NCBI RefSeq assembly: GCF_000682735.1
Contig: NZ_AWFD01000033.1
Span: 124,001 to 188,000, forward strand
Direction of reading: 5' to 3'
DNA from: Hyphomonas sp. CY54-11-8
Lineage (GTDB): Bacteria > Pseudomonadota > Alphaproteobacteria > Caulobacterales > Hyphomonadaceae
DNA: 64,000 nt
Below are positions 1 through 64,000 of the stretch, in pieces. Within the stretch, counting starts at the first letter, position 1. The number at the start of each line of letters is the position of its first letter. Below the pieces are notes generated by a model that was given only the letters and a program-made list of their open reading frames with translations, did not search any database and was not told the DNA's origin. The position numbers were made by a program, and so were the translations under genes.

Positions 1-1
1 G

Positions 2-307
2 CCTGTCCTGCACGGCGCGCTGCGCTCTGGCACACTCGCGCAAACAGGTATCTATGCCCGTATGCGGCACCCGCAATATGCAGGCTTCGTGCTGATCATG
101 TTCGGTTTCCTCCTGCAGTGGCCAACCGTCCTGACCCTGATCATGTTCCCCATTCTCGTATTCATGTATGTCCGCCTGGCATTGAGGGAAGAACGCGATG
201 CCGAAGCGCAATTCGGAGAAGCGTACCGCGCCTATGCGGCTGTTACACCCCGCTTCTGGCCACGCTGGGGACACCTGCAGGACATCGAGCGTGCCCGGCA
301 CGAATAA
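2..307 (+). CDS. Isoprenylcysteine carboxyl methyltransferase-family membrane protein (CzcN-like), 5' truncated
   Basis: The reading frame is open from the left edge, so the gene starts outside the window. The visible 101 residues contain the family core GIYARMRHPQYAGF followed by two hydrophobic segments (about residues 27-60), then a charged tail with REERDAEAQFGEAYRAY, which resembles the SAM-binding end of ICMT/PEMT-type methyltransferases. Members of this family, such as CzcN, occur in heavy-metal efflux clusters, which suits the CnrYXH/Cus genes downstream. The substrate cannot be told from sequence. Confidence 0.75.
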   Translation, partial: PVLHGALRSGTLAQTGIYARMRHPQYAGFVLIMFGFLLQWPTVLTLIMFPILVFMYVRLALREERDAEAQFGEAYRAYAAVTPRFWPRWGHLQDIERARHE

Positions 308-358
308 GTGTTGATCACGGCAGGCGCGAATTCATGCTTTTCGCGAAGGGACGGCGTA

Positions 359-913
359 TCAAATGGAAATCGTGACGATATTGCCGTTTTGATAGATATA
401 TTCCGGAACGGGAAGGTTGAGAGGCGCCGGTCCCTTCCGGATCCGGCCGGACGTATCATAATGTGACCCATGACAGGGACAATACCATCCGCCATAGTCT
501 CCGACATTTCCCTGATTGGGACCAAGCGGAACGCAGCCAAGATGTGTGCAGACGCCAGAAGTTATCAGAATGGCGGGATTGAGGCCCCCATCCTGATTGG
601 GACGCAGGCGCTCTTCGTCGGTCTCCGGGTCGCGAAGCCGCGAAATATTGACCGCACGGGCTTCGGCGATTTCAACTTCCGTCCTGTGCCGGACGAAAAA
701 TGGCTTGCCGCCGATCAGGACCCTCAGCTCGCTACCGACCCTTATCTTTGAAATATCGACATCCAGGGAACTGGAGGCTCGCGTATCCCCGGCGGGGTTC
801 ATCTGGTCGACCAGCGGCCAGGCCGCCATCGCGGCCCCACCAAACGCGACAGCGCCGGTCGTGACAAAAATGAAGTTCCGTCGCTCGTCGCTTGCAGGCA
901 TCTCGTCGATCAT
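359..913 (-). CDS. petA: Ubiquinol-cytochrome c reductase Rieske iron-sulfur subunit (orphan)
   Basis: A 184-residue Rieske protein. Both 2Fe-2S ligand boxes are intact: CTHLGC (about residues 121-126) and CPCHGSHYD (about 143-151). The N terminus has a DERRNF motif followed by a hydrophobic stretch, as in Tat-dependent, membrane-anchored bc1 Rieske subunits. ATG 913 is preferred because AAGGGAG lies 8 bases upstream; an upstream GTG at 922 is possible. In the cell it would pass electrons from quinol to cytochrome c1. Cytochrome b and c1 genes normally follow petA but are absent here: the gene stands alone beside metal-resistance genes, so it may be a second copy or have another partner. Confidence 0.88.
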   Translation of the reverse strand: MIDEMPASDERRNFIFVTTGAVAFGGAAMAAWPLVDQMNPAGDTRASSSLDVDISKIRVGSELRVLIGGKPFFVRHRTEVEIAEARAVNISRLRDPETDEERLRPNQDGGLNPAILITSGVCTHLGCVPLGPNQGNVGDYGGWYCPCHGSHYDTSGRIRKGPAPLNLPVPEYIYQNGNIVTISI

Positions 914-1181
914 TCGGAGCACTCCCTTATCCGGCCCGCAGACCCCTCCGCGGTGGCAGGCTTCAGGTCTTCACGATCCCGATCATGGTTCTGCTGTGCC
1001 CCGGGGGGCGGTCCTGCAATGCGCCGGGATCGTGGGGGGGAAGGACGCACGGGAGCATTGCAGGACCTGACGGCAATGTGTGGGACCATTGCCGCTGTCT
1101 CTGTTTTTGCGCCAAACGGTGCCTCATCTCTTGAGGACGAGGTCCGGAGCGGACGCAAGATTGCGGTCTGTTGGCCGGGGC

Positions 1182-1604
1182 CTATTGAGCCTCGTCACCG
1201 GCCTCCTGATCCTCAGTCTTCGGACAGTGATCGGCGGGATCATGTCCCTTTGCTTCATGCTTGGCATCGCAATCACCGGCGCCCATCTGGTCCATCTTCA
1301 TGCCATCCTGGCCCATCATCATGCCATCGCCGTCCATTTTCATGCCGTCATGGTCCATCATCATGCCGTCGCCCATTTTCATGCCGTCATGATCCATCAT
1401 GTTGCCGCCCTGCGTCATCATCTGGCCCTCCATGCCGGCCTTGCAATCAGGCATGCCTTCTTTGCCCGCCATGCAGGAAGTTCCGCCAGCAGCGCCGGAT
1501 TCGGCGGCGGGCTTGTCGCCATGATCGTGGGAATCGTGACCGCCCTGAGCCAGTGCCACGGGCGATAGGGCGAGCATTGCAGCCGCTATCCAGACAGGTT
1601 TCAT
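1182..1604 (-). CDS. Secreted Met/His/Asp-rich metal-binding protein
   Basis: A 140-residue protein with a clear signal peptide (MKPVWIAAAMLALSPVALAQ). The mature part opens with an HDSHDHGD cluster and continues with a low-complexity block in which DGMKM occurs three times and DGMMM twice, interspersed with MDHD units and several Cys. Methionine-rich repeats of this kind bind Cu(I)/Ag(I) in periplasmic copper proteins; no enzymatic domain is visible. ATG 1604 has AAGGAG just upstream. The promoter (1661-1688) carries the same TGAGGGG-N15-CGTAAT motif as the cus operon, so a periplasmic metal sponge or chaperone made with the Cus pump is likely. The function is inferred from composition and context. 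Confidence 0.8.
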   Translation of the reverse strand: MKPVWIAAAMLALSPVALAQGGHDSHDHGDKPAAESGAAGGTSCMAGKEGMPDCKAGMEGQMMTQGGNMMDHDGMKMGDGMMMDHDGMKMDGDGMMMGQDGMKMDQMGAGDCDAKHEAKGHDPADHCPKTEDQEAGDEAQ

Positions 1605-1660
1605 GAGTAAACTCCTTTTCAAACCTCGGGAACGCAAGGGGATGTGCGCTCCTGGAACGT

Positions 1661-1688
1661 ATTACGTCGCATGTGCGTGCGCCCCTCA
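1661..1688 (-). promoter_or_regulatory. Putative ECF-sigma promoter of the Met-rich gene
   Basis: Reading leftwards, TGAGGGG (1688-1682) is followed after exactly 15 bases by CGTAAT (1666-1661), 57 bases before the ATG. The same pair with the same spacing occurs at 4024-4051, 4751-4778 and 11192-11219. Confidence 0.7.
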
Positions 1689-1741
1689 GGCAGACAGCTT
1701 TGCGCACTGCAAATATGTTTCCTGACCGACCAAGGGGTTCC

Positions 1742-2644
1742 ATGACCGGCCCGCACGCGCTTGCCATCCTCGTTATGCTCCTCTGGGCCGGTTGCTATCC
1801 GTTTATCGCAATGGGCCTGCCTGATGCGCCGCATCTGACCTTCGCCGCCTTGCGCGCCCTGCTTGCAGGGGGCGGCCTTCTTACGATTGCCGGTGCACGG
1901 AAATGCCGCCTTCCTTCCAGCGCGGCGGAATGGGGGTGGATCTGCCTGACGGGGCTCAGCATGACCAGTCTTGGCTATTTCGGCATGTTCCACGCCTCCG
2001 AATTCGTGTCTCCGGGGCTGGCCACCATGATCGAAAGCCTGCAGCCCATGATGACGGCTATACTCGCCTTCCTGTTTCTCGGGGAGCGCCCCCGCCTCGT
2101 GAACTGGACGGGCCTCGTTCTGGGGGCTGTCGGCGTTTCCCTGGTCGCTGCCCCGAAAATCCTTGCTGCAGGGGGTGACCAGGCCCTGAACGGCATGGGC
2201 TTCGTCATGATTGCCACAGGCGGTGTGGCGGCAGGCAATATCGCGATCAAGAATGTGTCCGCCAGCGTCGATGCATCCATGGCCATGGGATTGCAGCTCG
2301 TGATTGGCGCCGTGCCTCTGGCCCTGCTTGCAGCATTCGGCCCGGACCCGCTCGCCATCACCTGGTCCGCACGCTTTGCGCTCTCCCTGACAGTCCTGGC
2401 ACTTCCCGGTACCGCACTGGCCTACTGGCTCTGGCACAAGGTCCTGCAATCGCTGGACGTCTCAGAAGCGGCCAGTTTCAGCTTCCTGGTACCGCTGATC
2501 GGCGTCAGCGCCGGCGCAGCCTTCTTCGGGGAAACCATCGGAGGAAATGTCGCGCTTGGTGCGATGCTGGCCGCGCTTGGACTATATCTCGCGTCCAGCC
2601 GGAATCCCCGGACGTCACCCTTACCTGGGCGGCGCGATCACTGA
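1742..2644 (+). CDS. DMT-superfamily (EamA) membrane transporter
   Basis: A 300-residue, very hydrophobic protein with about ten membrane segments in two EamA repeats. The family signature LGERPRLVNWTGLVLGAVGVSLV closes the first repeat and FFGETIGGNVALGAMLAALGLYL the second. Such proteins move small metabolites across the inner membrane; the substrate is unknown. ATG 1742 is chosen over in-frame starts at 1673 and 1715 because AAGGGG precedes it and it begins at the first membrane segment. It is transcribed divergently from the Met-rich gene, and its last 7 bases overlap the end of the sigma-factor gene on the other strand. Confidence 0.88.
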   Translation: MTGPHALAILVMLLWAGCYPFIAMGLPDAPHLTFAALRALLAGGGLLTIAGARKCRLPSSAAEWGWICLTGLSMTSLGYFGMFHASEFVSPGLATMIESLQPMMTAILAFLFLGERPRLVNWTGLVLGAVGVSLVAAPKILAAGGDQALNGMGFVMIATGGVAAGNIAIKNVSASVDASMAMGLQLVIGAVPLALLAAFGPDPLAITWSARFALSLTVLALPGTALAYWLWHKVLQSLDVSEAASFSFLVPLIGVSAGAAFFGETIGGNVALGAMLAALGLYLASSRNPRTSPLPGRRDH

Positions 2645-3210
2645 TCGGCGGACTCGACCTGCGCCTGGAGGATTTTTCTTGCCCGGTAGACGCGCGTCTC
2701 GACGGTTTTGACCGATACGCCGAGAATATCTGCGACCTCGATCTGCGGCAGGTCCTGCAGGACCTGCAGCGTGAACGCCACCCTCAGCTTCTCCGGCAAT
2801 TCGTCGATCATGGCGGACACGCGTCTCAGCTCATCGTGAATTTCAAAACCGCCCGGGATGTCCGCCCCGTGGTCCGCGATATCCGGACGGTCCGGAACGT
2901 CGAGCGGCGCGGCCTGGAAGAAGAAACTCCTTACCGCACGTTTCCTTCCGTGATCGCGCACCTTGTTGAGGGCGATATGATAGATCCATGTCGAAAACTT
3001 GCGTGACGGATCATAGCGGTCGATTGACCGCCAGGCGGCCGTGAATGCGTCCTGGAGCACGTCATACGCGTCCTCATCCCCGCGCATGGACCGGTGAATG
3101 TAGCGATAGAGCGGCTCCTTGTAGCGGCGCATAAGCTCGGTGAAGGCGCGCTCCTCGCCTCCCGCCGCCGCAACGGCAAGTTCCGCGTCTGTTCGCTCAT
3201 TATGGGCCAC
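2638..3210 (-). CDS. cnrH: ECF RNA polymerase sigma factor, CnrH-like
   Basis: A 190-residue ECF sigma factor. Region 2 spans about residues 25-90 (RRYKEPLYRYIHR, then DAYDVLQDAFTAAWRSIDRY and FSTWIYHIALNKVRDH). Region 4 spans about 130-185, with the helix-turn-helix LPQIEVADILGVSVKTVETR. It is the last gene of a three-gene unit (anti-sigma, metal sensor, sigma) in the order of cnrYXH of Cupriavidus. The start is GTG 3210, 10 bases after the sensor stop; no strong ribosome site decides it. When released from its membrane anti-sigma it should direct polymerase to the TGAGGGG-N15-CGTA promoters seen here, including the one in front of its own unit. Confidence 0.9.
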   Translation of the reverse strand: MAHNERTDAELAVAAAGGEERAFTELMRRYKEPLYRYIHRSMRGDEDAYDVLQDAFTAAWRSIDRYDPSRKFSTWIYHIALNKVRDHGRKRAVRSFFFQAAPLDVPDRPDIADHGADIPGGFEIHDELRRVSAMIDELPEKLRVAFTLQVLQDLPQIEVADILGVSVKTVETRVYRARKILQAQVESADQ

Positions 3211-3220
3211 GCGACTATGT

Positions 3221-3655
3221 CTATTGCTCCTTCAGTGCCCGAACGATTTCCTTGTCGAACGCCTTAGCCTGCTCCTCATCCAGTATCTCGCGCATCTCGA
3301 ACACATGCTCGATGGTGAGCTTCTGCAGCTCCCCCATGGCCTCGTGAAAATCATCAATCGCCGCCTGGACAGCGGGGGAATTCGCCTTGTCGGTCTCGAT
3401 CGCGTCGGCGAGCGCGAGATTGGCCGCTCGCAACCTTGTTTCAAGCGCCTTCTTGCGCGCCGCGAACTTGCGTTCAACGACTTCAAGGCGCTGCTCCTGT
3501 GCGTCGGAGAGCTCAAGGTCCTTGTGGATCAGGTCATGTAGCCCCGAAGCCCGCTGGACCTCCGGCGCCGGGGACCAGTTTCCGGCAAGAAAAACGCCGG
3601 TCATGCCTGCGCACAGCGCAACAAAGGCAACGATGATCCAGTGTTCAAGCCGCAT
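3221..3655 (-). CDS. cnrX: Periplasmic heavy-metal sensor, CnrX-like
   Basis: A 144-residue protein with one N-terminal membrane anchor (about residues 6-25) and an alpha-helical periplasmic domain. The metal ligands of Cupriavidus CnrX (His42, His46, Glu63, His119, Met123) are matched with a constant offset of two: His40 and His44 in HDLIH, Glu61, and His117 and Met121 in HVFEM. This makes it a true CnrX-type sensor rather than a general Spy/CpxP protein. On metal binding it is expected to relieve the anti-sigma factor. AGGAAAG precedes ATG 3655. Cnr responds to Co/Ni, but the pump nearby is of Cu/Ag type, so the metal sensed is uncertain. Confidence 0.9.
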   Translation of the reverse strand: MRLEHWIIVAFVALCAGMTGVFLAGNWSPAPEVQRASGLHDLIHKDLELSDAQEQRLEVVERKFAARKKALETRLRAANLALADAIETDKANSPAVQAAIDDFHEAMGELQKLTIEHVFEMREILDEEQAKAFDKEIVRALKEQ

Positions 3656-3663
3656 AAGCTTTC

Positions 3664-3975
3664 CTAGCGCAATAATCCGGAAGGTCCGTACGACGCCTCA
3701 ACCGAAAACACCGAAAGCTCGTTCGGTCCGGAAGTTCTGGGAACAGAGATGACCCCGACGAAGAGACCGACCGCAAGCGCAACGGCAATGCTGCGGGAGA
3801 GCACAGGCATGGCGGAAACCTGGCCATTGGTTGCAACGCCGAAAAGGCCTCCCCTTTGTGTTCCCGTGGCCCGTGCATCGACCCGGGCCCAGACTTCGGG
3901 CTCGATATGGCTGAGGTCGCGATCGGCCGGCAGGGCCTTGATCCCCGCGATGAGGGCGTCGAGATCCTTGTTCAT
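3664..3975 (-). CDS. cnrY: Membrane anti-sigma factor, CnrY-like
   Basis: A 103-residue protein with a short cytoplasmic N-terminal part (MNKDLDALIAGIKALPADRD), one membrane segment at about residues 58-80, and a short periplasmic tail. Size, topology and position, directly before the CnrX-like sensor and the ECF sigma, match CnrY, whose N-terminal helix sequesters the sigma at the membrane. Similarity to CnrY by eye is weak, so the call rests on context. AGGAGAG lies just before ATG 3975. The ECF-type motif at 4024-4051 lies 49 bases upstream, which would make the unit self-activating. Confidence 0.72.
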   Translation of the reverse strand: MNKDLDALIAGIKALPADRDLSHIEPEVWARVDARATGTQRGGLFGVATNGQVSAMPVLSRSIAVALAVGLFVGVISVPRTSGPNELSVFSVEASYGPSGLLR

Positions 3976-4023
3976 GGCGCTCTCCTTTCAGATAGCAAGA
4001 TTAGGGAGGATTACGTATTGCCC

Positions 4024-4051
4024 TGTACGCGGCAGTTTCAACACCCCCTCA
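4024..4051 (-). promoter_or_regulatory. Putative ECF-sigma promoter of the cnrYXH-like unit
   Basis: Reading leftwards, TGAGGGG (4051-4045), 15 bases, then CGTACA (4029-4024), 49 bases before the anti-sigma ATG. The start-to-start spacing of 22 is the same as in the other three sites. It suggests autoregulation. Confidence 0.65.
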
Positions 4052-4175
4052 TGAATCTACTGCTAATAATTGGTATGCATCGACAAGCGTCCTTGCAATC
4101 AGCTGACTGCACGGGCTGTACCGAACCGCCAGATTGCCTGTTTGCAGGAATTTCGTCGCTTGGCGAGAGGGAGAC

Positions 4176-4652
4176 ATGACGCAAATGAGGAAAAAAATCA
4201 CAGAACTCGACCCGGCCCGCAGGCCACTGCGATTTGCCCTCTCCTATGTCCTCGTCCTGACTGTCGTCAATCTCGTCTGGGAAATCGCGCAATTGCCGCT
4301 TTATACAATCTGGACCGAAGCCTCGTTGGCCGAAAAGACTTTCGCGATCCTTCATTGCACGATCGGGGACGGGCTGATCGGATCAGCAACGCTTGCCCTG
4401 GCTCGGCTTGCCTTCGGCGGGCGGCACTGGCCCGCGGAGTACTACTGGCGCGTTGCGCTAGCAGCGACGCTTCTGGGGATTGCCTATCTCATTTTCAGTG
4501 AGTGGCTGAATGTCAGCCTGCGCGGCAGCTGGGCCTATCGGGACTCTATGCCGACGGTCGGTCCCCTGGCCACAGGCCTTGCCCCGATCCTGCAATGGGT
4601 CATCCTGCCACCATTGGTTTTCCTGCTGACGCGCAAGGCGCGGCTTTTCTGA
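4176..4652 (+). CDS. Uncharacterised four-helix membrane protein
   Basis: A 158-residue protein with four hydrophobic segments (about residues 20-40, 55-75, 92-110 and 130-150) and a conserved-looking motif WEIAQLPLYTIW after the first. I do not recognise a functional family. ATG 4176 is preceded by GAGAGGGAG, better than the earlier in-frame ATG at 4134. It stands between the divergent cnr-like unit and the phosphoketolase cassette. The cassette has its own promoter motif in the 179-base gap, so this gene is probably transcribed separately. Confidence 0.65.
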   Translation: MTQMRKKITELDPARRPLRFALSYVLVLTVVNLVWEIAQLPLYTIWTEASLAEKTFAILHCTIGDGLIGSATLALARLAFGGRHWPAEYYWRVALAATLLGIAYLIFSEWLNVSLRGSWAYRDSMPTVGPLATGLAPILQWVILPPLVFLLTRKARLF

Positions 4653-4750
4653 ACGACTGACGGTCTGCACAAGCGGCTGTTGCCTGGGAATTGCCCTGTT
4701 TTGGTCCGGTACGGGCGGGATCTGGTCCGGAAACCTTTTGCTACCCGGCA

Positions 4751-4778
4751 TGAGGGGAAGAGGGAGGCACGGCGTATG
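4751..4778 (+). promoter_or_regulatory. Putative ECF-sigma promoter of the phosphoketolase cassette
   Basis: TGAGGGG (4751-4757), 15 bases, then CGTATG (4773-4778), 53 bases before the phosphoketolase ATG. Element spacing is identical to the sites before the anti-sigma, Met-rich and cus genes; the last two bases of the -10-like element differ. Confidence 0.6.
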
Positions 4779-4831
4779 TGTGATTGTTGGCGGCGCATGA
4801 GGCGCACAAGGCAATTGGAACCCGGTAAATC

Positions 4832-7219
4832 ATGACAGCACATTGGCAGGACGGATATGGCGTGATCGTCCACACGGAAGAAACCCGTCTGCGCCTTGAA
4901 GACATTCTGCATTCGGCCCGGCGCGGCGAGCTGGCCCTGACCGAGCCGCAGGCAGAAAGCGTGCTGGCAGCAACTGACCGCCTGGCAAATGCGGCGATGT
5001 GGCTCGTCGCGCACATGACTTACGCCTGCCGGGTCGATCTGTCCGGAACCCCTCTTTCTGCCGAGGACTTCAAGCCGTCTCCCGAAGGCCACACCGGCGG
5101 CTCCCTGAACATGGCGATCGCCTTTGCGGGCTACCTTGCAGCCAACGCCCTGAGCGGACACACACGTGCCTGGACACTTGGCCAGGGCCATTGCGTGGCC
5201 GCGATCGAAGCGGTCAACACACTCACGGGCGATGTATCCGCTTCGCAGCGCGGCCGGTATGACCGCAGCGAAGCCGGACTGACCCGGCTCGTCCGCGATT
5301 TTTACAGCTATGCCATGACGTCCGATGGAAAGCCGGCCGTTCCCCTTGGAAGCCACGTTAATCCAAATACGGCCGGCGGCCTCTCGGAAGGCGGGTACCT
5401 CGGCTTTGCAAGCCTGCAATATATCCATATGCCGTTGCCTGGGGAACGCCTGGTGGCCTTTCTGAGCGATGGCGCGTTCGAGGAGCAGCGCGGATCCGAC
5501 TGGGCACCGAGATGGTGGCGCGCCTCCGACAGCGGCTTTGCCGTTCCGGCGATGGTCCTCAATGGGAGGCGGATCGAACAACGAACGGAAATCTCCCAGG
5601 AAGGCGGTCTCGACTGGCTGGTTCGCCACCTTGAACTGGGCGGGTTTGACCCGATCATCCTGGATGGTCACGATCCCCTGTCCTATGCCTGGGGCATCCT
5701 TGAAGCCGAAAAGCGGCTGGTCGGACTCTCAGAGGCTGACGGCCCCTATCCGGCAAGGCTCCCCTATCTCATTGCGCCGTGCTTAAAGGGCTACGGTTTC
5801 CCGGGCGCTGGGACCAACCGGGCCCATAACCTCCCTCTCGCCGGCAACCCCCATACCGACCCCGCAGCGCGAGCGGCCTTCAATGAAGGGGCAAGGGCAC
5901 TCTTCACACCACATGACGTTCTGGATAACGCAATCCGTTCACTGAGCACCCACAAGGCGCAAGGGCGAGTGCTGGAAAGCCGGAACGCCTGCGCCGTTCG
6001 GAATGTACCGGGCCCGCACCTTCCTCCACACGCGGCGGCAGGGTCTGGAAGCGAGCCCCCGGCCTGCGCCATGGACGGCATCGACCGGTGTTTCGCCGGC
6101 ATTGCGGGCGCCAATCCGCACCTGCGCATCCGGGTTGCGAACCCCGACGAGCTTCGCTCGAATCACATGCCGCTCACGCTGGAACTGCTGAAGCACCGGG
6201 TCAACGTCCCCGAACCCGGCACGCCGGAAGACATCAATGGCTCGATCATTACCGCGTTGAACGAAGAAGCCGTCATCTCGGCTGTGCTCGGCAACAAGGC
6301 CGGACTGAACCTGGCGGTCAGTTATGAAGCCTTCGCCATGAAAATGCTGGGCGCCCTGCGGCAGGAAATCATCTTTGCGCGCCGCCAGAAGGAACTCGGC
6401 CAGCCCCCCGGCTGGATCAGTGTCCCCCTGATCGCGACATCCCACACCTGGGAGAACGCCAAGAACGAGCAATCTCATCAGGATCCGACCCTGCCCGAAG
6501 CCCTGCTCGGCGAGATGTCCGATACGGCGCGTGTCATCTTTCCGGTCGACGCAAACAGCGCCGCGGAAGCCCTCCACAGTGTCTATCGCGGACGTGGCGA
6601 AATCGCCTGTCTTGTTATTCCCAAACGACAGGTCGGCGAGCTCCTAACCCAGGAAGAGGCCGCCGATGCGCTCAGGACCGGCGCCATCCGGATTGCCGGA
6701 GACCTCGAATCCGCACGCGTCCAGTTCGTCGCCATCGGAGCCTACCAGGCGGTCGAGGCGCTTGCGGCCCATGACCGGCTGGCCGGGCGCGGCGTGGCCT
6801 CCTGCGTCACCCTGGTTCTTGAACCCGGTCGGTTCCGTTCCGGCCGGGACCCGATCGAAACGGCCAGCACCGCACCGGATCATATTGTCCGCGCGCTTTT
6901 TCCGGCCGGCCTGCCCCGCATACTCCTGACCCATACCCGGCCGGAACCCATGACCGGCCTGCTCAGACGTATCGACGAAGGCCCCGGCCGGCTGCGGGCG
7001 CTCGGATATCTCTCACGAGGTGGTACACTGGATGTACCAGGAATGCTGTTTGCCAATCGCTGTACCTGGGCCCACGCGGTTGACGCGGCCATGACGATCG
7101 CCGGTCTCCGGCAGGCCGGCCTGCTCACGGAAGATGAGCGCCGCGCCATTGAAGGTACCGGCGACCCGTCCGTGCTGAAACAGGTTTTACCCATCCACCG
7201 AACGGAGACCGTGCAATGA
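4832..7219 (+). CDS. Phosphoketolase-family enzyme (divergent)
   Basis: A 795-residue thiamine-diphosphate enzyme of XFP architecture and normal length. The N-terminal domain has EGHTGGSLNM (about residue 87), GQGHCVAAIEA and SHVNPNTAGGLSEGGYLG; the C-terminal part includes TSHTWENAKNEQSHQDP (about 529-545). Phosphoketolases split xylulose-5-phosphate (or fructose-6-phosphate) with phosphate into acetyl phosphate and a triose (or erythrose) phosphate. The cofactor loop reads SDGAFEEQRGSDWAP instead of the canonical GDGEAETG, marking a divergent subfamily that is sometimes annotated as xylulose-5-phosphate 3-epimerase, so the exact reaction is not certain. It is the first gene of a four-gene cassette and its stop overlaps the next start (ATGA). 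Confidence 0.88.
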   Translation: MTAHWQDGYGVIVHTEETRLRLEDILHSARRGELALTEPQAESVLAATDRLANAAMWLVAHMTYACRVDLSGTPLSAEDFKPSPEGHTGGSLNMAIAFAGYLAANALSGHTRAWTLGQGHCVAAIEAVNTLTGDVSASQRGRYDRSEAGLTRLVRDFYSYAMTSDGKPAVPLGSHVNPNTAGGLSEGGYLGFASLQYIHMPLPGERLVAFLSDGAFEEQRGSDWAPRWWRASDSGFAVPAMVLNGRRIEQRTEISQEGGLDWLVRHLELGGFDPIILDGHDPLSYAWGILEAEKRLVGLSEADGPYPARLPYLIAPCLKGYGFPGAGTNRAHNLPLAGNPHTDPAARAAFNEGARALFTPHDVLDNAIRSLSTHKAQGRVLESRNACAVRNVPGPHLPPHAAAGSGSEPPACAMDGIDRCFAGIAGANPHLRIRVANPDELRSNHMPLTLELLKHRVNVPEPGTPEDINGSIITALNEEAVISAVLGNKAGLNLAVSYEAFAMKMLGALRQEIIFARRQKELGQPPGWISVPLIATSHTWENAKNEQSHQDPTLPEALLGEMSDTARVIFPVDANSAAEALHSVYRGRGEIACLVIPKRQVGELLTQEEAADALRTGAIRIAGDLESARVQFVAIGAYQAVEALAAHDRLAGRGVASCVTLVLEPGRFRSGRDPIETASTAPDHIVRALFPAGLPRILLTHTRPEPMTGLLRRIDEGPGRLRALGYLSRGGTLDVPGMLFANRCTWAHAVDAAMTIAGLRQAGLLTEDERRAIEGTGDPSVLKQVLPIHRTETVQ

Positions 7220-8589
7220 CTCTGACCCTGACGAGCCTTGGGGGAGCGGGAACCGTTACAGGTTCGCGCCACCTTCTCGAACATGACGGACAGCGCCTGC
7301 TGATCGATTGCGGCCTGTTCCAGGGATTCAAGGGCTTGCGGGAGCGCAACTGGGCGCCCTTCCCCGTCGACCCATCCTCGATCAACGCCATTGTCCTGAC
7401 GCACGCCCATATCGACCATAGCGGCTATCTGCCAAAACTGGTCAGGGAAGGCTATCGTGGCCCGATCTACTGTTCCGGGGCGACGAAGGACCTTTGCGAA
7501 ATTCTTCTGCGCGACAGCGCATACATATCCGAGCGGGACGCCGAGCGCGCAAACCGCTATCGCTACACTAAGCATGAGCCGGCAAAGCCGCTCTACACGG
7601 TAGCGGATGCCGAAGCCGCAATCGCGCAATTGGTGCCGGTTGCGTTCCATACAGATATCGCGCTCGACATCGGAGCCCGCGTCTACCTGCGGCGCGCAGG
7701 CCATATTCTCGGCGCCTCCACGCTCGAAGTGCATTGGGGCGGGAAGACGATTGTCTTTTCCGGGGACCTCGGACGATATGATGACCCGTTCATGTTCGAT
7801 CCCGAACCCGTCCGCAAGGCCGACTATGTCGTTATCGAGTCCACCTATGGGGACCGGACCCACCCGAAGACCGACCCCATGGAGCAGCTTGGCGAGGTCA
7901 TCGGCCGTACCGTCGGCCGCGGCGGGACGGTCGTCATTCCGGCTTTTGCCGTCGGACGCGCTCAGCTGCTTCTCTATCATATCTGGATGCTGAAGAAGGC
8001 AGGACGCTTTGCAAACGTCGCGATCTATCTCGACAGCCCAATGGCCATCAACGCGACCGAGCTTCTTTGCGCCCACCTCGATGATCACAGATTTACACCC
8101 GATGTGTGCATGGAGACCTGCAACATTGCCAGTTATGCTCGTGACGTCGAAGCCTCCAAGGCCATCACAAGCGACCGCATGCCAAAGGTGGTGATCGCAG
8201 CCAGCGGCATGATGACCGGCGGCCGGGTCCTGCATCATGTCGAAGCCTTTGGCGGGGACCGGAAGAACACGATCCTGTTCGCGGGCTACCAGGCGGCCGG
8301 GACGCGCGGCGCAAAGATCCTCGAAGGTGCCAGGTCAGTTCGCATGTTCGGCAAGGAAGTTGAAATCAGAGCGGAAATCGCCAGCCTCCCCGCCTTGTCA
8401 GCCCATGCCGATGCCGATGAACTGATGAAATGGCTGGATGGCTTTGCGGCCCCGCCAGCCAGGACATTTATCGTTCACGGGGAACCGGAAGCCTCCAGCC
8501 ATTTCCATGACAGGATACAGGAGGACCTGGGCTGGCCCAGCGATGTTGTCCGCATAGATCATACCTACGATCTCGCAGGAGGCGCTTGA
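7216..8589 (+). CDS. MBL-fold beta-CASP ribonuclease (RNA-specificity type)
   Basis: A 457-residue metallo-beta-lactamase fold protein with the beta-CASP insertion. Visible metal motifs are THAHIDHSGYLPKL (motif 2), GHILGAS (motif 3), FSGDLGR (motif 4), SAHADADEL and a late VHGEPEA. ESTYGDR is the beta-CASP hallmark. The family includes CPSF73-like RNA endo- and exonucleases. Two zinc ions and a cytoplasmic location are expected. The start overlaps the phosphoketolase stop by four bases, so the two are translated together. Within the cassette it could supply nucleotides from RNA to the phosphorylase encoded next; this is inference. Confidence 0.88.
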   Translation: MTLTLTSLGGAGTVTGSRHLLEHDGQRLLIDCGLFQGFKGLRERNWAPFPVDPSSINAIVLTHAHIDHSGYLPKLVREGYRGPIYCSGATKDLCEILLRDSAYISERDAERANRYRYTKHEPAKPLYTVADAEAAIAQLVPVAFHTDIALDIGARVYLRRAGHILGASTLEVHWGGKTIVFSGDLGRYDDPFMFDPEPVRKADYVVIESTYGDRTHPKTDPMEQLGEVIGRTVGRGGTVVIPAFAVGRAQLLLYHIWMLKKAGRFANVAIYLDSPMAINATELLCAHLDDHRFTPDVCMETCNIASYARDVEASKAITSDRMPKVVIAASGMMTGGRVLHHVEAFGGDRKNTILFAGYQAAGTRGAKILEGARSVRMFGKEVEIRAEIASLPALSAHADADELMKWLDGFAAPPARTFIVHGEPEASSHFHDRIQEDLGWPSDVVRIDHTYDLAGGA

Positions 8590-10118
8590 TCGTGCCCGGC
8601 GATCATGATCCCGGCGGCCAACCCCTGAAGGCCCGGCGCCTGAAATGGCATACCCAGGACGATGCCATCATCCTCATGCGCACCGACTGTCCGGTCTGCC
8701 GCGCCGAGGGCCTGACATCACGCTCTAGGATCCTTGTCACCTGTGGCACAAGATCGGTGATCGCCACGCTGCACCAGATCGAGGACGACTGGCTACCCAT
8801 TTCTGAGGCGGGGCTTTCGGAAGCCGCCTGGAAGCGGCTCGGCGCTGTCCCGGGTGCAGACCTCGGCATTGCCCACGCACCGACGCTCCCATCCCTGTCC
8901 GATGTCCGCCAGCGGATGACCGGAAGACGGCTTGGCGCGGACGCTTTCGACAGGATCATCTCGGATATCGCATCGGGGAAATATTCCGATGTGCACCTCG
9001 CCGCTTTCATATCCGCCTGCTCCACCCTGAAGCTCGATCTCGGGGAAATGAAAGCCCTGACACATGCCATGGTCGGGGCGGGCGAACGGCTGAGCTGGGA
9101 TGCGAACCTGGTAATCGACAAGCATTGCATCGGAGGCCTGCCCGGCAATCGGACGACGCCGATCGTTGTGGCGATCCTTGCCAGTCAGGGCCTGACAATA
9201 CCGAAGACCTCTTCGAGAGCCATCACGTCTCCAGCCGGAACCGCCGACACAATGGAAACTCTCACTCGCGTCGATCTGTCGATGTCCGAGATCCGCCGGG
9301 TTGTCGAAGAAGAGGGTGGATGCCTTGCCTGGGGCGGCGCCGTCCAGCTGAGCCCCGCCGACGACGTGCTTATCCGGATCGAGAGAGCTCTCGATATCGA
9401 TGCCGAAGGCCAGCTGATCGCGTCCGTCCTGTCGAAGAAGATCGCTGCGGGCGCAACCCATGTCGTACTCGACCTGCCGGTTGGGCCGACCGCCAAATTG
9501 AGAAGCCGGCCGGATGCTGAAGCATTGATCGAACACATGACGGCGGTCGCCGGGGGGTTCGGCCTGCAGACCCGGTTTGTATTGAGCGACGGCAACCAGC
9601 CCGTCGGCCGCGGGATCGGTCCGGCCTTGGAAGCATGGGATGTCCTGCACGTCCTTCAGCGGCAACCGGCGGCGCCTCTCGACCTGCGGGCGCGCGCGAT
9701 TACCCTTGCCGGAGCAGCGCTTGAACTTGCAGGCCGCGTGGCGGAAGGCCAGGGCGGAGACGTAGCCCGCGAGGCGCTTGATGACGGATCGGCCTGGTCG
9801 AAATTCCAGGCCATATGCGAAGCGCAGGGCGGGCTTCGGGTCCCCCCTGTCGCGGACCACTCAGCCCCTCTCCTCCCCCGCCTTGCTGGCAGGCTGACGC
9901 GCATCGACAACCGCAAGCTTGCAAGACTCGCAAAACTTGCTGGCGCTCCGGAACGTCCGGCCGCCGGCATCCTCCTGCACAAGCGTCTTGGAGACTGGCT
10001 GGCCCCGGATGAAGCCATCGCCTCCATCCATGCCGAGGCGCCGGGCGAGCTTGCCTATGCCAGGGATTATGCCCTCAGCCACACCGACATCTTTACCATC
10101 GAAAGCTCTCCTGAATGA
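8586..10118 (+). CDS. Thymidine/AMP phosphorylase-family protein
   Basis: A 510-residue pyrimidine-phosphorylase fold protein of the long type related to archaeal AMP phosphorylase rather than to the ~440-residue DeoA. The core reads DKHCIGGLPGNRTTP, then IPKTSSRAITSPAGTADTME, the phosphate- and base-binding segments of that group. An extra N-terminal domain (about residues 1-85) is present, as in the archaeal enzymes. Those enzymes convert AMP (also CMP, UMP) and phosphate into ribose-1,5-bisphosphate and base. The start is TTG 8586, overlapping the previous stop; GTG 8592 is an alternative. Substrate preference, nucleoside or nucleotide, cannot be settled by eye. Confidence 0.85.
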   Translation: MIVPGDHDPGGQPLKARRLKWHTQDDAIILMRTDCPVCRAEGLTSRSRILVTCGTRSVIATLHQIEDDWLPISEAGLSEAAWKRLGAVPGADLGIAHAPTLPSLSDVRQRMTGRRLGADAFDRIISDIASGKYSDVHLAAFISACSTLKLDLGEMKALTHAMVGAGERLSWDANLVIDKHCIGGLPGNRTTPIVVAILASQGLTIPKTSSRAITSPAGTADTMETLTRVDLSMSEIRRVVEEEGGCLAWGGAVQLSPADDVLIRIERALDIDAEGQLIASVLSKKIAAGATHVVLDLPVGPTAKLRSRPDAEALIEHMTAVAGGFGLQTRFVLSDGNQPVGRGIGPALEAWDVLHVLQRQPAAPLDLRARAITLAGAALELAGRVAEGQGGDVAREALDDGSAWSKFQAICEAQGGLRVPPVADHSAPLLPRLAGRLTRIDNRKLARLAKLAGAPERPAAGILLHKRLGDWLAPDEAIASIHAEAPGELAYARDYALSHTDIFTIESSPE

Positions 10119-11011
10119 CGCTCTATATTCCTCTTCCTGGCAACACCGCCATGGCCAGCGAGCTCGCCCGGCTGACGGGGGGTGAACTGGGCACCCTTGC
10201 GGTCCGCCGGTTTCCCGATGAAGAAACCTATGTCCGCATTGAAACCGATGTCAGAGGAAAGCATGTCGATCTGGTCTGCACGCTTGCGCGCCCCGACCCT
10301 CAGTTGACTGGGCTCCTCTTTGCCGCCGCGACGGCCCGCGAGCTCGGCGCAGAATCCGTCGGACTGATTGCCCCCTATCTCGCTTACATGCGCCAGGACC
10401 GGCGATTTTCCGAAGGAGAGTCCGTGTCAGCACGGCATTTTGCCCGGATGCTGTCGAGCGTTTTCGACCGGCTGGTCACCGTGGATCCGCATTTGCACCG
10501 GATACATGATCTGGGAGAAATCTTCCCGATCGCCACACGGGTTGTCCATGCAGCACCTGCCCTTGCCGACTGGATCTGGCAGAATGTTGAAAACCCCCTC
10601 GTGATCGGACCCGATTCCGAAAGCGAGCAATGGGTATCCGATGTGGCCTCCCGGGCGGGCGCGCCTTACCTGGTCCTTTCCAAGACACGCAACGGAGACC
10701 GCGATGTCGAAATCGCGGCGCCTGGCCTCGCCGATTGGGCCGGACGGCAACCAGTCCTGATCGATGACATCGTCTCTTCCGGACGGACGATGATCGAGGC
10801 CGCACGGCATTTCCAGTCGGCCGGATTTCCGAAACCCGTCTGCGTCGTGGTGCATGCTATCTTTGCCGATCAATCTTATGCAACCCTTCAAACCGTCGCA
10901 TCGCGGATCGTTTCCACCAATAGTGTCCGTCATCCGTCCGCCGAAATCTCCATCGCCCCCCTCCTGGTCGAGGCAAGGAGGGAAACCAGAGGTGCCTTCG
11001 GGTCACACTGA
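10115..11011 (+). CDS. prs: Ribose-phosphate diphosphokinase (PRPP synthetase)
   Basis: A 298-residue protein with the PRPP synthetase fold: RRFPDEETYVRI near residue 31, YLAYMRQDRRFSEGESVS (the ATP/flexible region, about 88-105), VDPHLHRIHDLGEIF, and the PRPP-binding loop VLIDDIVSSGRTM at about 210-222. It is shorter than the housekeeping enzyme (about 310-320 residues), so this is probably a specialised paralogue. It overlaps the preceding phosphorylase by ATGA and closes the cassette. In that setting it could work in either direction, making PRPP or converting PRPP to ribose-5-phosphate. Confidence 0.88.
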   Translation: MTLYIPLPGNTAMASELARLTGGELGTLAVRRFPDEETYVRIETDVRGKHVDLVCTLARPDPQLTGLLFAAATARELGAESVGLIAPYLAYMRQDRRFSEGESVSARHFARMLSSVFDRLVTVDPHLHRIHDLGEIFPIATRVVHAAPALADWIWQNVENPLVIGPDSESEQWVSDVASRAGAPYLVLSKTRNGDRDVEIAAPGLADWAGRQPVLIDDIVSSGRTMIEAARHFQSAGFPKPVCVVVHAIFADQSYATLQTVASRIVSTNSVRHPSAEISIAPLLVEARRETRGAFGSH

Positions 11012-11191
11012 TGATTGGAGGAAATTCCTGGCGCTTCGCCAAAGAAGCGAAGCCCTGTTCTTGCAGAGGCGCCGGTCCCGGCGGAGGCAGGCCGCCCGCT
11101 CGGACGGCAAGGTGTGTCGCGCCGGCGATCCGTGCTGGTCACACCCCAGAGGCCGGACTTTTTTCAGATCATAGGCTCCTCGCGCTTTGTT

Positions 11192-11219
11192 TGAGGGGGC
11201 AAGCCGGCAGGTGCGTAAT
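11192..11219 (+). promoter_or_regulatory. Putative ECF-sigma promoter of the cus operon
   Basis: TGAGGGG (11192-11198), 15 bases, then CGTAAT (11214-11219). It is 39 bases before the small leader reading frame at 11259 and about 200 bases before cusC. Motif and spacing are the same as at the three sites upstream. Confidence 0.7.
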
Positions 11220-11258
11220 GGAGGCAGATGACAACAACCTGTATCGAGGGGGTGAACC

Positions 11259-11390
11259 ATGACCTGCGCCAAATACCGATCCATGGTCCCTACAACAGTG
11301 CCCCTGATCGGACTGCCCGCAATTGCCCAGGCAACACAGGAACACCCCCGCCCGATCCGCAGACAGCCGTGCCTCCGAAATCGGCTGTAG
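11259..11390 (+). CDS. Small leader reading frame before cusC
   Basis: A 43-codon frame with a good ribosome site (GAGGGGGTGAACC before the ATG). It encodes a short polar start, a hydrophobic stretch (VPLIGLPAIAQA) and a basic, proline-rich end. It lies between the ECF-type promoter and cusC, ending 30 bases before the cusC start. It may be a leader peptide or a remnant of a signal sequence. No homologue is recognised and codon evidence is thin. Confidence 0.35.
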   Translation: MTCAKYRSMVPTTVPLIGLPAIAQATQEHPRPIRRQPCLRNRL

Positions 11391-11420
11391 AGAAACCCGA
11401 CAATCGGAGAAAACCGCCCC

Positions 11421-12668
11421 GTGAATTACAGACACCTGCTTGCGACGCTCCTTCTATGCGGTGCGTTTGGCTTGCCAATGGGTGGCCTTGCGCTTGCGCA
11501 AGCGCCCCTGACCCTGCCGGAAGCTGTCGATATAGCGCTCGGCGCTGATGATCCGAGCGTCGCAAGGCTGGAACAGGAAGCGCTTGCCTTTGACGACAAG
11601 GCGGTCGCCGAGAGCCAGTTGCCCGATCCGGTTGTCAGCGCCCAGATCGCCAATGTCCCGTTTCCCAGCCTCGACTATGACCGGGAACCGATGACGCAGC
11701 TGAAATTCGGCGTGCGCCAGGCGCTTCCAAAAGGTGAGACGCTTGCCCTCACGCGTGAAAAACAGACGGCTCAGGCACAAAGCGCACGGTTTCACAAATC
11801 CCTGCAGGAACAGCAAATTGCTCTTGAAGCGCGCCAGACTTGGCTTGAGCTCTCTTACTGGCGAGATGCCCGCAGACTCACGCTTGAAAGCCAGCGCAAG
11901 GTCAGTGAACTTGGCGGCGTTGCCCAGGCCGACTATGCCAGCGGGCGGTCTTCCCTGCAGAATGTCCTTCGCATTGATCTGGAAACCTCTTCGCTGGACG
12001 CGCGGCTTGTCGACATCCAGCGCAATGAGGACCGGGCCAGGGCAGACCTGATCCGGCTGATCGGCCCCCTGGAAGGGGCGAGGCCGCTTGCATCAGGCGC
12101 CCCCATTCTCCCCCCGGTCACCGGTGAAGATCTCATTCGGGAACGCCTTGCCAGCCATCCCTCGCTCCGGGCTCTTGACGCCAGCGTCACATCGAAGAGC
12201 CGGGACGTCGACATTGCTGCGGAACAATACAAGCCGGGTATCAGTTTCGATGCCCAATACGGCATCCGGGACTCGCGGTCGGACTTCGGATCCGTCGGGG
12301 TCGCCGTCTCGCTCCCCCTCTTTTCGAAAAAGAACAAGGATTATGCCCTGCGCGCGACAAAGCGGCTGCGCGAAGCGGAGAGACTGGCGCGGGACACACA
12401 GGCCCTGGAACTCGAACGTGCGCTGCGCCGGGACTGGGCGCAATATACGCGCCTGGGCGAACAGATAGAGGTCTATGAAACCGATGTCCTCGATCGTGCC
12501 CGGGACACCCGCGAAGCAGCCATGGCCGCCTACGGCAACAATCTTGCCGATTTTGCCGAACTCGTCCGCGCAGAACTCGCCGTTCTGGATACGGAACTGA
12601 CTCTCAGCCGCCTGAGAGTCGACCGGCTGCAGGCGCAGGCCAACCTTTTGTTCCTGAGTGGAGACTAG
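11421..12668 (+). CDS. cusC: Outer-membrane efflux protein CusC/CzcC-like (TolC family)
   Basis: A 415-residue outer-membrane factor with a signal peptide ending LALAQA (about residue 28) and two coiled, Ala/Leu/Arg-rich repeats typical of the TolC helical barrel (for example LARDTQALELERALRRDWAQY). It forms the outer-membrane duct of a tripartite RND pump. The start is GTG 11421. The cusB ATG follows one base after its stop, showing tight coupling. Clear Cus- or Czc-specific residues are not known for this subunit, so the copper/silver assignment comes from the partners. Confidence 0.88.
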   Translation: MNYRHLLATLLLCGAFGLPMGGLALAQAPLTLPEAVDIALGADDPSVARLEQEALAFDDKAVAESQLPDPVVSAQIANVPFPSLDYDREPMTQLKFGVRQALPKGETLALTREKQTAQAQSARFHKSLQEQQIALEARQTWLELSYWRDARRLTLESQRKVSELGGVAQADYASGRSSLQNVLRIDLETSSLDARLVDIQRNEDRARADLIRLIGPLEGARPLASGAPILPPVTGEDLIRERLASHPSLRALDASVTSKSRDVDIAAEQYKPGISFDAQYGIRDSRSDFGSVGVAVSLPLFSKKNKDYALRATKRLREAERLARDTQALELERALRRDWAQYTRLGEQIEVYETDVLDRARDTREAAMAAYGNNLADFAELVRAELAVLDTELTLSRLRVDRLQAQANLLFLSGD

Positions 12669-12669
12669 C

Positions 12670-14238
12670 ATGCGCACCACAAAGCTTATCCTGCTCGCGA
12701 CCGCATTCGGTCTCGGGCTTGGCGCCGGGGCCGTGGTCATGAGCCTGGCCAGCGGCAGCGCCGGTCAGGCATCCGGGAAGCAGCCTTCAGCAGAAAGGAA
12801 GCCCCTCTACTGGGCCGCACCAATGGACAAGAGTTACCGCAGCGACTCTCCCGGCCTGTCGCCCATGGGGATGGAGCTTATTCCGGTTTATGCCGATGAC
12901 GAGAGTGAGGGCGACGATCGCAACCTCGTCAGGATCAATCCGGCAGTCGAGAACAATATCGGGGTCAGGACAGCGATTGTCGCCACCAGCGAAGCGCTTC
13001 CCGCCGTCGAAACCGTCGGTACGGTCCAGATCGATGACGACAATACTTCCGTTGTGGACGTCCGGACTGAAGGCTGGATCGAAAACATGCCCGTCAAGGC
13101 GATCGGCGATGAGGTCAGAAAGGGACAATTGCTGTTCCAGATCTATTCGCGCCCCCTCGTCAGTGCGCAGGACGAGTATCTGCAGGCGACGCGCATGGGC
13201 AACCAGAACCTGATCACGGCCACAAAATCACGGCTGGTTTCCCTCGGCATGAGTAACCGCGCCATCGAGAGCCTGAAGGAGAGCGGCCAGTCCGAGCGCC
13301 TGCTGAATGTCTATTCTCCGAGAAGCGGCATCGTCACGCAGATGGGCGCTGGCGAAGGCGGGTTCGTCAAACCCGGCATGAACGTGCTCAAGATCGCCGA
13401 CCTCAGAACGGTCTGGGCAATTGCCGATGTCTATGAAGACCAGGTCCACCAGGTCCGTCCCGGTCAGGAAGTCACCATGCGGATGAGTGGGATGCCCGGC
13501 CGCGAATGGAAAGGCCTCGTTGAATATATTTACCCGACCGTCAACGCCCGGGCGCGGACCGTTCAGGTCCGGATCAGCTTTGACAACAAGGACGGGCTGC
13601 TGAGACCGGACATGTTTGTGCGTCTCAGGATCGAAACCAGCTCCGACGTTCCGTCCGCAGACGCATCGGACAAGGTCGTCATTCCGCGCGAAGCGCTCAT
13701 CCGGACCGGACGCACCGAACGCGTCATCCTGGCGCTGGGAGATGGCAGGTACCAACCGGCCCAGGTGGTGTCCGGCCGTGAAATCGGGGACGATATCGAA
13801 ATCTTGTCCGGTCTGGCCGCCGGGGAAAGAATTGTCGTCTCATCGCAATTCCTGCTCGACTCCGAAGCAAGCCTGCGCGGAACCATGCTGAGGCTGACGG
13901 CCGGCCAGAACGAAGGTGCGTCCATGGATATGGGTTCGTCATCCGAAATGCGGCAGGAAGGCGCGCCAGAAACACAGCCCGCCGATACGGCGCAGACTCG
14001 CGGCATGGTCGTATCTGTCATGCAGGCGCATGGCATGGTGACCATCGAGCACGCCCCGGTCGAAGCCCTCGGCTGGCCATCCATGACCATGGCGTTTGTG
14101 ACGGATCCGGCTCTGCTGAAAGACATCGGCAAGGGAGACAATGTCGACATTACAGTCAGGGCCGCGCCGGACGACAATGGAAATTACGTCCTCTCGGACA
14201 TCCGCAAGATCTCGCCGGCCCGGGTGGACGCACAATGA
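12670..14238 (+). CDS. cusB: RND periplasmic adaptor CusB-like, with N-terminal metal-binding and C-terminal CusF domains
   Basis: A 522-residue membrane-fusion protein. After the signal/anchor (about residues 1-30) comes a heavy-metal-binding segment with YWAAPMDKSYRSDSPGLSPMGMELIP (only its key residues are Met, Asp and Pro). HlyD-type barrel-sandwich and beta-barrel domains follow (about 75-400). A C-terminal CusF-like domain (about 440-522) carries WPSMTMAF, the Trp-Met-Met copper/silver site of CusF. Fusing the CusF chaperone to CusB would pass Cu(I)/Ag(I) straight to the pump. ATG 12670 follows the cusC stop. The gene overlaps cusA by ATGA. Confidence 0.9.
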   Translation: MRTTKLILLATAFGLGLGAGAVVMSLASGSAGQASGKQPSAERKPLYWAAPMDKSYRSDSPGLSPMGMELIPVYADDESEGDDRNLVRINPAVENNIGVRTAIVATSEALPAVETVGTVQIDDDNTSVVDVRTEGWIENMPVKAIGDEVRKGQLLFQIYSRPLVSAQDEYLQATRMGNQNLITATKSRLVSLGMSNRAIESLKESGQSERLLNVYSPRSGIVTQMGAGEGGFVKPGMNVLKIADLRTVWAIADVYEDQVHQVRPGQEVTMRMSGMPGREWKGLVEYIYPTVNARARTVQVRISFDNKDGLLRPDMFVRLRIETSSDVPSADASDKVVIPREALIRTGRTERVILALGDGRYQPAQVVSGREIGDDIEILSGLAAGERIVVSSQFLLDSEASLRGTMLRLTAGQNEGASMDMGSSSEMRQEGAPETQPADTAQTRGMVVSVMQAHGMVTIEHAPVEALGWPSMTMAFVTDPALLKDIGKGDNVDITVRAAPDDNGNYVLSDIRKISPARVDAQ

Positions 14239-17200
14239 TTGCAAGTCTTGTCCGCTGGTCCATCGGGAACCGGGTCCTGATCCTCCTGCTCGCCGCACTC
14301 CTGGCCGTCTGGGGCGGCTACACCCTTAAAAAGACGCCCCTGGACGCCATTCCGGACCTCTCCGATGTTCAGGTCATCATCAAGACCACCTATCCGGGCC
14401 AGGCGCCCCAGGTCGTGGAAGACCAGGTGACCTATCCGCTGACGACGGCCATGCTGGCCGTGCCCGGCGCGGTCACGGTCCGCGGGTACTCGTTCTTCAA
14501 TGACAGTTTCGTCTATGTCATCTTCGAGGACGGAACCGATCTCTACTGGGCCCGCTCGCGGGTTCTTGAATACCTCTCCCAGGTCGCACCGACATTGCCA
14601 GCGGCCTCCCGCTCCGCGCTGGGTCCGGACGCAACCGGGGTCGGCTGGGTCTATCAGTATGCCCTGGTCGACCGGACCGGCCGGCACGACCTCTCCCAGC
14701 TCCGCTCCATACAGGACTGGTTCCTGAAATACGAATTGCAGACGATCGACGGGGTATCCGAAGTCGCAACGATCGGGGGCATGGTCAAACAATACCAAGT
14801 CGTCGTTGACCCGGAAAAACTCCGCACGTACGGCATTCCGCTGGACAAGGTCCGTTCCGAGATCGTACGCGGCAACCAAGAAACGGGTGGCCGCGTCATC
14901 GAAATGGCCGAAGCCGAGTACATGGTTCGCGCGTCCGGCTACATCAAGGGCATCAAGGACCTCGAATCCATTCCTCTGGCGGTGACCGACAAGGGCACGC
15001 CGATCCTTCTGCGGGATGTTGCCCAGATCCGCCTCGGCCCGGAACTCAGGCGCGGGATCGGCGAACTCAATGGTGAGGGCGAAGCGGTCGGCGGCGTGAT
15101 AATCATGCGCTACGGCGAAAACGCCATGCGCACGATCGACCTCGTGAAAAAGAAACTGGAAACCCTGAAGGAGAGCCTGCCTGAAGGTGTCGAGATCGTG
15201 ACAACCTATGACCGGTCTTCCCTGATCGAGCGGGCCGTCGACACATTGAAGGAAAAGCTCGTCGAGGAATTTATCGTCGTGCTCCTGGTCTGCGCCCTGT
15301 TCCTGTTCCACGTTCGCAGCGCGGTTGTCATCCTGCTCAGCCTGCCGCTCGGAATACTGGCGGCGTTCATCGTGATGAACGCTCAGGGCATTAATGCCAA
15401 CATCATGTCGCTCGGAGGGATCGCCATCGCCATCGGCGCCATGGTCGACGCCGCGATCGTCATGATCGAGAACATGCACAAGCACATTGAGCGAACGCCT
15501 CTGACGAATGAAAACCGCTGGGCGGTCGTGACCCAGGCGGCAATCGAGGTCGGCCCTGCGCTTTTCTTCTCCCTGCTGATCATTACATTCAGCTTTCTCC
15601 CGATCTTTGCACTGGAGGCCCAGGAAGGACGGCTATTCCATCCCCTGGCTTTCACAAAGACCTATGCGATGGCCGGCGCGGCGATCCTGTCCGTTACGCT
15701 TGTGCCGGTACTCATGGGGTACTTCATCCGGGGCCGGGTTCTGCCCGAACACAAGAACCCGGTGAACCGTCTGTTGATGGGGATCTACCAGCCCTTCATC
15801 AACATGGTTCTCAGAGCGCCGGTTCTGATGATCGTGATCGCATTCGCGGTAATGGCCAGCGCGATCATCCCCCTCAGCCGGATGGGGTCGGAGTTCATGC
15901 CGGATCTCGACGAAGGCGATCTGCTCTATATGCCGAGCGCATTCCCGGCGGTCTCGGCCGGGAAAATGTCCCAGATATTACAGCAAACCGACAAGCTGAT
16001 CATGACTGTTCCGGAAGTCGAGACAGTCTACGCCAAGGCGGGACGGGCAGAGACGGCGACCGACCCTGCACCGCTCACCATGGTCGAGACCACGATCCGC
16101 CTGAAGCCAAAGGAAGACTGGCGTCCCGGCATGACAACCGCCAAGCTGAAAAAGGAGCTGGATTCGATCGTCCAGGTTCCCAGTCTCACCAATGTCTGGA
16201 TCATGCCGATCAAGAACCGGATCGACATGCTTGCCACCGGCATCAAGACCCCGATCGGGATCAAGGTTGCCGGTCCTGATCTCCAGGTCATCGGCGATGT
16301 CGCCCAGCAGATTGAAACGGTGATCAAGGACGTTCCCGGAACATCTTCGGTTTATGCCGAACGGGTGACCGGCGGACGCTTCGTGGATGTTGATATCGAG
16401 CGTGAGGAAGCGGCCCGGTTCGGGCTGAATGTGGCAGATGTGCAGGACCTGGTGAAGACCGCCATCGGCGGCATGACCGTCACCCAGTCCGTCGAGGGAC
16501 TGGAGCGCTATCCTGTGAATGTGCGCTATCCCCGGGAATATCGTGACTCTCTGGAACGGCTGGAAAACCTCCCGGTCGTGACGAAGACCGGAGCACAGAT
16601 CCCCCTCTCGCGCCTTGCCGACATTTCCATTTCCGGCGGGCCGGGCGTCATCAGGAGCGAGAATGCCCGCCTGAACGGATGGATCTATGTGGACATATCC
16701 GATGTCGACATCGGAACCTATGTCAGGAATGCCAAGAAGGCGGTCGAACAAATCGACCTGCCCGCAGGTTATTCCCTGTCCTGGTCGGGCCAGTATGAAT
16801 ACATGCAGCGCGCCAAGCAGCGCCTCAGCCTCGTCGTTCCGCTGACCCTGGTCATTATCCTTCTGCTGCTCTTCCTCAATTTCAGGCGGCTTGTGCCAGT
16901 CTTCATCATCATGGGGACCCTGCCCCTGGCGCTCGTCGGCGGGCTCTGGTTCCTGGACATGCTGGGTTACAACATGTCGGTTGCAGTCGGTGTCGGATTC
17001 ATTGCGCTCGCCGGGGTATCCGTCGAGATCGGCGTTCTGATGATGGTGTATCTGGAGCATGCTCTGGAGGCCAGAATCGAGCAGGCGCGGGCCGAAAAGC
17101 GCGATCTGACCAGGTCTGACCTTCGCGCGGCGGTCATTGAGGGAGCATTGCTTCGCGTCCGCCCCATCATGATGACGGTCGCGGTCGTGATTGCCGGCCT

Positions 17201-17378
17201 CCTCCCGATCATGCTGGGTTCCGGAACCGGCTCTGAAGTCATGCGCCGCATTGCCGCCCCGATGGTCGGCGGAATGACCAGCGCAACCGTACTGACATTG
17301 CTCGTCATCCCCGCCGCATTCCTGATCTGGCAGACACTTGCCCTTAAACTCCCGAAAGAGACATTGGGGACAGAATGA
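14235..17378 (+). CDS. cusA: Heavy-metal efflux RND transporter CusA-like (Cu+/Ag+)
   Basis: A 1047-residue inner-membrane proton-driven pump of full length with twelve membrane helices and two large periplasmic loops. The intramembrane proton-relay Asp is present in GAMVDAAIVMIENMHKH. The segments holding the three copper-binding methionines of E. coli CusA are conserved: GDLLYMPS, APLTMVETTI and RIDMLATGIK. This favours monovalent copper/silver over the divalent CzcA/CnrA group. It is the last gene of cusCBA, coupled to cusB by a four-base overlap. Expression probably depends on the ECF-type promoter at 11192. Confidence 0.93.
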   Translation: MIASLVRWSIGNRVLILLLAALLAVWGGYTLKKTPLDAIPDLSDVQVIIKTTYPGQAPQVVEDQVTYPLTTAMLAVPGAVTVRGYSFFNDSFVYVIFEDGTDLYWARSRVLEYLSQVAPTLPAASRSALGPDATGVGWVYQYALVDRTGRHDLSQLRSIQDWFLKYELQTIDGVSEVATIGGMVKQYQVVVDPEKLRTYGIPLDKVRSEIVRGNQETGGRVIEMAEAEYMVRASGYIKGIKDLESIPLAVTDKGTPILLRDVAQIRLGPELRRGIGELNGEGEAVGGVIIMRYGENAMRTIDLVKKKLETLKESLPEGVEIVTTYDRSSLIERAVDTLKEKLVEEFIVVLLVCALFLFHVRSAVVILLSLPLGILAAFIVMNAQGINANIMSLGGIAIAIGAMVDAAIVMIENMHKHIERTPLTNENRWAVVTQAAIEVGPALFFSLLIITFSFLPIFALEAQEGRLFHPLAFTKTYAMAGAAILSVTLVPVLMGYFIRGRVLPEHKNPVNRLLMGIYQPFINMVLRAPVLMIVIAFAVMASAIIPLSRMGSEFMPDLDEGDLLYMPSAFPAVSAGKMSQILQQTDKLIMTVPEVETVYAKAGRAETATDPAPLTMVETTIRLKPKEDWRPGMTTAKLKKELDSIVQVPSLTNVWIMPIKNRIDMLATGIKTPIGIKVAGPDLQVIGDVAQQIETVIKDVPGTSSVYAERVTGGRFVDVDIEREEAARFGLNVADVQDLVKTAIGGMTVTQSVEGLERYPVNVRYPREYRDSLERLENLPVVTKTGAQIPLSRLADISISGGPGVIRSENARLNGWIYVDISDVDIGTYVRNAKKAVEQIDLPAGYSLSWSGQYEYMQRAKQRLSLVVPLTLVIILLLLFLNFRRLVPVFIIMGTLPLALVGGLWFLDMLGYNMSVAVGVGFIALAGVSVEIGVLMMVYLEHALEARIEQARAEKRDLTRSDLRAAVIEGALLRVRPIMMTVAVVIAGLLPIMLGSGTGSEVMRRIAAPMVGGMTSATVLTLLVIPAAFLIWQTLALKLPKETLGTE

Positions 17379-17770
17379 ACCTGGGCCATCTGCCACATTG
17401 GCCGGTCAAAGGCCTGGAAGAGGTTCTGGGCGGCCACCTTGAGCTCCCGGCCCTCGCCGTCGGTCATATCGCCCTGCACCTGCGAGGGAGGCGCCAGCAG
17501 ACATAATCTTCTCGCCCCTCCCGCCTCGCCGCGCATTCTCGCCGCTACTGCGCCCTCATGCGCAATATATTGCCATGACAAGCAGCGTTCCGGGTTTGTC
17601 CGTGCCCAGATGTATGGTCAGCCCGATACCTGGCCGTTCGTGGTCGTTTTGACCTTGAGCCATCCGGCCCTGAACGCCCTTCTGCGCTGAATTCTTGGGC
17701 AATTCGCACGGCGCAGCGCACCAGTTTTTGGCAGGGACAATTTCGAGACAAAAAAATCCAAATCCCGGAC
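17379..17770. other. Intergenic region after cusA, no gene assigned
   Basis: About 390 bases between cusA and the promoter of the TonB receptor. A minus-strand frame runs through here into cusA, but it has no start signal and no recognisable domain. I see no convincing gene or hairpin. Confidence 0.5.
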
Positions 17771-17798
17771 TTGCAAGCTGTATAGACAGGTCTATAGT
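17771..17798 (+). promoter_or_regulatory. TonB-receptor promoter with GntR/HutC-like operator
   Basis: A promoter-like pair TTGCAA (17771-17776) and TATAGT (17793-17798) with a 16-base spacer. Overlapping the spacer and -10 is a perfect 7-base inverted repeat, TATAGAC-AG-GTCTATA (17781-17796). The overlapping CTGTATAGACAG (17778-17789) is an imperfect dyad resembling hut operators. A repressor bound here would block the receptor gene. Confidence 0.55.
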
Positions 17799-17838
17799 TT
17801 TCGAACAAGGTCCAAGAAACGGGGAAAGGGAATAATCA

Positions 17839-20574
17839 ATGTCTCCAGCAAAAAATCGCATTCTGATGGGTGCCGCCATCGCGCCGATCGTTTTGTGGCT
17901 CTATGCCCAGCCTGCCGCTGCACAGGAGTCCTCCGGCGAGGACGGCGCGAAAGTCGAAGAAACAGTCACAGTCACCGGCAGCCGCATCAAACGAAAAGAC
18001 CTGACCAGCGTCGGCCCTGTCACGGTCCTCGACAGCGTCCAGATCGAACAGACCGGCATTTCGAACCTCGAAACGCTGCTTCAGCGTCTTCCGTCCTCTG
18101 CCGGATTTGGAGGTAACTCCAACAGCGCCTATTGGGTCTCCAATGGCTGGGGCACGCCCCAGATCAACCTGCGCGGCCTTGGCGTCAACAGGACCCTGGT
18201 CCTTCTGAATGGCCGCAGGCTTGTCTATGGCGGAACCGGGGCGAACAGCGCGGTGGATCTCTCCATGATACCCATGTCGCTCGTATCCCGCGTCGAAGTG
18301 CTGAAGGACGGCGCGTCGGCAACCTATGGCGCAGACGCCGTTGCCGGCGTGATCAACTTGATCACCAAGGAAGGGTATGACGGGTTCGAAGCATCGGCCA
18401 AGTATGGCATGACCGATGAAGGGGACGGCGAGGAAACCCTCCTGGAAATGAGCTGGGGCAACTCAACGCCCGCCGGCGACATCATGTTCAATGTCAGCTA
18501 TCAGGACAATGGAGCCGCCCCTCTCTGGGACAAGAGCCGCGCGCCTTGCCCCGGTACGCCGACGCCAAACGGCTTTGTATGCGACGGGCTGAGCTCGTCG
18601 ACGATCGGCGGCCGCGGTACAGTTCCGGCCGGATATGTCATGCCGGATGGCACGGTCCTGACCGGACCGACACGGATCAATTTCAACCAGGACCCGAATG
18701 GAGATGGCGACTCTTTCCATATCTATGACGGTGCGCTGGACGGGTTCAACTACAACCGCTACTTCAATGCGTCCAATCCGCTGGAACGCCTGAGCTTTGC
18801 GACCTTTGGCACCTATCACCTGACCGAGCATGCCGACCTGTTTGCCGAACTGCTCTATACGAAGCGCTGGTCAAGCCAGCCGGCCTCTCCGGCGACGCTG
18901 GTGAATGTTGCATTCGATGCCTCTCACCCGACCAATCCAACCGGGATCGATTTTGTTCTCGAACGCCGCCGTCTGCTCGAAAATGGCGCGCGGACGTTCG
19001 AGCAGGAAACCGATACGTTCCGTATCGTTACAGGTGTCAGGGGCTCGCTCGGTGGCTCCTGGAGCTATGAGGCCGCCCTGAACTGGGGCCGCAATACCGG
19101 TTCGGACTCCATTCTCAACAATATCAATACCGGCAGACTCGCCCAGACACTCGATCCCGCAACCTGCGGAACCGGGGGCATTCCGTGTGCTGACCTGTTC
19201 GGATACGGAGACGTCACCCAGGACGTGCTGGACTATATCGTGTTCACCCAAACTGGTCTTGGCGGAAATGAGCAAAAGGCAATCAGTGCGAGCATGAGCG
19301 GCGAGGCCTTCCAGCTTCCGGCCGGACCTGTCGGCGTCGCGTTCGGTGCTGACTGGCGGGAAGACAAGGGTTGGCGCAATCCCGACTCTCTCGCGGTTGC
19401 CGGCCTGGCGCTCGGAAATCAGGAGGACCCCATCTCCGGATCCACCAAGGCAACCGAGGTCTTCGCCGAAATCGACGTGCCCCTGTTGAAGGACAAACCC
19501 TTCATCGAGGCGCTCGATTTTGACGGTGCGATCCGCTACTCCGACTATGACCTGTTCGGAAGCGACACCAATTACAAGGCCGGATTGAACTGGCGGATCA
19601 ATCCCGCGCTCAAGTTCCGCGGCACCTATACAACTGCCTTCCGCATCCCCAACATACCGGAACTCTTTGGCGGGGTTTCCGAAGGCAACCTGACGACGGT
19701 CGATCCGTGCTCGAACTGGTCATCCCTGTCTCCGTCAAGCAACATTTACCAGAACTGCCAGGCTGCCGGGGTACCGACCAATTATGTCCAGCTCGGCAAT
19801 ACGGTCCTGACAGATGCCGGCGGCAACCCGGATCTCCAGCCGGAGTCGGCAGAATCCTTCACCCTGGGGACGGTCTTCCAGCCAATCGAAGGTCTGTCTC
19901 TGACACTCGACTATTTTGACATCCAGATCGACAATGCGATCCGGACCACGCCAGGTTCCACCAAGCTCCTGTTGTGCTACGAATCCGTCAACCTGTCGCA
20001 CGAGTTCTGTGGCCCGCAGCATCACACCCGCAACCCGCTCAATGGTGACGTCAATTATCTCTCCACGCAGAACGCCAATACCGGTAGCGAGACGATGAAG
20101 GGCCTGGACATTGGCGTCGTCTATTCTTTCGAGAAGTTTGGCCTCGACCACGCGCTTGATCTGAAAGCGACCTATCTCTCCGAATATGAGACGGTCGCGT
20201 TTGATGGCGACACACCGACGGTCATCGACGGCCATATCGGCGGCGGGAATGGCGGCTATCCGAACTGGCGCGCTGTCGGATCGTGGACGACCACGGCCCG
20301 GAAATGGAGCGGAACCTATTCCGTTCAGATGATCGGCGAAGGCGATGATTTCTATGCCACCTCCGGTCCGGGCTCCAGTATTCCCGCCCAGTTCTACCAC
20401 AATGCACAGCTGTCATATGATCTCAGCGACGCGCTTCGCCTGAGTGTCGGGATTGACAATATCTTCCAGAATGACCCGCCCTTCGTGGCCAGCTGGACGG
20501 ACGGCAATACCGATACGATGACCTATGACCTGCTCGGTCGGCGCGGTTATCTGCGTGTGACCTACAGACGATAG
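17839..20574 (+). CDS. TonB-dependent outer-membrane receptor
   Basis: A complete 911-residue receptor. The signal peptide ends PAAAQ at about residue 29, followed by a TonB-box-like EETVTVTGSRIKRKD. The plug domain includes INLRGLGVNRTLVLLNGRR and VEVLKDGASATYGADAVAGVIN (about 155-175, key residues given), then a 22-strand barrel ending YLRVTYRR. It imports a ligand using TonB energy. It is followed by two PepSY reductase-type membrane proteins and the hut genes, and its promoter carries a HutC-like operator. Histidine, urocanate or a metal-histidine chelate is therefore a plausible ligand; iron or copper chelates in general cannot be excluded. No STN domain is present. Confidence 0.92.
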   Translation: MSPAKNRILMGAAIAPIVLWLYAQPAAAQESSGEDGAKVEETVTVTGSRIKRKDLTSVGPVTVLDSVQIEQTGISNLETLLQRLPSSAGFGGNSNSAYWVSNGWGTPQINLRGLGVNRTLVLLNGRRLVYGGTGANSAVDLSMIPMSLVSRVEVLKDGASATYGADAVAGVINLITKEGYDGFEASAKYGMTDEGDGEETLLEMSWGNSTPAGDIMFNVSYQDNGAAPLWDKSRAPCPGTPTPNGFVCDGLSSSTIGGRGTVPAGYVMPDGTVLTGPTRINFNQDPNGDGDSFHIYDGALDGFNYNRYFNASNPLERLSFATFGTYHLTEHADLFAELLYTKRWSSQPASPATLVNVAFDASHPTNPTGIDFVLERRRLLENGARTFEQETDTFRIVTGVRGSLGGSWSYEAALNWGRNTGSDSILNNINTGRLAQTLDPATCGTGGIPCADLFGYGDVTQDVLDYIVFTQTGLGGNEQKAISASMSGEAFQLPAGPVGVAFGADWREDKGWRNPDSLAVAGLALGNQEDPISGSTKATEVFAEIDVPLLKDKPFIEALDFDGAIRYSDYDLFGSDTNYKAGLNWRINPALKFRGTYTTAFRIPNIPELFGGVSEGNLTTVDPCSNWSSLSPSSNIYQNCQAAGVPTNYVQLGNTVLTDAGGNPDLQPESAESFTLGTVFQPIEGLSLTLDYFDIQIDNAIRTTPGSTKLLLCYESVNLSHEFCGPQHHTRNPLNGDVNYLSTQNANTGSETMKGLDIGVVYSFEKFGLDHALDLKATYLSEYETVAFDGDTPTVIDGHIGGGNGGYPNWRAVGSWTTTARKWSGTYSVQMIGEGDDFYATSGPGSSIPAQFYHNAQLSYDLSDALRLSVGIDNIFQNDPPFVASWTDGNTDTMTYDLLGRRGYLRVTYRR

Positions 20575-20586
20575 CGCAGGCTTTCA

Positions 20587-20627
20587 GGACCCCCATCGGC
20601 AGGCTGCCTACCGATGGGGGTCCGGTT
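20587..20627 (+). terminator. Strong hairpin between the receptor and pepSY genes
   Basis: A perfect 13-base stem, GGACCCCCATCGG (20587-20599) and its complement (20611-20623), with an 11-base loop, followed by GGTTTT. It can act as a terminator or as a partial one/mRNA stabiliser giving more receptor than the downstream membrane proteins. Confidence 0.75.
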
Positions 20628-20665
20628 TTCCCCTTCCCATACCGGATCAATGTGAGGTGCCGGCC

Positions 20666-21379
20666 ATGGCCAGAGCAATCGCCTTCAATGTACGCCAGTG
20701 GCACAAGTGGGTTTCGCTGTTTGTCGGAATACAGGCCATGCTCTGGCTGGCATCCGGCCTCTACATGGTGATCATCAACCTGAACTTCATTCATGGTGAT
20801 CATCTCGTCCGCAACATGTCCGATACGCTACCGCCGGGCTACACGCCGGGCTTCGGATTCGAAGAGGTCATGTCAAGCTATCCGCAAGCTGAACTGATTT
20901 CCCTCGAAACATGGCTCGGCAAGCCGTATTACCGTGTCCAGACGATTGATGGCCGGGTCCTTGTTGATGCGCAGACCGGAATCCAGCGGTCTCCTCTCGA
21001 CCGGACCGACGCGATCGCCGTTGCCCAATACCACTATGCCCGCCCGGGCGAGGCAAAATCCGCGCAGTTGCTCGTGGATCAGGCCAATGCGCCAAGCGAA
21101 ATACAGGGCCGAAAGCTGCCTCTGTGGAGAATCGATTTCGAGGACCCGGGCAGGACGTCCTTCTACGTCTCACCGGACGATGGGGCGCTTGTTACCCGGC
21201 GGCACGATTATTGGCGGATTTTCGATTTCGTATGGATGCTGCACATCATGGACTACAAGGACAGGGCCGATGTGAACAACACACTCCTGCGCGCATTTGC
21301 CGGTCTTGGACTCATCCTCTCGATTGCAGGTATCTGGTTGCTCTGGTTCAGCTTCAAACACCGCCGCGGAGTCCGTTGA
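20666..21379 (+). CDS. PepSY-domain membrane protein
   Basis: A 237-residue protein with membrane segments at about residues 14-36 and 208-230 enclosing a periplasmic PepSY region. Key features are QWHKWVSLFVGIQ at the first helix and WMLHIMDY before the last; these His residues are in positions used for haem in PepSY-TM reductases. ATG 20666 has GAGG 8 bases upstream and is preferred over GTG 20657. It resembles the N-terminal part of the next gene (same HKW, YWR.FD and WMLHIMDY motifs), so the two probably arose by duplication and may form one membrane electron-transfer complex linked to the TonB receptor. Confidence 0.82.
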   Translation: MARAIAFNVRQWHKWVSLFVGIQAMLWLASGLYMVIINLNFIHGDHLVRNMSDTLPPGYTPGFGFEEVMSSYPQAELISLETWLGKPYYRVQTIDGRVLVDAQTGIQRSPLDRTDAIAVAQYHYARPGEAKSAQLLVDQANAPSEIQGRKLPLWRIDFEDPGRTSFYVSPDDGALVTRRHDYWRIFDFVWMLHIMDYKDRADVNNTLLRAFAGLGLILSIAGIWLLWFSFKHRRGVR

Positions 21380-21382
21380 CCC

Positions 21383-23221
21383 ATGACAATCATTCGGGAA
21401 GTTCATAAATGGATTGGCCTTCTGCTCGGACTGCAGTTGCTGCTGTGGATGTTCAGTGGTCTGGGCATGGCCATTCTGCCGCACGCGAAGGTCGCCGGCG
21501 ACCATCACAGGGTGGATTCAGAACCAGGACTGCTTCTGGCGGAGGTTGCTGAGCAGATCGCTCCGCCACTATCCGGGAGTGCTTCGGATGTCCGCCGGGT
21601 CGAATTGCGCCTCCTCTCAGATCGAGCCGTCTTCCAGGTCGATACCGGAGGGGGGGCATACCTTTTGGACGCAGCAAGTGGATCCCCGATTGCGATCGAT
21701 GAAAGCGGTGCCCGGCAAATTGCGGCGCGCGATTATTCCGGCGATGCAGGAATTTCGACCGTCAGACATCTCGAACATCCGACGCTGGAGATCAGGGACC
21801 ATGCCGGCCCCGCCTGGCAGGTCAACTTCAGTGATCCGGAACGTACAAGCCTCTATGTGTCTGCCGAAACGGGCGACATACTTGAAAGGCGGAACAATTA
21901 CTGGCGAACATTCGATACGCTCTGGATGCTCCACATCATGGACTATTCCAATAGGTCGAACTTCAACAATCCACTCGTCATCCTGTCGGCCCTTATCCTT
22001 TTCTGGCTCGGCCTGAGCGGCCTTGTGCTCTGGTGGGACAGCTTCCACCGGGAGGATTTCCGCGCCATCGTCTCCCGCTTGACCGGCAAGAAACCGGTCC
22101 TCCTGTCCGTGGCAAGCCCGAGCGGGGACCTGCTGAAGACTGTCCGAACCCCGGGACACCAGACCCTTTACGCCGCACTGGAGGCTGAAGGCTATGCACT
22201 TCCCTCTTCGTGTGGAGGGGGCGGGTCCTGCGGGCTCTGCAAGATCAAGACGAGTCCTGATTCGCCGGCAACAGCCGCCGATCGCAGGCAGATACCGGAA
22301 GCGGATCTTGACCGGGGTGTCCGGCTGGCCTGCCAGCATCGTCTGTCATCTGACGTGTCCGTCACGCTTCCCGACGGCCTGCTTGACGCGAGACGCCTTG
22401 ACGGCGAAGTCGTCTCTTCCAGACGTCTCACGCCGGACATGTTTGAAATTCGCATCGCCCTTCCGGCGCCCCTGGGATTTCGCTCTGGCAGCTATATCGA
22501 AGTGGAAATTCCGCCCTACAGTACGGACCTGGACCAGATCAACCTTCCGGATCCGGTCAAATCGCTGTGGCGGACATCCGGAACGGGCGAGCGCATCCAG
22601 TCCGCTCGTCCGCTCGTTCGCACCTATTCCCTTGCCAATGCGCCAGGCGAGACCGGCAGCGAAGTGACGCTGAATGTCCGCCTCGTTCTGGCAGGTCCCG
22701 AACATGCCGGAGCGCCCGTCGGTCTCGGATCGGCCTATATGACCTCGCGCCGACCGGGCGATACCCTTTCCCTGAGGGGCCCGCTCGGAGATTTCCATGT
22801 GGGCGAGCACGAGGAAGAGCGTGTCTTTATCGGCGGCGGTGCCGGCATTGCCCCCCTGCGCTCGATGATCCGGGACCAGTTGCTCAACAAGGGTTCGACG
22901 TCCCGGATGTGGCTCTGGTACGGCGCAAGAACCCCGGAGGCGCTGGCATACCGGGAGGAATTCGAGCAATTGGCCACGGACTTCGACAATTTTTCATGGC
23001 AAGTCGCACTCTCGCATCTGGAGCCTCACCAGGAATGGGAAGGGCACAAGGGGTGGATCCACGAGATCTTCCGGAACAATTTTCTCGCCACACACCCGGA
23101 CCCCGGGCGCTGCAGCTTCTACGTATGCGGACCGCCGCCTATGCTGGAGGCCGTTCTCAACCTGCTGCGAGGAGCGGGAATCAGGGAAGAAAAGATTGCA
23201 TTTGATGATTTTGGCATCTGA
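21383..23221 (+). CDS. PepSY membrane domain fused to ferredoxin-flavin reductase (NqrF-like)
   Basis: A 612-residue fusion. Residues 1-230 are a PepSY-TM unit (HKWIGLLLGLQ, WMLHIMDY). Residues about 240-325 are a [2Fe-2S] ferredoxin domain with SSCGGGGSCGLCK and the fourth Cys in LACQH. The rest is an FAD/NAD oxidoreductase with RTYSLAN for FAD, GGGAGIAPLRSM for NAD (about 485) and a CGPPPML near the C terminus, as in NqrF. It should carry electrons from NADH through FAD and the cluster to a periplasmic acceptor. Lying 3 bases after the small PepSY gene and behind a TonB receptor, it probably reduces an imported metal chelate. The acceptor is unknown. Confidence 0.88.
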   Translation: MTIIREVHKWIGLLLGLQLLLWMFSGLGMAILPHAKVAGDHHRVDSEPGLLLAEVAEQIAPPLSGSASDVRRVELRLLSDRAVFQVDTGGGAYLLDAASGSPIAIDESGARQIAARDYSGDAGISTVRHLEHPTLEIRDHAGPAWQVNFSDPERTSLYVSAETGDILERRNNYWRTFDTLWMLHIMDYSNRSNFNNPLVILSALILFWLGLSGLVLWWDSFHREDFRAIVSRLTGKKPVLLSVASPSGDLLKTVRTPGHQTLYAALEAEGYALPSSCGGGGSCGLCKIKTSPDSPATAADRRQIPEADLDRGVRLACQHRLSSDVSVTLPDGLLDARRLDGEVVSSRRLTPDMFEIRIALPAPLGFRSGSYIEVEIPPYSTDLDQINLPDPVKSLWRTSGTGERIQSARPLVRTYSLANAPGETGSEVTLNVRLVLAGPEHAGAPVGLGSAYMTSRRPGDTLSLRGPLGDFHVGEHEEERVFIGGGAGIAPLRSMIRDQLLNKGSTSRMWLWYGARTPEALAYREEFEQLATDFDNFSWQVALSHLEPHQEWEGHKGWIHEIFRNNFLATHPDPGRCSFYVCGPPPMLEAVLNLLRGAGIREEKIAFDDFGI

Positions 23222-23531
23222 TCCGGCTCACTCTCCAGCCCGGGGCGGCAATATTTCGGCCCTGCAGCTCCCGCAGCCCGCAGCGCCGGATTAGCCCGGC
23301 CCGACAACACATGACAGATAGCCCTGGCCTCTTCCGCGCGTGCGATCATGGCGCCTTGTACCTGAAAGCACTTGAATCCTGACGCTCTTGGATGGAAAGG
23401 ACACCTGCACTGGACACCGCGGAGGCTGTACTTGTCACATTCTTTGCTCCTGCCTGCCACCCGAAGTGTTCCCTGTTACCCGCACGCCGACGTCGATCAG
23501 CCGGCCCTTTTGAAGAACCTGGATAATACAG
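23222..23531. other. Intergenic region before hutC
   Basis: 310 bases with no coding frame I would defend. It should contain the hutC promoter. I found no clear palindrome of the two operator types seen elsewhere. Confidence 0.5.
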
Positions 23532-24239
23532 ATGTCACCTGCCCCACTCTATGAACAGATCAAGCAGCATATCACTGATCTGATCGAAACCGGTGAACTG
23601 GGCCCGAATGACCGCCTGCCGTCCGAGACGGATCTGGCAGCGGAATTTCAGGTCGCCCGGATGACCGTTCACCGCGCCATCAAGGAACTCAAGGATTCAG
23701 GGGTCGTGACCCGAATCGCAGGTGTGGGCACATTTGTCGCTGAAACCCAGTCGAGCGGGCAATTGATTGCGGTCAACAACATTGCCGATGAGATCCGCTC
23801 ACGGAACAGCGCCTACTCAGCCGTGATGGTTCAGAATGCAAGAGAGCGGGCCTCTAGAGCCGTTGCGCAACAACTGGAGATCGACCCGGGCTCACCGGTA
23901 TTCCACTCGATCGTTGTCCACATGGAGAACGGGACTCCCCTTCAGCTGGAAGAGCGTTTCGTGCCGCAATGCCTGTTGCCAGGATATGGCGATGTGGATT
24001 TCAGCCGGACAACGCCAAACGAATATCTGATGAAACATGCCCCGCTCCAGAAATTCGAGCACAGGGTCAAATCCGTACTAGCCGAACCGGACGTGCGCAA
24101 ACTTCTGAGGATCAACAAGGATGAACCCTGCCTAGTCCTGTTGCGCCGTACATGGAGCCGTCGGCGAGTCGTCTCCTTTGCCCGCATGACGTATCCAGGT
24201 TCGCGCTACGAATTTCTCGATCGTGTCGCCTCCGCCTGA
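23532..24239 (+). CDS. hutC: Histidine utilization repressor HutC (GntR family)
   Basis: A 235-residue GntR/HutC regulator. The winged helix covers about residues 5-72 (PLYEQIKQHI, LPSETDLAAEF, ARMTVHRAIKEL). A UTRA ligand domain follows, with family-typical VFHSIVVHMENGTPLQLEERF and a C-terminal EPCLVLLRRTWS, FARMTYPGSRYEF. These match the classical HutC repressor more closely than the second GntR gene at 30975 does. HutC usually binds urocanate and releases hut operators. The gene converges on hutU; candidate operators are at 17778-17796 and 29578-29591. Confidence 0.88.
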   Translation: MSPAPLYEQIKQHITDLIETGELGPNDRLPSETDLAAEFQVARMTVHRAIKELKDSGVVTRIAGVGTFVAETQSSGQLIAVNNIADEIRSRNSAYSAVMVQNARERASRAVAQQLEIDPGSPVFHSIVVHMENGTPLQLEERFVPQCLLPGYGDVDFSRTTPNEYLMKHAPLQKFEHRVKSVLAEPDVRKLLRINKDEPCLVLLRRTWSRRRVVSFARMTYPGSRYEFLDRVASA

Positions 24240-24277
24240 AAGGGCTGAAGGCGATCCATCGCCGTCGTTGAGGGACC

Positions 24278-24305
24278 GAACCGGGCAGGCCTGCCGGGCC
24301 GGTTC
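24278..24305. terminator. Hairpin between convergent hutC and hutU
   Basis: GAACCGG (24278-24284) pairs with CCGGTTC (24299-24305) around an inner GC-rich palindrome (GCAGGCCTGC). It can terminate from both sides, although there is no long T-run. Confidence 0.5.
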
Positions 24306-24354
24306 AGCCCCTCCTTGCATGCCGCTTCCCGACCTGGCCGCCAAGAGTGATTGC

Positions 24355-26019
24355 CTACAGGATGCCAGGAAGGTCCAGCTCATACTCGCGCGCGCAGTCG
24401 AGGGCGGACTGGTAACCGGCATCGGCATGACGCATCACGCCGGTCGCCGGGTCGTTCCACAGGACGCGGGCAATCCGCCGGTCGGCGCTTTCCGTGCCGT
24501 CGCAACAGACCACCATGCCCGCATGTTGCGAAAAGCCCATGCCCACACCGCCGCCATGATGCAGCGAGACCCAGGTCGCCCCGGATGCGGTATTGAGGAG
24601 CGCATTCAGAAGCGGCCAGTCGGATACAGCATCCGATCCATCCCGCATGCCTTCCGTTTCCCGGTTCGGTGACGCGACAGAGCCGGAATCCAGATGGTCG
24701 CGGCCGATAACGATGGGGGCGGACAATTCTCCCTTTCGCACCATCTCGTTGAAGGCAAGACCTAGTCTGTGCCTGACCCCAAGCCCGACCCAGCAGATCC
24801 GCGCTGGCAGCCCCTGGAACGAAATGCGGCTTCGCGCCATGTCGAGCCAGTTGTGCAGGTGCGGATCATTGACAAGTTCCCGAACTTTCGCATCGGTCTT
24901 GTAGATATCTTCCGGATCCCCCGACAGGGCGCACCAGCGGAAGGGCCCGATGCCACGGCAGAAGAGAGGCCGGATATAGGCAGGTACAAATCCGGGGAAG
25001 TCGAATGCAGTGGAAAGCCCCTCTTCCTTTGCGACCTGCCGGATATTGTTGCCATAGTCGAACGTCGGGACACCGGCATCCCAGAAATTCACCATGGCCT
25101 CCACATGTGCCTTCATACTCGCACGTGCGGCAAGTTCGACGGCCTTCGGGTCGCTTTCCTGACGTTCACGCCACTCGGCAACACTCCATCCCTGCGGCAG
25201 ATAGCCATGAACCGGATCATGCGCGCTGGTCTGATCGGTTACCATGTCCGGCCGGACACCGCGGTCGAATATTTCCTGGAATATGTCGGCGGCGTTACCA
25301 ATCAGGCCGACCGACTTCGCTTCACCGGCCGCTGTCCATTTCGCAATCAGGTCGAGCGCCTCATCGAGCGAATGAGTCTTGTGGTCGACATACCCCGTTC
25401 TCAGGCGAAAATCGACACGCGTCTCATCGCATTCCACAGCCAGGCAAGAGGCGCCCGCCATGACCGCGGCCAGGGGTTGGGCGCCCCCCATGCCTCCAAG
25501 ACCGCCCGTCAGGATCCAGCGCCCCGACAGCTCGCCGCCATAATGCTGGCGGCCCGCCTCCATGAAGGTTTCGTACGTACCCTGCACGATCCCCTGGGAC
25601 CCGATATAGATCCACGAGCCAGCCGTCATCTGGCCGTACATGGCCAGCCCCTTCCGGTCCAGTTCGTTGAAATGATCCCAATTAGCCCAGTGGGGCACCA
25701 GGTTCGAATTCGCGATCAAGACGCGCGGTGCGTCCTCATGCGTCCGGAAAACGCCGACAGGCTTGCCGGACTGAACAAGGAGCGTTTCATTGTCTTCAAG
25801 ACGCTGGAGCGTCTCGACAATGCGGTCAAAATCCTTCCATGTCCGGGCAGCCCGCCCAATCCCGCCATAGACGACAAGTTCGTGCGGGTTTTCTGCCACA
25901 TCGGGATGAAGATTGTTCATCAGCATGCGCATTGGTGCTTCCGTCTGCCAGCTTCTTGCGGTGATCTCCTTTCCCGTGGGCGGAAATACATCGCGCTGAT
26001 TGTGCCGGTTATTATTCAT
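24355..26019 (-). CDS. hutU: Urocanate hydratase
   Basis: A 554-residue urocanase of normal length. It converts urocanate to imidazolonepropionate using NAD+ as an electrophile. Recognisable segments are the N-terminal [20 protein letters not shown], the NAD-region [20 protein letters not shown] and [19 protein letters not shown] near the C terminus. ATG 26019 lies inside the end of hutG, which overlaps it by 8 bases; a start at 26052 would lengthen the protein without a family match. It is the last gene of the hutIHGU operon. Confidence 0.96.
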
Positions 26020-26815
26020 GGCTTTGTCCCATTTCGGTCGTTGCATCTTCAATGGCTCTGAGTATCCCTCTCAGATGACTGCGCAGGCGTTCCGCCTTCG
26101 CAGAGTCATATTCAAATGGCACACACTCGCTTGCGAGATAGTTTGCCTGGGCCAGTTCGATCTGGATCGCATGGACCCCTTTGCCGGGGCGGCCATAATG
26201 GCGGGTTGTCCACCCCCCCCGGAACCGCCCGTCGCGGACAAATGTGTAATCCCTCCCGTTCCGGCACGCGTTCACGGCGGCTTCCGCAATGCGCTCGTCG
26301 CACGAAGTTCCGAGATTGGTACCAAGATTGATGTCCGGAAGCACCCCATCGAACAGGAAAGGGATCCGGGATCGGATCGAGTGACAGTCCACCAGGACGG
26401 CGAGACCATGCTTGCGATGCACCCGCTCCAGTTCCCCGGCCAGCGCGGCATGATAGGGATGGTGCCAGGCTGCAAGACGGGCTTCGATATCTGTGCGCCC
26501 GGGCGCCTCCGCCCAGATTGCGTTCCCGTCAAAATCCGTCATCGGAACAAGGTCGGTCGTGTTCGCGCCGTCATAGAGCGGGCTTCCGTCCGGATCCCTG
26601 TTCGCGTCGATCAGGTATCTGTGAAAGTTTGCCCTGACGACAGTCGCATCCGGCAATAAATCAGCATACAGCCTGTCCGCATGCCAATCGGTATCGGCAA
26701 GGGAACGGGCCGGCGGCCGCAGGTTTGCGTAAATATCGGGCGGCAGGTATGTCCCGCTGTGCGGAACGCCAAGGACGATCGCGCCCTCTCCGGACTTGAT
26801 ATCGACGGGTCTCAT
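26012..26815 (-). CDS. hutG: N-formylglutamate deformylase
   Basis: A 267-residue N-formylglutamate amidohydrolase. It shows [11 protein letters not shown] near the start, [14 protein letters not shown], then [17 protein letters not shown] and the C-terminal [25 protein letters not shown]. It hydrolyses N-formylglutamate to glutamate and formate, the last step of the five-step histidine pathway that begins with HutF. ATG 26815 overlaps the hutH stop (ATGA). Longer upstream reading in this frame is antisense to nothing functional and was discarded. Confidence 0.94.
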
Positions 26816-28350
26816 GCAGCAACCCCGTCTACACTTTCGGGCAGTCCTGCTGCCCGCGACAGGGCTGCGTCCCGCACAAGGGTATTCATTTCTGCAAGAT
26901 CCGGCGCCAGAAACCGGTCTTCGTCCAGTCTCGGAACCCTCGCCCGGATTGCAGCGAGAACATCCCTCAATGCGGGGCTGGTCCTCAGCGGTTCGCGAAA
27001 CTCCACGCTTTGCGCCGCGCAAAGAAATTCCACCGACAGGATCATGCTGAGATTCCGGTTCATCCTGCCAAGCCGGCGCGCGCCATGGGCCGCCATGGAC
27101 ACGTGGTCCTCCTGGTTTGCGGAAGTGGGCGTGGAATCGGTCGAACACGGATTTGCGATGTGCTTGTTTTCGCTCATGAGAGCTGCTGACGTGACCTCGG
27201 CGATCATCATGCCGGAATTCAGCCCGGGAGCCCGGGTCAGGAATGGCGGCAAGTGGAAGGACAGGGCCGGGTCGACCATGACTGCGATCCGCCGCTGCGC
27301 GATGGCGCCGATTTCGGCGATCGCCAATGCGATCATGTCCGCCGCGAACGCGACCGGTTCGGCATGGAAGTTTCCGCCCGAAACGATTTCGTTCCGCTCG
27401 ACCAGGACAAGCGGATTGTCGGATACGGCGTTGGCTTCGATCTCCAGCGTCCGTCCCACCATGTCGAGAAGGTCCAGCGCGGCGCCAGTCACCTGCGGCT
27501 GGCATCGGATGCAATAGGGATCCTGGACCCGTCCATCCCCTTCGCGATGGCTGTCCCGGATTTCCGACCCCTCAATGATGTCACGGATCGCCCGCGCAAC
27601 GCGCTTTTGTCCGGGATGGCCCCGCAACTCGTGTATTTCCGCAAGGAATGGCGCTGTCGACCCCATGACCGCATCTGTCGAGAGCGCGGAGGAAACAAGG
27701 GATTGCAGCAGGTTCCGTTTGGCATCGAACAATCCCGCAAGCGCGCAGGCCGTTGAAAACTGCGTTCCATTGATCAGGCCCAGGCCTTCCTTGGCACCGA
27801 ATTCCACGGGCGACAGGCCCGCTGCCTCCAGGCCCACCCTGGCCGGCATCCGGCGCCCCTGAAAGAAGACTTCCCCCTCTCCCATCATCGCCGCCGCCAT
27901 ATGCGCCAGCGGCGCCAGATCACCAGATGCCCCGACAGAGCCCTGCTCGGGTATGATGGGCAGGACGCCTTCGCTGACCATTCTCTCGATCAGCACCGCG
28001 ACCTGCCAGGATACACCAGACGCACCGCGGCCGATCGACAGGAGTTTCAGCACCATCATGAGCCTCACGGTGGCAGGCTCCAGCGGGTCACCAACACCAC
28101 AGCAATGGGACAGGACAAGGTTGCGCTGCAGCCTGGCCGTGTCGGCCGGTGCAATCTTGATGCTGGCAAGTTTTCCAAAGCCGGTGTTCACACCATAAAT
28201 CGCCTGCTCGCCTTCAGCTGCCCGCGCGACCACGACTGCGGCCCGGTCGACATCCTTGCGGGCCCGCTCAGCCAGCCTGACAGGCACGTCCGAGCGCCAG
28301 ATATTTTCCAGCGCCGCCAGACCCGTGGCGCCAGGTTCCAGGACAATCAT
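26812..28350 (-). CDS. hutH: Histidine ammonia-lyase
   Basis: A 512-residue histidase. The Ala-Ser-Gly triad that cyclises to the MIO cofactor is in [14 protein letters not shown] (about residue 143). Other family segments are [21 protein letters not shown] and QEDHVSMA. It deaminates histidine to urocanate, the first step of the pathway. ATG 28350 overlaps the hutI stop by four bases. A start 15 bases earlier is open but has no advantage. Confidence 0.96.
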
Positions 28351-29543
28351 GTGACCTCTCCGCAAAAAATACGCTTGTACAATGGATTGAAACCGATCCG
28401 GCAGGACAGTTCCGCAGGATGTTCCACATCCCAGACCGCGAGATCTGCAGACTGCCCTGCATGCATGCGCCCGACATCCTCCAGGCCAAGCGCCATCGCG
28501 CCATTCCGGGTGACGCCGCGCAGCGCTTCTTCAGGCGTCAGACGAAACAGGACGCAGGCCATGTTCATCGCGCTCAGAAGCGAGGTCATCGGTGAGGAAC
28601 CGGGATTGCAGTCCGTCGCAATCGCCATGGGCACGTGATGCTCACGGAATGCCGCAACAGGCGGAAGCCGGGTTTCCTGGAGGAAGTAAAATGCGCCCGG
28701 AAGCAGGACCGCCACGCTCCCGCGGCGTCCCATCGCCTCAGCATCTTCCAGCGTTGCATATTCCAGATGGTCACACGAAATCGCGGAATATTCTGCGGCA
28801 AGGCGTGCCCCGCCTAGCCAGGACAATTGCTCGGCGTGCAGTTTTACGGGCAAGCCGAGAGATCGCGCCTTTTCGAACACTGTCCGGATGTTTTGCGGCG
28901 AAAAGGCAATGGTCTCGCAGAACCCGTCCACCGCATCGGCCAGACCCTCGGCCTTTGCGCCTTCCATTGCCGGAAGGCAGACATCCGAAAGGTAATCGTC
29001 CGGGCGCCCCGCATATTCGCGAGGCAGCGTATGGGCTCCCAAGAAGCTGGTTCGGACCCGCACCGGCCGCGCCCTTGCCACCTTCCGCGCCACTCGGAGC
29101 ATCTTCAACTCGGTTTCGATGTCCAGCCCATAGCCGGACTTGATTTCGAGCGTCGTCAGCCCTTCCGCAATCAGGGCGTCCACACGCGTCAGGGCGGACC
29201 TCAGAAGATCCTCCTCGCTTGCAGCCCGGGTCGCCTCCACGGTCGAGACGATGCCGCCTCCGGACCGGGAAATTTCCTCATAGGATGCCCCGTTCAGACG
29301 CGCCTCGAATTCAGCGGAGCGATTCCCTGCATGCACAATATGGGTATGGCAATCCACAAGACCGGGCGTGACGAGGCGACCTTCAAGATCCAGGCGCTCA
29401 TCGTTCCGGGCAGCTTCAGGAATATCCGCGCACGTTCCGACCCAACGCAACCGCCCGTCTTTCATCCAGACGGCCCCATCCGGAACGAGTCCGTACGGCT
29501 CATTTCCTTCAAGCGTCGCGAGCTTTGCGTGCGTCAGTAACAT
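28347..29543 (-). CDS. hutI: Imidazolonepropionase
   Basis: A 398-residue amidohydrolase that opens the imidazolone ring to formiminoglutamate. Metal ligands are seen in [12 protein letters not shown] (about residue 64-75). Other family markers are [31 protein letters not shown] and [10 protein letters not shown]. It is the first gene of the minus-strand hut operon; the start lies 35 bases from the operator palindrome shared with divergent hutF. The order I-H-G-U with overlapping stops and starts implies one translationally coupled transcript. Confidence 0.96.
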
Positions 29544-29577
29544 GATTTCCTGTTGCCTGAGGGTACGGTCTGCTGCA

Positions 29578-29591
29578 TATGTATATACATA
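29578..29591. promoter_or_regulatory. hut operator between hutI and hutF
   Basis: A perfect 14-base palindrome, TATGTATATACATA, in the 70-base gap between the divergent hutI and hutF starts. It matches the TGTATATACA core reported for HutC sites, so one repressor site can control both operons. Confidence 0.8.
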
Positions 29592-29613
29592 ATATTAGAC
29601 TAGGAAAGATGTA

Positions 29614-30978
29614 ATGACGGTCATCTGGGCGAAAAAAGCGCTCCTGTCGGATGGGTGGTCCGATGCGGTCCGCGTGGAAACGAGCCCGGAGGGCACCATC
29701 CTGTCCGTGCGCTCAGGGCACCCCCCGGAAGGCACCCGGACCGGCCTGCTTCTCTCCTCCCCGGCCAACGTTCATTCGCATGCTTTCCAGCGTACCATGG
29801 CCGGACTTACCGAGGGTCGCGGACCTGATGGAAAGGACAATTTCTGGACGTGGCGCAAACTGATGTTCCGGTTCCTGGAACGCCTGGCACCTCGTCACAT
29901 CGAAGACATCGCAGCATTTGTTCAGATGGAAATGCTCGAAGCTGGTTATGCAGCAAGTGTCGAATTCCACTATCTCCATCACCAACCTGACGGGACGCCA
30001 TACGAAAACCTCGCGGAAACTTCCGAACGGATCGCGGCAGCGGCCACGACAAGTGGCATCGGCCTTACGCTGCTCCCTGTGCTCTACCAGTACGGAGGAT
30101 GCGATAAGCGCCCCCTTGATCGGGGCCAGATCAGATTTGGCAACACTTTCGACCGGTTCGCGCGGCTTGTCGAAAAGGCACAGGGCGCCTTGGGAAGGCT
30201 TCCGGCGGATTGCAGGCTGGGCGTAGCCCCTCACAGCCTGCGGGCTGTTGCTGACAATGACATAGCACGGGTCGAACAGCTCCTGCCTTCCGGCCCGGTC
30301 CACATGCACCTGGCGGAGCAGCAGGAAGAAGTTGACGAAGTCCTGGAACGCTATGGTACCCGTCCGGTCACCTGGTTCCTGGACAATTGCAATGCCGGCC
30401 CCAGATGGTGCCTCATTCACTGCACCCGGATGGAGAAAACTGAAACCATCCGTCTGGCGGGCTCAGGGGCCGTCGCAGGCGTCTGCCCCTCTACCGAGGC
30501 CAATCTCGGAGATGGGATATTTCAGGCAGACACCTGGCTCGAACATGACGGGCCAATTGCAATCGGTTCGGATTCAAACATTCGCATCTCTCTGGCAGAA
30601 GAATTGAGGGCCCTGGAATACTCCCAGCGCCTGAGAGACCATGCCCGCGCCGTGTTGTCGCGGTCCGGCCATTCGACGGGGCGAACGCTCTTCGAAGCCA
30701 TTTCGAAAGGCGGCGCAACGGCCGCCGGACGCAACAGCGGCCGGATAGAGGAAGGCGCTCTGGCAGACCTTTTCGCGCTTGACATTGACAGCATCTGCCT
30801 GGCTGGGCTTGAAGGTGACACGCTTCTGGATAGCTATGTTTTCGCCGGCGATGATGGTCTTGTTACGGATGTCTGGTCCGCCGGACGTCACCTTGTCAGA
30901 GAAGGTCGCCACGTCGGCCGAGACAAGATCTTGGAGAAATATCGCAGGACAATGAGTGAACTCAGGGACGCGCTATGA
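29614..30978 (+). CDS. hutF: Formimidoylglutamate deiminase
   Basis: A 454-residue amidohydrolase that converts N-formimidoylglutamate to N-formylglutamate and ammonia, feeding HutG. Visible motifs are PANVHSHAFQRTMAG (metal site, about residue 50), HYLHHQPDGTPY, VAPHSLRAV, HMHLAEQQEEV and GSDSNIRISLAEELR. AGGAAAG lies before ATG 29614. It is divergent from hutIHGU, shares its operator, and overlaps the following regulator gene by ATGA. Together HutF and HutG identify the two-step hydrolysis branch common in alphaproteobacteria and pseudomonads. Confidence 0.94.
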   Translation: MTVIWAKKALLSDGWSDAVRVETSPEGTILSVRSGHPPEGTRTGLLLSSPANVHSHAFQRTMAGLTEGRGPDGKDNFWTWRKLMFRFLERLAPRHIEDIAAFVQMEMLEAGYAASVEFHYLHHQPDGTPYENLAETSERIAAAATTSGIGLTLLPVLYQYGGCDKRPLDRGQIRFGNTFDRFARLVEKAQGALGRLPADCRLGVAPHSLRAVADNDIARVEQLLPSGPVHMHLAEQQEEVDEVLERYGTRPVTWFLDNCNAGPRWCLIHCTRMEKTETIRLAGSGAVAGVCPSTEANLGDGIFQADTWLEHDGPIAIGSDSNIRISLAEELRALEYSQRLRDHARAVLSRSGHSTGRTLFEAISKGGATAAGRNSGRIEEGALADLFALDIDSICLAGLEGDTLLDSYVFAGDDGLVTDVWSAGRHLVREGRHVGRDKILEKYRRTMSELRDAL

Positions 30979-31676
30979 CAGACACGCCGTTCAATAGCTG
31001 GCAGTCAGTCCAGGAGGAAGTGCTGGCCCGAATTCATTCGCGGCAATGGAAACCCGGCGACCTCATCCCGAACGAGGCGGATCTTGCCCAGGAATTCGGT
31101 TGCGCCCGGGCAACAGTGAACCGCGCCCTGCAGAACCTGGCGGATGAAGGCCTGCTGGACCGGCGCCGCAAGGCCGGCACCCGTGTTGCGACACACCCGG
31201 TCCGCAAGGCGACCATGTACATTCCCGTCATACGCCAGGAAATAGCAGATAAGGGACATGAATACGGCTATGAACTGATCTGCTCTGAACGAGTCCTTCC
31301 ACCTACTGAAGTCTGCAATATCATGGAATTCGGCAGGCGCGCCCGCGCTCAACATATCGTCTGTATACATACCGCTGACGGCCGCCCCTATGTGATCGAA
31401 GATCGCTGGCTGAACCCGAAATGGGTTTCGGTGGAGGAAATATCGATCTTCAACGAAATCAGTCCGAATGAGTGGCTCGTCACACATGTCCCGTTTACGG
31501 AAGGTGAAATCATGTTTTCCGCCATGTCAGCCGGCAAGACAGAAGCGGGATTGCTTTCCTGCAAGGAAGGCGAGGCATTGTTTGTCATTAACCGCACGAC
31601 CCGCAACAAGCAGGAGGCGATTACCTCCGTCCGGCTGATCTTTGCTCCGGGCTACCGGATCGAGACCGGCATCTGA
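30975..31676 (+). CDS. Second HutC-like GntR/UTRA regulator
   Basis: A 233-residue GntR-family protein with a winged helix at about residues 8-70 (IPNEADLAQEF, ARATVNRALQNL) and a UTRA domain (VIEDRWLNPKWV, ISPNEWLVTHVPFT). It is translationally coupled to hutF, so it belongs to the hut regulon. It is clearly a paralogue of the regulator at 23532, with little identity outside the helix-turn-helix. Which regulator reads which palindrome is open. The wing has basic residues (DRRRKAGTRV). Confidence 0.85.
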   Translation: MTDTPFNSWQSVQEEVLARIHSRQWKPGDLIPNEADLAQEFGCARATVNRALQNLADEGLLDRRRKAGTRVATHPVRKATMYIPVIRQEIADKGHEYGYELICSERVLPPTEVCNIMEFGRRARAQHIVCIHTADGRPYVIEDRWLNPKWVSVEEISIFNEISPNEWLVTHVPFTEGEIMFSAMSAGKTEAGLLSCKEGEALFVINRTTRNKQEAITSVRLIFAPGYRIETGI

Positions 31677-31859
31677 TCTTTCAAGGTTCGCCGGCTACCG
31701 AGGAAGCACTTTGAAAGAGATACGTCTCAGCCGGACCTGACCCAAGCAACGCCACTTCCGCAATGCTACGCTACGAATATGCGCGGCGCGGGCGCTGCCA
31801 GCATGGGAACACCTCCCGCGAAACCGCAGAATGCTCGCATTCCGGTCGTATGCACAATA

Positions 31860-32864
31860 TCAGACAGGGCGATTGAGGTTGTCATAGGCTTCGGACAAGC
31901 AGAAGCTTGGCCAGGGTCTTGGCCAGACGATGGGATAGTCCGCCGAAATCAGCTTGTCGCCATCACGAAGATCATGCGCCACTCCAACTTGCGGTATCGC
32001 CCCGGGCCGGTCGAAATAACGGACTTCGTCCCCGCAATAACGGAACGACATCGCCCGCCGCCAGTGGTCAGACCGATTCCCTCCCGATCCGTGTAGCGTC
32101 ATGACGTGATGGATGATGACGTCACCGGGTTCGACCTGAAATGAGACGATATCGTATGCTGCCTGCTCGCCTTCTATATCCAGACATTTCGGATGTGGCG
32201 ACGACCGGATGGGCGTTTGCGAGACAAACACATTAGGCGCGTAGGTCTCACCCCATTTGTGGGACCCGCGAACATATTGCATTGTTCCGTTCTCGCGGTT
32301 CGCCGGATCGAGCGGAATCCAGACGATGACACACTGCTCGCCCTCGATCTGGAAATAGGCAAGATCCTGATGGAAGGCGGTCTTCTGCCGCGTGTGTGGC
32401 GCCTTCACGAAGGTCGTGTCTTCCCAGAAATTGAGATAGTTCGCTCCAAGCAGCTCTGCCGCGATCCCCGGCAGAACCGAGTCGAACGCAACTTTCCGTA
32501 TGCCTTGGTCCCACCGCCAGGCCGCGACATCATAGAAGAAAAGCCCGCCTTCATTTGCTTCGGCCTCTTCCATGAGCGGCCGTGCGGTCGCATCGCCACG
32601 CACCAGATCTTTCACCGCCTGCATGTCGAAGCGGTTCGCTGCGCCGGCCTCTACTGGCCCTGACCTGTCCCAGATTTGCTGGGCGAGCGCTTCGAAATCA
32701 TAACCCGTCGCCGACTCTCCCAGCTGGTCCATCTGCTTTTTTACAGCCATCCGGAGATGTTCGACTTCGTCCGGGGTTAGGACATTCCTCAAACAGACGA
32801 CACCATCGCGTTCAAACGCCCGGGTATCATCGGCGGAAACCGCATCGGATCGATCATGTGTCAT
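31860..32864 (-). CDS. Phytanoyl-CoA dioxygenase-family oxygenase coupled to luxI
   Basis: A 334-residue Fe(II)/2-oxoglutarate-dependent PhyH-type oxygenase. Iron ligands are His-X-Asp in FHQDLAYF (about residue 165) and the distal His in TLHGSGGNRS, with an Arg further on for 2-oxoglutarate. Its ATG overlaps the luxI stop (ATGA), so it is co-translated with the AHL synthase. phyH genes next to luxI/luxR are known from sphingomonads, where AHL hydroxylation has been suggested. Modification of the acyl chain of the signal is a reasonable inference, not shown here. Confidence 0.88.
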   Translation of the reverse strand: MTHDRSDAVSADDTRAFERDGVVCLRNVLTPDEVEHLRMAVKKQMDQLGESATGYDFEALAQQIWDRSGPVEAGAANRFDMQAVKDLVRGDATARPLMEEAEANEGGLFFYDVAAWRWDQGIRKVAFDSVLPGIAAELLGANYLNFWEDTTFVKAPHTRQKTAFHQDLAYFQIEGEQCVIVWIPLDPANRENGTMQYVRGSHKWGETYAPNVFVSQTPIRSSPHPKCLDIEGEQAAYDIVSFQVEPGDVIIHHVMTLHGSGGNRSDHWRRAMSFRYCGDEVRYFDRPGAIPQVGVAHDLRDGDKLISADYPIVWPRPWPSFCLSEAYDNLNRPV

Positions 32865-33499
32865 GCCGAGGCCCTGAACTTCGGTGCAAGGTACTCTGCA
32901 ACAATTGTTTCTGCGTCCCGGTACCGGTCCATCTGGCGGTCGAGTGTTTCCTTGTCGATTTGGGATACGGCCGGGATCCAGGCCCAGTCATCCCCATCCC
33001 TTCGCGGAAGCCCGAGCGGCTCGGTCGACCAGACCCGCTGGACGAGATTGTAGAACTTCTGGTGTGTGAGCCAGCTGAGGCGCGAAACCCCGTGATCGAG
33101 GCACCAGACGGTGAGTCCCAGCCCCAGGCGGCACCTTGTCCGGAAATCCTCGACCGGGTCCCGCATTCGCTTGCGGTCCGTCACGAAGCGGGAACATTCC
33201 CAAATGTCTTCGCCGACCGGATAGGGCTGGAGGTCGCAATAATCGGCAAAGAGTTCGCTCATCATGTGTGGGCGGGTCGTCGGATTGATCCGGGACGATG
33301 CCAGAATGTCGCCATCGCTGGAAAGCACCAGGACGTAGACCGTCGCGTCGATATCGAACTGGTCCTTGTCATATCCCTTCCGGATACCGGGGATATGCCA
33401 ACCCCATTCTTCAACGACGATCCGATAGCGCATCTCATGCATCGCATGGATGAGGTCGCGGTGCGCGTCGCGATTGTCTGGCGTGATGATCTTGAACAT
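32861..33499 (-). CDS. luxI: Acyl-homoserine-lactone synthase
   Basis: A 212-residue LuxI-family autoinducer synthase. Conserved residues are present: Arg24 and Trp34 in the N-terminal RYRIVVEEWGW, Asp46 and Asp49 in DKDQFD, Arg70 in LASSRINP, and Glu101 with Arg104 in WECSRF. The usual Phe28 is Val. It makes an AHL from SAM and an acyl carrier. ATG 33499 has a perfect AGGAGG; longer upstream reading lacks such a site. It lies 79 bases downstream of luxR on the same strand. Confidence 0.92.
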   Translation of the reverse strand: MFKIITPDNRDAHRDLIHAMHEMRYRIVVEEWGWHIPGIRKGYDKDQFDIDATVYVLVLSSDGDILASSRINPTTRPHMMSELFADYCDLQPYPVGEDIWECSRFVTDRKRMRDPVEDFRTRCRLGLGLTVWCLDHGVSRLSWLTHQKFYNLVQRVWSTEPLGLPRRDGDDWAWIPAVSQIDKETLDRQMDRYRDAETIVAEYLAPKFRASA

Positions 33500-33578
33500 G
33501 GAGCCTCCTGCCGCACCTGATTGTGAGTGGAGGATGGGTCGGGACCGACTTGCCGTCATGTCCACATTCGGGGGCTTG

Positions 33579-34307
33579 TCAGGGAAAGATCTGGCCATGC
33601 GCGATGGCCGAGGAGACCAGGTGCGCGCGATTGACAGCGTCAAGTTTCCGGCAGGCCCGCTGCAGCGTTTTCTTCACGGTGTCTTCCCTGATCCCCAGAA
33701 TATGCGCGATCTCCCAGTTTGACTTGCCCGCTGCTGCGAACTGAACGCATTCGGCTTCGCGTGGCGATAGTTCCGCCAGCTTCTGGTAGGGAAACGGCCC
33801 CATAAGCTCTTCCAGATGGTAATAGGCTGTCTGGCAGACGATCTCGAGTTCAGCGATGTGGGTTCGCGACAAATCCGGCATCTTGTCGCCGCCGAGCGAA
33901 ACGCCGCCCGATATGCTGTCAAGCGCGTGCATCGGAAACATCATGCCATCCGTGATGCCATAATCATGCACCATGTCGACGACCATGCGCCCGATCCGTG
34001 ATGCATGCGCATGCGCCTCAGCCCAGCTGAACGGACGTTTCGACTTGATCGCGCAAAGCGCGATCGGATCATGAAGGATGGCGAGACGGCTGAGCCGCCT
34101 CGCCTTCAATTCTTCGGGCCAGTTCGACAGGTATAGAATATCCTTGAGCGGAACATTGAGCGGATTGACAAGCTGACCGAGATAGACCCGACTGAATCCA
34201 TACGGTTCACTGAACCTGGCAAGACGTTCGATCGCGTCCTTTCCAGTTGTCGTTGCCTGAATGGCACGGATGGCCTCCAGCACAGCTGCGCCATCATAAT
34301 CACTCAT
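33579..34307 (-). CDS. luxR: LuxR-family quorum-sensing regulator
   Basis: A 242-residue regulator with an N-terminal autoinducer-binding domain (about residues 15-165) and a C-terminal LuxR helix-turn-helix (LSPREAECVQFAAAGKSNWE, then TVKKTLQRACRKL). Aligning the pocket to TraR, Asp70 (HDP) and Trp85 (FSW) are kept, but Trp57 and Tyr61 positions hold Leu and Arg. The ligand may therefore differ from a standard AHL. It is the neighbour and likely partner of luxI; binding sites could not be identified confidently. Confidence 0.9.
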   Translation of the reverse strand: MSDYDGAAVLEAIRAIQATTTGKDAIERLARFSEPYGFSRVYLGQLVNPLNVPLKDILYLSNWPEELKARRLSRLAILHDPIALCAIKSKRPFSWAEAHAHASRIGRMVVDMVHDYGITDGMMFPMHALDSISGGVSLGGDKMPDLSRTHIAELEIVCQTAYYHLEELMGPFPYQKLAELSPREAECVQFAAAGKSNWEIAHILGIREDTVKKTLQRACRKLDAVNRAHLVSSAIAHGQIFP

Positions 34308-34439
34308 GGCCTGCCGTCTCCAAATACTTCAGGTGCCGTCCTTGCAGGCACTCGCCTAGCGCTCTCACCCCACCCGGACGACCAATCCATTGCACGCGTC
34401 GCGCGACGTGTCCTTCTCCGCACCCTCTCGAAGCGCCGG

Positions 34440-34500
34440 AACGCTCCTACCACTTATTATTGTTTTTTGTTACCCCTTATGGTTTAATGTTTTCTTGTAG
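34440..34500 (+). promoter_or_regulatory. AT-rich promoter region before the TPR-LicD gene
   Basis: A markedly AT-rich stretch (TTATTATTG, then GGTTTAATG) in otherwise GC-rich DNA, between divergent luxR and the TPR-LicD gene. It probably holds one or both promoters; exact elements are not assigned. Confidence 0.4.
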
Positions 34501-34559
34501 GGGTTGGCGCGAATTGCCGTCCCGTATCGTTGTCACACCTCATCCGTGAGACCTTGGTC

Positions 34560-35813
34560 ATGCCTGAGTTCCATGACAGAGACATCGCCCGCGCTGACGC
34601 GCTTTTCAGGCGCGGTGAGACGGATGCAGCCTGTTCGGAATTTGAGTCAATTCTGGGAATTGATCCCTGCAATGTTGTGGCGTTGCACGGCCTTGGCCTC
34701 TGCCTGCACGCGCGCGGTGAGCGCGATTGTGCCCTTTCAACCTTCAGGCAGGCAGTCTCGCTCGATCCATCCGCCTGGACATCCTGGCAGTCGATCGCCG
34801 ATCTGACGCCTAACGAGGCGGAAAGGCGCTGTGCCATTGATCAGGCAGCAGATATTCTCCTGTCTCTTTGCCAGGCCGGCATCCCGTCATCCAGGCGAAT
34901 CCGGCAAACCGTCCGCGCGCTCGTTTGCGCCAGCCGAAGCCAGCAGGCACTGCAGCTGCTCCATGAGCACTTCTGCAACTTTGATGATCCGGCGCTAGCC
35001 CATATGCTGATCGCCGGCACTCACTATTCGCTCGGGCAGTTTGAAGCCGCCGCGCAGCATCACTATCTGGCCCTCCCGCAGGCGCCAGGCGCGCCGCGAT
35101 CATCTGGCAATTCCGCCTTTGAACCGGAACGCGCGATGAACGTGCTTCTTAAACTCTGCTCCCTGCTTGAGACGGGCGGGTTCAGGCCTTTCCCGGTTGC
35201 CGGAACATTGCTTGGCCTCGTCCGGTCCGGCGGACTTCTGCCACATGATCGCGACGTGGATATTGGTCTCATGCGCGGCGAGAATGGCGGCAAGGACCCT
35301 GTCGATTTCATACGGGCCCATCCGGCACTACTTCTCCCCCATTCAGCCCGCCCCGGCGACCGCTATGTCGGCCTTGCCGTTGACGGGATCGCTGCCGACA
35401 TTTTCGTATTCGACCGGACGCCAGCCGGCACGGTATGCGGCTTTTCCCACCTGTCAGGCGACATCCAGTGGCGGCATACCTCCTTCCTGCTCCGGAAAGA
35501 GCGGCTGGGCGGGTACACTTTCCATATCCCCGATCCCGCAGAGACATATCTCGCTGAATTTTATGGCCCGGACTGGCGCGTGCCGGATCTGGGATTTGCC
35601 TCCGGCCTCAGTTCCCCCGCGCTTGCCGGGACCAGCTTGCATGCGATCGCCTATCTGGCCCTGGCGCGGGTACGCAATTGCCAGCTTGCCGGAAACCCGG
35701 AAAAAGCGGAAGCGCTCCTGCAGCAATTACCACAGTTGGGGGCAGCCGGGGCAAGGTCCGTCACCTGCACGATTGGCCAGACCACACCTGCCATCAATCG
35801 GCAGGCCAGATAA
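34560..35813 (+). CDS. TPR-repeat protein with LicD/fukutin-like nucleotidyltransferase domain
   Basis: A 417-residue protein. Residues about 5-170 form TPR-like helices (ADALFRRGETDAACSEFESIL, LHGLGLCLHARGERDCALSTF; key positions only). Residues about 200-350 contain GTLLGLVRSGGLLPHDRDVDIGL, the signature of LicD/fukutin-type transferases with the metal-binding DRDVD. Such enzymes transfer phosphocholine, ribitol-phosphate or similar groups to glycans. Start ATG 34560 is chosen over TTG 34530. It precedes the lasso peptide precursor by 190 bases on the same strand. It could act on the cell surface or tailor the peptide, but nothing in the sequence decides this. Confidence 0.75.
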   Translation: MPEFHDRDIARADALFRRGETDAACSEFESILGIDPCNVVALHGLGLCLHARGERDCALSTFRQAVSLDPSAWTSWQSIADLTPNEAERRCAIDQAADILLSLCQAGIPSSRRIRQTVRALVCASRSQQALQLLHEHFCNFDDPALAHMLIAGTHYSLGQFEAAAQHHYLALPQAPGAPRSSGNSAFEPERAMNVLLKLCSLLETGGFRPFPVAGTLLGLVRSGGLLPHDRDVDIGLMRGENGGKDPVDFIRAHPALLLPHSARPGDRYVGLAVDGIAADIFVFDRTPAGTVCGFSHLSGDIQWRHTSFLLRKERLGGYTFHIPDPAETYLAEFYGPDWRVPDLGFASGLSSPALAGTSLHAIAYLALARVRNCQLAGNPEKAEALLQQLPQLGAAGARSVTCTIGQTTPAINRQAR

Positions 35814-35928
35814 CCAGGGCATCGCTCTGGCAATCAAGCGACGCATCCCGCCTTCTTTATCCGGAAGAAGGCATCCACAATTTTTTGCTCAACACCTTGT
35901 TTCTATTTATTTTTTAATATTTCCCGCG

Positions 35929-35957
35929 TTGACTCAACCCTTTTTAGATTCAATATT
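35929..35957 (+). promoter_or_regulatory. Putative promoter of the lasso peptide cluster
   Basis: TTGACT (35929-35934), a 17-base spacer, then AATATT (35952-35957), in an AT-rich island 49 bases before the precursor start. No other strong candidate is nearby. Confidence 0.5.
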
Positions 35958-36005
35958 CTATCTGCCGTTGTTTTTTGACGGCGTCCAGATGGAAAGGAAA
36001 AGACG

Positions 36006-36149
36006 ATGACCCCAACGAATGAAAGAAATCAGCCTCAGGACGAATTCGAGCCGATCGAACTCGGTTCCGTTTCTTCGGAAACCAAGGGTGAGGTTGCTGG
36101 CCGGGCCGAGCTCTCCGGTTCGCAGAACTCCCGGCCGGAAATCGGCTGA
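36006..36149 (+). CDS. Lasso peptide precursor
   Basis: A 47-residue precursor. The leader carries the usual aromatic-Pro and LGSV elements (DEFEPIELGSVSS) and the Thr required at position -2 (Thr26, in ETK). Cleavage after Lys27 gives a 20-residue core: ring GEVAGRAE, tail LSGSQNSRPEIG. Gly28 (core 1) and Glu35 (core 8) are correctly placed for an eight-residue macrolactam ring. AGGAAA precedes ATG 36006. The genes for the leader protease and cyclase follow. The core sequence is not one I know. No bulky plug residue is obvious in the tail other than Arg16 and Ile19, so which residues lock the ring is unclear. Confidence 0.9.
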   Translation: MTPTNERNQPQDEFEPIELGSVSSETKGEVAGRAELSGSQNSRPEIG

Positions 36150-36169
36150 AAGCCGCCCTTGAAAGAAGG

Positions 36170-36199
36170 ATGAGGGCGCAGGTACGCGCCCTCATTTTT
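36170..36199 (+). terminator. Attenuator-type terminator between precursor and B gene
   Basis: ATGAGGGCGC (36170-36179), a six-base loop and the exact complement (36186-36195), followed by TTTT. It lies just downstream of the precursor stop and before the B gene, and should give more precursor mRNA than enzyme mRNA. Confidence 0.85.
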
Positions 36200-36241
36200 C
36201 CGCTTCGCTGTTATCTGCGGGCTTGATGGAGCAACTCCCCA

Positions 36242-36934
36242 ATGTCAGCCTTTAGCCTCGCTCCGGACATCTATTTCTGTGCGTCCGACGGGGCGTACAT
36301 CTTTCTCGATGCACGCGCGGATCGTTACTTTGCCTATACCGGTGATACCGCGCGGCTGTTCTCAGAGATCATTTCTACAGACCGGACCGAACAGCTCTCT
36401 CAGGACGCAGAACGATTTACGGACCATCTCCTGCGCAGTGGCGTACTCCTGCGCCCCGCTGCAAAAGCCCAGCCATTGAAGGCCTGTACCGCGGCCCGCC
36501 CCGAAACCTCCCGCTTCGAACAGGCCTGCCTGCTTGCCGCCGATGTGAAATATTCTGAATGGTCCAACATGTTGACGGCACTTGCCCGCAGCTGGTCTCT
36601 CAAACGAATGCATTCCCTGCGCGGTGTCATTTCAGGAGCGCGCCGCTGGAAGCAGAATATACCGTCAGGACACGAAAGAATGCTGGATGACGTCGCCGGA
36701 TTGACGGCACAGTTTTTAGCACTTGCCCCCTTCCTGTTCACGACAAAGGATGCGTGCCTCTTCCGCAGTCTCTTCCTGATGCGGTTCCTGGCGGGCCACG
36801 GGATCGCTGCGACCTGGACGTTCGGCGTACGGCTCGCCCCTTTCGGAGCGCATTGCTGGATCGAATATAAAGGCGCAGTCCTCAACGACCATCTCGAAAC
36901 GGTCGCAGGCTTCTCGCCTATCCTGGCGATCTGA
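36242..36934 (+). CDS. Lasso peptide leader peptidase with fused RRE (B protein)
   Basis: A 230-residue protein. Residues about 1-85 form a PqqD-like recognition element (IYFCASDGAYIFLDARADRYF), which binds the leader. Residues about 95-230 are the transglutaminase-like cysteine protease with the catalytic Cys in DACLFRSLFLMRFL, the His in FGAHCWIEYKG and the Asp in VLND. It cuts the precursor before core Gly1. The fused RRE-B form is typical of proteobacterial lasso clusters. It is followed after 11 bases by the cyclase gene. Confidence 0.92.
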   Translation: MSAFSLAPDIYFCASDGAYIFLDARADRYFAYTGDTARLFSEIISTDRTEQLSQDAERFTDHLLRSGVLLRPAAKAQPLKACTAARPETSRFEQACLLAADVKYSEWSNMLTALARSWSLKRMHSLRGVISGARRWKQNIPSGHERMLDDVAGLTAQFLALAPFLFTTKDACLFRSLFLMRFLAGHGIAATWTFGVRLAPFGAHCWIEYKGAVLNDHLETVAGFSPILAI

Positions 36935-36945
36935 GGAGAGAGAGG

Positions 36946-38763
36946 ATGCCGGCTGCCTTCTTCGCGATGAGCTGGAACCCGGGAGATGCCGAGGCTGAAC
37001 AGCAGGCAGCCAGGATCCTGACGCGCATGATGGAGGCCCCGGCGCCACCTATCCTCGTGGAGACATCTGGCTTCCTGGTCGCAGACCTGAGCCAACCTGT
37101 CACTGCCAACCCGCCCATTATCGAGATCCGGCGCACGGACGGCCAGTTTGGCGGGGCCATTTTCGGCACGCTTTTTCCGCGGAACGGGCATACTCGTTTG
37201 ACCGAGATCCGCCACGCCGCGGCTACCGCGCTACTCGATACAGGTGGGCGCAATCTCTACGATGACTATTGGGGGAGCTACGTCGCTTTCTTCCGGAGAG
37301 GCGATGACGTGGCAGTCTATACCGATCCGGTCTCCTCCATCCCCTGCTTCTACTCTTCCAATAGCGGCGTCACTTGCTTCTATTCCAATCTCGAACTCTG
37401 CCCTTTCCTGGACAGAAACAAGTTCACGTTCAATCTCCGCTTCATCTCCACCCTGATGGCCTATGACAAGCTCCAGAATGGCGAGACCGGCCTCAATGAA
37501 GTGAAGGAGCTCTTCGGCGGCCAGTGCCTCATGGCCCGGACACCCGATGCCCCGCCTGAAACCCTGTGGGACCCTCGCGACATTGCGCGCGACGTGCTGG
37601 AACCGGATCCGGATTCTGCGGCTTGTCTCCTCCGGGAAGCGGTGCAGCAAGCGGTCAGCGCCTGGGCAACCTCTGTCCCCGCGCCTGCGGTCGACCTTTC
37701 AGGCGGGCTGGATTCCTCAATCGTCCTTTCCTGCCTCGCCGAGAGCGATGCACCTCTCCCACACCTTGCTGTCCACCATGTCGTGGAGTCCGGTGACCCG
37801 TCCGAAGCCCATTTCGCGAGAGCGGCAGCTGCCTTTCTCGGCGCTGACCTTGCGGAAATCCGGTTCAGTCCTTCCAGGCAATTGCCGGACGTCACGAGTC
37901 ATCCTGCCTCGGCGCGACCCTACCGGCAATTCCTCTCCCGGGACTTCAACGCCCAGCTTTCGCAGGCCACCGGCGGGATGGAGCGGACCTACCTTACCGG
38001 CCAGGGCGGAGATCATCTCTTTCACGCAGCTGAAACAGCTCTCGGATTTTCGGACTATCTGCGCCAGCACGGAATGGGACCGCATCTGATTTCGGAGCTT
38101 GCCAACTCGGCGCGGCTCTCGAACTTGTCTGTCTGGCGGATACTGCGTGACACGCTCCCGGATATGATCGGGATCCCGCACACATCCTCGTTCCTTGGCG
38201 CCATCGCGGCACGGCGCACGCCCCTCAACTCCACTGCACTCGACCAGTTTGACCCGGTCTACGCCTTTCCAGATTGGGCCCGGGTGCCAAGAGGATTGCC
38301 GCCTGGAAAGTTCGACCAGGTGAGCGGGATTCTGCACATGATACAGGTGCAGGAGCGCCTCTTTCAGGATAATGCAAGGGAAGTCGTTCACCCGCTGATG
38401 TCCCAACCGCTTGTCGAACTCTGCCTGCGCCTGCCGGTCTATCTCCTGTCACTCGGCGGTATCAGCCGCGGGCTTGCCCGTCAGGCTTTCGAAGGGCGGC
38501 TCCCTGAGCTGGTCCGCCTGCGGATGACGAAAGGCGAAACGACGCGGTATTTTGTCGACCAGCTGCGCCTCAATCGCTCCCTGCTCCTTGATTGCCTCAT
38601 GGATGGAGAGCTGGTTGCAAATAAGATCGTAGAGCGCCGGGATGTCGAGATGTTTCTCCGGGAAGACCAGTTCCTGCCCCCCCCGGCAGGACGGATGATC
38701 CTTGTTTATTATGCGATCGAGGCATGGCTCAGGACATGGAGAGCGATCCTGACGGCATCATGA
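36946..38763 (+). CDS. Lasso macrolactam synthetase (asparagine-synthetase-like C protein)
   Basis: A 605-residue asparagine synthetase B homologue. The N-terminal glutaminase-like domain lacks the catalytic Cys2 (the protein begins MPAAFF), as expected for lasso cyclases. The synthetase domain carries the pyrophosphate loop VDLSGGLDSS (about residue 247) and TGQGGDHLFH. It adenylates the Glu8 side chain and closes the ring with the amino group of core Gly1. AGGAGAGAGAGG precedes ATG 36946. Its last six bases overlap the end of the convergent isopeptidase remnant. Confidence 0.92.
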   Translation: MPAAFFAMSWNPGDAEAEQQAARILTRMMEAPAPPILVETSGFLVADLSQPVTANPPIIEIRRTDGQFGGAIFGTLFPRNGHTRLTEIRHAAATALLDTGGRNLYDDYWGSYVAFFRRGDDVAVYTDPVSSIPCFYSSNSGVTCFYSNLELCPFLDRNKFTFNLRFISTLMAYDKLQNGETGLNEVKELFGGQCLMARTPDAPPETLWDPRDIARDVLEPDPDSAACLLREAVQQAVSAWATSVPAPAVDLSGGLDSSIVLSCLAESDAPLPHLAVHHVVESGDPSEAHFARAAAAFLGADLAEIRFSPSRQLPDVTSHPASARPYRQFLSRDFNAQLSQATGGMERTYLTGQGGDHLFHAAETALGFSDYLRQHGMGPHLISELANSARLSNLSVWRILRDTLPDMIGIPHTSSFLGAIAARRTPLNSTALDQFDPVYAFPDWARVPRGLPPGKFDQVSGILHMIQVQERLFQDNAREVVHPLMSQPLVELCLRLPVYLLSLGGISRGLARQAFEGRLPELVRLRMTKGETTRYFVDQLRLNRSLLLDCLMDGELVANKIVERRDVEMFLREDQFLPPPAGRMILVYYAIEAWLRTWRAILTAS

Positions 38764-39705
38764 AGGCTGCTCTTCGGTGAATGTCGGTGCGACTCCCAAT
38801 TCCTCCAGGAAATCATCCAGCCGCTCCCACATGTCCCGGATATTGGCTGGACTGGAAGGTCCGTGCCCCTCCCCCCAATAGCGGACATAGCGGGCGTCTT
38901 TGCCTGCACGCAGCAGCGCAGAATACATCTCGTCGAACTGATCCATAGAAAAGCTGTCCATGTCGGAATGCATCAGGAGAACTGGCGCATTGATATCTGA
39001 CGCGAGCAGGACGGGACTGTTGCGATAGAATATTTCCGGGTCTTCAAAGGGCGTCCGCCCGATGCCGAACTCGCTCCCTGCCTGGGCCTCGTAGCGGATG
39101 AACTCACTGCCGAAATAGTCCGGAGCCAGAATGGAATAGATCCCCGGTGGCCCAAAATAGTGACTTGTAAGATCCGCCCAGCCATTCCGGGCGATTATCG
39201 CTGCAAACCGGTCAGAATGGGCAGCGACATAGAGCGCCGATACCGCCCCCTGGCTGAACCCGCTGAGGACAATCTTGTTCGGATTTACATGTCCGGTCGC
39301 AAGGATCGCGTCGAGGCCTGCATCCACGGCTTCATCCATTCCCGCAATCGGGCCCTCCTCTGTACGGATCAATTCCCGCGGCAGGGCAATGCGCGCATAG
39401 GCATATCTCCTGCCCGCCCAGAGATAGGGAGAATTTGGATTGGGAAAGGAGAGGATCGGTGTGCGGGCCCCGCAACGTGGCACAATACCGGGATAAACCT
39501 CGACAATCAGGGGCAAAGGACCCTCGGCTGCGTCCGGTGGAAGCAGGAGGCAGGAGGCGACGTCTTCGGAGAGGCCCGCGTCTTCCGGATGTTCGAGTCG
39601 GTAGGAGACGCTTTTCCACGTCCCGAATGCGACGTCTTGCAGATGTCTGTTGACGCGCGCGAGTGACCGGGCCCCTTCGTCCTCGCCTGCCTGGACGAGA
39701 AGCAG
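38758..39705 (-). pseudogene. Remnant of lasso peptide isopeptidase (prolyl-oligopeptidase family), N-terminal half lost
   Basis: An open frame of 315 codons with no ATG start, bounded upstream by a TGA at 39706-39708. It holds the end of the beta-propeller (GTWKSVSYRLE) and the whole alpha/beta-hydrolase domain: Ser in GFSQGAVSA, Asp in MHSDMDSF, His in GEGHGPSSP. Lasso isopeptidases such as AtxE2 are about 700 residues, so more than half is missing. In those systems the enzyme opens the lasso ring after import. Loss of the propeller and start should leave it inactive, though a TTG at 39516 could initiate a hydrolase-only protein. Confidence 0.8.
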
Positions 39706-39710
39706 TCACA

Positions 39711-40783
39711 CGCGGCTCGAAAAGACCTATGTCCGGACGGTCAGTCAGGGTCAGATTGTCCCGGCTGGAATATTCATAAGTGCCGAGGAGGTTTCCGCCG
39801 TCCCAGGCGGAGCCCAGCGTCTGGCTGAACCGGTATTCTTCCATCCGGCCTTCGGTGACGGTGCCATAGCTGGCTGTGGTTTCGGCGCCTTCGAAATCAT
39901 CGCGCAGGATGAAGTTGATGACGCCGGCCACAGCATCGCCGCCATAGATGGAAGAAGCTCCGTCGGTCAGGACTTCAACGCGCTCGATCGCCGCCATCGG
40001 GATCAGGGACAGGTCGACAAAATCCCCGATCTCCGAAGTCGGCGCCATGCGGTTGCCATTGATGAGGACGAGCGTTCCGCGCGAGCCGAGCCCGCGAAGA
40101 TTTGCGCTCGCCCCGGACGTATTGTTCTGCCGGGAATTGCTGTCATTCGGCAGGCCGATTGTGGTGAACTCGGTCGAACCGCCCCCGAAATTCTGCGGCA
40201 GGGCGCGGATGAACTGGTCAAGCGAGGGCGCACCCGACCCGAGCACCTCGTCCCGCCCAAAGACCTGAAGGGGCGAGCTTTCCGGGGCAAGGCCGCGCAG
40301 GCTTGTCCCGGTAACGGTCACCTTGTCGGCGCGTAACACGCTGTCGGGACGTTCTTCTTCCGGCGGTTTGATCCGCAAGGGCGCGGCCTTCTCGCCCTGT
40401 TCCCTGATCAACTCAGGCTGCCGGCCGGAGCTCCCGGAGCTTGCAGGCACCTCGCGTATGATACGCGCACCTCCCGGCGCCGCGACCGCCTCCAGCCCAC
40501 TGGCATTGAGAAGTTGCTTGAGTCCGGCATCCGGGCTGAACACACCCTCCAGGCCGGGCGCTGGCTTTCCGGAAACGACATCCTCGGAAAACAGGACCGG
40601 CGTTCCGGACTGCCTGCTGAACAGACGCAACGCATCTCCCATGCCCTGCGGGGGGATGGCGAACTGACTGACCTGTTCTTCGGATTGCGGATCCGCAAAT
40701 GCTGTATACGGAGCCAGAACTGGCGCGAATGAAAGTGCCGCTGCGCTGAGTAGCGCGCGTTTGAAAGATTCCTTGATTTGCAT
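39711..40783 (-). pseudogene. Remnant of TonB-dependent receptor with STN domain, barrel lost
   Basis: About 357 codons of a FecA-type receptor: a signal peptide, an STN domain (FAIPPQGMGDALRLFSRQSG, GLKQLLNASGLEAV), a TonB-box-like DKVTVTGTSLRG, and the plug (ANLRGLGSRGTLVLINGNR, VEVLTDGASSIYGGDAVAG). Similarity stops near NLTLTDRPDIGLF. The frame then reads on for about 125 codons that are only an alternate frame of the isopeptidase remnant. A full receptor would need some 550 more residues of barrel. It is transcribed towards the isopeptidase, as in lasso import operons. A deletion has joined the two genes out of frame. Confidence 0.85.
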
Positions 40784-40953
40784 GATCCCCTCTGGAATTG
40801 ACCGTGAGTCCGGCCGCGACCGTGAAGTCCGCGCGGCTCAACAGGATCAACAAGTCAGTTGTCGGATCGGGTGGAAATTATCCGGAGATGCCCCGTAAAC
40901 GAAGCCTGCCGACTTACATGGGCATCCCGATCCGGGTTGTGATGAGCCAGCTC

Positions 40954-40984
40954 TTGACCCTCCAGCAATGGGAAGGTTTAGAAG
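40954..40984 (+). promoter_or_regulatory. CueR-type promoter before cueR
   Basis: TTGACC (40954-40959), a 19-base spacer containing the dyad CCTCC-N7-GGAAGG, and TAGAAG (40979-40984). The overlong spacer is diagnostic of MerR-family control. It suggests autoregulation. Confidence 0.75.
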
Positions 40985-41015
40985 GAATGCGTCAGACCAG
41001 GAAAGGAGCCAGGCC

Positions 41016-41471
41016 ATGAATATTGGCGAAGCCTCGAAAGCCACCGGCATTTCCGTCAAGATGCTGCGCTACTATGAAGAGATCGGCCTCGTCCAGCCCG
41101 CGCAACGGACAGAATCGGGCTACCGCATCTATTCAGACAAGAATATTGCAACGCTCCGCTTCGTGCGGCGCGCCCGCGATCTCGGTTTCCAGGTCAAACA
41201 GATCGGCGCGCTGCTCGATCTCTGGGAAAACGGCAGCCGGGCAAGCGCGGACGTGAAATCGCTGGCGCTTGCCCATGTCAGCGAACTCGAACAGCGCCGG
41301 CGTGAACTTGATGAGATGATCGCCACACTGAACCATCTGGCGCGGAACTGCCATGGGGATGACCGCCCGGACTGTCCGATCCTGACCAGCCTCGGCGCGG
41401 ACAGCGATGCTCCGGCGCCCCGCACCCCGCGCAAAAAGCGGTCCCGGAAGGGATTTGCCTCAGCGAGGTAG
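41016..41471 (+). CDS. cueR: Cu(I)-responsive MerR-family regulator CueR
   Basis: A 151-residue MerR protein. The winged helix (MNIGEASKATGISVKMLRYY, then GLVQPAQRTESGYRIY) is followed by the dimer helix and a metal loop with NCHGDDRPDCPI. The two Cys are separated by eight residues, as Cys112 and Cys120 of CueR, and the residue pattern points to monovalent copper, silver or gold. The C-terminal tail is unusually basic (RTPRKKRSRK). AAAGGAG precedes ATG 41016. Its likely targets are its own promoter, copA and copZ. Confidence 0.92.
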   Translation: MNIGEASKATGISVKMLRYYEEIGLVQPAQRTESGYRIYSDKNIATLRFVRRARDLGFQVKQIGALLDLWENGSRASADVKSLALAHVSELEQRRRELDEMIATLNHLARNCHGDDRPDCPILTSLGADSDAPAPRTPRKKRSRKGFASAR

Positions 41472-41506
41472 GCCCGGCGGGCGCTCCCGGCAGCCGGGCA
41501 CCGCGC

Positions 41507-41767
41507 TCACCCCGGCCAGAGTCCCATCTCCCGCAGCTTCGCTTCGATGCGAGGCTTCTGATCCTCGAACGTCCCATAGGCAAACCAGTCGCCGATCTCG
41601 GTGATGGGGGCGATGCGGACGCCGAAACGCCGGCGCGCGTCTTCCATGACCGCCTCATCAGTCAGGTCCCGTTCGGTATAGGCGATGCCCTCCCGCTTCA
41701 GCCATGACTTCAGGCTGCGGCAATCCGGGCAGGTCGGCGTCGAATAGATGGTGACCGCCGCTTTCAT
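41507..41767 (-). CDS. Glutaredoxin-family protein downstream of copA
   Basis: An 86-residue thioredoxin-fold protein with the redox motif STPTCPDCRSL near the N terminus and an RFGVRIAPITEIGD segment containing the cis-Pro region. It would reduce disulfides or glutathione adducts in the cytoplasm. It follows copA on the same strand after 68 bases and a ribosome site (CAGGGAG), so it is probably in the copA transcript, helping to repair copper-oxidised thiols. Confidence 0.85.
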   Translation of the reverse strand: MKAAVTIYSTPTCPDCRSLKSWLKREGIAYTERDLTDEAVMEDARRRFGVRIAPITEIGDWFAYGTFEDQKPRIEAKLREMGLWPG

Positions 41768-41835
41768 TTAAGCACTCCCTGGTCAGATGAAGAAAAGGGC
41801 CGGGAGGCCCGGCGTAGCCGGACCTGCGGCAGGGA

Positions 41836-44322
41836 TCAGGTCACCGGACCGGCGCGCTCGGTCATTGGGGCCGCGAAGCGGCGCAGCCTCAGTGCATTGC
41901 CGAGCACGAAGACAGAGGAAAGCGCCATCGCGCCGGCCGCAAAGACTGGAGAGAGCAGAACCCCCGACACCGGCCAGAGCACACCGGCGGCAACCGGGAT
42001 GAGGGCCGCATTGTAGGCAAAGGCCCAGAAGAGATTCTGGCGGATGTTCCGCATGGTGGCCCGGCTGAGCGCAATCGCGTTCGGCACCGCTTTCAGGTTG
42101 CCAGACATGAGGACCACATCCGCCGCCTCGATCGCCACGTCCGTGCCGGTGCCGATCGCCAGGCCGACATCCGCCTCCGCCAGCGCCGGCGCATCATTGA
42201 TACCATCTCCGACAAAGGCGACCGGACCGATCTCCTTCAGGCTCCGGACCGCAGCCACCTTGCCGTCCGGCAACACTTCCGCAATCACCTCATCGATCCC
42301 CAGAGGCCGGGCAATCGCCTCGGCTGTGCGCCGGTTGTCTCCCGTGATCATCGCCACCTTCAGCCCCAGGCGATGCAGGGCGGCGATGGCCTCCGGCGTC
42401 GTCTCCTTGACCGGATCCGCCACGGCGATGATGGCAGCAAGCCTGCCACCGACGGCCGCATAGATCGGGGATTTTCCTTCACCGGCGAGACGTTCGGCCG
42501 TGCCGCTCAGGGCTTCCAGGTCATGGCCAAGCTGCGCCATGAACCGATCGGCCCCGATCTGAACAAGATCGCCGCCCGCCACCGCGCTCACGCCAAAGCC
42601 GGTGACGCTTCCGAAATCGCGAACCTCGGGCAGGACCAGGCCTTCAGCCTCAGCCGCCGCAACGATCGCGCGGGCGACCGGGTGTTCGGACTTCGCCTCG
42701 ACAGCGGCGACCCGGGCAAGGACTTCGTCCCGTTCGTAACCGGGAACGGTCACCAGGTCGGTCAGGCGCGGCCGTCCTTCCGTCAGGGTGCCGGTCTTGT
42801 CCAGCGCAACGACGCGGGCATCCTGTAGGGCCTGGAGCGCATCGCCCTTGCGGAACAGGACGCCGAGTTCTGCGCCCCGTCCCGTTCCCACCATGATCGA
42901 GGTTGGCGTCGCGAGCCCCATCGCGCAGGGACAGGCGATGATCAGGACCGCCACGGCGTTGACCAGGCCGAATGTCAGGGCCGGGTCCGGCCCGAACAGG
43001 AACCACACTCCGAACGTCAGAGCGGCCAGTATCATCACGACCGGTACGAACCACATGGTGATCCGGTCCACGAGCCCCTGGATTGGCAGTTTCGATCCCT
43101 GCGCCTCCTCGACCATCCGGATGATCTGCGAGAGCATCGTATCGCTGCCGACCGCAGTGGCGCGGAAGGCAAAGGCGCCCGTCTGGTTGATCGTGCCGCC
43201 TGTGACGGTTGCGCCGATTGCTTTCGCGACCGGCAGCGGTTCGCCGGTGATCATGCTCTCATCGATCCAGCTTTCACCCTCGATGACCTCGCCATCCACC
43301 GGAATGCGCTCGCCCGGCCGGACCTCGACAATGTCGCCTTCAATGACATTCGCAACGTCGATCTCGGCAAGGGCGGCGCCGCGCCGCACACGGGCTGTCT
43401 TCGGCCGCAGGCCAATGAGACGCTGAATCGCCTCCGAGGTCCTGCCCTTGGCCCGGGCTTCGAGCACGCGTCCGAGAATGATCAGGGTAATGATGACAGC
43501 CGCCGCCTCGTAATAGACGTTGACAGCGCCCTCCGGCAGCAGGGCCGGGGCGAATGTCGCGACCAGGGAATAAGTATAGGCTGCAAGCGTGCCCACCGCG
43601 ACAAGACTGTTCATGTCAGGCGCCCCGCGCAGGAGCGCGGGTATGCCCTTCCGGTAGAACCTTGCCCCGGGGATGACCAGAACCAGCGTTGTCAATACGA
43701 ACTGGAGAAGCCAGCTCGCAGTCATGCCGATGGTCGATGCGATCAGCTCATGAAATCCCGGAATGAGATGGCTTCCCATTTCGAGTCCGAAAACCGGCAA
43801 TGTAAGGCCGGCCGCCAGCAGCAGGTCGCGGACCAGGACGCGGCGTTCCTGTTCCTTGCGCAGATCGGCCCCGGCCGATGCATGACGGCCCGGATCTACC
43901 GCATGGGCCTGATAACCTGCCTCGCTGACAGCCGCGACCAGGTCCGCAATGTCGGCGCGGCCGGTTATGGTCGCGCGCTCGGTGGCAAGGTTGACAGACG
44001 CGCCGGTCACGCCCGGGACCGCTTTCAGAGCACGCTCCACGCGGCCGACACAGGACGCACAGCTCATACCCTCGATCGCGAGTTCGACAGCCGGCGACGA
44101 GACGGCATAGCCGGCATCCTCGATCGCGCGGATCGCTGCGGCCCGGACGTCGGGATCGGAAAGACGGATCTCGGCGCGCTCTGTCGCCAGGTTGACGCTG
44201 GCGTCGAGGACGCCGCGGACCTGCTTCAGCGCGCGTTCCACGCGCCCGACGCAGGAGGCGCAGCTCATCCCTTCGATCGGAAGCGAGAGGGTCAAAGGGA
44301 TGGGTCCGGGGTGCGCAGTCAT
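41836..44322 (-). CDS. copA: Cu+-exporting P1B-type ATPase
   Basis: An 828-residue copper ATPase. Two HMA domains lie at the N terminus, each with GMSCASC. The intramembrane CPC is in [13 protein letters not shown] (about residue 464), the phosphorylated Asp in DKTGTLTEG, and the ATP/hinge motifs are HPVARAI and [10 protein letters not shown]. It exports Cu(I) to the periplasm, where the Cus pump or Met-rich protein could take over. ATG 44322 has AAGGAAT just before; longer frames run into the CueR-type promoter at 44358-44388 and are not credible. Confidence 0.96.
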
Positions 44323-44357
44323 GGCAGGATTCCTTCGAATTCGGTCTGATGCGCCGG

Positions 44358-44388
44358 GATATGGGATCTCCCATGATGGGAGGGTCAA
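44358..44388 (-). promoter_or_regulatory. CueR-type promoter of copA
   Basis: Reading leftwards, TTGACC (44388-44383), a 19-base spacer with the dyad CTCCCATCATGGGAG, and CATATC (44363-44358), 35 bases before the copA ATG. Confidence 0.82.
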
Positions 44389-44504
44389 GCGCTGCTGTTC
44401 CGAAACATCAGTAAGGCTTTCTTCCCTTTTAGATACCTGCCGGCAAAGACCGGTAATTTCCGGTCGTTCAGATTGGCGCGCGGAAGATTTAATTTCTGGC
44501 ACAC

Positions 44505-44535
44505 TTGACCCTCCAACGCTGGGAGAGACCATCTC
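44505..44535 (+). promoter_or_regulatory. CueR-type promoter of copZ
   Basis: TTGACC (44505-44510) followed by CTCC-N6-GGGAG within an approximately 19-base spacer, 31 bases before the copZ ATG. The -10 element (CATCTC) is weak, as for an activated promoter. Confidence 0.65.
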
Positions 44536-44566
44536 TCTGACTGCCACACATGAATAGGAGGGCAGA

Positions 44567-44767
44567 ATGCAATTGCACATCGAAAACATGACCTGCTCCG
44601 GCTGCGTCCGGACCGTGACCCGGGCGATCCAATCGGTGGACCCCGGCGCGACGGTCAATGCCGACCCCGAGCACCACACGGTCGAAGTCGGGACGTCTGC
44701 GCCACGTGCAGAAATTGAGGCAGCGCTCGCAGCTGCCGGCTATCCTGCAGCTCGCGAAACCGCCTGA
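44567..44767 (+). CDS. copZ: Copper chaperone CopZ (single HMA domain)
   Basis: A 66-residue HMA protein with the Cu(I)-binding MTCSGC loop (residues 8-13) and the beta-alpha-beta-beta-alpha-beta pattern of Atx1/CopZ. It would shuttle Cu(I) in the cytoplasm to CopA. A purine-rich AGGAGGG lies before ATG 44567. It is divergent from copA, with a CueR-type promoter for each gene in the 244-base gap. Confidence 0.92.
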
Positions 44768-44887
44768 CCCGCCAAGGTGTTGAGCCCCCGCTCTCCTCGT
44801 TCGCCGGAGCAGTGACCCCGGCGAATGAGGCCCCGGCAATCCCGGTTGCGTCCCGCTCCCGCCGAATGACACAGAGCGTTGCTCCGT

Positions 44888-44917
44888 GGCACATTCTGAT
44901 GGCACATGCTGGCACAT
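44888..44917. repeat. Three GGCACAT direct repeats
   Basis: GGCACAT at 44888, 44901 and 44911, with start spacings of 13 and 10 bases, just upstream of the permease gene. It may be a regulator site; there is no further support. Confidence 0.4.
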
Positions 44918-44949
44918 GAATTTCCAGCGAGCCCGGTGAATGTCACAGG

Positions 44950-46275
44950 GTGATCTTCAGGGAGCATGCTGTCTTGAACGGATCGCCGGTTCGGACCCTG
45001 GAACGCAGCCTCGGCACGGGATCGGCCGCCCTTCTGGGGCTCGGTTCGATCTTCGGTACAGGCGTCTTCGTGACGATCGGGCTCGGGGTCAATCTTGCAG
45101 GTTACTGGATCGTTCCTGCAATTGCCCTGGCGGGCCTTGTCGCCGCTTGTAACGCCCTGTCGAGCGCCGAACTTGCAGCCGCCTTTCCTGTCAGCGGCGG
45201 TACCTATGAATACGGCTACCGCCTGCTTCATCCCCTTGCGGGCTTTTCTGCAGGCTGGTTGTTCCTGCTTGCCAAATCCGCGTCGGCTGCCGGCGCGGCA
45301 CTTGGTGCGGCCGCCTACGGCCTTCGTCTGTTCGGGCAGGACGATGCCCGGATCATCATCGCAACCGGGCTGGTGCTTGTCCTGGCTGTCACCTTGCTGG
45401 TCCTATCGGGCCTGCGCCGGTCGAACATGGCCAACACGCTGATCGTCGCCCTGACTCTGATTGCGCTGCTTGCCTTCGTGATCGCCGCGCTCCCCGATAC
45501 CGGCACCCGGCTCCGGACGATTGCGGCCCGGGACCTCGGCGCCGATGCGCCGGGCTGGCCTGCCTTCGCTTATGCGACGGCGCTCATGTTTGTTGCCTAT
45601 ACAGGCTATGGCCGGATTGCGACCATGGGCGAGGAAGTGGTTGCGCCGGAATCCACAATACCGCGTGCCATCATCCTGACGCTTGCAGTCAGCCTCCTGG
45701 TCTACCTGTCGGTCGCGATCTGCATGGCGGCGCTGATGCCGGCAGGAACCGCCCGATCGCTCGCAGACGCGGCCACCCCGCTGGAATCCGCCGCACGGTC
45801 CCTCCCGCTGCCATGGTTGTCCCTGCTGGTGAGCGCCGGCGCCATCACGGCCATGCTCGGCGTCCTGCTGAACCTGGTTCTCGGCTTGTCGCGCGTGGTC
45901 CTCGCCATGGCCCGCCGCGGCGACCTGCCGGGGCTGCTTTCTAATCTGACCGGCCGGGGAAACCCGGCCCTTGCGATCCTGGCTGTTGGGGCTTCGATCT
46001 TGGCGCTTGTCCTGACCGGAAACATCGAGACCGTCTGGAGCTTCAGCGCCTTCACAGTGCTCATCTACTACGCCGTCACCAATATCGCTGCGCTCCGGCT
46101 CAACCCGGCACAGAGGCTCTACCCCCGCTGGATCAGTGCCGCAGGCCTGTTGGGTTGCCTTGCGCTGGCTGCCTTCATTCCCGTGTCTGTCTGGTTGGCC
46201 GGGGCCAGCCTGCTGGCGCTGGGGCTTGGCGTTCGCTATTTCGTGAACCGCCGGAAGGCGGCGCCAGACCGGTAG
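44950..46275 (+). CDS. APC-family amino acid permease
   Basis: A 441-residue transporter with about twelve membrane helices. Helix 1 shows GTGSAALLGLGSIFGTGVFVTIG, the glycine-rich substrate segment of the APC superfamily. FPVSGGTYEYGYRLLHPLAGF follows helix 2, and VAYTGYGRIATMGEEVVAPE is a further hallmark (key residues given). It takes up or exchanges amino acids or amines; the substrate is not predictable. The start is either GTG 44950 or TTG 44974, the latter with AGGGAG upstream. Confidence 0.88.
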   Translation: MIFREHAVLNGSPVRTLERSLGTGSAALLGLGSIFGTGVFVTIGLGVNLAGYWIVPAIALAGLVAACNALSSAELAAAFPVSGGTYEYGYRLLHPLAGFSAGWLFLLAKSASAAGAALGAAAYGLRLFGQDDARIIIATGLVLVLAVTLLVLSGLRRSNMANTLIVALTLIALLAFVIAALPDTGTRLRTIAARDLGADAPGWPAFAYATALMFVAYTGYGRIATMGEEVVAPESTIPRAIILTLAVSLLVYLSVAICMAALMPAGTARSLADAATPLESAARSLPLPWLSLLVSAGAITAMLGVLLNLVLGLSRVVLAMARRGDLPGLLSNLTGRGNPALAILAVGASILALVLTGNIETVWSFSAFTVLIYYAVTNIAALRLNPAQRLYPRWISAAGLLGCLALAAFIPVSVWLAGASLLALGLGVRYFVNRRKAAPDR

Positions 46276-47242
46276 GCGCCGGTGCTCATCGGCTAGTCCG
46301 CGGATGGCACGATCAGGATGTCCTGCCCCTGCTCACGGACCTCCAAGGGGAGGTAGAGCCTCTGTGCCGGGCAGCGCCGGAAAATGCCAAATTGAAGTTC
46401 CTGCGCTCCTGGCGTCAGGCAGCCCGGCGGAAGACGCGGTCGGCACCCCAGCAACCGGGGTCAGCGAGACGGATCCAGATATCTTTGCCGCTCGAACCTG
46501 ATTCCTCTGGCCGAAGGCCGTCAGAAAAAAAAACTGCCCCCTCTTGCGCCCGGTCCGTCAGGAAAGTGCGACATTCCAAAGTGGCCCGATCTATAGGAGT
46601 TGAGTTTGTACGCGCCGCTTTCATGCCTGAACGACCGGGCATCCCGACGCTCAGACATCTGCGGATCCGGTGATTGCCGGCACTAAAGCTCAAGGCAGGA
46701 GTTAGCTCCTTCGTCTGGGAATCCCCCCACTATTGTCTATATGATCCAGCCTGCGCCCCTTCCCTGGGCGCAGAGCGAGCAAGGCTCCTGATGCTGGCGA
46801 ATTGATGTCCTGTCTCCCCCCCAATCTGGACTAGGCCGGTGTCAGGAGCTGGTCGCGGCATTGAGCACGCAAACCGGCCAAATCCGTCTGTTCGGGATTA
46901 TGCTTCTGGAGGCGTCAAGTTCTGGAATAGCGCTGAAATACCCGGCGCCCCTCTGTTAAGTGTTCCCGAAACGGTGTATAAGGAAAAAGCTGCAAATCTC
47001 CTCCAACGACGCAGCATTGGCGGTTCTGGTGCCGTTCGTTTGCCTCCCGCACAGGGCTCCCTCTACTTCCCAGGGACCGCGGCACCGGAGCCACCTCACC
47101 CTTTTCGCCGCAGCTTTCTGAAAATTCCTGGTGTCGGTATACGGCGGTGTACCCGATTGGGACGAGCGGGTGCGGGCGGACAAAACTGCCAGGGGTGAAC
47201 CGCAGAAGCTCCACCCTCCGAAGCTCGCTCAATCACACTCGA
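46276..47242. other. Near 1 kb without a recognisable gene
   Basis: Several short frames on both strands, none with a family match or a good ribosome site. A minus-strand frame at 46415-46693 and the adjacent frame to 46293 look like pieces of one decayed small gene, but the case is weak. The base composition is a little lower in GC than its neighbours. No insertion sequence ends were seen. Confidence 0.5.
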
Positions 47243-49606
47243 TTATGCTGCACTTTGCTTCATGTCTTTGCGGGAAACCGGGATATCCCTCGCAGGCACC
47301 GGCACGCCGAAACGGTATCCCTGAAGCAAAGTACAACCACTCCTCGCCAGGTAGCGTGTCTGACCCGCTGTTTCGACGCCTTCTGCCACAATCGAAATTC
47401 CCAGATTGGTCCCGAGCCGGCATACGGCATCCACAATGGCGCACGCCTTCTTGCCTGCAGGCAGGTCCTGCACAAAAGACCGGTCGATCTTGATCGTATC
47501 GACTGGAAATTTGTGCAGATGGCTGATGGACGAATATCCCGTGCCAAAATCATCCAGCGCGATCTGCACGCCGAGCGATTTCAGCCTGACCAGGGCGTCC
47601 TCCGTCAAACGCGAATTCTGGACAAGGGCCGTTTCCGTCACTTCGATATGGAGACGCCCCGCCTCAAGACCCGTTGCTTCCAGCACATGAGCAACCCGCT
47701 CGACCAGATTCTGTTCGAGCAATTGCCTGGCCGAGACATTCACCGCCACGAACTGGTCTTCAGACCAGCCTGAAGCTTCCCTGCAGGCGGTCATCAGGAC
47801 CCAGTCGCCAATTTCATTGATCAGGCCGGTATCCTCCGCAACAGGAAGGAACTCGTCCGGCCGGGTCAACATGTCTCCGCGCCTCCGCCACCTGAGAAGG
47901 GCTTCATACCCCCTCACCTGCATCGTCGAGGCCGATACTTCGGGCTGGTAAAGAAGCTCGAATTCACCCTTCTGGAGCGCTGATCTCAGCTCGGCCTCGA
48001 GTTTGCCCCGGGATTCATACTCCGCTTGCAGGCGGTCATCATAGAGCTGGTAGCTCCCACGGCCCGATTTCTTGGCGGCGTAGAGTGCCCGGTCCGCGTT
48101 CAGCAGCGTGATTTCTGTCGAGTTTCCGAGAGGGGCCAGACCAGGACTGCCGCCTGCATCCAGGGGAACGCCATCGATGTCGATTGTCTGGCAGATGGCC
48201 GCAATGATGTCCGATGCATGCGCTTCGATATCAGACACACACTCATATGGCCCGAGAAGAATGCCGAACTCGTCACCGGCTATCCTCGCCGCCATGTTCC
48301 GGTCCCCGACCTCGGCGCAGAGCGTGTTATAAGTCTCCTGCAGGACAATATCACCGGCTGCGTGACCGAATTTGTCGTTGATGTCCTTGAACCGGTCGAG
48401 GTCGAGAATACCGACCGCAACGATACCGCTTTCCTGACCGCTTCCGAGCTCTTCCAACCGGTGCAGGAAGGCCCTGCGATTGGGCGCGCCCGTCCCGGCA
48501 TCTGTGTAGGCAAGGCGGAACATTTCCGCCTCGATCGCAACGGATTCCCGCAAGTCCCGAATGGCGAAAACTTCATAGTCGTCGCCATTGCCAATCCGCC
48601 TGTGGGAGACTTCCACGGGAATCGCCTCGCCTCCGAACGGAGCTAGACAGGCACGGCAGAACTGGCTGCGTTCACACGCTCGCGATGCCTGCAGAAAGCT
48701 CTCCGTCAGAACAGACCCCACCGGCTTCCTGAGAACCGACTGCCGGTCGATATCCAGAAGGTCACAGAGGGCGGCATTCACTTCCGTGATCAGCCCCTGG
48801 CGGACAACCAAAAGCCCCTCGACGGCAGCATCCGACAGGAGCGTCATGCGCACATGTTCCCGTCTGGCATAGTGTGAAACCTGCGAGAACACGATTTCCG
48901 TCGCGAGACCGAACAATGGGATAAGTCCTGCCGCGATCAGGACGATCTGGCCGAGCCGGGCGCGGCTGATCGGAACCATGGCCTCATTCACACCCGCAAT
49001 CGGAATAATGAGGAGGCCTGCCATAGACATGAAATGCAGGCCCACGACGCCGCCAACGAGGAACATCCCGGCAATTGGCAGGCGGCCGGGATGGTCTGGA
49101 TGCACGAACAGTCGGAACCCGGCCATGAAGGCAACCAGGATGACCGCCATGGATGCGATCACATACACCGGGTCATATTCGATCAATGCAGCGCCCCGGA
49201 GCGCTTCCATACCGCTATAGTGCAGGCAAATGACGGTCATCGCGGCAACCAGTCCGCTCATGGTCCGCCTGAAAGCAGATTGCCCGCGACCGAACAGGAG
49301 TGCGGTCACAAGCAGCCCGGTCACGGCGACCACGCCTGAACCAAATGTGATCACGCCGTCATAAGTGACATCATGGATTGGCCTGTAGCCATTCATGGCA
49401 ATGAAATGGGTGCTCCAGACACCGGCTGCGAACACGCTCGCCGCCCACAAACCCCAGGATTTTCCGGCGATCCCGGATCCGGCTGACCATGCGCGGAAGA
49501 CCATCCACAGGGAAGCGAAAACGCTCACCACACATGTCGCTGCCGACAGCCAGAAGAGAGATGGATCATGGTCCCACTGGATGCAATCAATGACCGTTCG
49601 CAGCAT
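47243..49606 (-). CDS. MHYT-PAS-GGDEF-EAL cyclic-di-GMP signalling protein
   Basis: A 787-residue membrane signalling protein. The N terminus (about residues 10-230) is an MHYT sensor with seven helices and three His-X3-Met units: THFIAM, LHYSGM and LHFMSM. These have been proposed to bind a copper ion for gas sensing. A PAS-like region (260-370) follows, then a GGDEF domain in which the signature is AGDEF and the inhibitory RxxD is lost. Last is an EAL domain with its catalytic residues intact (YEALLRW, DDFGTGYSS, IVAEGVET). A c-di-GMP phosphodiesterase is the likelier activity. ATG 49606 has GGAAG upstream. Confidence 0.92.
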   Translation of the reverse strand: MLRTVIDCIQWDHDPSLFWLSAATCVVSVFASLWMVFRAWSAGSGIAGKSWGLWAASVFAAGVWSTHFIAMNGYRPIHDVTYDGVITFGSGVVAVTGLLVTALLFGRGQSAFRRTMSGLVAAMTVICLHYSGMEALRGAALIEYDPVYVIASMAVILVAFMAGFRLFVHPDHPGRLPIAGMFLVGGVVGLHFMSMAGLLIIPIAGVNEAMVPISRARLGQIVLIAAGLIPLFGLATEIVFSQVSHYARREHVRMTLLSDAAVEGLLVVRQGLITEVNAALCDLLDIDRQSVLRKPVGSVLTESFLQASRACERSQFCRACLAPFGGEAIPVEVSHRRIGNGDDYEVFAIRDLRESVAIEAEMFRLAYTDAGTGAPNRRAFLHRLEELGSGQESGIVAVGILDLDRFKDINDKFGHAAGDIVLQETYNTLCAEVGDRNMAARIAGDEFGILLGPYECVSDIEAHASDIIAAICQTIDIDGVPLDAGGSPGLAPLGNSTEITLLNADRALYAAKKSGRGSYQLYDDRLQAEYESRGKLEAELRSALQKGEFELLYQPEVSASTMQVRGYEALLRWRRRGDMLTRPDEFLPVAEDTGLINEIGDWVLMTACREASGWSEDQFVAVNVSARQLLEQNLVERVAHVLEATGLEAGRLHIEVTETALVQNSRLTEDALVRLKSLGVQIALDDFGTGYSSISHLHKFPVDTIKIDRSFVQDLPAGKKACAIVDAVCRLGTNLGISIVAEGVETAGQTRYLARSGCTLLQGYRFGVPVPARDIPVSRKDMKQSAA

Positions 49607-49848
49607 ATGGTTCTTCCATTCTGCGTGGGCACTTTTCCGACCAAACGCAATTCCTTGCGCAAGGACTGTCCAGCACGACACAATGACTTTTCAACAGTAT
49701 GCGAATGTACCCGAGCCCCCTGACAGAATTGTCAGCCAGGAACCATTCAACGTATCCTTGCAACACCATACACCCAAGTTTGCCACAATATCGCAAACGC
49801 GGCCTGAAAAGTTAGCGGCGGGAATTAACTCTTTTGCCGCGGCCGCAA

Positions 49849-50352
49849 TCAGAAGATAACCGTAACCACGATCGTATCGCTATAACTTCCGGTCTCCACA
49901 TTCTGGCCCGACGGTATACGGCCATAAATCGGAAAATCATCCGTCGTCGAGAAGATCAATGACAACAGGTAGGCATGCGTGACCGTATCGGTCCCGCCCG
50001 TTCCATCTCCCCAGATCAGTGCACGGCTGCTGTCTGTGTAGAGATTGTAGTCCAGCAGATCGCTTCCATTCGACATGGACCGGTTGAACCCCGTTCCATT
50101 TCCCCCTGCTCCCAGAGCCACCTCATAGGAAATATTGGCGCCCAGAACGAGCGCGCCGCAGGTCACGCTGACATTTCCGACGGCATCTGCATGACTCCCG
50201 CCCAGCGGATTGTAGATGCCGAAATCCAGCGGGTCGGCCGATACCGAACAGGAACAATTCAGACCAGTGCAGGTCGCCGATGCGGTGCCGGACGGGACGA
50301 TCGCGAGAAGGCTGCTGGCAACGAGCACGCGAAAGATTTGGCGAAGGGTCAT
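49849..50352 (-). CDS. Csu-type pilus subunit or tip adhesin (SCPU domain)
   Basis: A 167-residue secreted protein with a signal peptide ending SATA (about residue 26) and one spore-coat-U (SCPU) domain, including LDFGIYNPLGG, DLLDYNLYTDSSR, and FPIYGRIPSGQNVETGSYSD near the C terminus. SCPU proteins build archaic chaperone-usher pili. As the last gene of the operon, overlapping the usher stop by ATGA, it probably is the tip subunit. Two extra Cys pairs near the N terminus (CTGLNCSCS) may form disulfides. Confidence 0.88.
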   Translation of the reverse strand: MTLRQIFRVLVASSLLAIVPSGTASATCTGLNCSCSVSADPLDFGIYNPLGGSHADAVGNVSVTCGALVLGANISYEVALGAGGNGTGFNRSMSNGSDLLDYNLYTDSSRALIWGDGTGGTDTVTHAYLLSLIFSTTDDFPIYGRIPSGQNVETGSYSDTIVVTVIF

Positions 50353-52727
50353 CTGAGCCTCCCGGTCGGCAAACAGGGGATCGTCCCGGCATCCCGGTAA
50401 GGTGTGAAAGTCGGCGTGTCGCCAAGAACAATCCTGGCTTCACAAATCACCTTGTTCCGGATGAAACGCAGCCGGGTCACCTGCCGGGCGCCTTCGATAT
50501 AGACACGGCCGTCCTGGCCAATCGGATAGGTCTCGCCGGTATCGGGATTTGCAATCTTGCCACTGGATGAAATGGGCGCGCCATCAGGGGTCACGATATA
50601 GGCCAGGACATCGCTCGACCGGCCAACATCGAATTCAATCCGGTGGCCGGTGCGGAGCCCGGGAACAACAATCGCTTCGGTCAATCCAAATGAACGGTCA
50701 AGGCTGACATCACGCGGGTCGAAGGAAAGCACATTGCGTTCAAACGGCCGCAGCCGGGTCAGGACGATCCGGCCCTGCTTGTCTGTCCGGCCCACCAATT
50801 GCCTGTCCTGGAAAACCTGCACGCCTGGCTGGTCTCCCACAGTGACCACCGCCAGGCTATTGGTGATCGATGGCGCAACCACCCAGCTTCCACCCACGAT
50901 GGCTGCCCCGCCCCGGAGCGTCAACCGGCCTGCCGTGCGGTTTTCCACCTGGCTGACGATTCCTGCGGCATCGCCGATCCGGGTCCGGTAGTCTATTCCA
51001 GCTTCCATTCGCTCATGCGTTCCGGAACTCGCCTGCGCCGCATAGCCAAGCCCGCCAGCGGGCGGCGCACTTTTTCGGATCCGGATATCCCCACCGAGCC
51101 TCCTGTTTCGATAATCCGCCCCCATGCTCGAACTGACTCCGCTCCCCAGGGGCATGGTCAGCGAAACCGCAGCAATCGTCGCATCCTTCTGCCCTGCCAG
51201 CCTCATGGCAGACAGGTTGAGGGACATGGCGCCGACGGGCCGGGTGTAGCGAATCCCGAATGTCGAGAAGTCGTCCCTCTCCCGCTCATCCCTATGTGAC
51301 CAGGAGAGCGAAATGGACCCGATCCGGTCGTCAGAGAAGCTTGCATAGGTCCGGGCGGTTGTTCGAGGCGGGCTGCGGTATTGCCCGAATTGCCGGTACT
51401 CTGGCGTCGTGTAGCGGACACTGCTGCCAACCGAAAATGCCGCAGAGCGCCATTCATGGCTGAAATCGACAAGATTGCCGGATTTTCCGTTGCTTTGCGA
51501 CACGGCGGCGCTCGCCTGGAGGACGCCAAGCCCCTGCCTCGAGGCGGTTCCGGAGATACCCGCACTTTGCAGGGCTTCGCTGACGGAGGATCTTGCCTGG
51601 AATGTGAACTGATCGGAGATCCCGCGCGCATAGCCTGCAGCAATGAAGCCTTCATCATAGTGACTGGACTCCTGGCCGAATTCCTTCCGCAGGAAACCGG
51701 CCTCCAGCGACCAGTCGCTCAACCCCGATCTCAGCAATTGCGGCGCGGTATAATAGTCTGCCGTCACGACGGATTGCCGGCCGAGAACATCTGTCAGGAC
51801 AAGTTCCGCTGAACCAGCACCGGTGACCACGGGCAGGTCGGTCAGCGTGAATGGTCCCGCCGGAACATCGGTGGAATAATTCTGCGAACCGTCAACCATG
51901 ACGTCCACCACGCCCGGCAGCGTGGCATCCCCGGAAATCGATGGGGTTGGAAACGTGATGAAATCCGGCGTCAGGGAAAAATCCGTTCCAAGACGGATGC
52001 CGCCAAACCTGGCCGGCGCCTCCCATCGCCCCGCCCCGGTCACCGTGTCGCCAATTTCCAGGCGCGTCGCGGTGGATGGCCGGTCGATCGTCCATGTCGC
52101 GTCCAGACGCACGCAATTGGTTTCAGAATGCTGGCGCGTGCAGGCAAAATCGACCACCCCGCTTCCGGCGGAGGAAAACAGTCCGGCCTCAAGCAAGGCG
52201 CCTGAGCGATGGTCAATGTCGCCTCCCTCGGCGAAGATATCATAATTCAGGAACCCGCCGGTGCGGACGGGCGACAGTTCGGGGCGATCACCCATCCTCA
52301 CCGGGATCACGGTCTCATGAAAGCAATCGGCAGCACAATCGATGCGGAGCGTATTGGTCTGCCGGTCAAGCTCAACGGCCTGGGCACCAAGCGCCGAAGC
52401 CGGGATGTATCTGCGCCCGTCTATCAGCCTGGCGTCACTGGCCTGGCGGATCCGGCTCTGACTGAGCAACGCTTCCGGAAGCAGGACTTCGTTTTCACTT
52501 TCCGCAATGATGACCGGGTCCGGAAGAGCATCGCCGTTCAGGACAAGCTGGACGACAGAAGCTGCCAGGTCGCCTGTCTCCGGCAGGCCGGAACCGTCAG
52601 GCCCTGCCCCGGAAACAGGAAGTGCCGTTGCAGGTTTATCGCTCGTCGCAGGTGTTTCTCCAGCCTCTGTCCCGGCGGCGCCGCAGATCGCTGTCAACAC
52701 GCAGCAACTGGCGTACCTGGCCATCAT
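50349..52727 (-). CDS. Outer-membrane usher of archaic (Csu-type) pili
   Basis: A 792-residue FimD/PapC-family usher. After the signal peptide comes the N-terminal periplasmic domain, then the barrel with FTLTDLPVVTGAGSAELVLTD, the plug region, and C-terminal domains with RTDKQGRIVLTRLRPFERN. It exports and assembles SCPU subunits with the chaperone. ATG 52727 sits 4 bases after the chaperone frame ends. The length agrees with archaic ushers. Confidence 0.9.
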   Translation of the reverse strand: MMARYASCCVLTAICGAAGTEAGETPATSDKPATALPVSGAGPDGSGLPETGDLAASVVQLVLNGDALPDPVIIAESENEVLLPEALLSQSRIRQASDARLIDGRRYIPASALGAQAVELDRQTNTLRIDCAADCFHETVIPVRMGDRPELSPVRTGGFLNYDIFAEGGDIDHRSGALLEAGLFSSAGSGVVDFACTRQHSETNCVRLDATWTIDRPSTATRLEIGDTVTGAGRWEAPARFGGIRLGTDFSLTPDFITFPTPSISGDATLPGVVDVMVDGSQNYSTDVPAGPFTLTDLPVVTGAGSAELVLTDVLGRQSVVTADYYTAPQLLRSGLSDWSLEAGFLRKEFGQESSHYDEGFIAAGYARGISDQFTFQARSSVSEALQSAGISGTASRQGLGVLQASAAVSQSNGKSGNLVDFSHEWRSAAFSVGSSVRYTTPEYRQFGQYRSPPRTTARTYASFSDDRIGSISLSWSHRDERERDDFSTFGIRYTRPVGAMSLNLSAMRLAGQKDATIAAVSLTMPLGSGVSSSMGADYRNRRLGGDIRIRKSAPPAGGLGYAAQASSGTHERMEAGIDYRTRIGDAAGIVSQVENRTAGRLTLRGGAAIVGGSWVVAPSITNSLAVVTVGDQPGVQVFQDRQLVGRTDKQGRIVLTRLRPFERNVLSFDPRDVSLDRSFGLTEAIVVPGLRTGHRIEFDVGRSSDVLAYIVTPDGAPISSSGKIANPDTGETYPIGQDGRVYIEGARQVTRLRFIRNKVICEARIVLGDTPTFTPYRDAGTIPCLPTGRLR

Positions 52728-52731
52728 GGTT

Positions 52732-53443
52732 TCAGGGCACCGCGATATCCGTCAGGAAGCTCTGGACATCGCTCTGATAAATCGATGTGGCGCCAACCGA
52801 TACCTTTCCGCCAGGCTTTGCGACCGGATCGACGCAAAACCGCGCGCTGCTTTTCGCCAGCATGTATTTGTGGATTGGCGTCTTCTCATCGGGATGACCG
52901 GCGGGGCGCGACCCAGACGAGTCTGGCATGACTGTCACCCGAATTGAGTCCCTCCAGGCAGAGCTGGCCGTCCTGATTTTCTGCGGCCGAGAAGCCAAGG
53001 TCGAGATCACGGCTGTCTCCGCCAAGGAATACCGGCAGGAGTATTTGCAGCCTCACATCGAGCGCATTGCCCCGGAACACATCTCCGGATTGAAGCTCGC
53101 TCACTCTGACACGATAGGCCTGCTCGACAGCCAGGGGCGCACCGCCCGGCAAAACTCCGATACGCACAACACGCTGTTCGCCAGGGGCCAGGGTCACGAC
53201 CGGAGGCGTGACAATGAATGCTTTATCCGGGATCAGATGATCAGCACCGTCCGCTTCTGTCCAGCGATACCCGGCGAGCTCATATATGGCTTCTTCGCCC
53301 CCCCGGTTCACAAGCGTCAGAACTCCGACACGCCGGGCCTCATCCAGGACCAGCGAGGTCGGATAAACGGTCAGCCCCTCCGCGCTGGCGCGCAAATCCT
53401 GCAACAGGAAAAATATCAGGAAAGTAGCCAGCCATTTCATCAT
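52732..53443 (-). pseudogene. Csu-type pilus chaperone interrupted by a frameshift
   Basis: A periplasmic PapD-like chaperone. The first frame (53443-52886) gives a signal peptide, LTVYPTSLVLD, the G-donor region RVVRIGVLPGGAP and RVRVSELQ, and breaks off after ARLVWVAP. The next frame continues with the missing C-terminal strand region (HKYMLAKSSARFCV to the stop at 52732). Together they make about 237 residues, the normal length, so one base has been gained or lost near 52,900-52,915, in a C-rich run. If real, the operon may be non-functional; sequencing error or phase variation are alternatives. Confidence 0.8.
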
Positions 53444-53454
53444 GGCGCGTCTCC

Positions 53455-53946
53455 TCAGAAACTGATCGTCGCCGTAACCGTGTCCGAATAGCTGCCGACG
53501 GGCACGTTCTGCGATGCCGGTACCCGGCCATAGACCGGAAGCGATTGCAGGGCTCCGCTTCCGGTTCCGATAACGGTGGATGTCGCCCCGCTTCCGTCCC
53601 CCCAGACCGTGGTCCTTGCAGACGATGTGTAGAGATTGTAGCCCAGCGTATTGCTACCATCCGTCATGAGGCGCTCTGTGAACGCGCCTCCGCTGGTGGT
53701 GCCTTCATTGAGTTCCACCGCATACAATGTTCCATTTGTACACGTCACATCCAGGGTCGAGGAGGCGTCCAGAGCGCTGCCGGAGATGCTGCTGTAATTT
53801 CCGAAATCGAGATCGTTTGCAGCGATGTCGCAGGCATCGATCACCTCGGCCGTGACGGCGAAACTGTCGCTCGCCGTTTGCGCCAGCACCTGCCCTCCGG
53901 GCATGCCCATTATTACCAGGATCACCGCAGGTCTCAGACAGTCCAT
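53455..53946 (-). CDS. Csu-type major pilus subunit (SCPU domain)
   Basis: A 163-residue secreted SCPU protein, first gene of the pilus operon. The signal peptide ends GQVLAQ. The mature part has ACDIAANDLDFGNYSS, GSNTLGYNLYTSSARTTVWGD and LPVYGRVPASQNVPVGSYSD. ATG 53946 has GGAGG 6 bases upstream. It resembles the last gene of the operon but lacks the N-terminal Cys cluster, so it is probably the rod subunit. Confidence 0.88.
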   Translation of the reverse strand: MDCLRPAVILVIMGMPGGQVLAQTASDSFAVTAEVIDACDIAANDLDFGNYSSISGSALDASSTLDVTCTNGTLYAVELNEGTTSGGAFTERLMTDGSNTLGYNLYTSSARTTVWGDGSGATSTVIGTGSGALQSLPVYGRVPASQNVPVGSYSDTVTATISF

Positions 53947-54486
53947 AAAGCCCCTCCAAGCTTCGGCACCCCTCACCCATCGTTGAATGGGCGCCCCTCC
54001 TAACCGACAAGTTGTATTTGCAGGATTGTTCGCTTACGGTGAATAAATTGTAAACTCAGGACGGAATGCGGCTATCGCCTTTTGTTCGTATCTGGACATT
54101 TTGATCAACGCATAGAAGCTGAAGCTCGATGACCAGGACACCAAACGGACATACCGCACAACGGGTCACTCATGAGGCTTCGCAATATTCATTGCAGAAT
54201 ACGGCACCGACCAAAAGCGGTTCCACATATAGGGGGATATGAAGCCCCCCTCTGATCCAATTCATACGAGGCCCCAGCTCCGGTGCATGCAAGTAAAATC
54301 TTTTCGGAAGTCATTCCATCCGCCCGCGGTCGGGGTGACCGCAATCGGGTGCGACATATTTTTTGTATCCCCGTGCCACTGAAATGCCGCCAATGTCTGT
54401 CAGCCCGGCAGAATGACAGGCGCATTTTGGGAGAGCCCTTGCCGACTTGCTTTTGAGCCGCGCACGCCATTCCGGTCACATGAAGC

Positions 54487-54535
54487 AAAAAAATGGTTCA
54501 TGACCCTGCCGAGAGAGGTGACAGGGTCATGAACC
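54487..54535 (-). terminator. Intrinsic terminator of an unassigned minus-strand transcript
   Basis: A perfect 14-base stem, GGTTCATGACCCTG (54495-54508) and its complement (54522-54535), with a 13-base loop. On the minus strand it is followed by seven T. The transcript that ends here must start within the 200 bases to the right, where no gene is recognised, so a small RNA is possible. Confidence 0.7.
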
Positions 54536-54623
54536 CGGGATTGGAGCCCGCTCATCAAGCCTACGTTCCCACCCAGCCTGACAAGTGATGTATTGCTAAC
54601 TTGGGACCTGCCACCCCCGCTAT

Positions 54624-54637
54624 CCCCTGAACAGGGG
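54624..54637. promoter_or_regulatory. CCTG-AA-CAGG palindrome before the kinase gene
   Basis: CCCCTGAACAGGGG, 117 bases before the histidine-kinase start. The inner ten bases recur, in both orientations, at 58750-58776 upstream of the Sel1-repeat gene. It could be a site for the NarL-type regulator encoded at 56655. Confidence 0.5.
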
Positions 54638-54753
54638 GCGCGGCGCATCCGTTTGTGTGGCAACGGGGAAGGCCCTGGTGCTACCGATAGCGATCAAGGA
54701 GAATCGTATTCCAGTTGTGGAGGTGACAGGGGCTGCGGACAGGTTAGACGTCT

Positions 54754-56658
54754 GTGATCATGATGGGTCCACGAAAAATGAATGCCACCAGGCTGATGCT
54801 CCTGGCGCCGCTGATGAGACTTGTCCTGTTGTCCGCGGCAGGGTTGGTCATGTTCCTGGGAATGGTTCTGGTCGCCCTGCAACCTGCGACCGGCTGGAGC
54901 TGGTCGCCGGAGCATTGGCGTCCGCTTGACGAGACGCATCCCGCAATCTGGGCATCGCTTTTCACGGGGCTTCTGGCCTGGCTTATCTCGTCCTGGGTCT
55001 GGGCACTGAAGCCAGGTCATATTCCAGCAATGCTGTTCGCGGCCAGTGGTTTCGCGACTCTGGCTTTCTGCTTTTCATCCTTCGCCCCATGGATTGCGGT
55101 TCCGATGAATGAAGAAACGGTCGCATGGATCTGGGCCGTGAACATACTGGGGGCGTCTGCCTTCGGTATCATCATGACCTGCCTTTTCCTGATCTACCCT
55201 TCCCGCCTGCCCAACTGGAAGTGGCTGAGCGTTCTGACCGTCTTCGGATTTGGTAGCTGGACCTTGCTGCGCACCTTTGGCCTCTTTCAGGACTTCGCGG
55301 AAGTCCAGCGCATCACGACATTTGAAATGCTGGCCATCGTCATAGCTGTGATCTGGCAATTCCGGTCATCCGCCAGCGACCCGCGCCGGCGCGCGATTGC
55401 AGCATGGCTCGGTGCATCGACCCTGCTCGGCGCAGGCGCTTTCATCGCGACGGTGGCAGCACCGATAACACTCGGCTTCAGCGCGTTCATTCTGGAAAAT
55501 TACGCGTTCAGTTTCTTTCTTGTCATCTATATCGGCCTTGCGATCGGGCTGATGCGCTACCGTTTGTTCGACCTTGGGTCATGGGCCTACCGGTTGGTAT
55601 TTTACGCGTCAGCTTCAATCGCTTTGATCCTTCTGGATATCGTATTGGTCAGTATTCTGGCCCTCGACCCCGGACAGGCACTCGGAATCTCGCTGCTGCT
55701 CATCGCCATTGCATACCTGCCGGTGCGCGATTTCCTTTGGCGGAGGATTGTTCAGCGGCGCCGCGCCACTGACGATGACCTGTTTCACCTCGTTCTGGAT
55801 ACTGCTTTCAGACCGACTGAACAGGAACGGGCCGCCGGGTGGAAAACATTGCTCCAGGATCACTTCCATCCCCTTGAACTGGCCGAAGCGGAAGTTGCGG
55901 TCGCTGAACCCGGAATCGGGCGCGAAGGTATCAGCCTGAGCGTGCCCGGTGTCGCGGGTGTTCCGTCTCTTCAGCTCATGCACGCAAATCATGGCAGGGC
56001 GCTGTTTACACCGCGCGATGCAGGTGTCGTGATGCATCTGGTCCGCCTGATGGAGCAGGCGGAGACCAGCCGGTCAGCCTATGACCGGGGTGTCTCTGAA
56101 GAGAGATTGCGGATCGCACGGGATATTCATGACAATATCGGAGCCCAGCTCATGCGGGCCTTGCACTCCGCCATGCCCGACCGGAAGGATGCCATGATCC
56201 GTGATACGCTGGCGGACTTGCGCGATGTCATCAACAACGCCCAGAGCCCGGTTCTGCCGCTGGACGAAGTCCTTGCAGACCTTCGTGCCGAGACAGCCGA
56301 ACGCCTCGAACCCCACGGTGTATCTCTCCGCTGGAGCCTGCAGGCCGAGGCCGGCATCCGGCTGGTACCCTCTACCATCCATACGTTCCGTTCGCTGGTC
56401 CGCGAGGCCGCAAGCAATACGATCAAGCATGCCGGTGCGAAACGCCTGGACGTCCACCTTCGGGTTACACCTCACAAGGTCGAGGTCGCGATAGAAGATG
56501 ACGGATCGGGCGTTGACCTGGCAACGGCCCGGCTCGGCCAGGGACTTGCCAATATGAAGGCCCGTGTCGAGGGCATGGGCGGCGAGTTTACACTCGCCCA
56601 AGGAACAAGCGGGGCAAGGCTCCTGGCAGAATTTCCCCATGAGGTCGCCGGACCATGA
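54754..56658 (+). CDS. NarL-system membrane histidine kinase
   Basis: A 634-residue kinase. Some eight hydrophobic segments occupy residues about 15-330, with no periplasmic sensor domain apparent. A linker precedes a HisKA_3 dimer domain with the phosphoacceptor His459 in RIARDIHDNIGAQL. The ATPase domain has EAASNTIKHAGA (N box), EDDGSG and GQGLANMKARVEGMGG. The stimulus is unknown, probably membrane-borne. GTG 54754 is used; ATG 54760 or 54763 are alternatives. It overlaps the response-regulator gene by ATGA. Confidence 0.9.
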   Translation: MIMMGPRKMNATRLMLLAPLMRLVLLSAAGLVMFLGMVLVALQPATGWSWSPEHWRPLDETHPAIWASLFTGLLAWLISSWVWALKPGHIPAMLFAASGFATLAFCFSSFAPWIAVPMNEETVAWIWAVNILGASAFGIIMTCLFLIYPSRLPNWKWLSVLTVFGFGSWTLLRTFGLFQDFAEVQRITTFEMLAIVIAVIWQFRSSASDPRRRAIAAWLGASTLLGAGAFIATVAAPITLGFSAFILENYAFSFFLVIYIGLAIGLMRYRLFDLGSWAYRLVFYASASIALILLDIVLVSILALDPGQALGISLLLIAIAYLPVRDFLWRRIVQRRRATDDDLFHLVLDTAFRPTEQERAAGWKTLLQDHFHPLELAEAEVAVAEPGIGREGISLSVPGVAGVPSLQLMHANHGRALFTPRDAGVVMHLVRLMEQAETSRSAYDRGVSEERLRIARDIHDNIGAQLMRALHSAMPDRKDAMIRDTLADLRDVINNAQSPVLPLDEVLADLRAETAERLEPHGVSLRWSLQAEAGIRLVPSTIHTFRSLVREAASNTIKHAGAKRLDVHLRVTPHKVEVAIEDDGSGVDLATARLGQGLANMKARVEGMGGEFTLAQGTSGARLLAEFPHEVAGP

Positions 56659-57293
56659 AATCCATCCTGATTGTTGAAGACATCGCAGAAACCCGCGCCT
56701 GGCTGCGCGAAGCGGCCGAAGCGGCCTTTCCGGGGAACGAAATCCGCGAAGCTGCAAATGTCCGCGAAGCCGTCTATGCCATAAAGGGACATGATTTCGA
56801 CATTGCGATCGTCGACCTTGGCCTGCCGGATGGTTCCGGTACTGACATAATCTCCGCCCTCTCCGCCTCCCGCCCGGAAACAACCGTGGTGGTCGCGACC
56901 GTGATGGGAGATGATGCGTCCGTTATTGCCGCTTTGTCACAGGGCGCGCAGGGATACCTTCTGAAGGACTCGCCTATAGACGTTTTCGTCCGCCAGCTGA
57001 CTTTGATCGAACAGGGCCTTCCTGCGCTGTCGCCGTCGATTGCCCGGCGTATCGTAGAACACTTCCGCAAAACGGCTGTTGCGCAGGACAATCGCAGCGA
57101 CCTCACCCCGAGGGAACGCGATGTGCTCGGCCTGATCGGCCGGGGCTTGAGAAATGCCGATGCCGCCCTCGCTCTGGGGCTGAGCGAGAGCACGGTGGCG
57201 AGCCACATCAAATCGATCTACGCCAAGCTCGGCATTTCCAGCCGTGCAGAAGCCGCCCTTCAAGCTGCGCGGCTCGGCCTGACGCAATCCTGA
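56655..57293 (+). CDS. NarL-family response regulator
   Basis: A 212-residue regulator. The receiver (1-120) carries the acidic pair Glu8/Asp9, phosphoacceptor Asp54 in IVDLGLPDG, and Lys in LLKDSP. The C-terminal LuxR-type helix-turn-helix is LTPRERDVLGLIGRGLRNAD, then SESTVASHIKSIYAKLG. It is co-translated with its kinase. Candidate binding sites are the CCTG-NN-CAGG palindromes at 54624 and 58750. Confidence 0.93.
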   Translation: MKSILIVEDIAETRAWLREAAEAAFPGNEIREAANVREAVYAIKGHDFDIAIVDLGLPDGSGTDIISALSASRPETTVVVATVMGDDASVIAALSQGAQGYLLKDSPIDVFVRQLTLIEQGLPALSPSIARRIVEHFRKTAVAQDNRSDLTPRERDVLGLIGRGLRNADAALALGLSESTVASHIKSIYAKLGISSRAEAALQAARLGLTQS

Positions 57294-57323
57294 TCTGAAA
57301 TGCCGTGCAATTCCCTCGAATAA

Positions 57324-57355
57324 ATGACCGGCAGGATGGTCCTCCTGCCGGTCAT
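57324..57355. terminator. Bidirectional hairpin between response regulator and Sel1 gene
   Basis: A 13-base perfect stem, ATGACCGGCAGGA (57324-57336) and its complement (57343-57355), with a 6-base loop, between convergent genes. The T-run is short (TCTCTT). Confidence 0.7.
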
Positions 57356-57396
57356 CTCTTCAAGATGCTGAGGCCGGATGAGCGGACAGGCCAACC

Positions 57397-58689
57397 CTAC
57401 TGGCAGACTGATGCGCTCTGATTGCTGCCTTTCATAGTGCAATGCGCCCAGCGGTATTTTTCGCGGGTTTCGGCCGAAATCTGCGTAGCGCTCTTCATGG
57501 GGGCCGGCTTGAAGGACGAACTTCCACTGGAATAGCTTGGGGCGCTCGTTCCATAGAGTTGCTTCCAACGCGCATCCGCCATACCAGGCGCATTCGTGCC
57601 GGTGCCGAATGTGCCTTCGAGTCCGGTTCCACGCGCGGATAGTTCTGCATCGGCTGCCGCCCGTACAGGACCGGACGGGAACCAGAGTGCAGCGGCGTAC
57701 AGGTCGTTTGTGGAAATCTCGCTCATGCGGCCCGCAGAGCTCGTCGCAAGGATGGCTTTTTGAGCAAGCTCTTTGGAGCCTGCTGAGTTGATCGCAGCAC
57801 GGACGGCATCACCGTACCGGCCCTGGGAAAGGGGCGTATCGACCATCTGCCGGAATGCAGCCATTTTCGCTTCGTACTCGGCCATATCGCGGTTGTAGGT
57901 TTCCCAATCCGTTGCGGTCTGGCAGGCGTCGGCATGACCGAAATCACAGGCGCGCCGCATGTAGAGCGCGCCCAGTTCATATTCTTCAATGCTGAGATAG
58001 ACGCCGCCGACATTACGGCAATCCGCACCGCTTTTCTGCTCGTCGCAGCGGATCATGGTATAGGTGAGGCCCTTTTCCGCATTAAAGGTGGGAGCATCCG
58101 GGTTGGCATAGAGGCGGGCAGCAACGTCGCATCCCATTACGTCATGGTATCGGTTGCAGGCTTCTTCCGCGAACCAGCCCGCCGTCGGCATGTCGATCAG
58201 GCTTGGATACTGGCCTTTCTTGCCATCCCAGGACCAGTCCAGCCCCCAATAACAGGGGTTCTCGACACCCGCCGTGCAGCCGGCCTTGGCTGTCTCGACA
58301 GCCTTGCCAAGGTCAAGGGCTGGAGACGTATCGCTGATCCGATGGCCGATGGCCCGGCTGCAACCATCGGCATGTCCCATACCGCAGGCGCGTTCCATGT
58401 ATTCAACACCCGTCAGGACATCCTTTTCGAGATTGCCTTCTCCGAGACTCACCAGGATACCGCTGGTCGAGCAGCCATCGGGCACGCCCATGTCGCATGA
58501 CTTCAGGAAATACGTCACGGCTTTCTGCTTGTCTTCTGCGACGCCGGCCCCCTGGGCATATTCCGCGCCGGTGTAGAAGCATGCTTCCGCGTCTCCGGCA
58601 TTGCAGGCGCTCTCCGACGCAGACCCCTGCGCCATCGCGGCAAATGAAATCCCGGCTGACAAGCCAAGGACAACCAATCCTCTCAACAT
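57397..58689 (-). CDS. Secreted Sel1-like repeat protein
   Basis: A 430-residue protein with a signal peptide ending AMAQ (about residue 21) and Cys-rich Sel1-type repeats over residues about 28-250, such as DAEACFYTGAEYAQGAGVAED and a repeated ACGMGHADGC/ACDFGHADAC. Each repeat has a Cys pair that probably forms a disulfide in the periplasm. The last 150 residues are Ser/Ala-rich with no known domain. Such proteins act as scaffolds or beta-lactamase-like HcpA relatives. GGAG precedes ATG 58689. The double palindrome at 58750-58776 lies 61 bases upstream. Confidence 0.82.
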   Translation of the reverse strand: MLRGLVVLGLSAGISFAAMAQGSASESACNAGDAEACFYTGAEYAQGAGVAEDKQKAVTYFLKSCDMGVPDGCSTSGILVSLGEGNLEKDVLTGVEYMERACGMGHADGCSRAIGHRISDTSPALDLGKAVETAKAGCTAGVENPCYWGLDWSWDGKKGQYPSLIDMPTAGWFAEEACNRYHDVMGCDVAARLYANPDAPTFNAEKGLTYTMIRCDEQKSGADCRNVGGVYLSIEEYELGALYMRRACDFGHADACQTATDWETYNRDMAEYEAKMAAFRQMVDTPLSQGRYGDAVRAAINSAGSKELAQKAILATSSAGRMSEISTNDLYAAALWFPSGPVRAAADAELSARGTGLEGTFGTGTNAPGMADARWKQLYGTSAPSYSSGSSSFKPAPMKSATQISAETREKYRWAHCTMKGSNQSASVCQ

Positions 58690-58749
58690 GCGAATCTCCA
58701 ATACGCTGACGACGGGCGGTTATCGCATGCGGTTTTCTACCTGCCCCTC

Positions 58750-58776
58750 CCCTGTTCAGGTGAGCCCTGAACAGGG
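58750..58776. promoter_or_regulatory. Double CCTG-NN-CAGG palindrome before the Sel1 gene
   Basis: CCCTGTTCAGG (58750-58760) and CCTGAACAGGG (58766-58776), reverse complements separated by 5 bases. They form a hairpin-capable repeat but have no T-run, so a protein site is likelier than a terminator. The same decamer is at 54624. Confidence 0.55.
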
Positions 58777-58807
58777 CAGATCATGACCTAGTGGAAAAAA
58801 CTGCTTT

Positions 58808-59896
58808 CTAGGCGGCACTGCCGGCCCGGCCGCCGGAGACGTCCTCATCCGGCTCGCAAAGGACCTTGTTCCGCCCGCCCGCCTTCGCATTGAAGAGGCA
58901 GGTATCGGCGCGGCGGAACAAGGTGCCGGCAGCTTCGCCCGGCCTGTATTGCGCCACCCCGACAGACAGGGTTACGGTCCCGATGATGTCGCCGCTCTTG
59001 CGTATGCGCAGAGGCCGCCGCCCGATGTCCTGCACGAGTTGCCTGGCATGACCAGACGCAGCCCCTGCCTTTGTTCCCGGCATGACCAGGACAAACTCCT
59101 CCCCGCCATACCGGACGGCCAGCCAGCCCGGACGAACCGCGCTCTTCAGCTTTGCCGCGACATAGCGGATGACAAGGTCTCCGACATCATGCCCCCAGCG
59201 GTCGTTCACACGCTTGAAATGGTCGATGTCGCAGACCAGCAGGCTAAGATCCGTTCCGCCCGTGCACGCCTCGGCGATGAAACCCGGCAGTTTCGCGTCC
59301 AGCATCCGCCGGTTCGCAAGCCCGGTCAGACCGTCCGTCAAAGCCTCTGTTCTCGCAGCTTCCAGTTCGGCCGTGAGGCGCTCCACATGATCTAGGGAAC
59401 GATTGAGGGAAATCGCAAGCTCGGCGTTATTCTGCGCGATCGTATGGGTTTTGGAGGCAATTTCTGTCAGCATCTCTTCGAAATCGCTCACGCTTCGCGT
59501 CGACCTGACCTTCTCGATCGATTTTCGAAGGCTATCCGCATAAGTCGCAGTCTCGGCCCCGGTCTTGCGAATGCTGGAAGAAACCTCCGTCAGCTCAGCC
59601 GCGAAGGCTTCGCTGGCATCGACCACCCGCATCGAAAGCCTTGAATCGGTGAAGTACTTGTCGAAAAGCTCCGCATTCACCTCTTCCGTGAAGGCTCGCC
59701 CATCGGAGATGAGCGCATCGATCTCCCGGCGGAGATCCGGATGCGCTTGTGCGACATAGGTCGCCCAGATTTCATAATTCTCCGGATGGGTCGGAATGTC
59801 GAAACGAGCCAGCGCCTCTATTGTCTCTCGCGCGATGGAGAGTCCGCGAGCCCCTTGATATATCTTGAGCCGGTCATCCATCTTCTGGTGATTCAC
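58808..59896 (-). CDS. Diguanylate cyclase (GGDEF)
   Basis: A 362-residue soluble protein. Residues about 10-85 form the N-terminal helical domain seen in many alphaproteobacterial cyclases (IETLARFDIPTHPENYEIW-type). A coiled coil (about 110-185) leads into the GGDEF domain with DGLTGLANRRMLD, CDIDHFKRVNDRWGHDVGD and active-site GGEEF. The product-inhibition motif RxxD is lost (RPGW), so feedback control is probably weak. The start is GTG 59896 or ATG 59881. The membrane-free architecture leaves the input unknown. Confidence 0.92.
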   Translation of the reverse strand: MNHQKMDDRLKIYQGARGLSIARETIEALARFDIPTHPENYEIWATYVAQAHPDLRREIDALISDGRAFTEEVNAELFDKYFTDSRLSMRVVDASEAFAAELTEVSSSIRKTGAETATYADSLRKSIEKVRSTRSVSDFEEMLTEIASKTHTIAQNNAELAISLNRSLDHVERLTAELEAARTEALTDGLTGLANRRMLDAKLPGFIAEACTGGTDLSLLVCDIDHFKRVNDRWGHDVGDLVIRYVAAKLKSAVRPGWLAVRYGGEEFVLVMPGTKAGAASGHARQLVQDIGRRPLRIRKSGDIIGTVTLSVGVAQYRPGEAAGTLFRRADTCLFNAKAGGRNKVLCEPDEDVSGGRAGSAA

Positions 59897-60189
59897 CGCC
59901 TGAGCCAGTCTGCACGAATACGCGTGGGCCGCCGGCGCCTTTCCGGAAGGGAAAGCTCAGCCATAAGACAAACGACCGACGGGAATTCGATCCTGCTTAT
60001 CTTCTCGAAAGGTGCTGGAGCGAAATCAACTCCAAACTTGACGTTCAATTCCGGCGGCCTTTTGGCAGTCAAACCCTTACCTGCATCGGGCCTGAAAGAT
60101 ATGATTCAGAAGTCGGCCCGGGATCGGGACGCAGTTGAACTATGAAGCCTGCGGACGATTTTCGGCTTTGGGTAGGGGGGTAAGCAACT

Positions 60190-60834
60190 GTGGATTTAGG
60201 CCATCGGGACGTGGCAAACTCGCTCGGCCGGGAAATCGGCGTAGATGTGTTCACCGCGGAATATGATCTGCTCACGCTGCTCCACGAAGCGGGCGAAGCA
60301 TCCTTCAACGATCTTTATTTCCATCTCGAAATGTCGGGCTCGACCATTGGCAGAAAGCTTGCCAGGCTCCGGGACAAGGGACTGATCATCTCCCGCCTCA
60401 ACGAGGCAGACCTTCGCCGGCGGAAGTTCGACCTTTCGAACGGGGTCCGGAGTATTCTGGACACCGAACTCGCCTTCTTCAGCTCGTGGGAGCATGCCGG
60501 GGCCGAGCCGAGGGACAAGCTTTCAAACATGGTTGCGAACCTGAAGCAAAACCTGGGCGTCGAAGTCCTGGGACAGGACTACAAGCTGATCATCGGTTGC
60601 TACAGCCAGGATGGGCCGGGCGCCTCGGCCCTTCTCGATTTTGCAGACATGTCGCAAGGGAGCTTCTATGCCAAGCTCAGGCAGCTGCAGGAGAACGGAC
60701 TGGTCTCCTCCGTCAGGGAGACAGAGGATCAACGAAAATCACGGATATACCTGGCTGACTATGTCGTCGGGGCAGTTGCGGACGCGCACAGTGAACTGCA
60801 CAAATGGGCGTCGAAGTCTCTGCCGTCGACCTGA
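60190..60834 (+). CDS. Regulator with two tandem winged-helix (MarR-like) domains
   Basis: A 214-residue cytoplasmic protein made of two similar halves. Half one (about residues 22-100) has EYDLLTLLHEAGEASFNDLY, STIGRKLARLRDKGLI and RRKFDLSNG. Half two (about 125-210) has DYKLIIGCYSQDGPGASALL, GSFYAKLRQLQENGLV and QRKSRIYLAD. Each half looks like a complete MarR-type helix-turn-helix with wing. No ligand domain is present. The start is GTG 60190 after a G-rich AGGGGGG. The targets are not known. Confidence 0.75.
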   Translation: MDLGHRDVANSLGREIGVDVFTAEYDLLTLLHEAGEASFNDLYFHLEMSGSTIGRKLARLRDKGLIISRLNEADLRRRKFDLSNGVRSILDTELAFFSSWEHAGAEPRDKLSNMVANLKQNLGVEVLGQDYKLIIGCYSQDGPGASALLDFADMSQGSFYAKLRQLQENGLVSSVRETEDQRKSRIYLADYVVGAVADAHSELHKWASKSLPST

Positions 60835-61265
60835 AATAACTAGCTGGTCGAACGTCTTCGTCTCACATGGCATGTCGCCCTCCGTACGCCGACCAACAGC
60901 AGAAGGCAGCGTCAGACAAAGCCCCCTGATCGACAGTTACGACAGCACGGCATCAAATCATCCGGAACTGCGCCTTGAAGGATTCGTCCATCGGGTATTT
61001 CGGCACTGCGTCTTCTATCGAATTGAGCAAGTTAATCCCAGCAGCAATCATTCATGCTCCTGCACAGACAAAGGCAATTATCCCACGGTTTCAGCGTTTT
61101 TGTATTTGCGGGATAGTTGGTCAAAATTCTACATTTCGATAGTCTTGTTTGCGCCGTTCCGAAGAAGCTGAACATTCCGGACCTTGCTCTGTACAGAACG
61201 AAAGTATGGCTGGTCCTGCCGCCGCCTCCGCTTGTCGATGGTCACGATCGTATGACGGCGAATGC
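60835..61265. other. Intergenic region with AT-rich stretch
   Basis: About 430 bases without a supported gene. An AT-rich segment near 61,095-61,150 (GTATTTGCGGGATAG and neighbours) may hold a promoter for a transcript ending at the 61391 terminator. Confidence 0.4.
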
Positions 61266-61391
61266 ATGGAACAGGAATCATCTCTGTTCAGTATGCAACG
61301 GACAAATGCGGTTGCAGTCCGTCATCATTCATGCGAGGACACAGCCGCCTGCCCCCACTGTCCCCACATGAAGGGCTCAGGCCACCAATGA
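61266..61391 (+). CDS. Possible small Cys/His-rich protein
   Basis: A 41-codon frame ending exactly at a strong terminator. It encodes a His-His-Ser-Cys, then ACPHCPHMK close to its C terminus, a spacing that could bind a metal. The ribosome site is poor and no family is recognised; the transcript may instead be a non-coding RNA. Confidence 0.3.
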   Translation: MEQESSLFSMQRTNAVAVRHHSCEDTAACPHCPHMKGSGHQ

Positions 61392-61432
61392 AGCCGTCCG
61401 GCGATTCCCGACCCAGCCGGGCGGCTTTTTTT
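61391..61432 (+). terminator. Strong intrinsic terminator
   Basis: AAGCCGTCCGGC (61391-61402) pairs with GCCGGGCGGCTT (61416-61427) with one G-T pair, followed by a run of T. It terminates plus-strand transcription from the region to the left. Confidence 0.85.
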
Positions 61433-61499
61433 CGCACTTGCAACATGCTGCTCCTTTGCCTGACAATCCGCAGGCGCAATACTTGCACGATTTCCCAAC

Positions 61500-62432
61500 C
61501 TATAGTTCGCGAACGGATATACCTGCCGTTGCAGCAAGGCCCGATATACGACGGACGTCCTCATCTGCCGGCAACAGCCATGCGACTTGCCTGACTCCTG
61601 ACCTGCTGGCAAGGCCGATGGTTTCATCGTTTGCGGCCAGGGCAATCCGCTCTGCATCCTTCCGGATGAGATCCGTCCAGTCCCGTTCGATATGGGCAGG
61701 GATAATGGCGAGGTCACATGTCTGCAGGAACCGGAATGTCCGGAGTGAAATGTCATCCGGCACGCGGCCTTCCAGGCACACCAGGCCCCATTCCGGATCG
61801 CTTGTGCCTGGCGCAGGGATAATACGCGAGACAGCCCAATCAGCCCAGCTCTCACCCGCTTCCGGCTCACAGCCAGACAGGATGTCTCTCGAAATCATCT
61901 CCCAGGCACGCCGCCGCCCATTCGCATCAGGGATCCTGTCATTCAGCTTCCGCCGGACCCCGCCCGCTTCACGCATGAATGCAGCAAGACCTTGCGGCAG
62001 GCTGCGCTCGAAACGGGCGCGCAAATCCCGCGCAAGAACCGGCGCGGCGCCGCCGCTGGTGAAACCGGCAACAAAACTCCCGCGCTCGATCAGGGACGGA
62101 AACATGAAATCGCTTTCAGCCGGATCATCGACCACATTCAGGGCAATGTGATGGTAGCGGACAAGGGCAATTGCCAATGCCCGCTTTTCGGGGTCTTCCT
62201 CTGCCACAATGGCGAACTGGGCGTCCGGCAGGAAAGCTGCGGCAATCTCCGGGTCCACACATCTCAAATTTGGACATTCCAGGCTTACAAGGTCCCCTGG
62301 CATCGCGCCAACCAGGTAGAGTTCAGCGGGGCTGCGGGCGAGGAGCCTTATCTTGCGGGCCGCCATGCCGCCACTTCCGAAAATTACCACGCGGGCCTTC
62401 GACATATCGAAAAAAGCCGGAAAAAAATCCAT
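61500..62432 (-). CDS. Siroheme synthase: precorrin-2 dehydrogenase with degenerate methyltransferase tail
   Basis: A 310-residue protein. Residues 1-210 are the CysG-A/Met8p unit: MDFFPAFFDMSKARVVIFGS, the NAD loop GSGGMAARK, FAIVAEE, NVVDDPAESDFMFPSL and SGGAAPVLARDLR. It oxidises precorrin-2 and inserts iron to make siroheme. The last about 90 residues (WGLVCLEGRVPDDISLRTFR) look like a shortened, altered uroporphyrinogen methyltransferase domain, missing most of its active-site sequence. ATG 62432 starts the conserved part. It sits with moaA and mobA, suggesting assimilatory nitrate or sulfite metabolism. Confidence 0.88.
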   Translation of the reverse strand: MDFFPAFFDMSKARVVIFGSGGMAARKIRLLARSPAELYLVGAMPGDLVSLECPNLRCVDPEIAAAFLPDAQFAIVAEEDPEKRALAIALVRYHHIALNVVDDPAESDFMFPSLIERGSFVAGFTSGGAAPVLARDLRARFERSLPQGLAAFMREAGGVRRKLNDRIPDANGRRRAWEMISRDILSGCEPEAGESWADWAVSRIIPAPGTSDPEWGLVCLEGRVPDDISLRTFRFLQTCDLAIIPAHIERDWTDLIRKDAERIALAANDETIGLASRSGVRQVAWLLPADEDVRRISGLAATAGISVREL

Positions 62433-62562
62433 CAATCTATTCCCCCGCACCTTTTGCCATCTGCCGCAATCGTCTCCTCGTCCGACCTGAATGCATACGG
62501 ATCAACTGTTCCATGCGGGAAGACCTTGCGCGGCAACGGCGGTATTCCCCTTCGCTGGCACA

Positions 62563-63603
62563 TCACCCTCCGGTGACGGACATGGTCCGGCGTGTGGCAG
62601 CGGTCTCGAGCGAACCGGCATCGAATGTGTGGCCCTTCGGCTTCAGGCCCAACGCGCCATCGAGAGTCTCATCAACGGCGTTATCGCCCTGGCTCCGGAG
62701 CGCGGCCTTCAGGTCGGCGCCGCCTTCATGGCCAAGGCAGGTATACAGCATGCCCGTACAGGTCACGCGGACCCGGTTGCAATCCTCACAGAAATTATGG
62801 GAGAGCGGCGAGATGAATCCGAGCCGCCCGCCCGTCTCCCGGATACGGACATAGCGCGAAGGCCCGCCCGTATTGTCGGTAAGCGGATCGAGCTTCCAGA
62901 CCTGTTCCAGGTCCGCCCTGACCTCACTCAGCGGGAGAAAGGCATCGGTCCGGCCAGCAATACCTTCACCGAGCGGCATGGTTTCGATCAGGCTGATATC
63001 CATGCCGCGGCGATGAGCCCATGTGATGAGGTCCGGCAGCTCTGCCTGGTTCTCGCCTTTCAGCGCAACCGCATTGATCTTGACGCGGAGACCCGCGTCG
63101 AGGGCTGCACTGATGCCATCAAGCACTTCAGGCAACACGTCCCGCCGGGCAATGCGCGCATAGGTTTCCCGGTCGAGCGTATCGAGCGAGACATTGATCC
63201 GCCGGATGCCCATACCGGCCAGCGCGCTTGCATGCCGGGCAAGTTGGGTGCCATTCGTGGTCAGGGTCAGCTCATTCAATTTGCCTGGCAGAATACGCCG
63301 CGACACATCTTCCAGGAAACCCATGACATCCTGCCGGACCAGGGGTTCGCCGCCCGTGATCCGGAGCTTCGTGACACCGCGGGCAATGAATAGGTCCACC
63401 AGCCGGAGCAGTTCATGATAGTCGAGCAAGTCAGCCTTCGGCAGGAAGGTCTGGCGCTCCTGCATGCAATAGGTGCAGCGCAGGTCGCACCGGTCCGTCA
63501 CGGAAAGACGCAGATAGGTGACCCGCCGCCCCAGGGAATCGACCAGGTCCTTGTTGGAGGACTGGCGGGCTCCCGGAAGCGTGTTCAACAAGGTGGTTTT
63601 CAT
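62563..63603 (-). CDS. moaA: GTP 3',8-cyclase MoaA
   Basis: A 346-residue radical-SAM enzyme of molybdenum cofactor synthesis. The N-terminal SAM cluster is CDLRCTYC (about residues 39-46), ITGGEPLVR follows, and the C-terminal cluster is CEDCNRVRVTCTGMLYTC. The essential C-terminal Gly-Gly is present (SVTGG). It turns GTP into 3',8-cyclo-GTP, which MoaC converts to cPMP. The stop lies 129 bases from the siroheme gene on the same strand. Confidence 0.96.
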   Translation of the reverse strand: MKTTLLNTLPGARQSSNKDLVDSLGRRVTYLRLSVTDRCDLRCTYCMQERQTFLPKADLLDYHELLRLVDLFIARGVTKLRITGGEPLVRQDVMGFLEDVSRRILPGKLNELTLTTNGTQLARHASALAGMGIRRINVSLDTLDRETYARIARRDVLPEVLDGISAALDAGLRVKINAVALKGENQAELPDLITWAHRRGMDISLIETMPLGEGIAGRTDAFLPLSEVRADLEQVWKLDPLTDNTGGPSRYVRIRETGGRLGFISPLSHNFCEDCNRVRVTCTGMLYTCLGHEGGADLKAALRSQGDNAVDETLDGALGLKPKGHTFDAGSLETAATRRTMSVTGG

Positions 63604-63662
63604 GACATGAGCCTAGCGCGTTCCAGCCAGGCCGCGAACCGGAAGCGCCTCCCTCCCGGACA

Positions 63663-64000
63663 TCAAGCCTTCCCTGCCAGAATCCGGGCACGCGCCAGGT
63701 CTTCCGGCGTGTTGATGTTGAGGAAGGCATCTTCGCCGGCCCCGATATCGATGACCGCCGCGCCGAGCCGGTCCACGATCCGGTGAAGGGCGCGTTCATT
63801 TGCCTGCAGCACGAGGTGTTCGAGGTCTTCGAGAATACTGGCCGACCAGACGCCAAAGACGGGCTGCAACCTGCCATTTGCCCTCGCGACGGCGCCTGGG
63901 TGGTCGCCTTGCCCCTCGAGAAGCGCAGAAACAATGGAAGCGGGGAAGAATGGCGCATCGACCGGAACCGTCACAAGGCGGCCTTCCGGCGCCTGGGACG
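63663..64000 (-). CDS. mobA: Molybdenum cofactor guanylyltransferase MobA, N-terminal part outside the window
   Basis: The C-terminal 112 residues of MobA. The frame is open to the right edge and contains VTVPVDAPFFP, the substrate-facing motif of the nucleotidyltransferase. Then comes PVFGVWSASILEDLEHLV, and near the end the family-typical FLNINTPEDLARAR. It attaches GMP to molybdopterin. It precedes moaA by 59 bases in the same orientation. The glycine-rich GTP loop lies beyond the edge. Confidence 0.88.
   Translation of the reverse strand, partial: SQAPEGRLVTVPVDAPFFPASIVSALLEGQGDHPGAVARANGRLQPVFGVWSASILEDLEHLVLQANERALHRIVDRLGAAVIDIGAGEDAFLNINTPEDLARARILAGKA

Follow-up and report, generated by a model that had tools for sequence, protein, structure and literature searches.

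What reads a promoter-like motif that recurs at fixed spacing in the marine bacterium Hyphomonas sp. CY54-11-8, and which genes does it control? In the 64,000-nucleotide stretch analysed here (contig NZ_AWFD01000033.1, positions 124,001 to 188,000; hereafter the window), the sites are most probably promoters of a CnrH-type ECF sigma factor that would command a copper/silver island together with metabolic operons, a reading to which we assign a probability of roughly 0.87. The sequence-only reading had proposed four copies of TGAGGGG-N15-CGTA, and a search of the window recovered all of them:

1661..1688, minus strand: putative promoter of the Met-rich protein gene (TGAGGG-N16-CGTA), predicted start about 1654; relatives retain it at the orthologous gene, where the spacers differ.
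4024..4051, minus strand: putative autoregulatory promoter of the cnrYXH-like operon, predicted start about 4017; kept in relatives.
4751..4778, plus strand: putative promoter of the phosphoketolase cassette, predicted start about 4785; kept across families near a CnrH-like sigma.
11192..11219, plus strand: putative promoter upstream of cusC, predicted start about 11226; found in the window sequence and in near relatives.

These four exact matches compare with a mean of 0.01 in 100 dinucleotide shuffles, none of which held four, which excludes chance for the window motif, and the four spacer sequences are mutually unrelated, so the sites are not copies of one duplicated block. The claim that the window contains no other such site also stood, even when one mismatch was allowed, except for a chance-level match at 29558. 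The TGAGGG core of the proposed heptamer was retained, but its seventh G is A, C or T in relatives with a sigma 80-84% identical, and the strict 7-base motif was therefore dropped; judged from these comparisons, the conserved core is TGAGGG-N16-CGTA, with TGAGGG as the conserved putative -35. CGTA lies 58, 50 and 55 bases from the start codons of the Met-rich, CnrY-position and phosphoketolase genes, respectively, and at the fourth site about 41 bases from a leader ORF and 203 from cusC; the 39-57 bases previously given agree with these distances if the motif is counted one or two bases longer.

The genes behind the first two sites, all on the minus strand, include an operon in the order cnrY-cnrX-cnrH (3975 to 2638):

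1182..1604, minus strand: exported Met/His-rich protein, 140 aa, with no Pfam or NCBIfam match; probably binds metal in the periplasm.
2638..3210, minus strand: CnrH-like ECF sigma factor, 190 aa (Pfam Sigma70_r2 and r4_2).
3221..3655, minus strand: CnrX-like periplasmic metal sensor (Metal_resist, PF13801, 1e-17).
3664..3975, minus strand: candidate membrane anti-sigma in the CnrY position, 103 aa, recognised by position, size and one hydrophobic span seen by eye.

Among solved structures, the sigma is closest to CnrH (4cxf, 6e-27; 35% identity, regions 2 and 4 only) and the sensor to CnrX and NccX. Residues aligned with the CnrX metal ligands H42, H46, E63, H119 and M123 are all present in the window sensor and vary in relatives. 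Between this operon and the phosphoketolase cassette, positions 4134-4652 (orf172) encode a membrane protein without a family match, which is preceded by the motif in relatives and not in the window.

The CnrYXH/cnrCBA system of C. metallidurans pMOL28 carries promoters of the same form, with CAAGGG-N17-CGTATAAG upstream of cnrY and CGAGGG-N17-CGTATAGA upstream of cnrC, and CGTA ending 32 and 33 bases before the respective ATG. Transcription of these genes starts 24 and 25 bases before ATG (PMC9045368), that of cnrY at position 53286 (PMC11647585), and therefore begins 8 bases after CGTA at both. Of all the evidence, this agreement in promoter form and start geometry speaks most strongly for the window motif being a CnrH-type promoter. 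The two systems also share the Y-X-H order, a CnrH-family sigma, a sensor with the same five ligands, and promoters at both cnrY and the RND operon. They differ in that the C. metallidurans system has two promoters serving one cobalt/nickel efflux system with an N17 spacer, whereas the Hyphomonas system has at least nine promoters covering a copper/silver island and metabolic operons with an N16 spacer, and its CnrY sequence is unrecognisable (no similarity to CnrY was detected by BLASTP). Among other metal-responsive ECF systems, SigAb of Acinetobacter is likewise autoregulated, works with a small CnrY-like anti-sigma and is copper-responsive, but it reads GTCAAC-N17-CGTT, has heavy-metal efflux genes as indirect targets only, and is restricted to Acinetobacter (PMC12153292). 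Similarly, SigF of Caulobacter crescentus is an alphaproteobacterial ECF sigma of heavy-metal stress, but recognises GTAACC-N16-CGAA, is paired with the anti-sigma NrsF, and responds to chromium and cadmium with other targets (PMC3511200).

Genome-wide pattern searches for the core, with the reversed pattern as control, gave 11 occurrences in 3.9 Mb against 1 for the control. The motif is thus not common across the genome, and 9 of the 11 sites lie on one contig within 28 kb (106878-135217, around the cnrYXH-like genes; the window begins at contig position 124001), with a clustering probability near 3e-18 under uniform placement that is indicative only, the span having been set by the hits themselves. 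The two core sites outside this island (C12:179816 and C36:21952) both fall within ORFs and were treated as chance matches. The proposed metal regulon of the local sigma accordingly stands in kind and not in size: instead of four promoters it has nine or more, spread along 28 kb. Five further exact core sites fall shortly to the left of where the window begins, and at these CGTA is 32-202 bases from the start:

Left-hand site, exact core: before a CusF-like lipoprotein gene.
Left-hand site, exact core: before a CopA multicopper oxidase gene with CopB.
Left-hand site, exact core: before an AlbA_2-like membrane protein gene (named by eye).
Left-hand site, exact core: before a CFA synthase-PPK2 operon (genes at L010 6135-8178).
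Left-hand site, exact core: before a His-rich CopB-type P-ATPase gene with a CPH motif.

Sites with one mismatch precede a second ECF sigma gene (TAAGGG) and a DUF2231/DUF4440 protein gene (CGAGGG). The CFA synthase and PPK2 genes behind a full motif suggest that lipid and polyphosphate changes belong to the same response.

The fourth promoter stands before an efflux operon whose upstream region has been rearranged:

11259..11375, plus strand: 5' remnant of a porin-like gene, with a deletion junction near 11370-11375 (blastn against L073 and the ORFs of L073).
11421..17378, plus strand: cusCBA-type RND efflux system (TIGR00914).

In near relatives, the promoter is followed by a 447-aa porin-like gene, two cytochrome-c-like genes and then cusCBA. 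About 2.1 kb of this arrangement is missing from the window, where 11173-11369 aligns with the beginning of the porin gene and the sequence from 11376 onwards with the region just before cusC (blastn against L073). The ORF that had been read as a leader of cusCBA is therefore what a deletion has left of a porin gene and, on this alignment, it is the deletion that placed the fourth promoter 203 bases from cusC. The window CusA keeps the Met triad (E. coli CusA residues M573, M623 and M672); its score is 1366 bits with E. coli CusA and 533 with ZneA.

The content of the island bears on which metal is at issue and on what reads the motif. A CnrH-type cobalt/nickel regulon, as in C. metallidurans, with the copper genes as passengers, would fit the presence of all five CnrX ligands in the window sensor, but these ligands vary in relatives and every assignable transport or binding target is of copper/silver type (CusA with its Met triad, the CPH-type ATPase, CusF, the CopA oxidase and CopB), which leaves this reading improbable and indicates copper/silver rather than cobalt/nickel defence as the output. 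The previously proposed metal-stress regulon is thus upheld as to metal and redirected to copper and silver, either of which would most likely be the inducer. Copper genes are often under regulators such as CopR or CueR, and the sites could in principle be repressor or activator binding sites of that kind rather than ECF promoters; however, the fixed 16-base spacing, single orientation towards the gene, short distance to starts, lack of a palindrome and identity of form with the mapped CnrH promoters make this very improbable. A different candidate reader is the second ECF sigma, encoded 3 kb left of the window (L010 8365-8949) in the same island beside the P-ATPase, in which case the CnrH-like sigma would be merely one target. 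Its gene has a near-motif, TAAGGG-N16-CGTA, 44 bases before the likely start, and its Cys-rich C-terminus (CHTCLEHGYFQCAC) contains a CHTC...CAC arrangement resembling a metal-binding tail. It is absent, however, from eight genomes that carry the motif or a variant (G005, G031, G022, G034, G061, G249, G057 and G297) and is therefore not needed for the motif, and characterised CnrH promoters have the same form; the second sigma was rejected as the reader, with only a slim chance left to it. More probably it is itself controlled by the first sigma, giving a possible cascade, and is perhaps a self-sensing, CorE-like sigma. CorE senses copper itself, without an anti-sigma. In Myxococcus xanthus CorE is a copper-dependent ECF sigma (PMC3107203), and the second sigma of the island may be nearer to this type.

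Recognition of the motif by the local CnrH-like sigma, as the sequence-only reading had supposed, is supported by the 4cxf match, the Y-X-H order, the C. metallidurans promoter form and the distribution of motif and sigma across families. A motif search in relatives found it before cnrY, the Met-rich gene, the phosphoketolase cassette and the P-ATPase gene where the sigma is 80-84% identical, with spacers that differ from those of the window. Where the sigma is about 42% identical (G022, G034 and G061), the motif is kept before cnrY and, in two of these genomes, also before a divergent TonB receptor gene. In Hyphomonas-genus genomes (loci L084 and L085), the TonB receptor gene that diverges from cnrY and carries its own motif is 54% identical to window 17839-20574. 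Across the genus, genomes with a close sigma orthologue hold 7-15 core sites, and most of those without one hold 0-6, about as many as the reversed control gives or slightly more. G002 and G014 depart from this pattern, some of their sites having spacer sequences identical to G005 promoters, and so does G012, which lacks a close CnrH orthologue and has nine core sites scattered over its genome. In one group the promoter of the sigma operon itself reads CCAGGG or TCAGGG and that of the cassette TCAGGG or CCAGGG, and in all aligned sigmas with [TC]CAGGG promoters a Y replaces the T of the window's region 4 recognition helix (KTVETR), suggesting that this position contacts the second base of the -35.

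The motif also reaches into metabolism at the third site, which precedes a four-gene operon:

4832..7219, plus strand: phosphoketolase-like XFP protein, 795 aa, matching the Pfam XFP domains.
7216..8589, plus strand: beta-CASP metallo-beta-lactamase-fold ribonuclease-like protein (domain match).
8598..10118, plus strand: nucleoside/AMP phosphorylase-like protein (PRK04350 and TIGR02645 above cut-off).
10115..11011, plus strand: ribose-phosphate diphosphokinase (PRK07199 above cut-off).

The first protein falls below the NCBIfam cut-offs of the named subfamilies (Xfp; 115 bits against 962). Among 299 genomes from the order, its gene occurs in 37, and in 22 of these 37 loci a [TC][GCA]AGGG-N16/17-CGTA variant lies 55-92 bases before it. 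Of the 21 loci with a CnrH-like sigma (E below 1e-50) on the same contig and no more than 25 kb away, 19 have the motif, as against 3 of the other 16 (Fisher 2e-5; the loci are related, not independent, which brings the count of separate events closer to five lineages), and in all three motif-bearing loci without a nearby sigma the sigma is on another contig. Two loci (G118 and G007) have the sigma within 25 kb and no motif directly before the phosphoketolase gene, although in G007 a P-ATPase-prs run located upstream of that gene has a motif before it. As the cassette also occurs without sigma or motif, it is not tied to the CnrH-like regulator; FNR/FixK boxes were sought before the phosphoketolase gene in sigma-less loci and no convincing ones were found. 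That the cassette motif arose by chance or hitch-hiked in a recently transferred block might be suggested by three relatives that are 97-99% identical over the block, but loci with cassettes of only 63-78% identity, in several families, keep the motif or a variant with unrelated spacers, and the expected chance occurrence is about 0.003 per upstream region by our own estimate, so that such an origin is highly unlikely. What does count against the CnrH-type reading is the undetectable CnrY similarity of the CnrY-position protein, N16 in place of N17, the occurrence of the cassette without sigma or motif, the loci of G118 and G007, and the scattered sites of G012.

Under the CnrH-type reading, the membrane anti-sigma in the CnrY position would hold the sigma at rest, and metal binding by the periplasmic CnrX-like sensor would release it. 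RNA polymerase with the free sigma would then read TGAGGG (-35) and CGTA (-10), 16 bases apart, and start about 8 bases after CGTA, transcribing the sigma's own operon and the contiguous copper/silver island (the CusF-like protein, CopA/CopB, the CopB-type P-ATPase, CusCBA and the Met-rich protein), as well as the CFA synthase-PPK2 operon and the phosphoketolase, beta-CASP, nucleoside phosphorylase and PRPP synthetase cassette. For Hyphomonas sp. CY54-11-8, this sequence of sigma release, sigma dependence and start sites is a prediction from sequence comparison.

The cassette could turn RNA and nucleotides into pentose phosphates and acetyl phosphate, and during copper stress it may do so from nucleosides. 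In the FixK2 regulon of Bradyrhizobium diazoefficiens, a phosphoketolase and an operon of MBL-fold, PRPP synthetase and thymidine phosphorylase-family genes make up the same enzyme set, by annotation only, but are induced by low oxygen via FixK2 boxes in two operons, in contrast to the single four-gene operon under a metal sigma in the window (PMC9104804, PMC6515984). No report of a phosphoketolase in a copper regulon was found in the literature searched. A wider proposal, which we hold tentatively and at somewhat less than even odds, is that the metal sigma directly commands a metabolic detour built into copper defence, in which RNA and nucleoside breakdown would supply pentose phosphates and the phosphoketolase acetyl phosphate, alongside membrane-lipid (CFA) and polyphosphate (PPK2) changes. 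On this proposal the cassette, its enzyme set being under low-oxygen control elsewhere, would be a movable unit of stress metabolism that different regulators have captured, with the promoter -35 and sigma region 4 co-evolving.

The regulatory switch is of a known type, the CnrYXH kind, while its reach into metabolism appears to be new. These findings would carry CnrH-type regulation beyond a single cobalt/nickel efflux pump, to a copper island of several operons that includes a conserved metabolic arm, and they supply exact promoter sequences and predicted start sites. They also raise the questions of which metal is detected by a sensor that carries all the CnrX ligands when the output is copper/silver defence, and why phosphoketolase and nucleotide salvage would be needed under copper. 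In addition, the natural -35 variants, each found beside its own sigma gene, offer a ready set for the study of sigma-promoter co-evolution.
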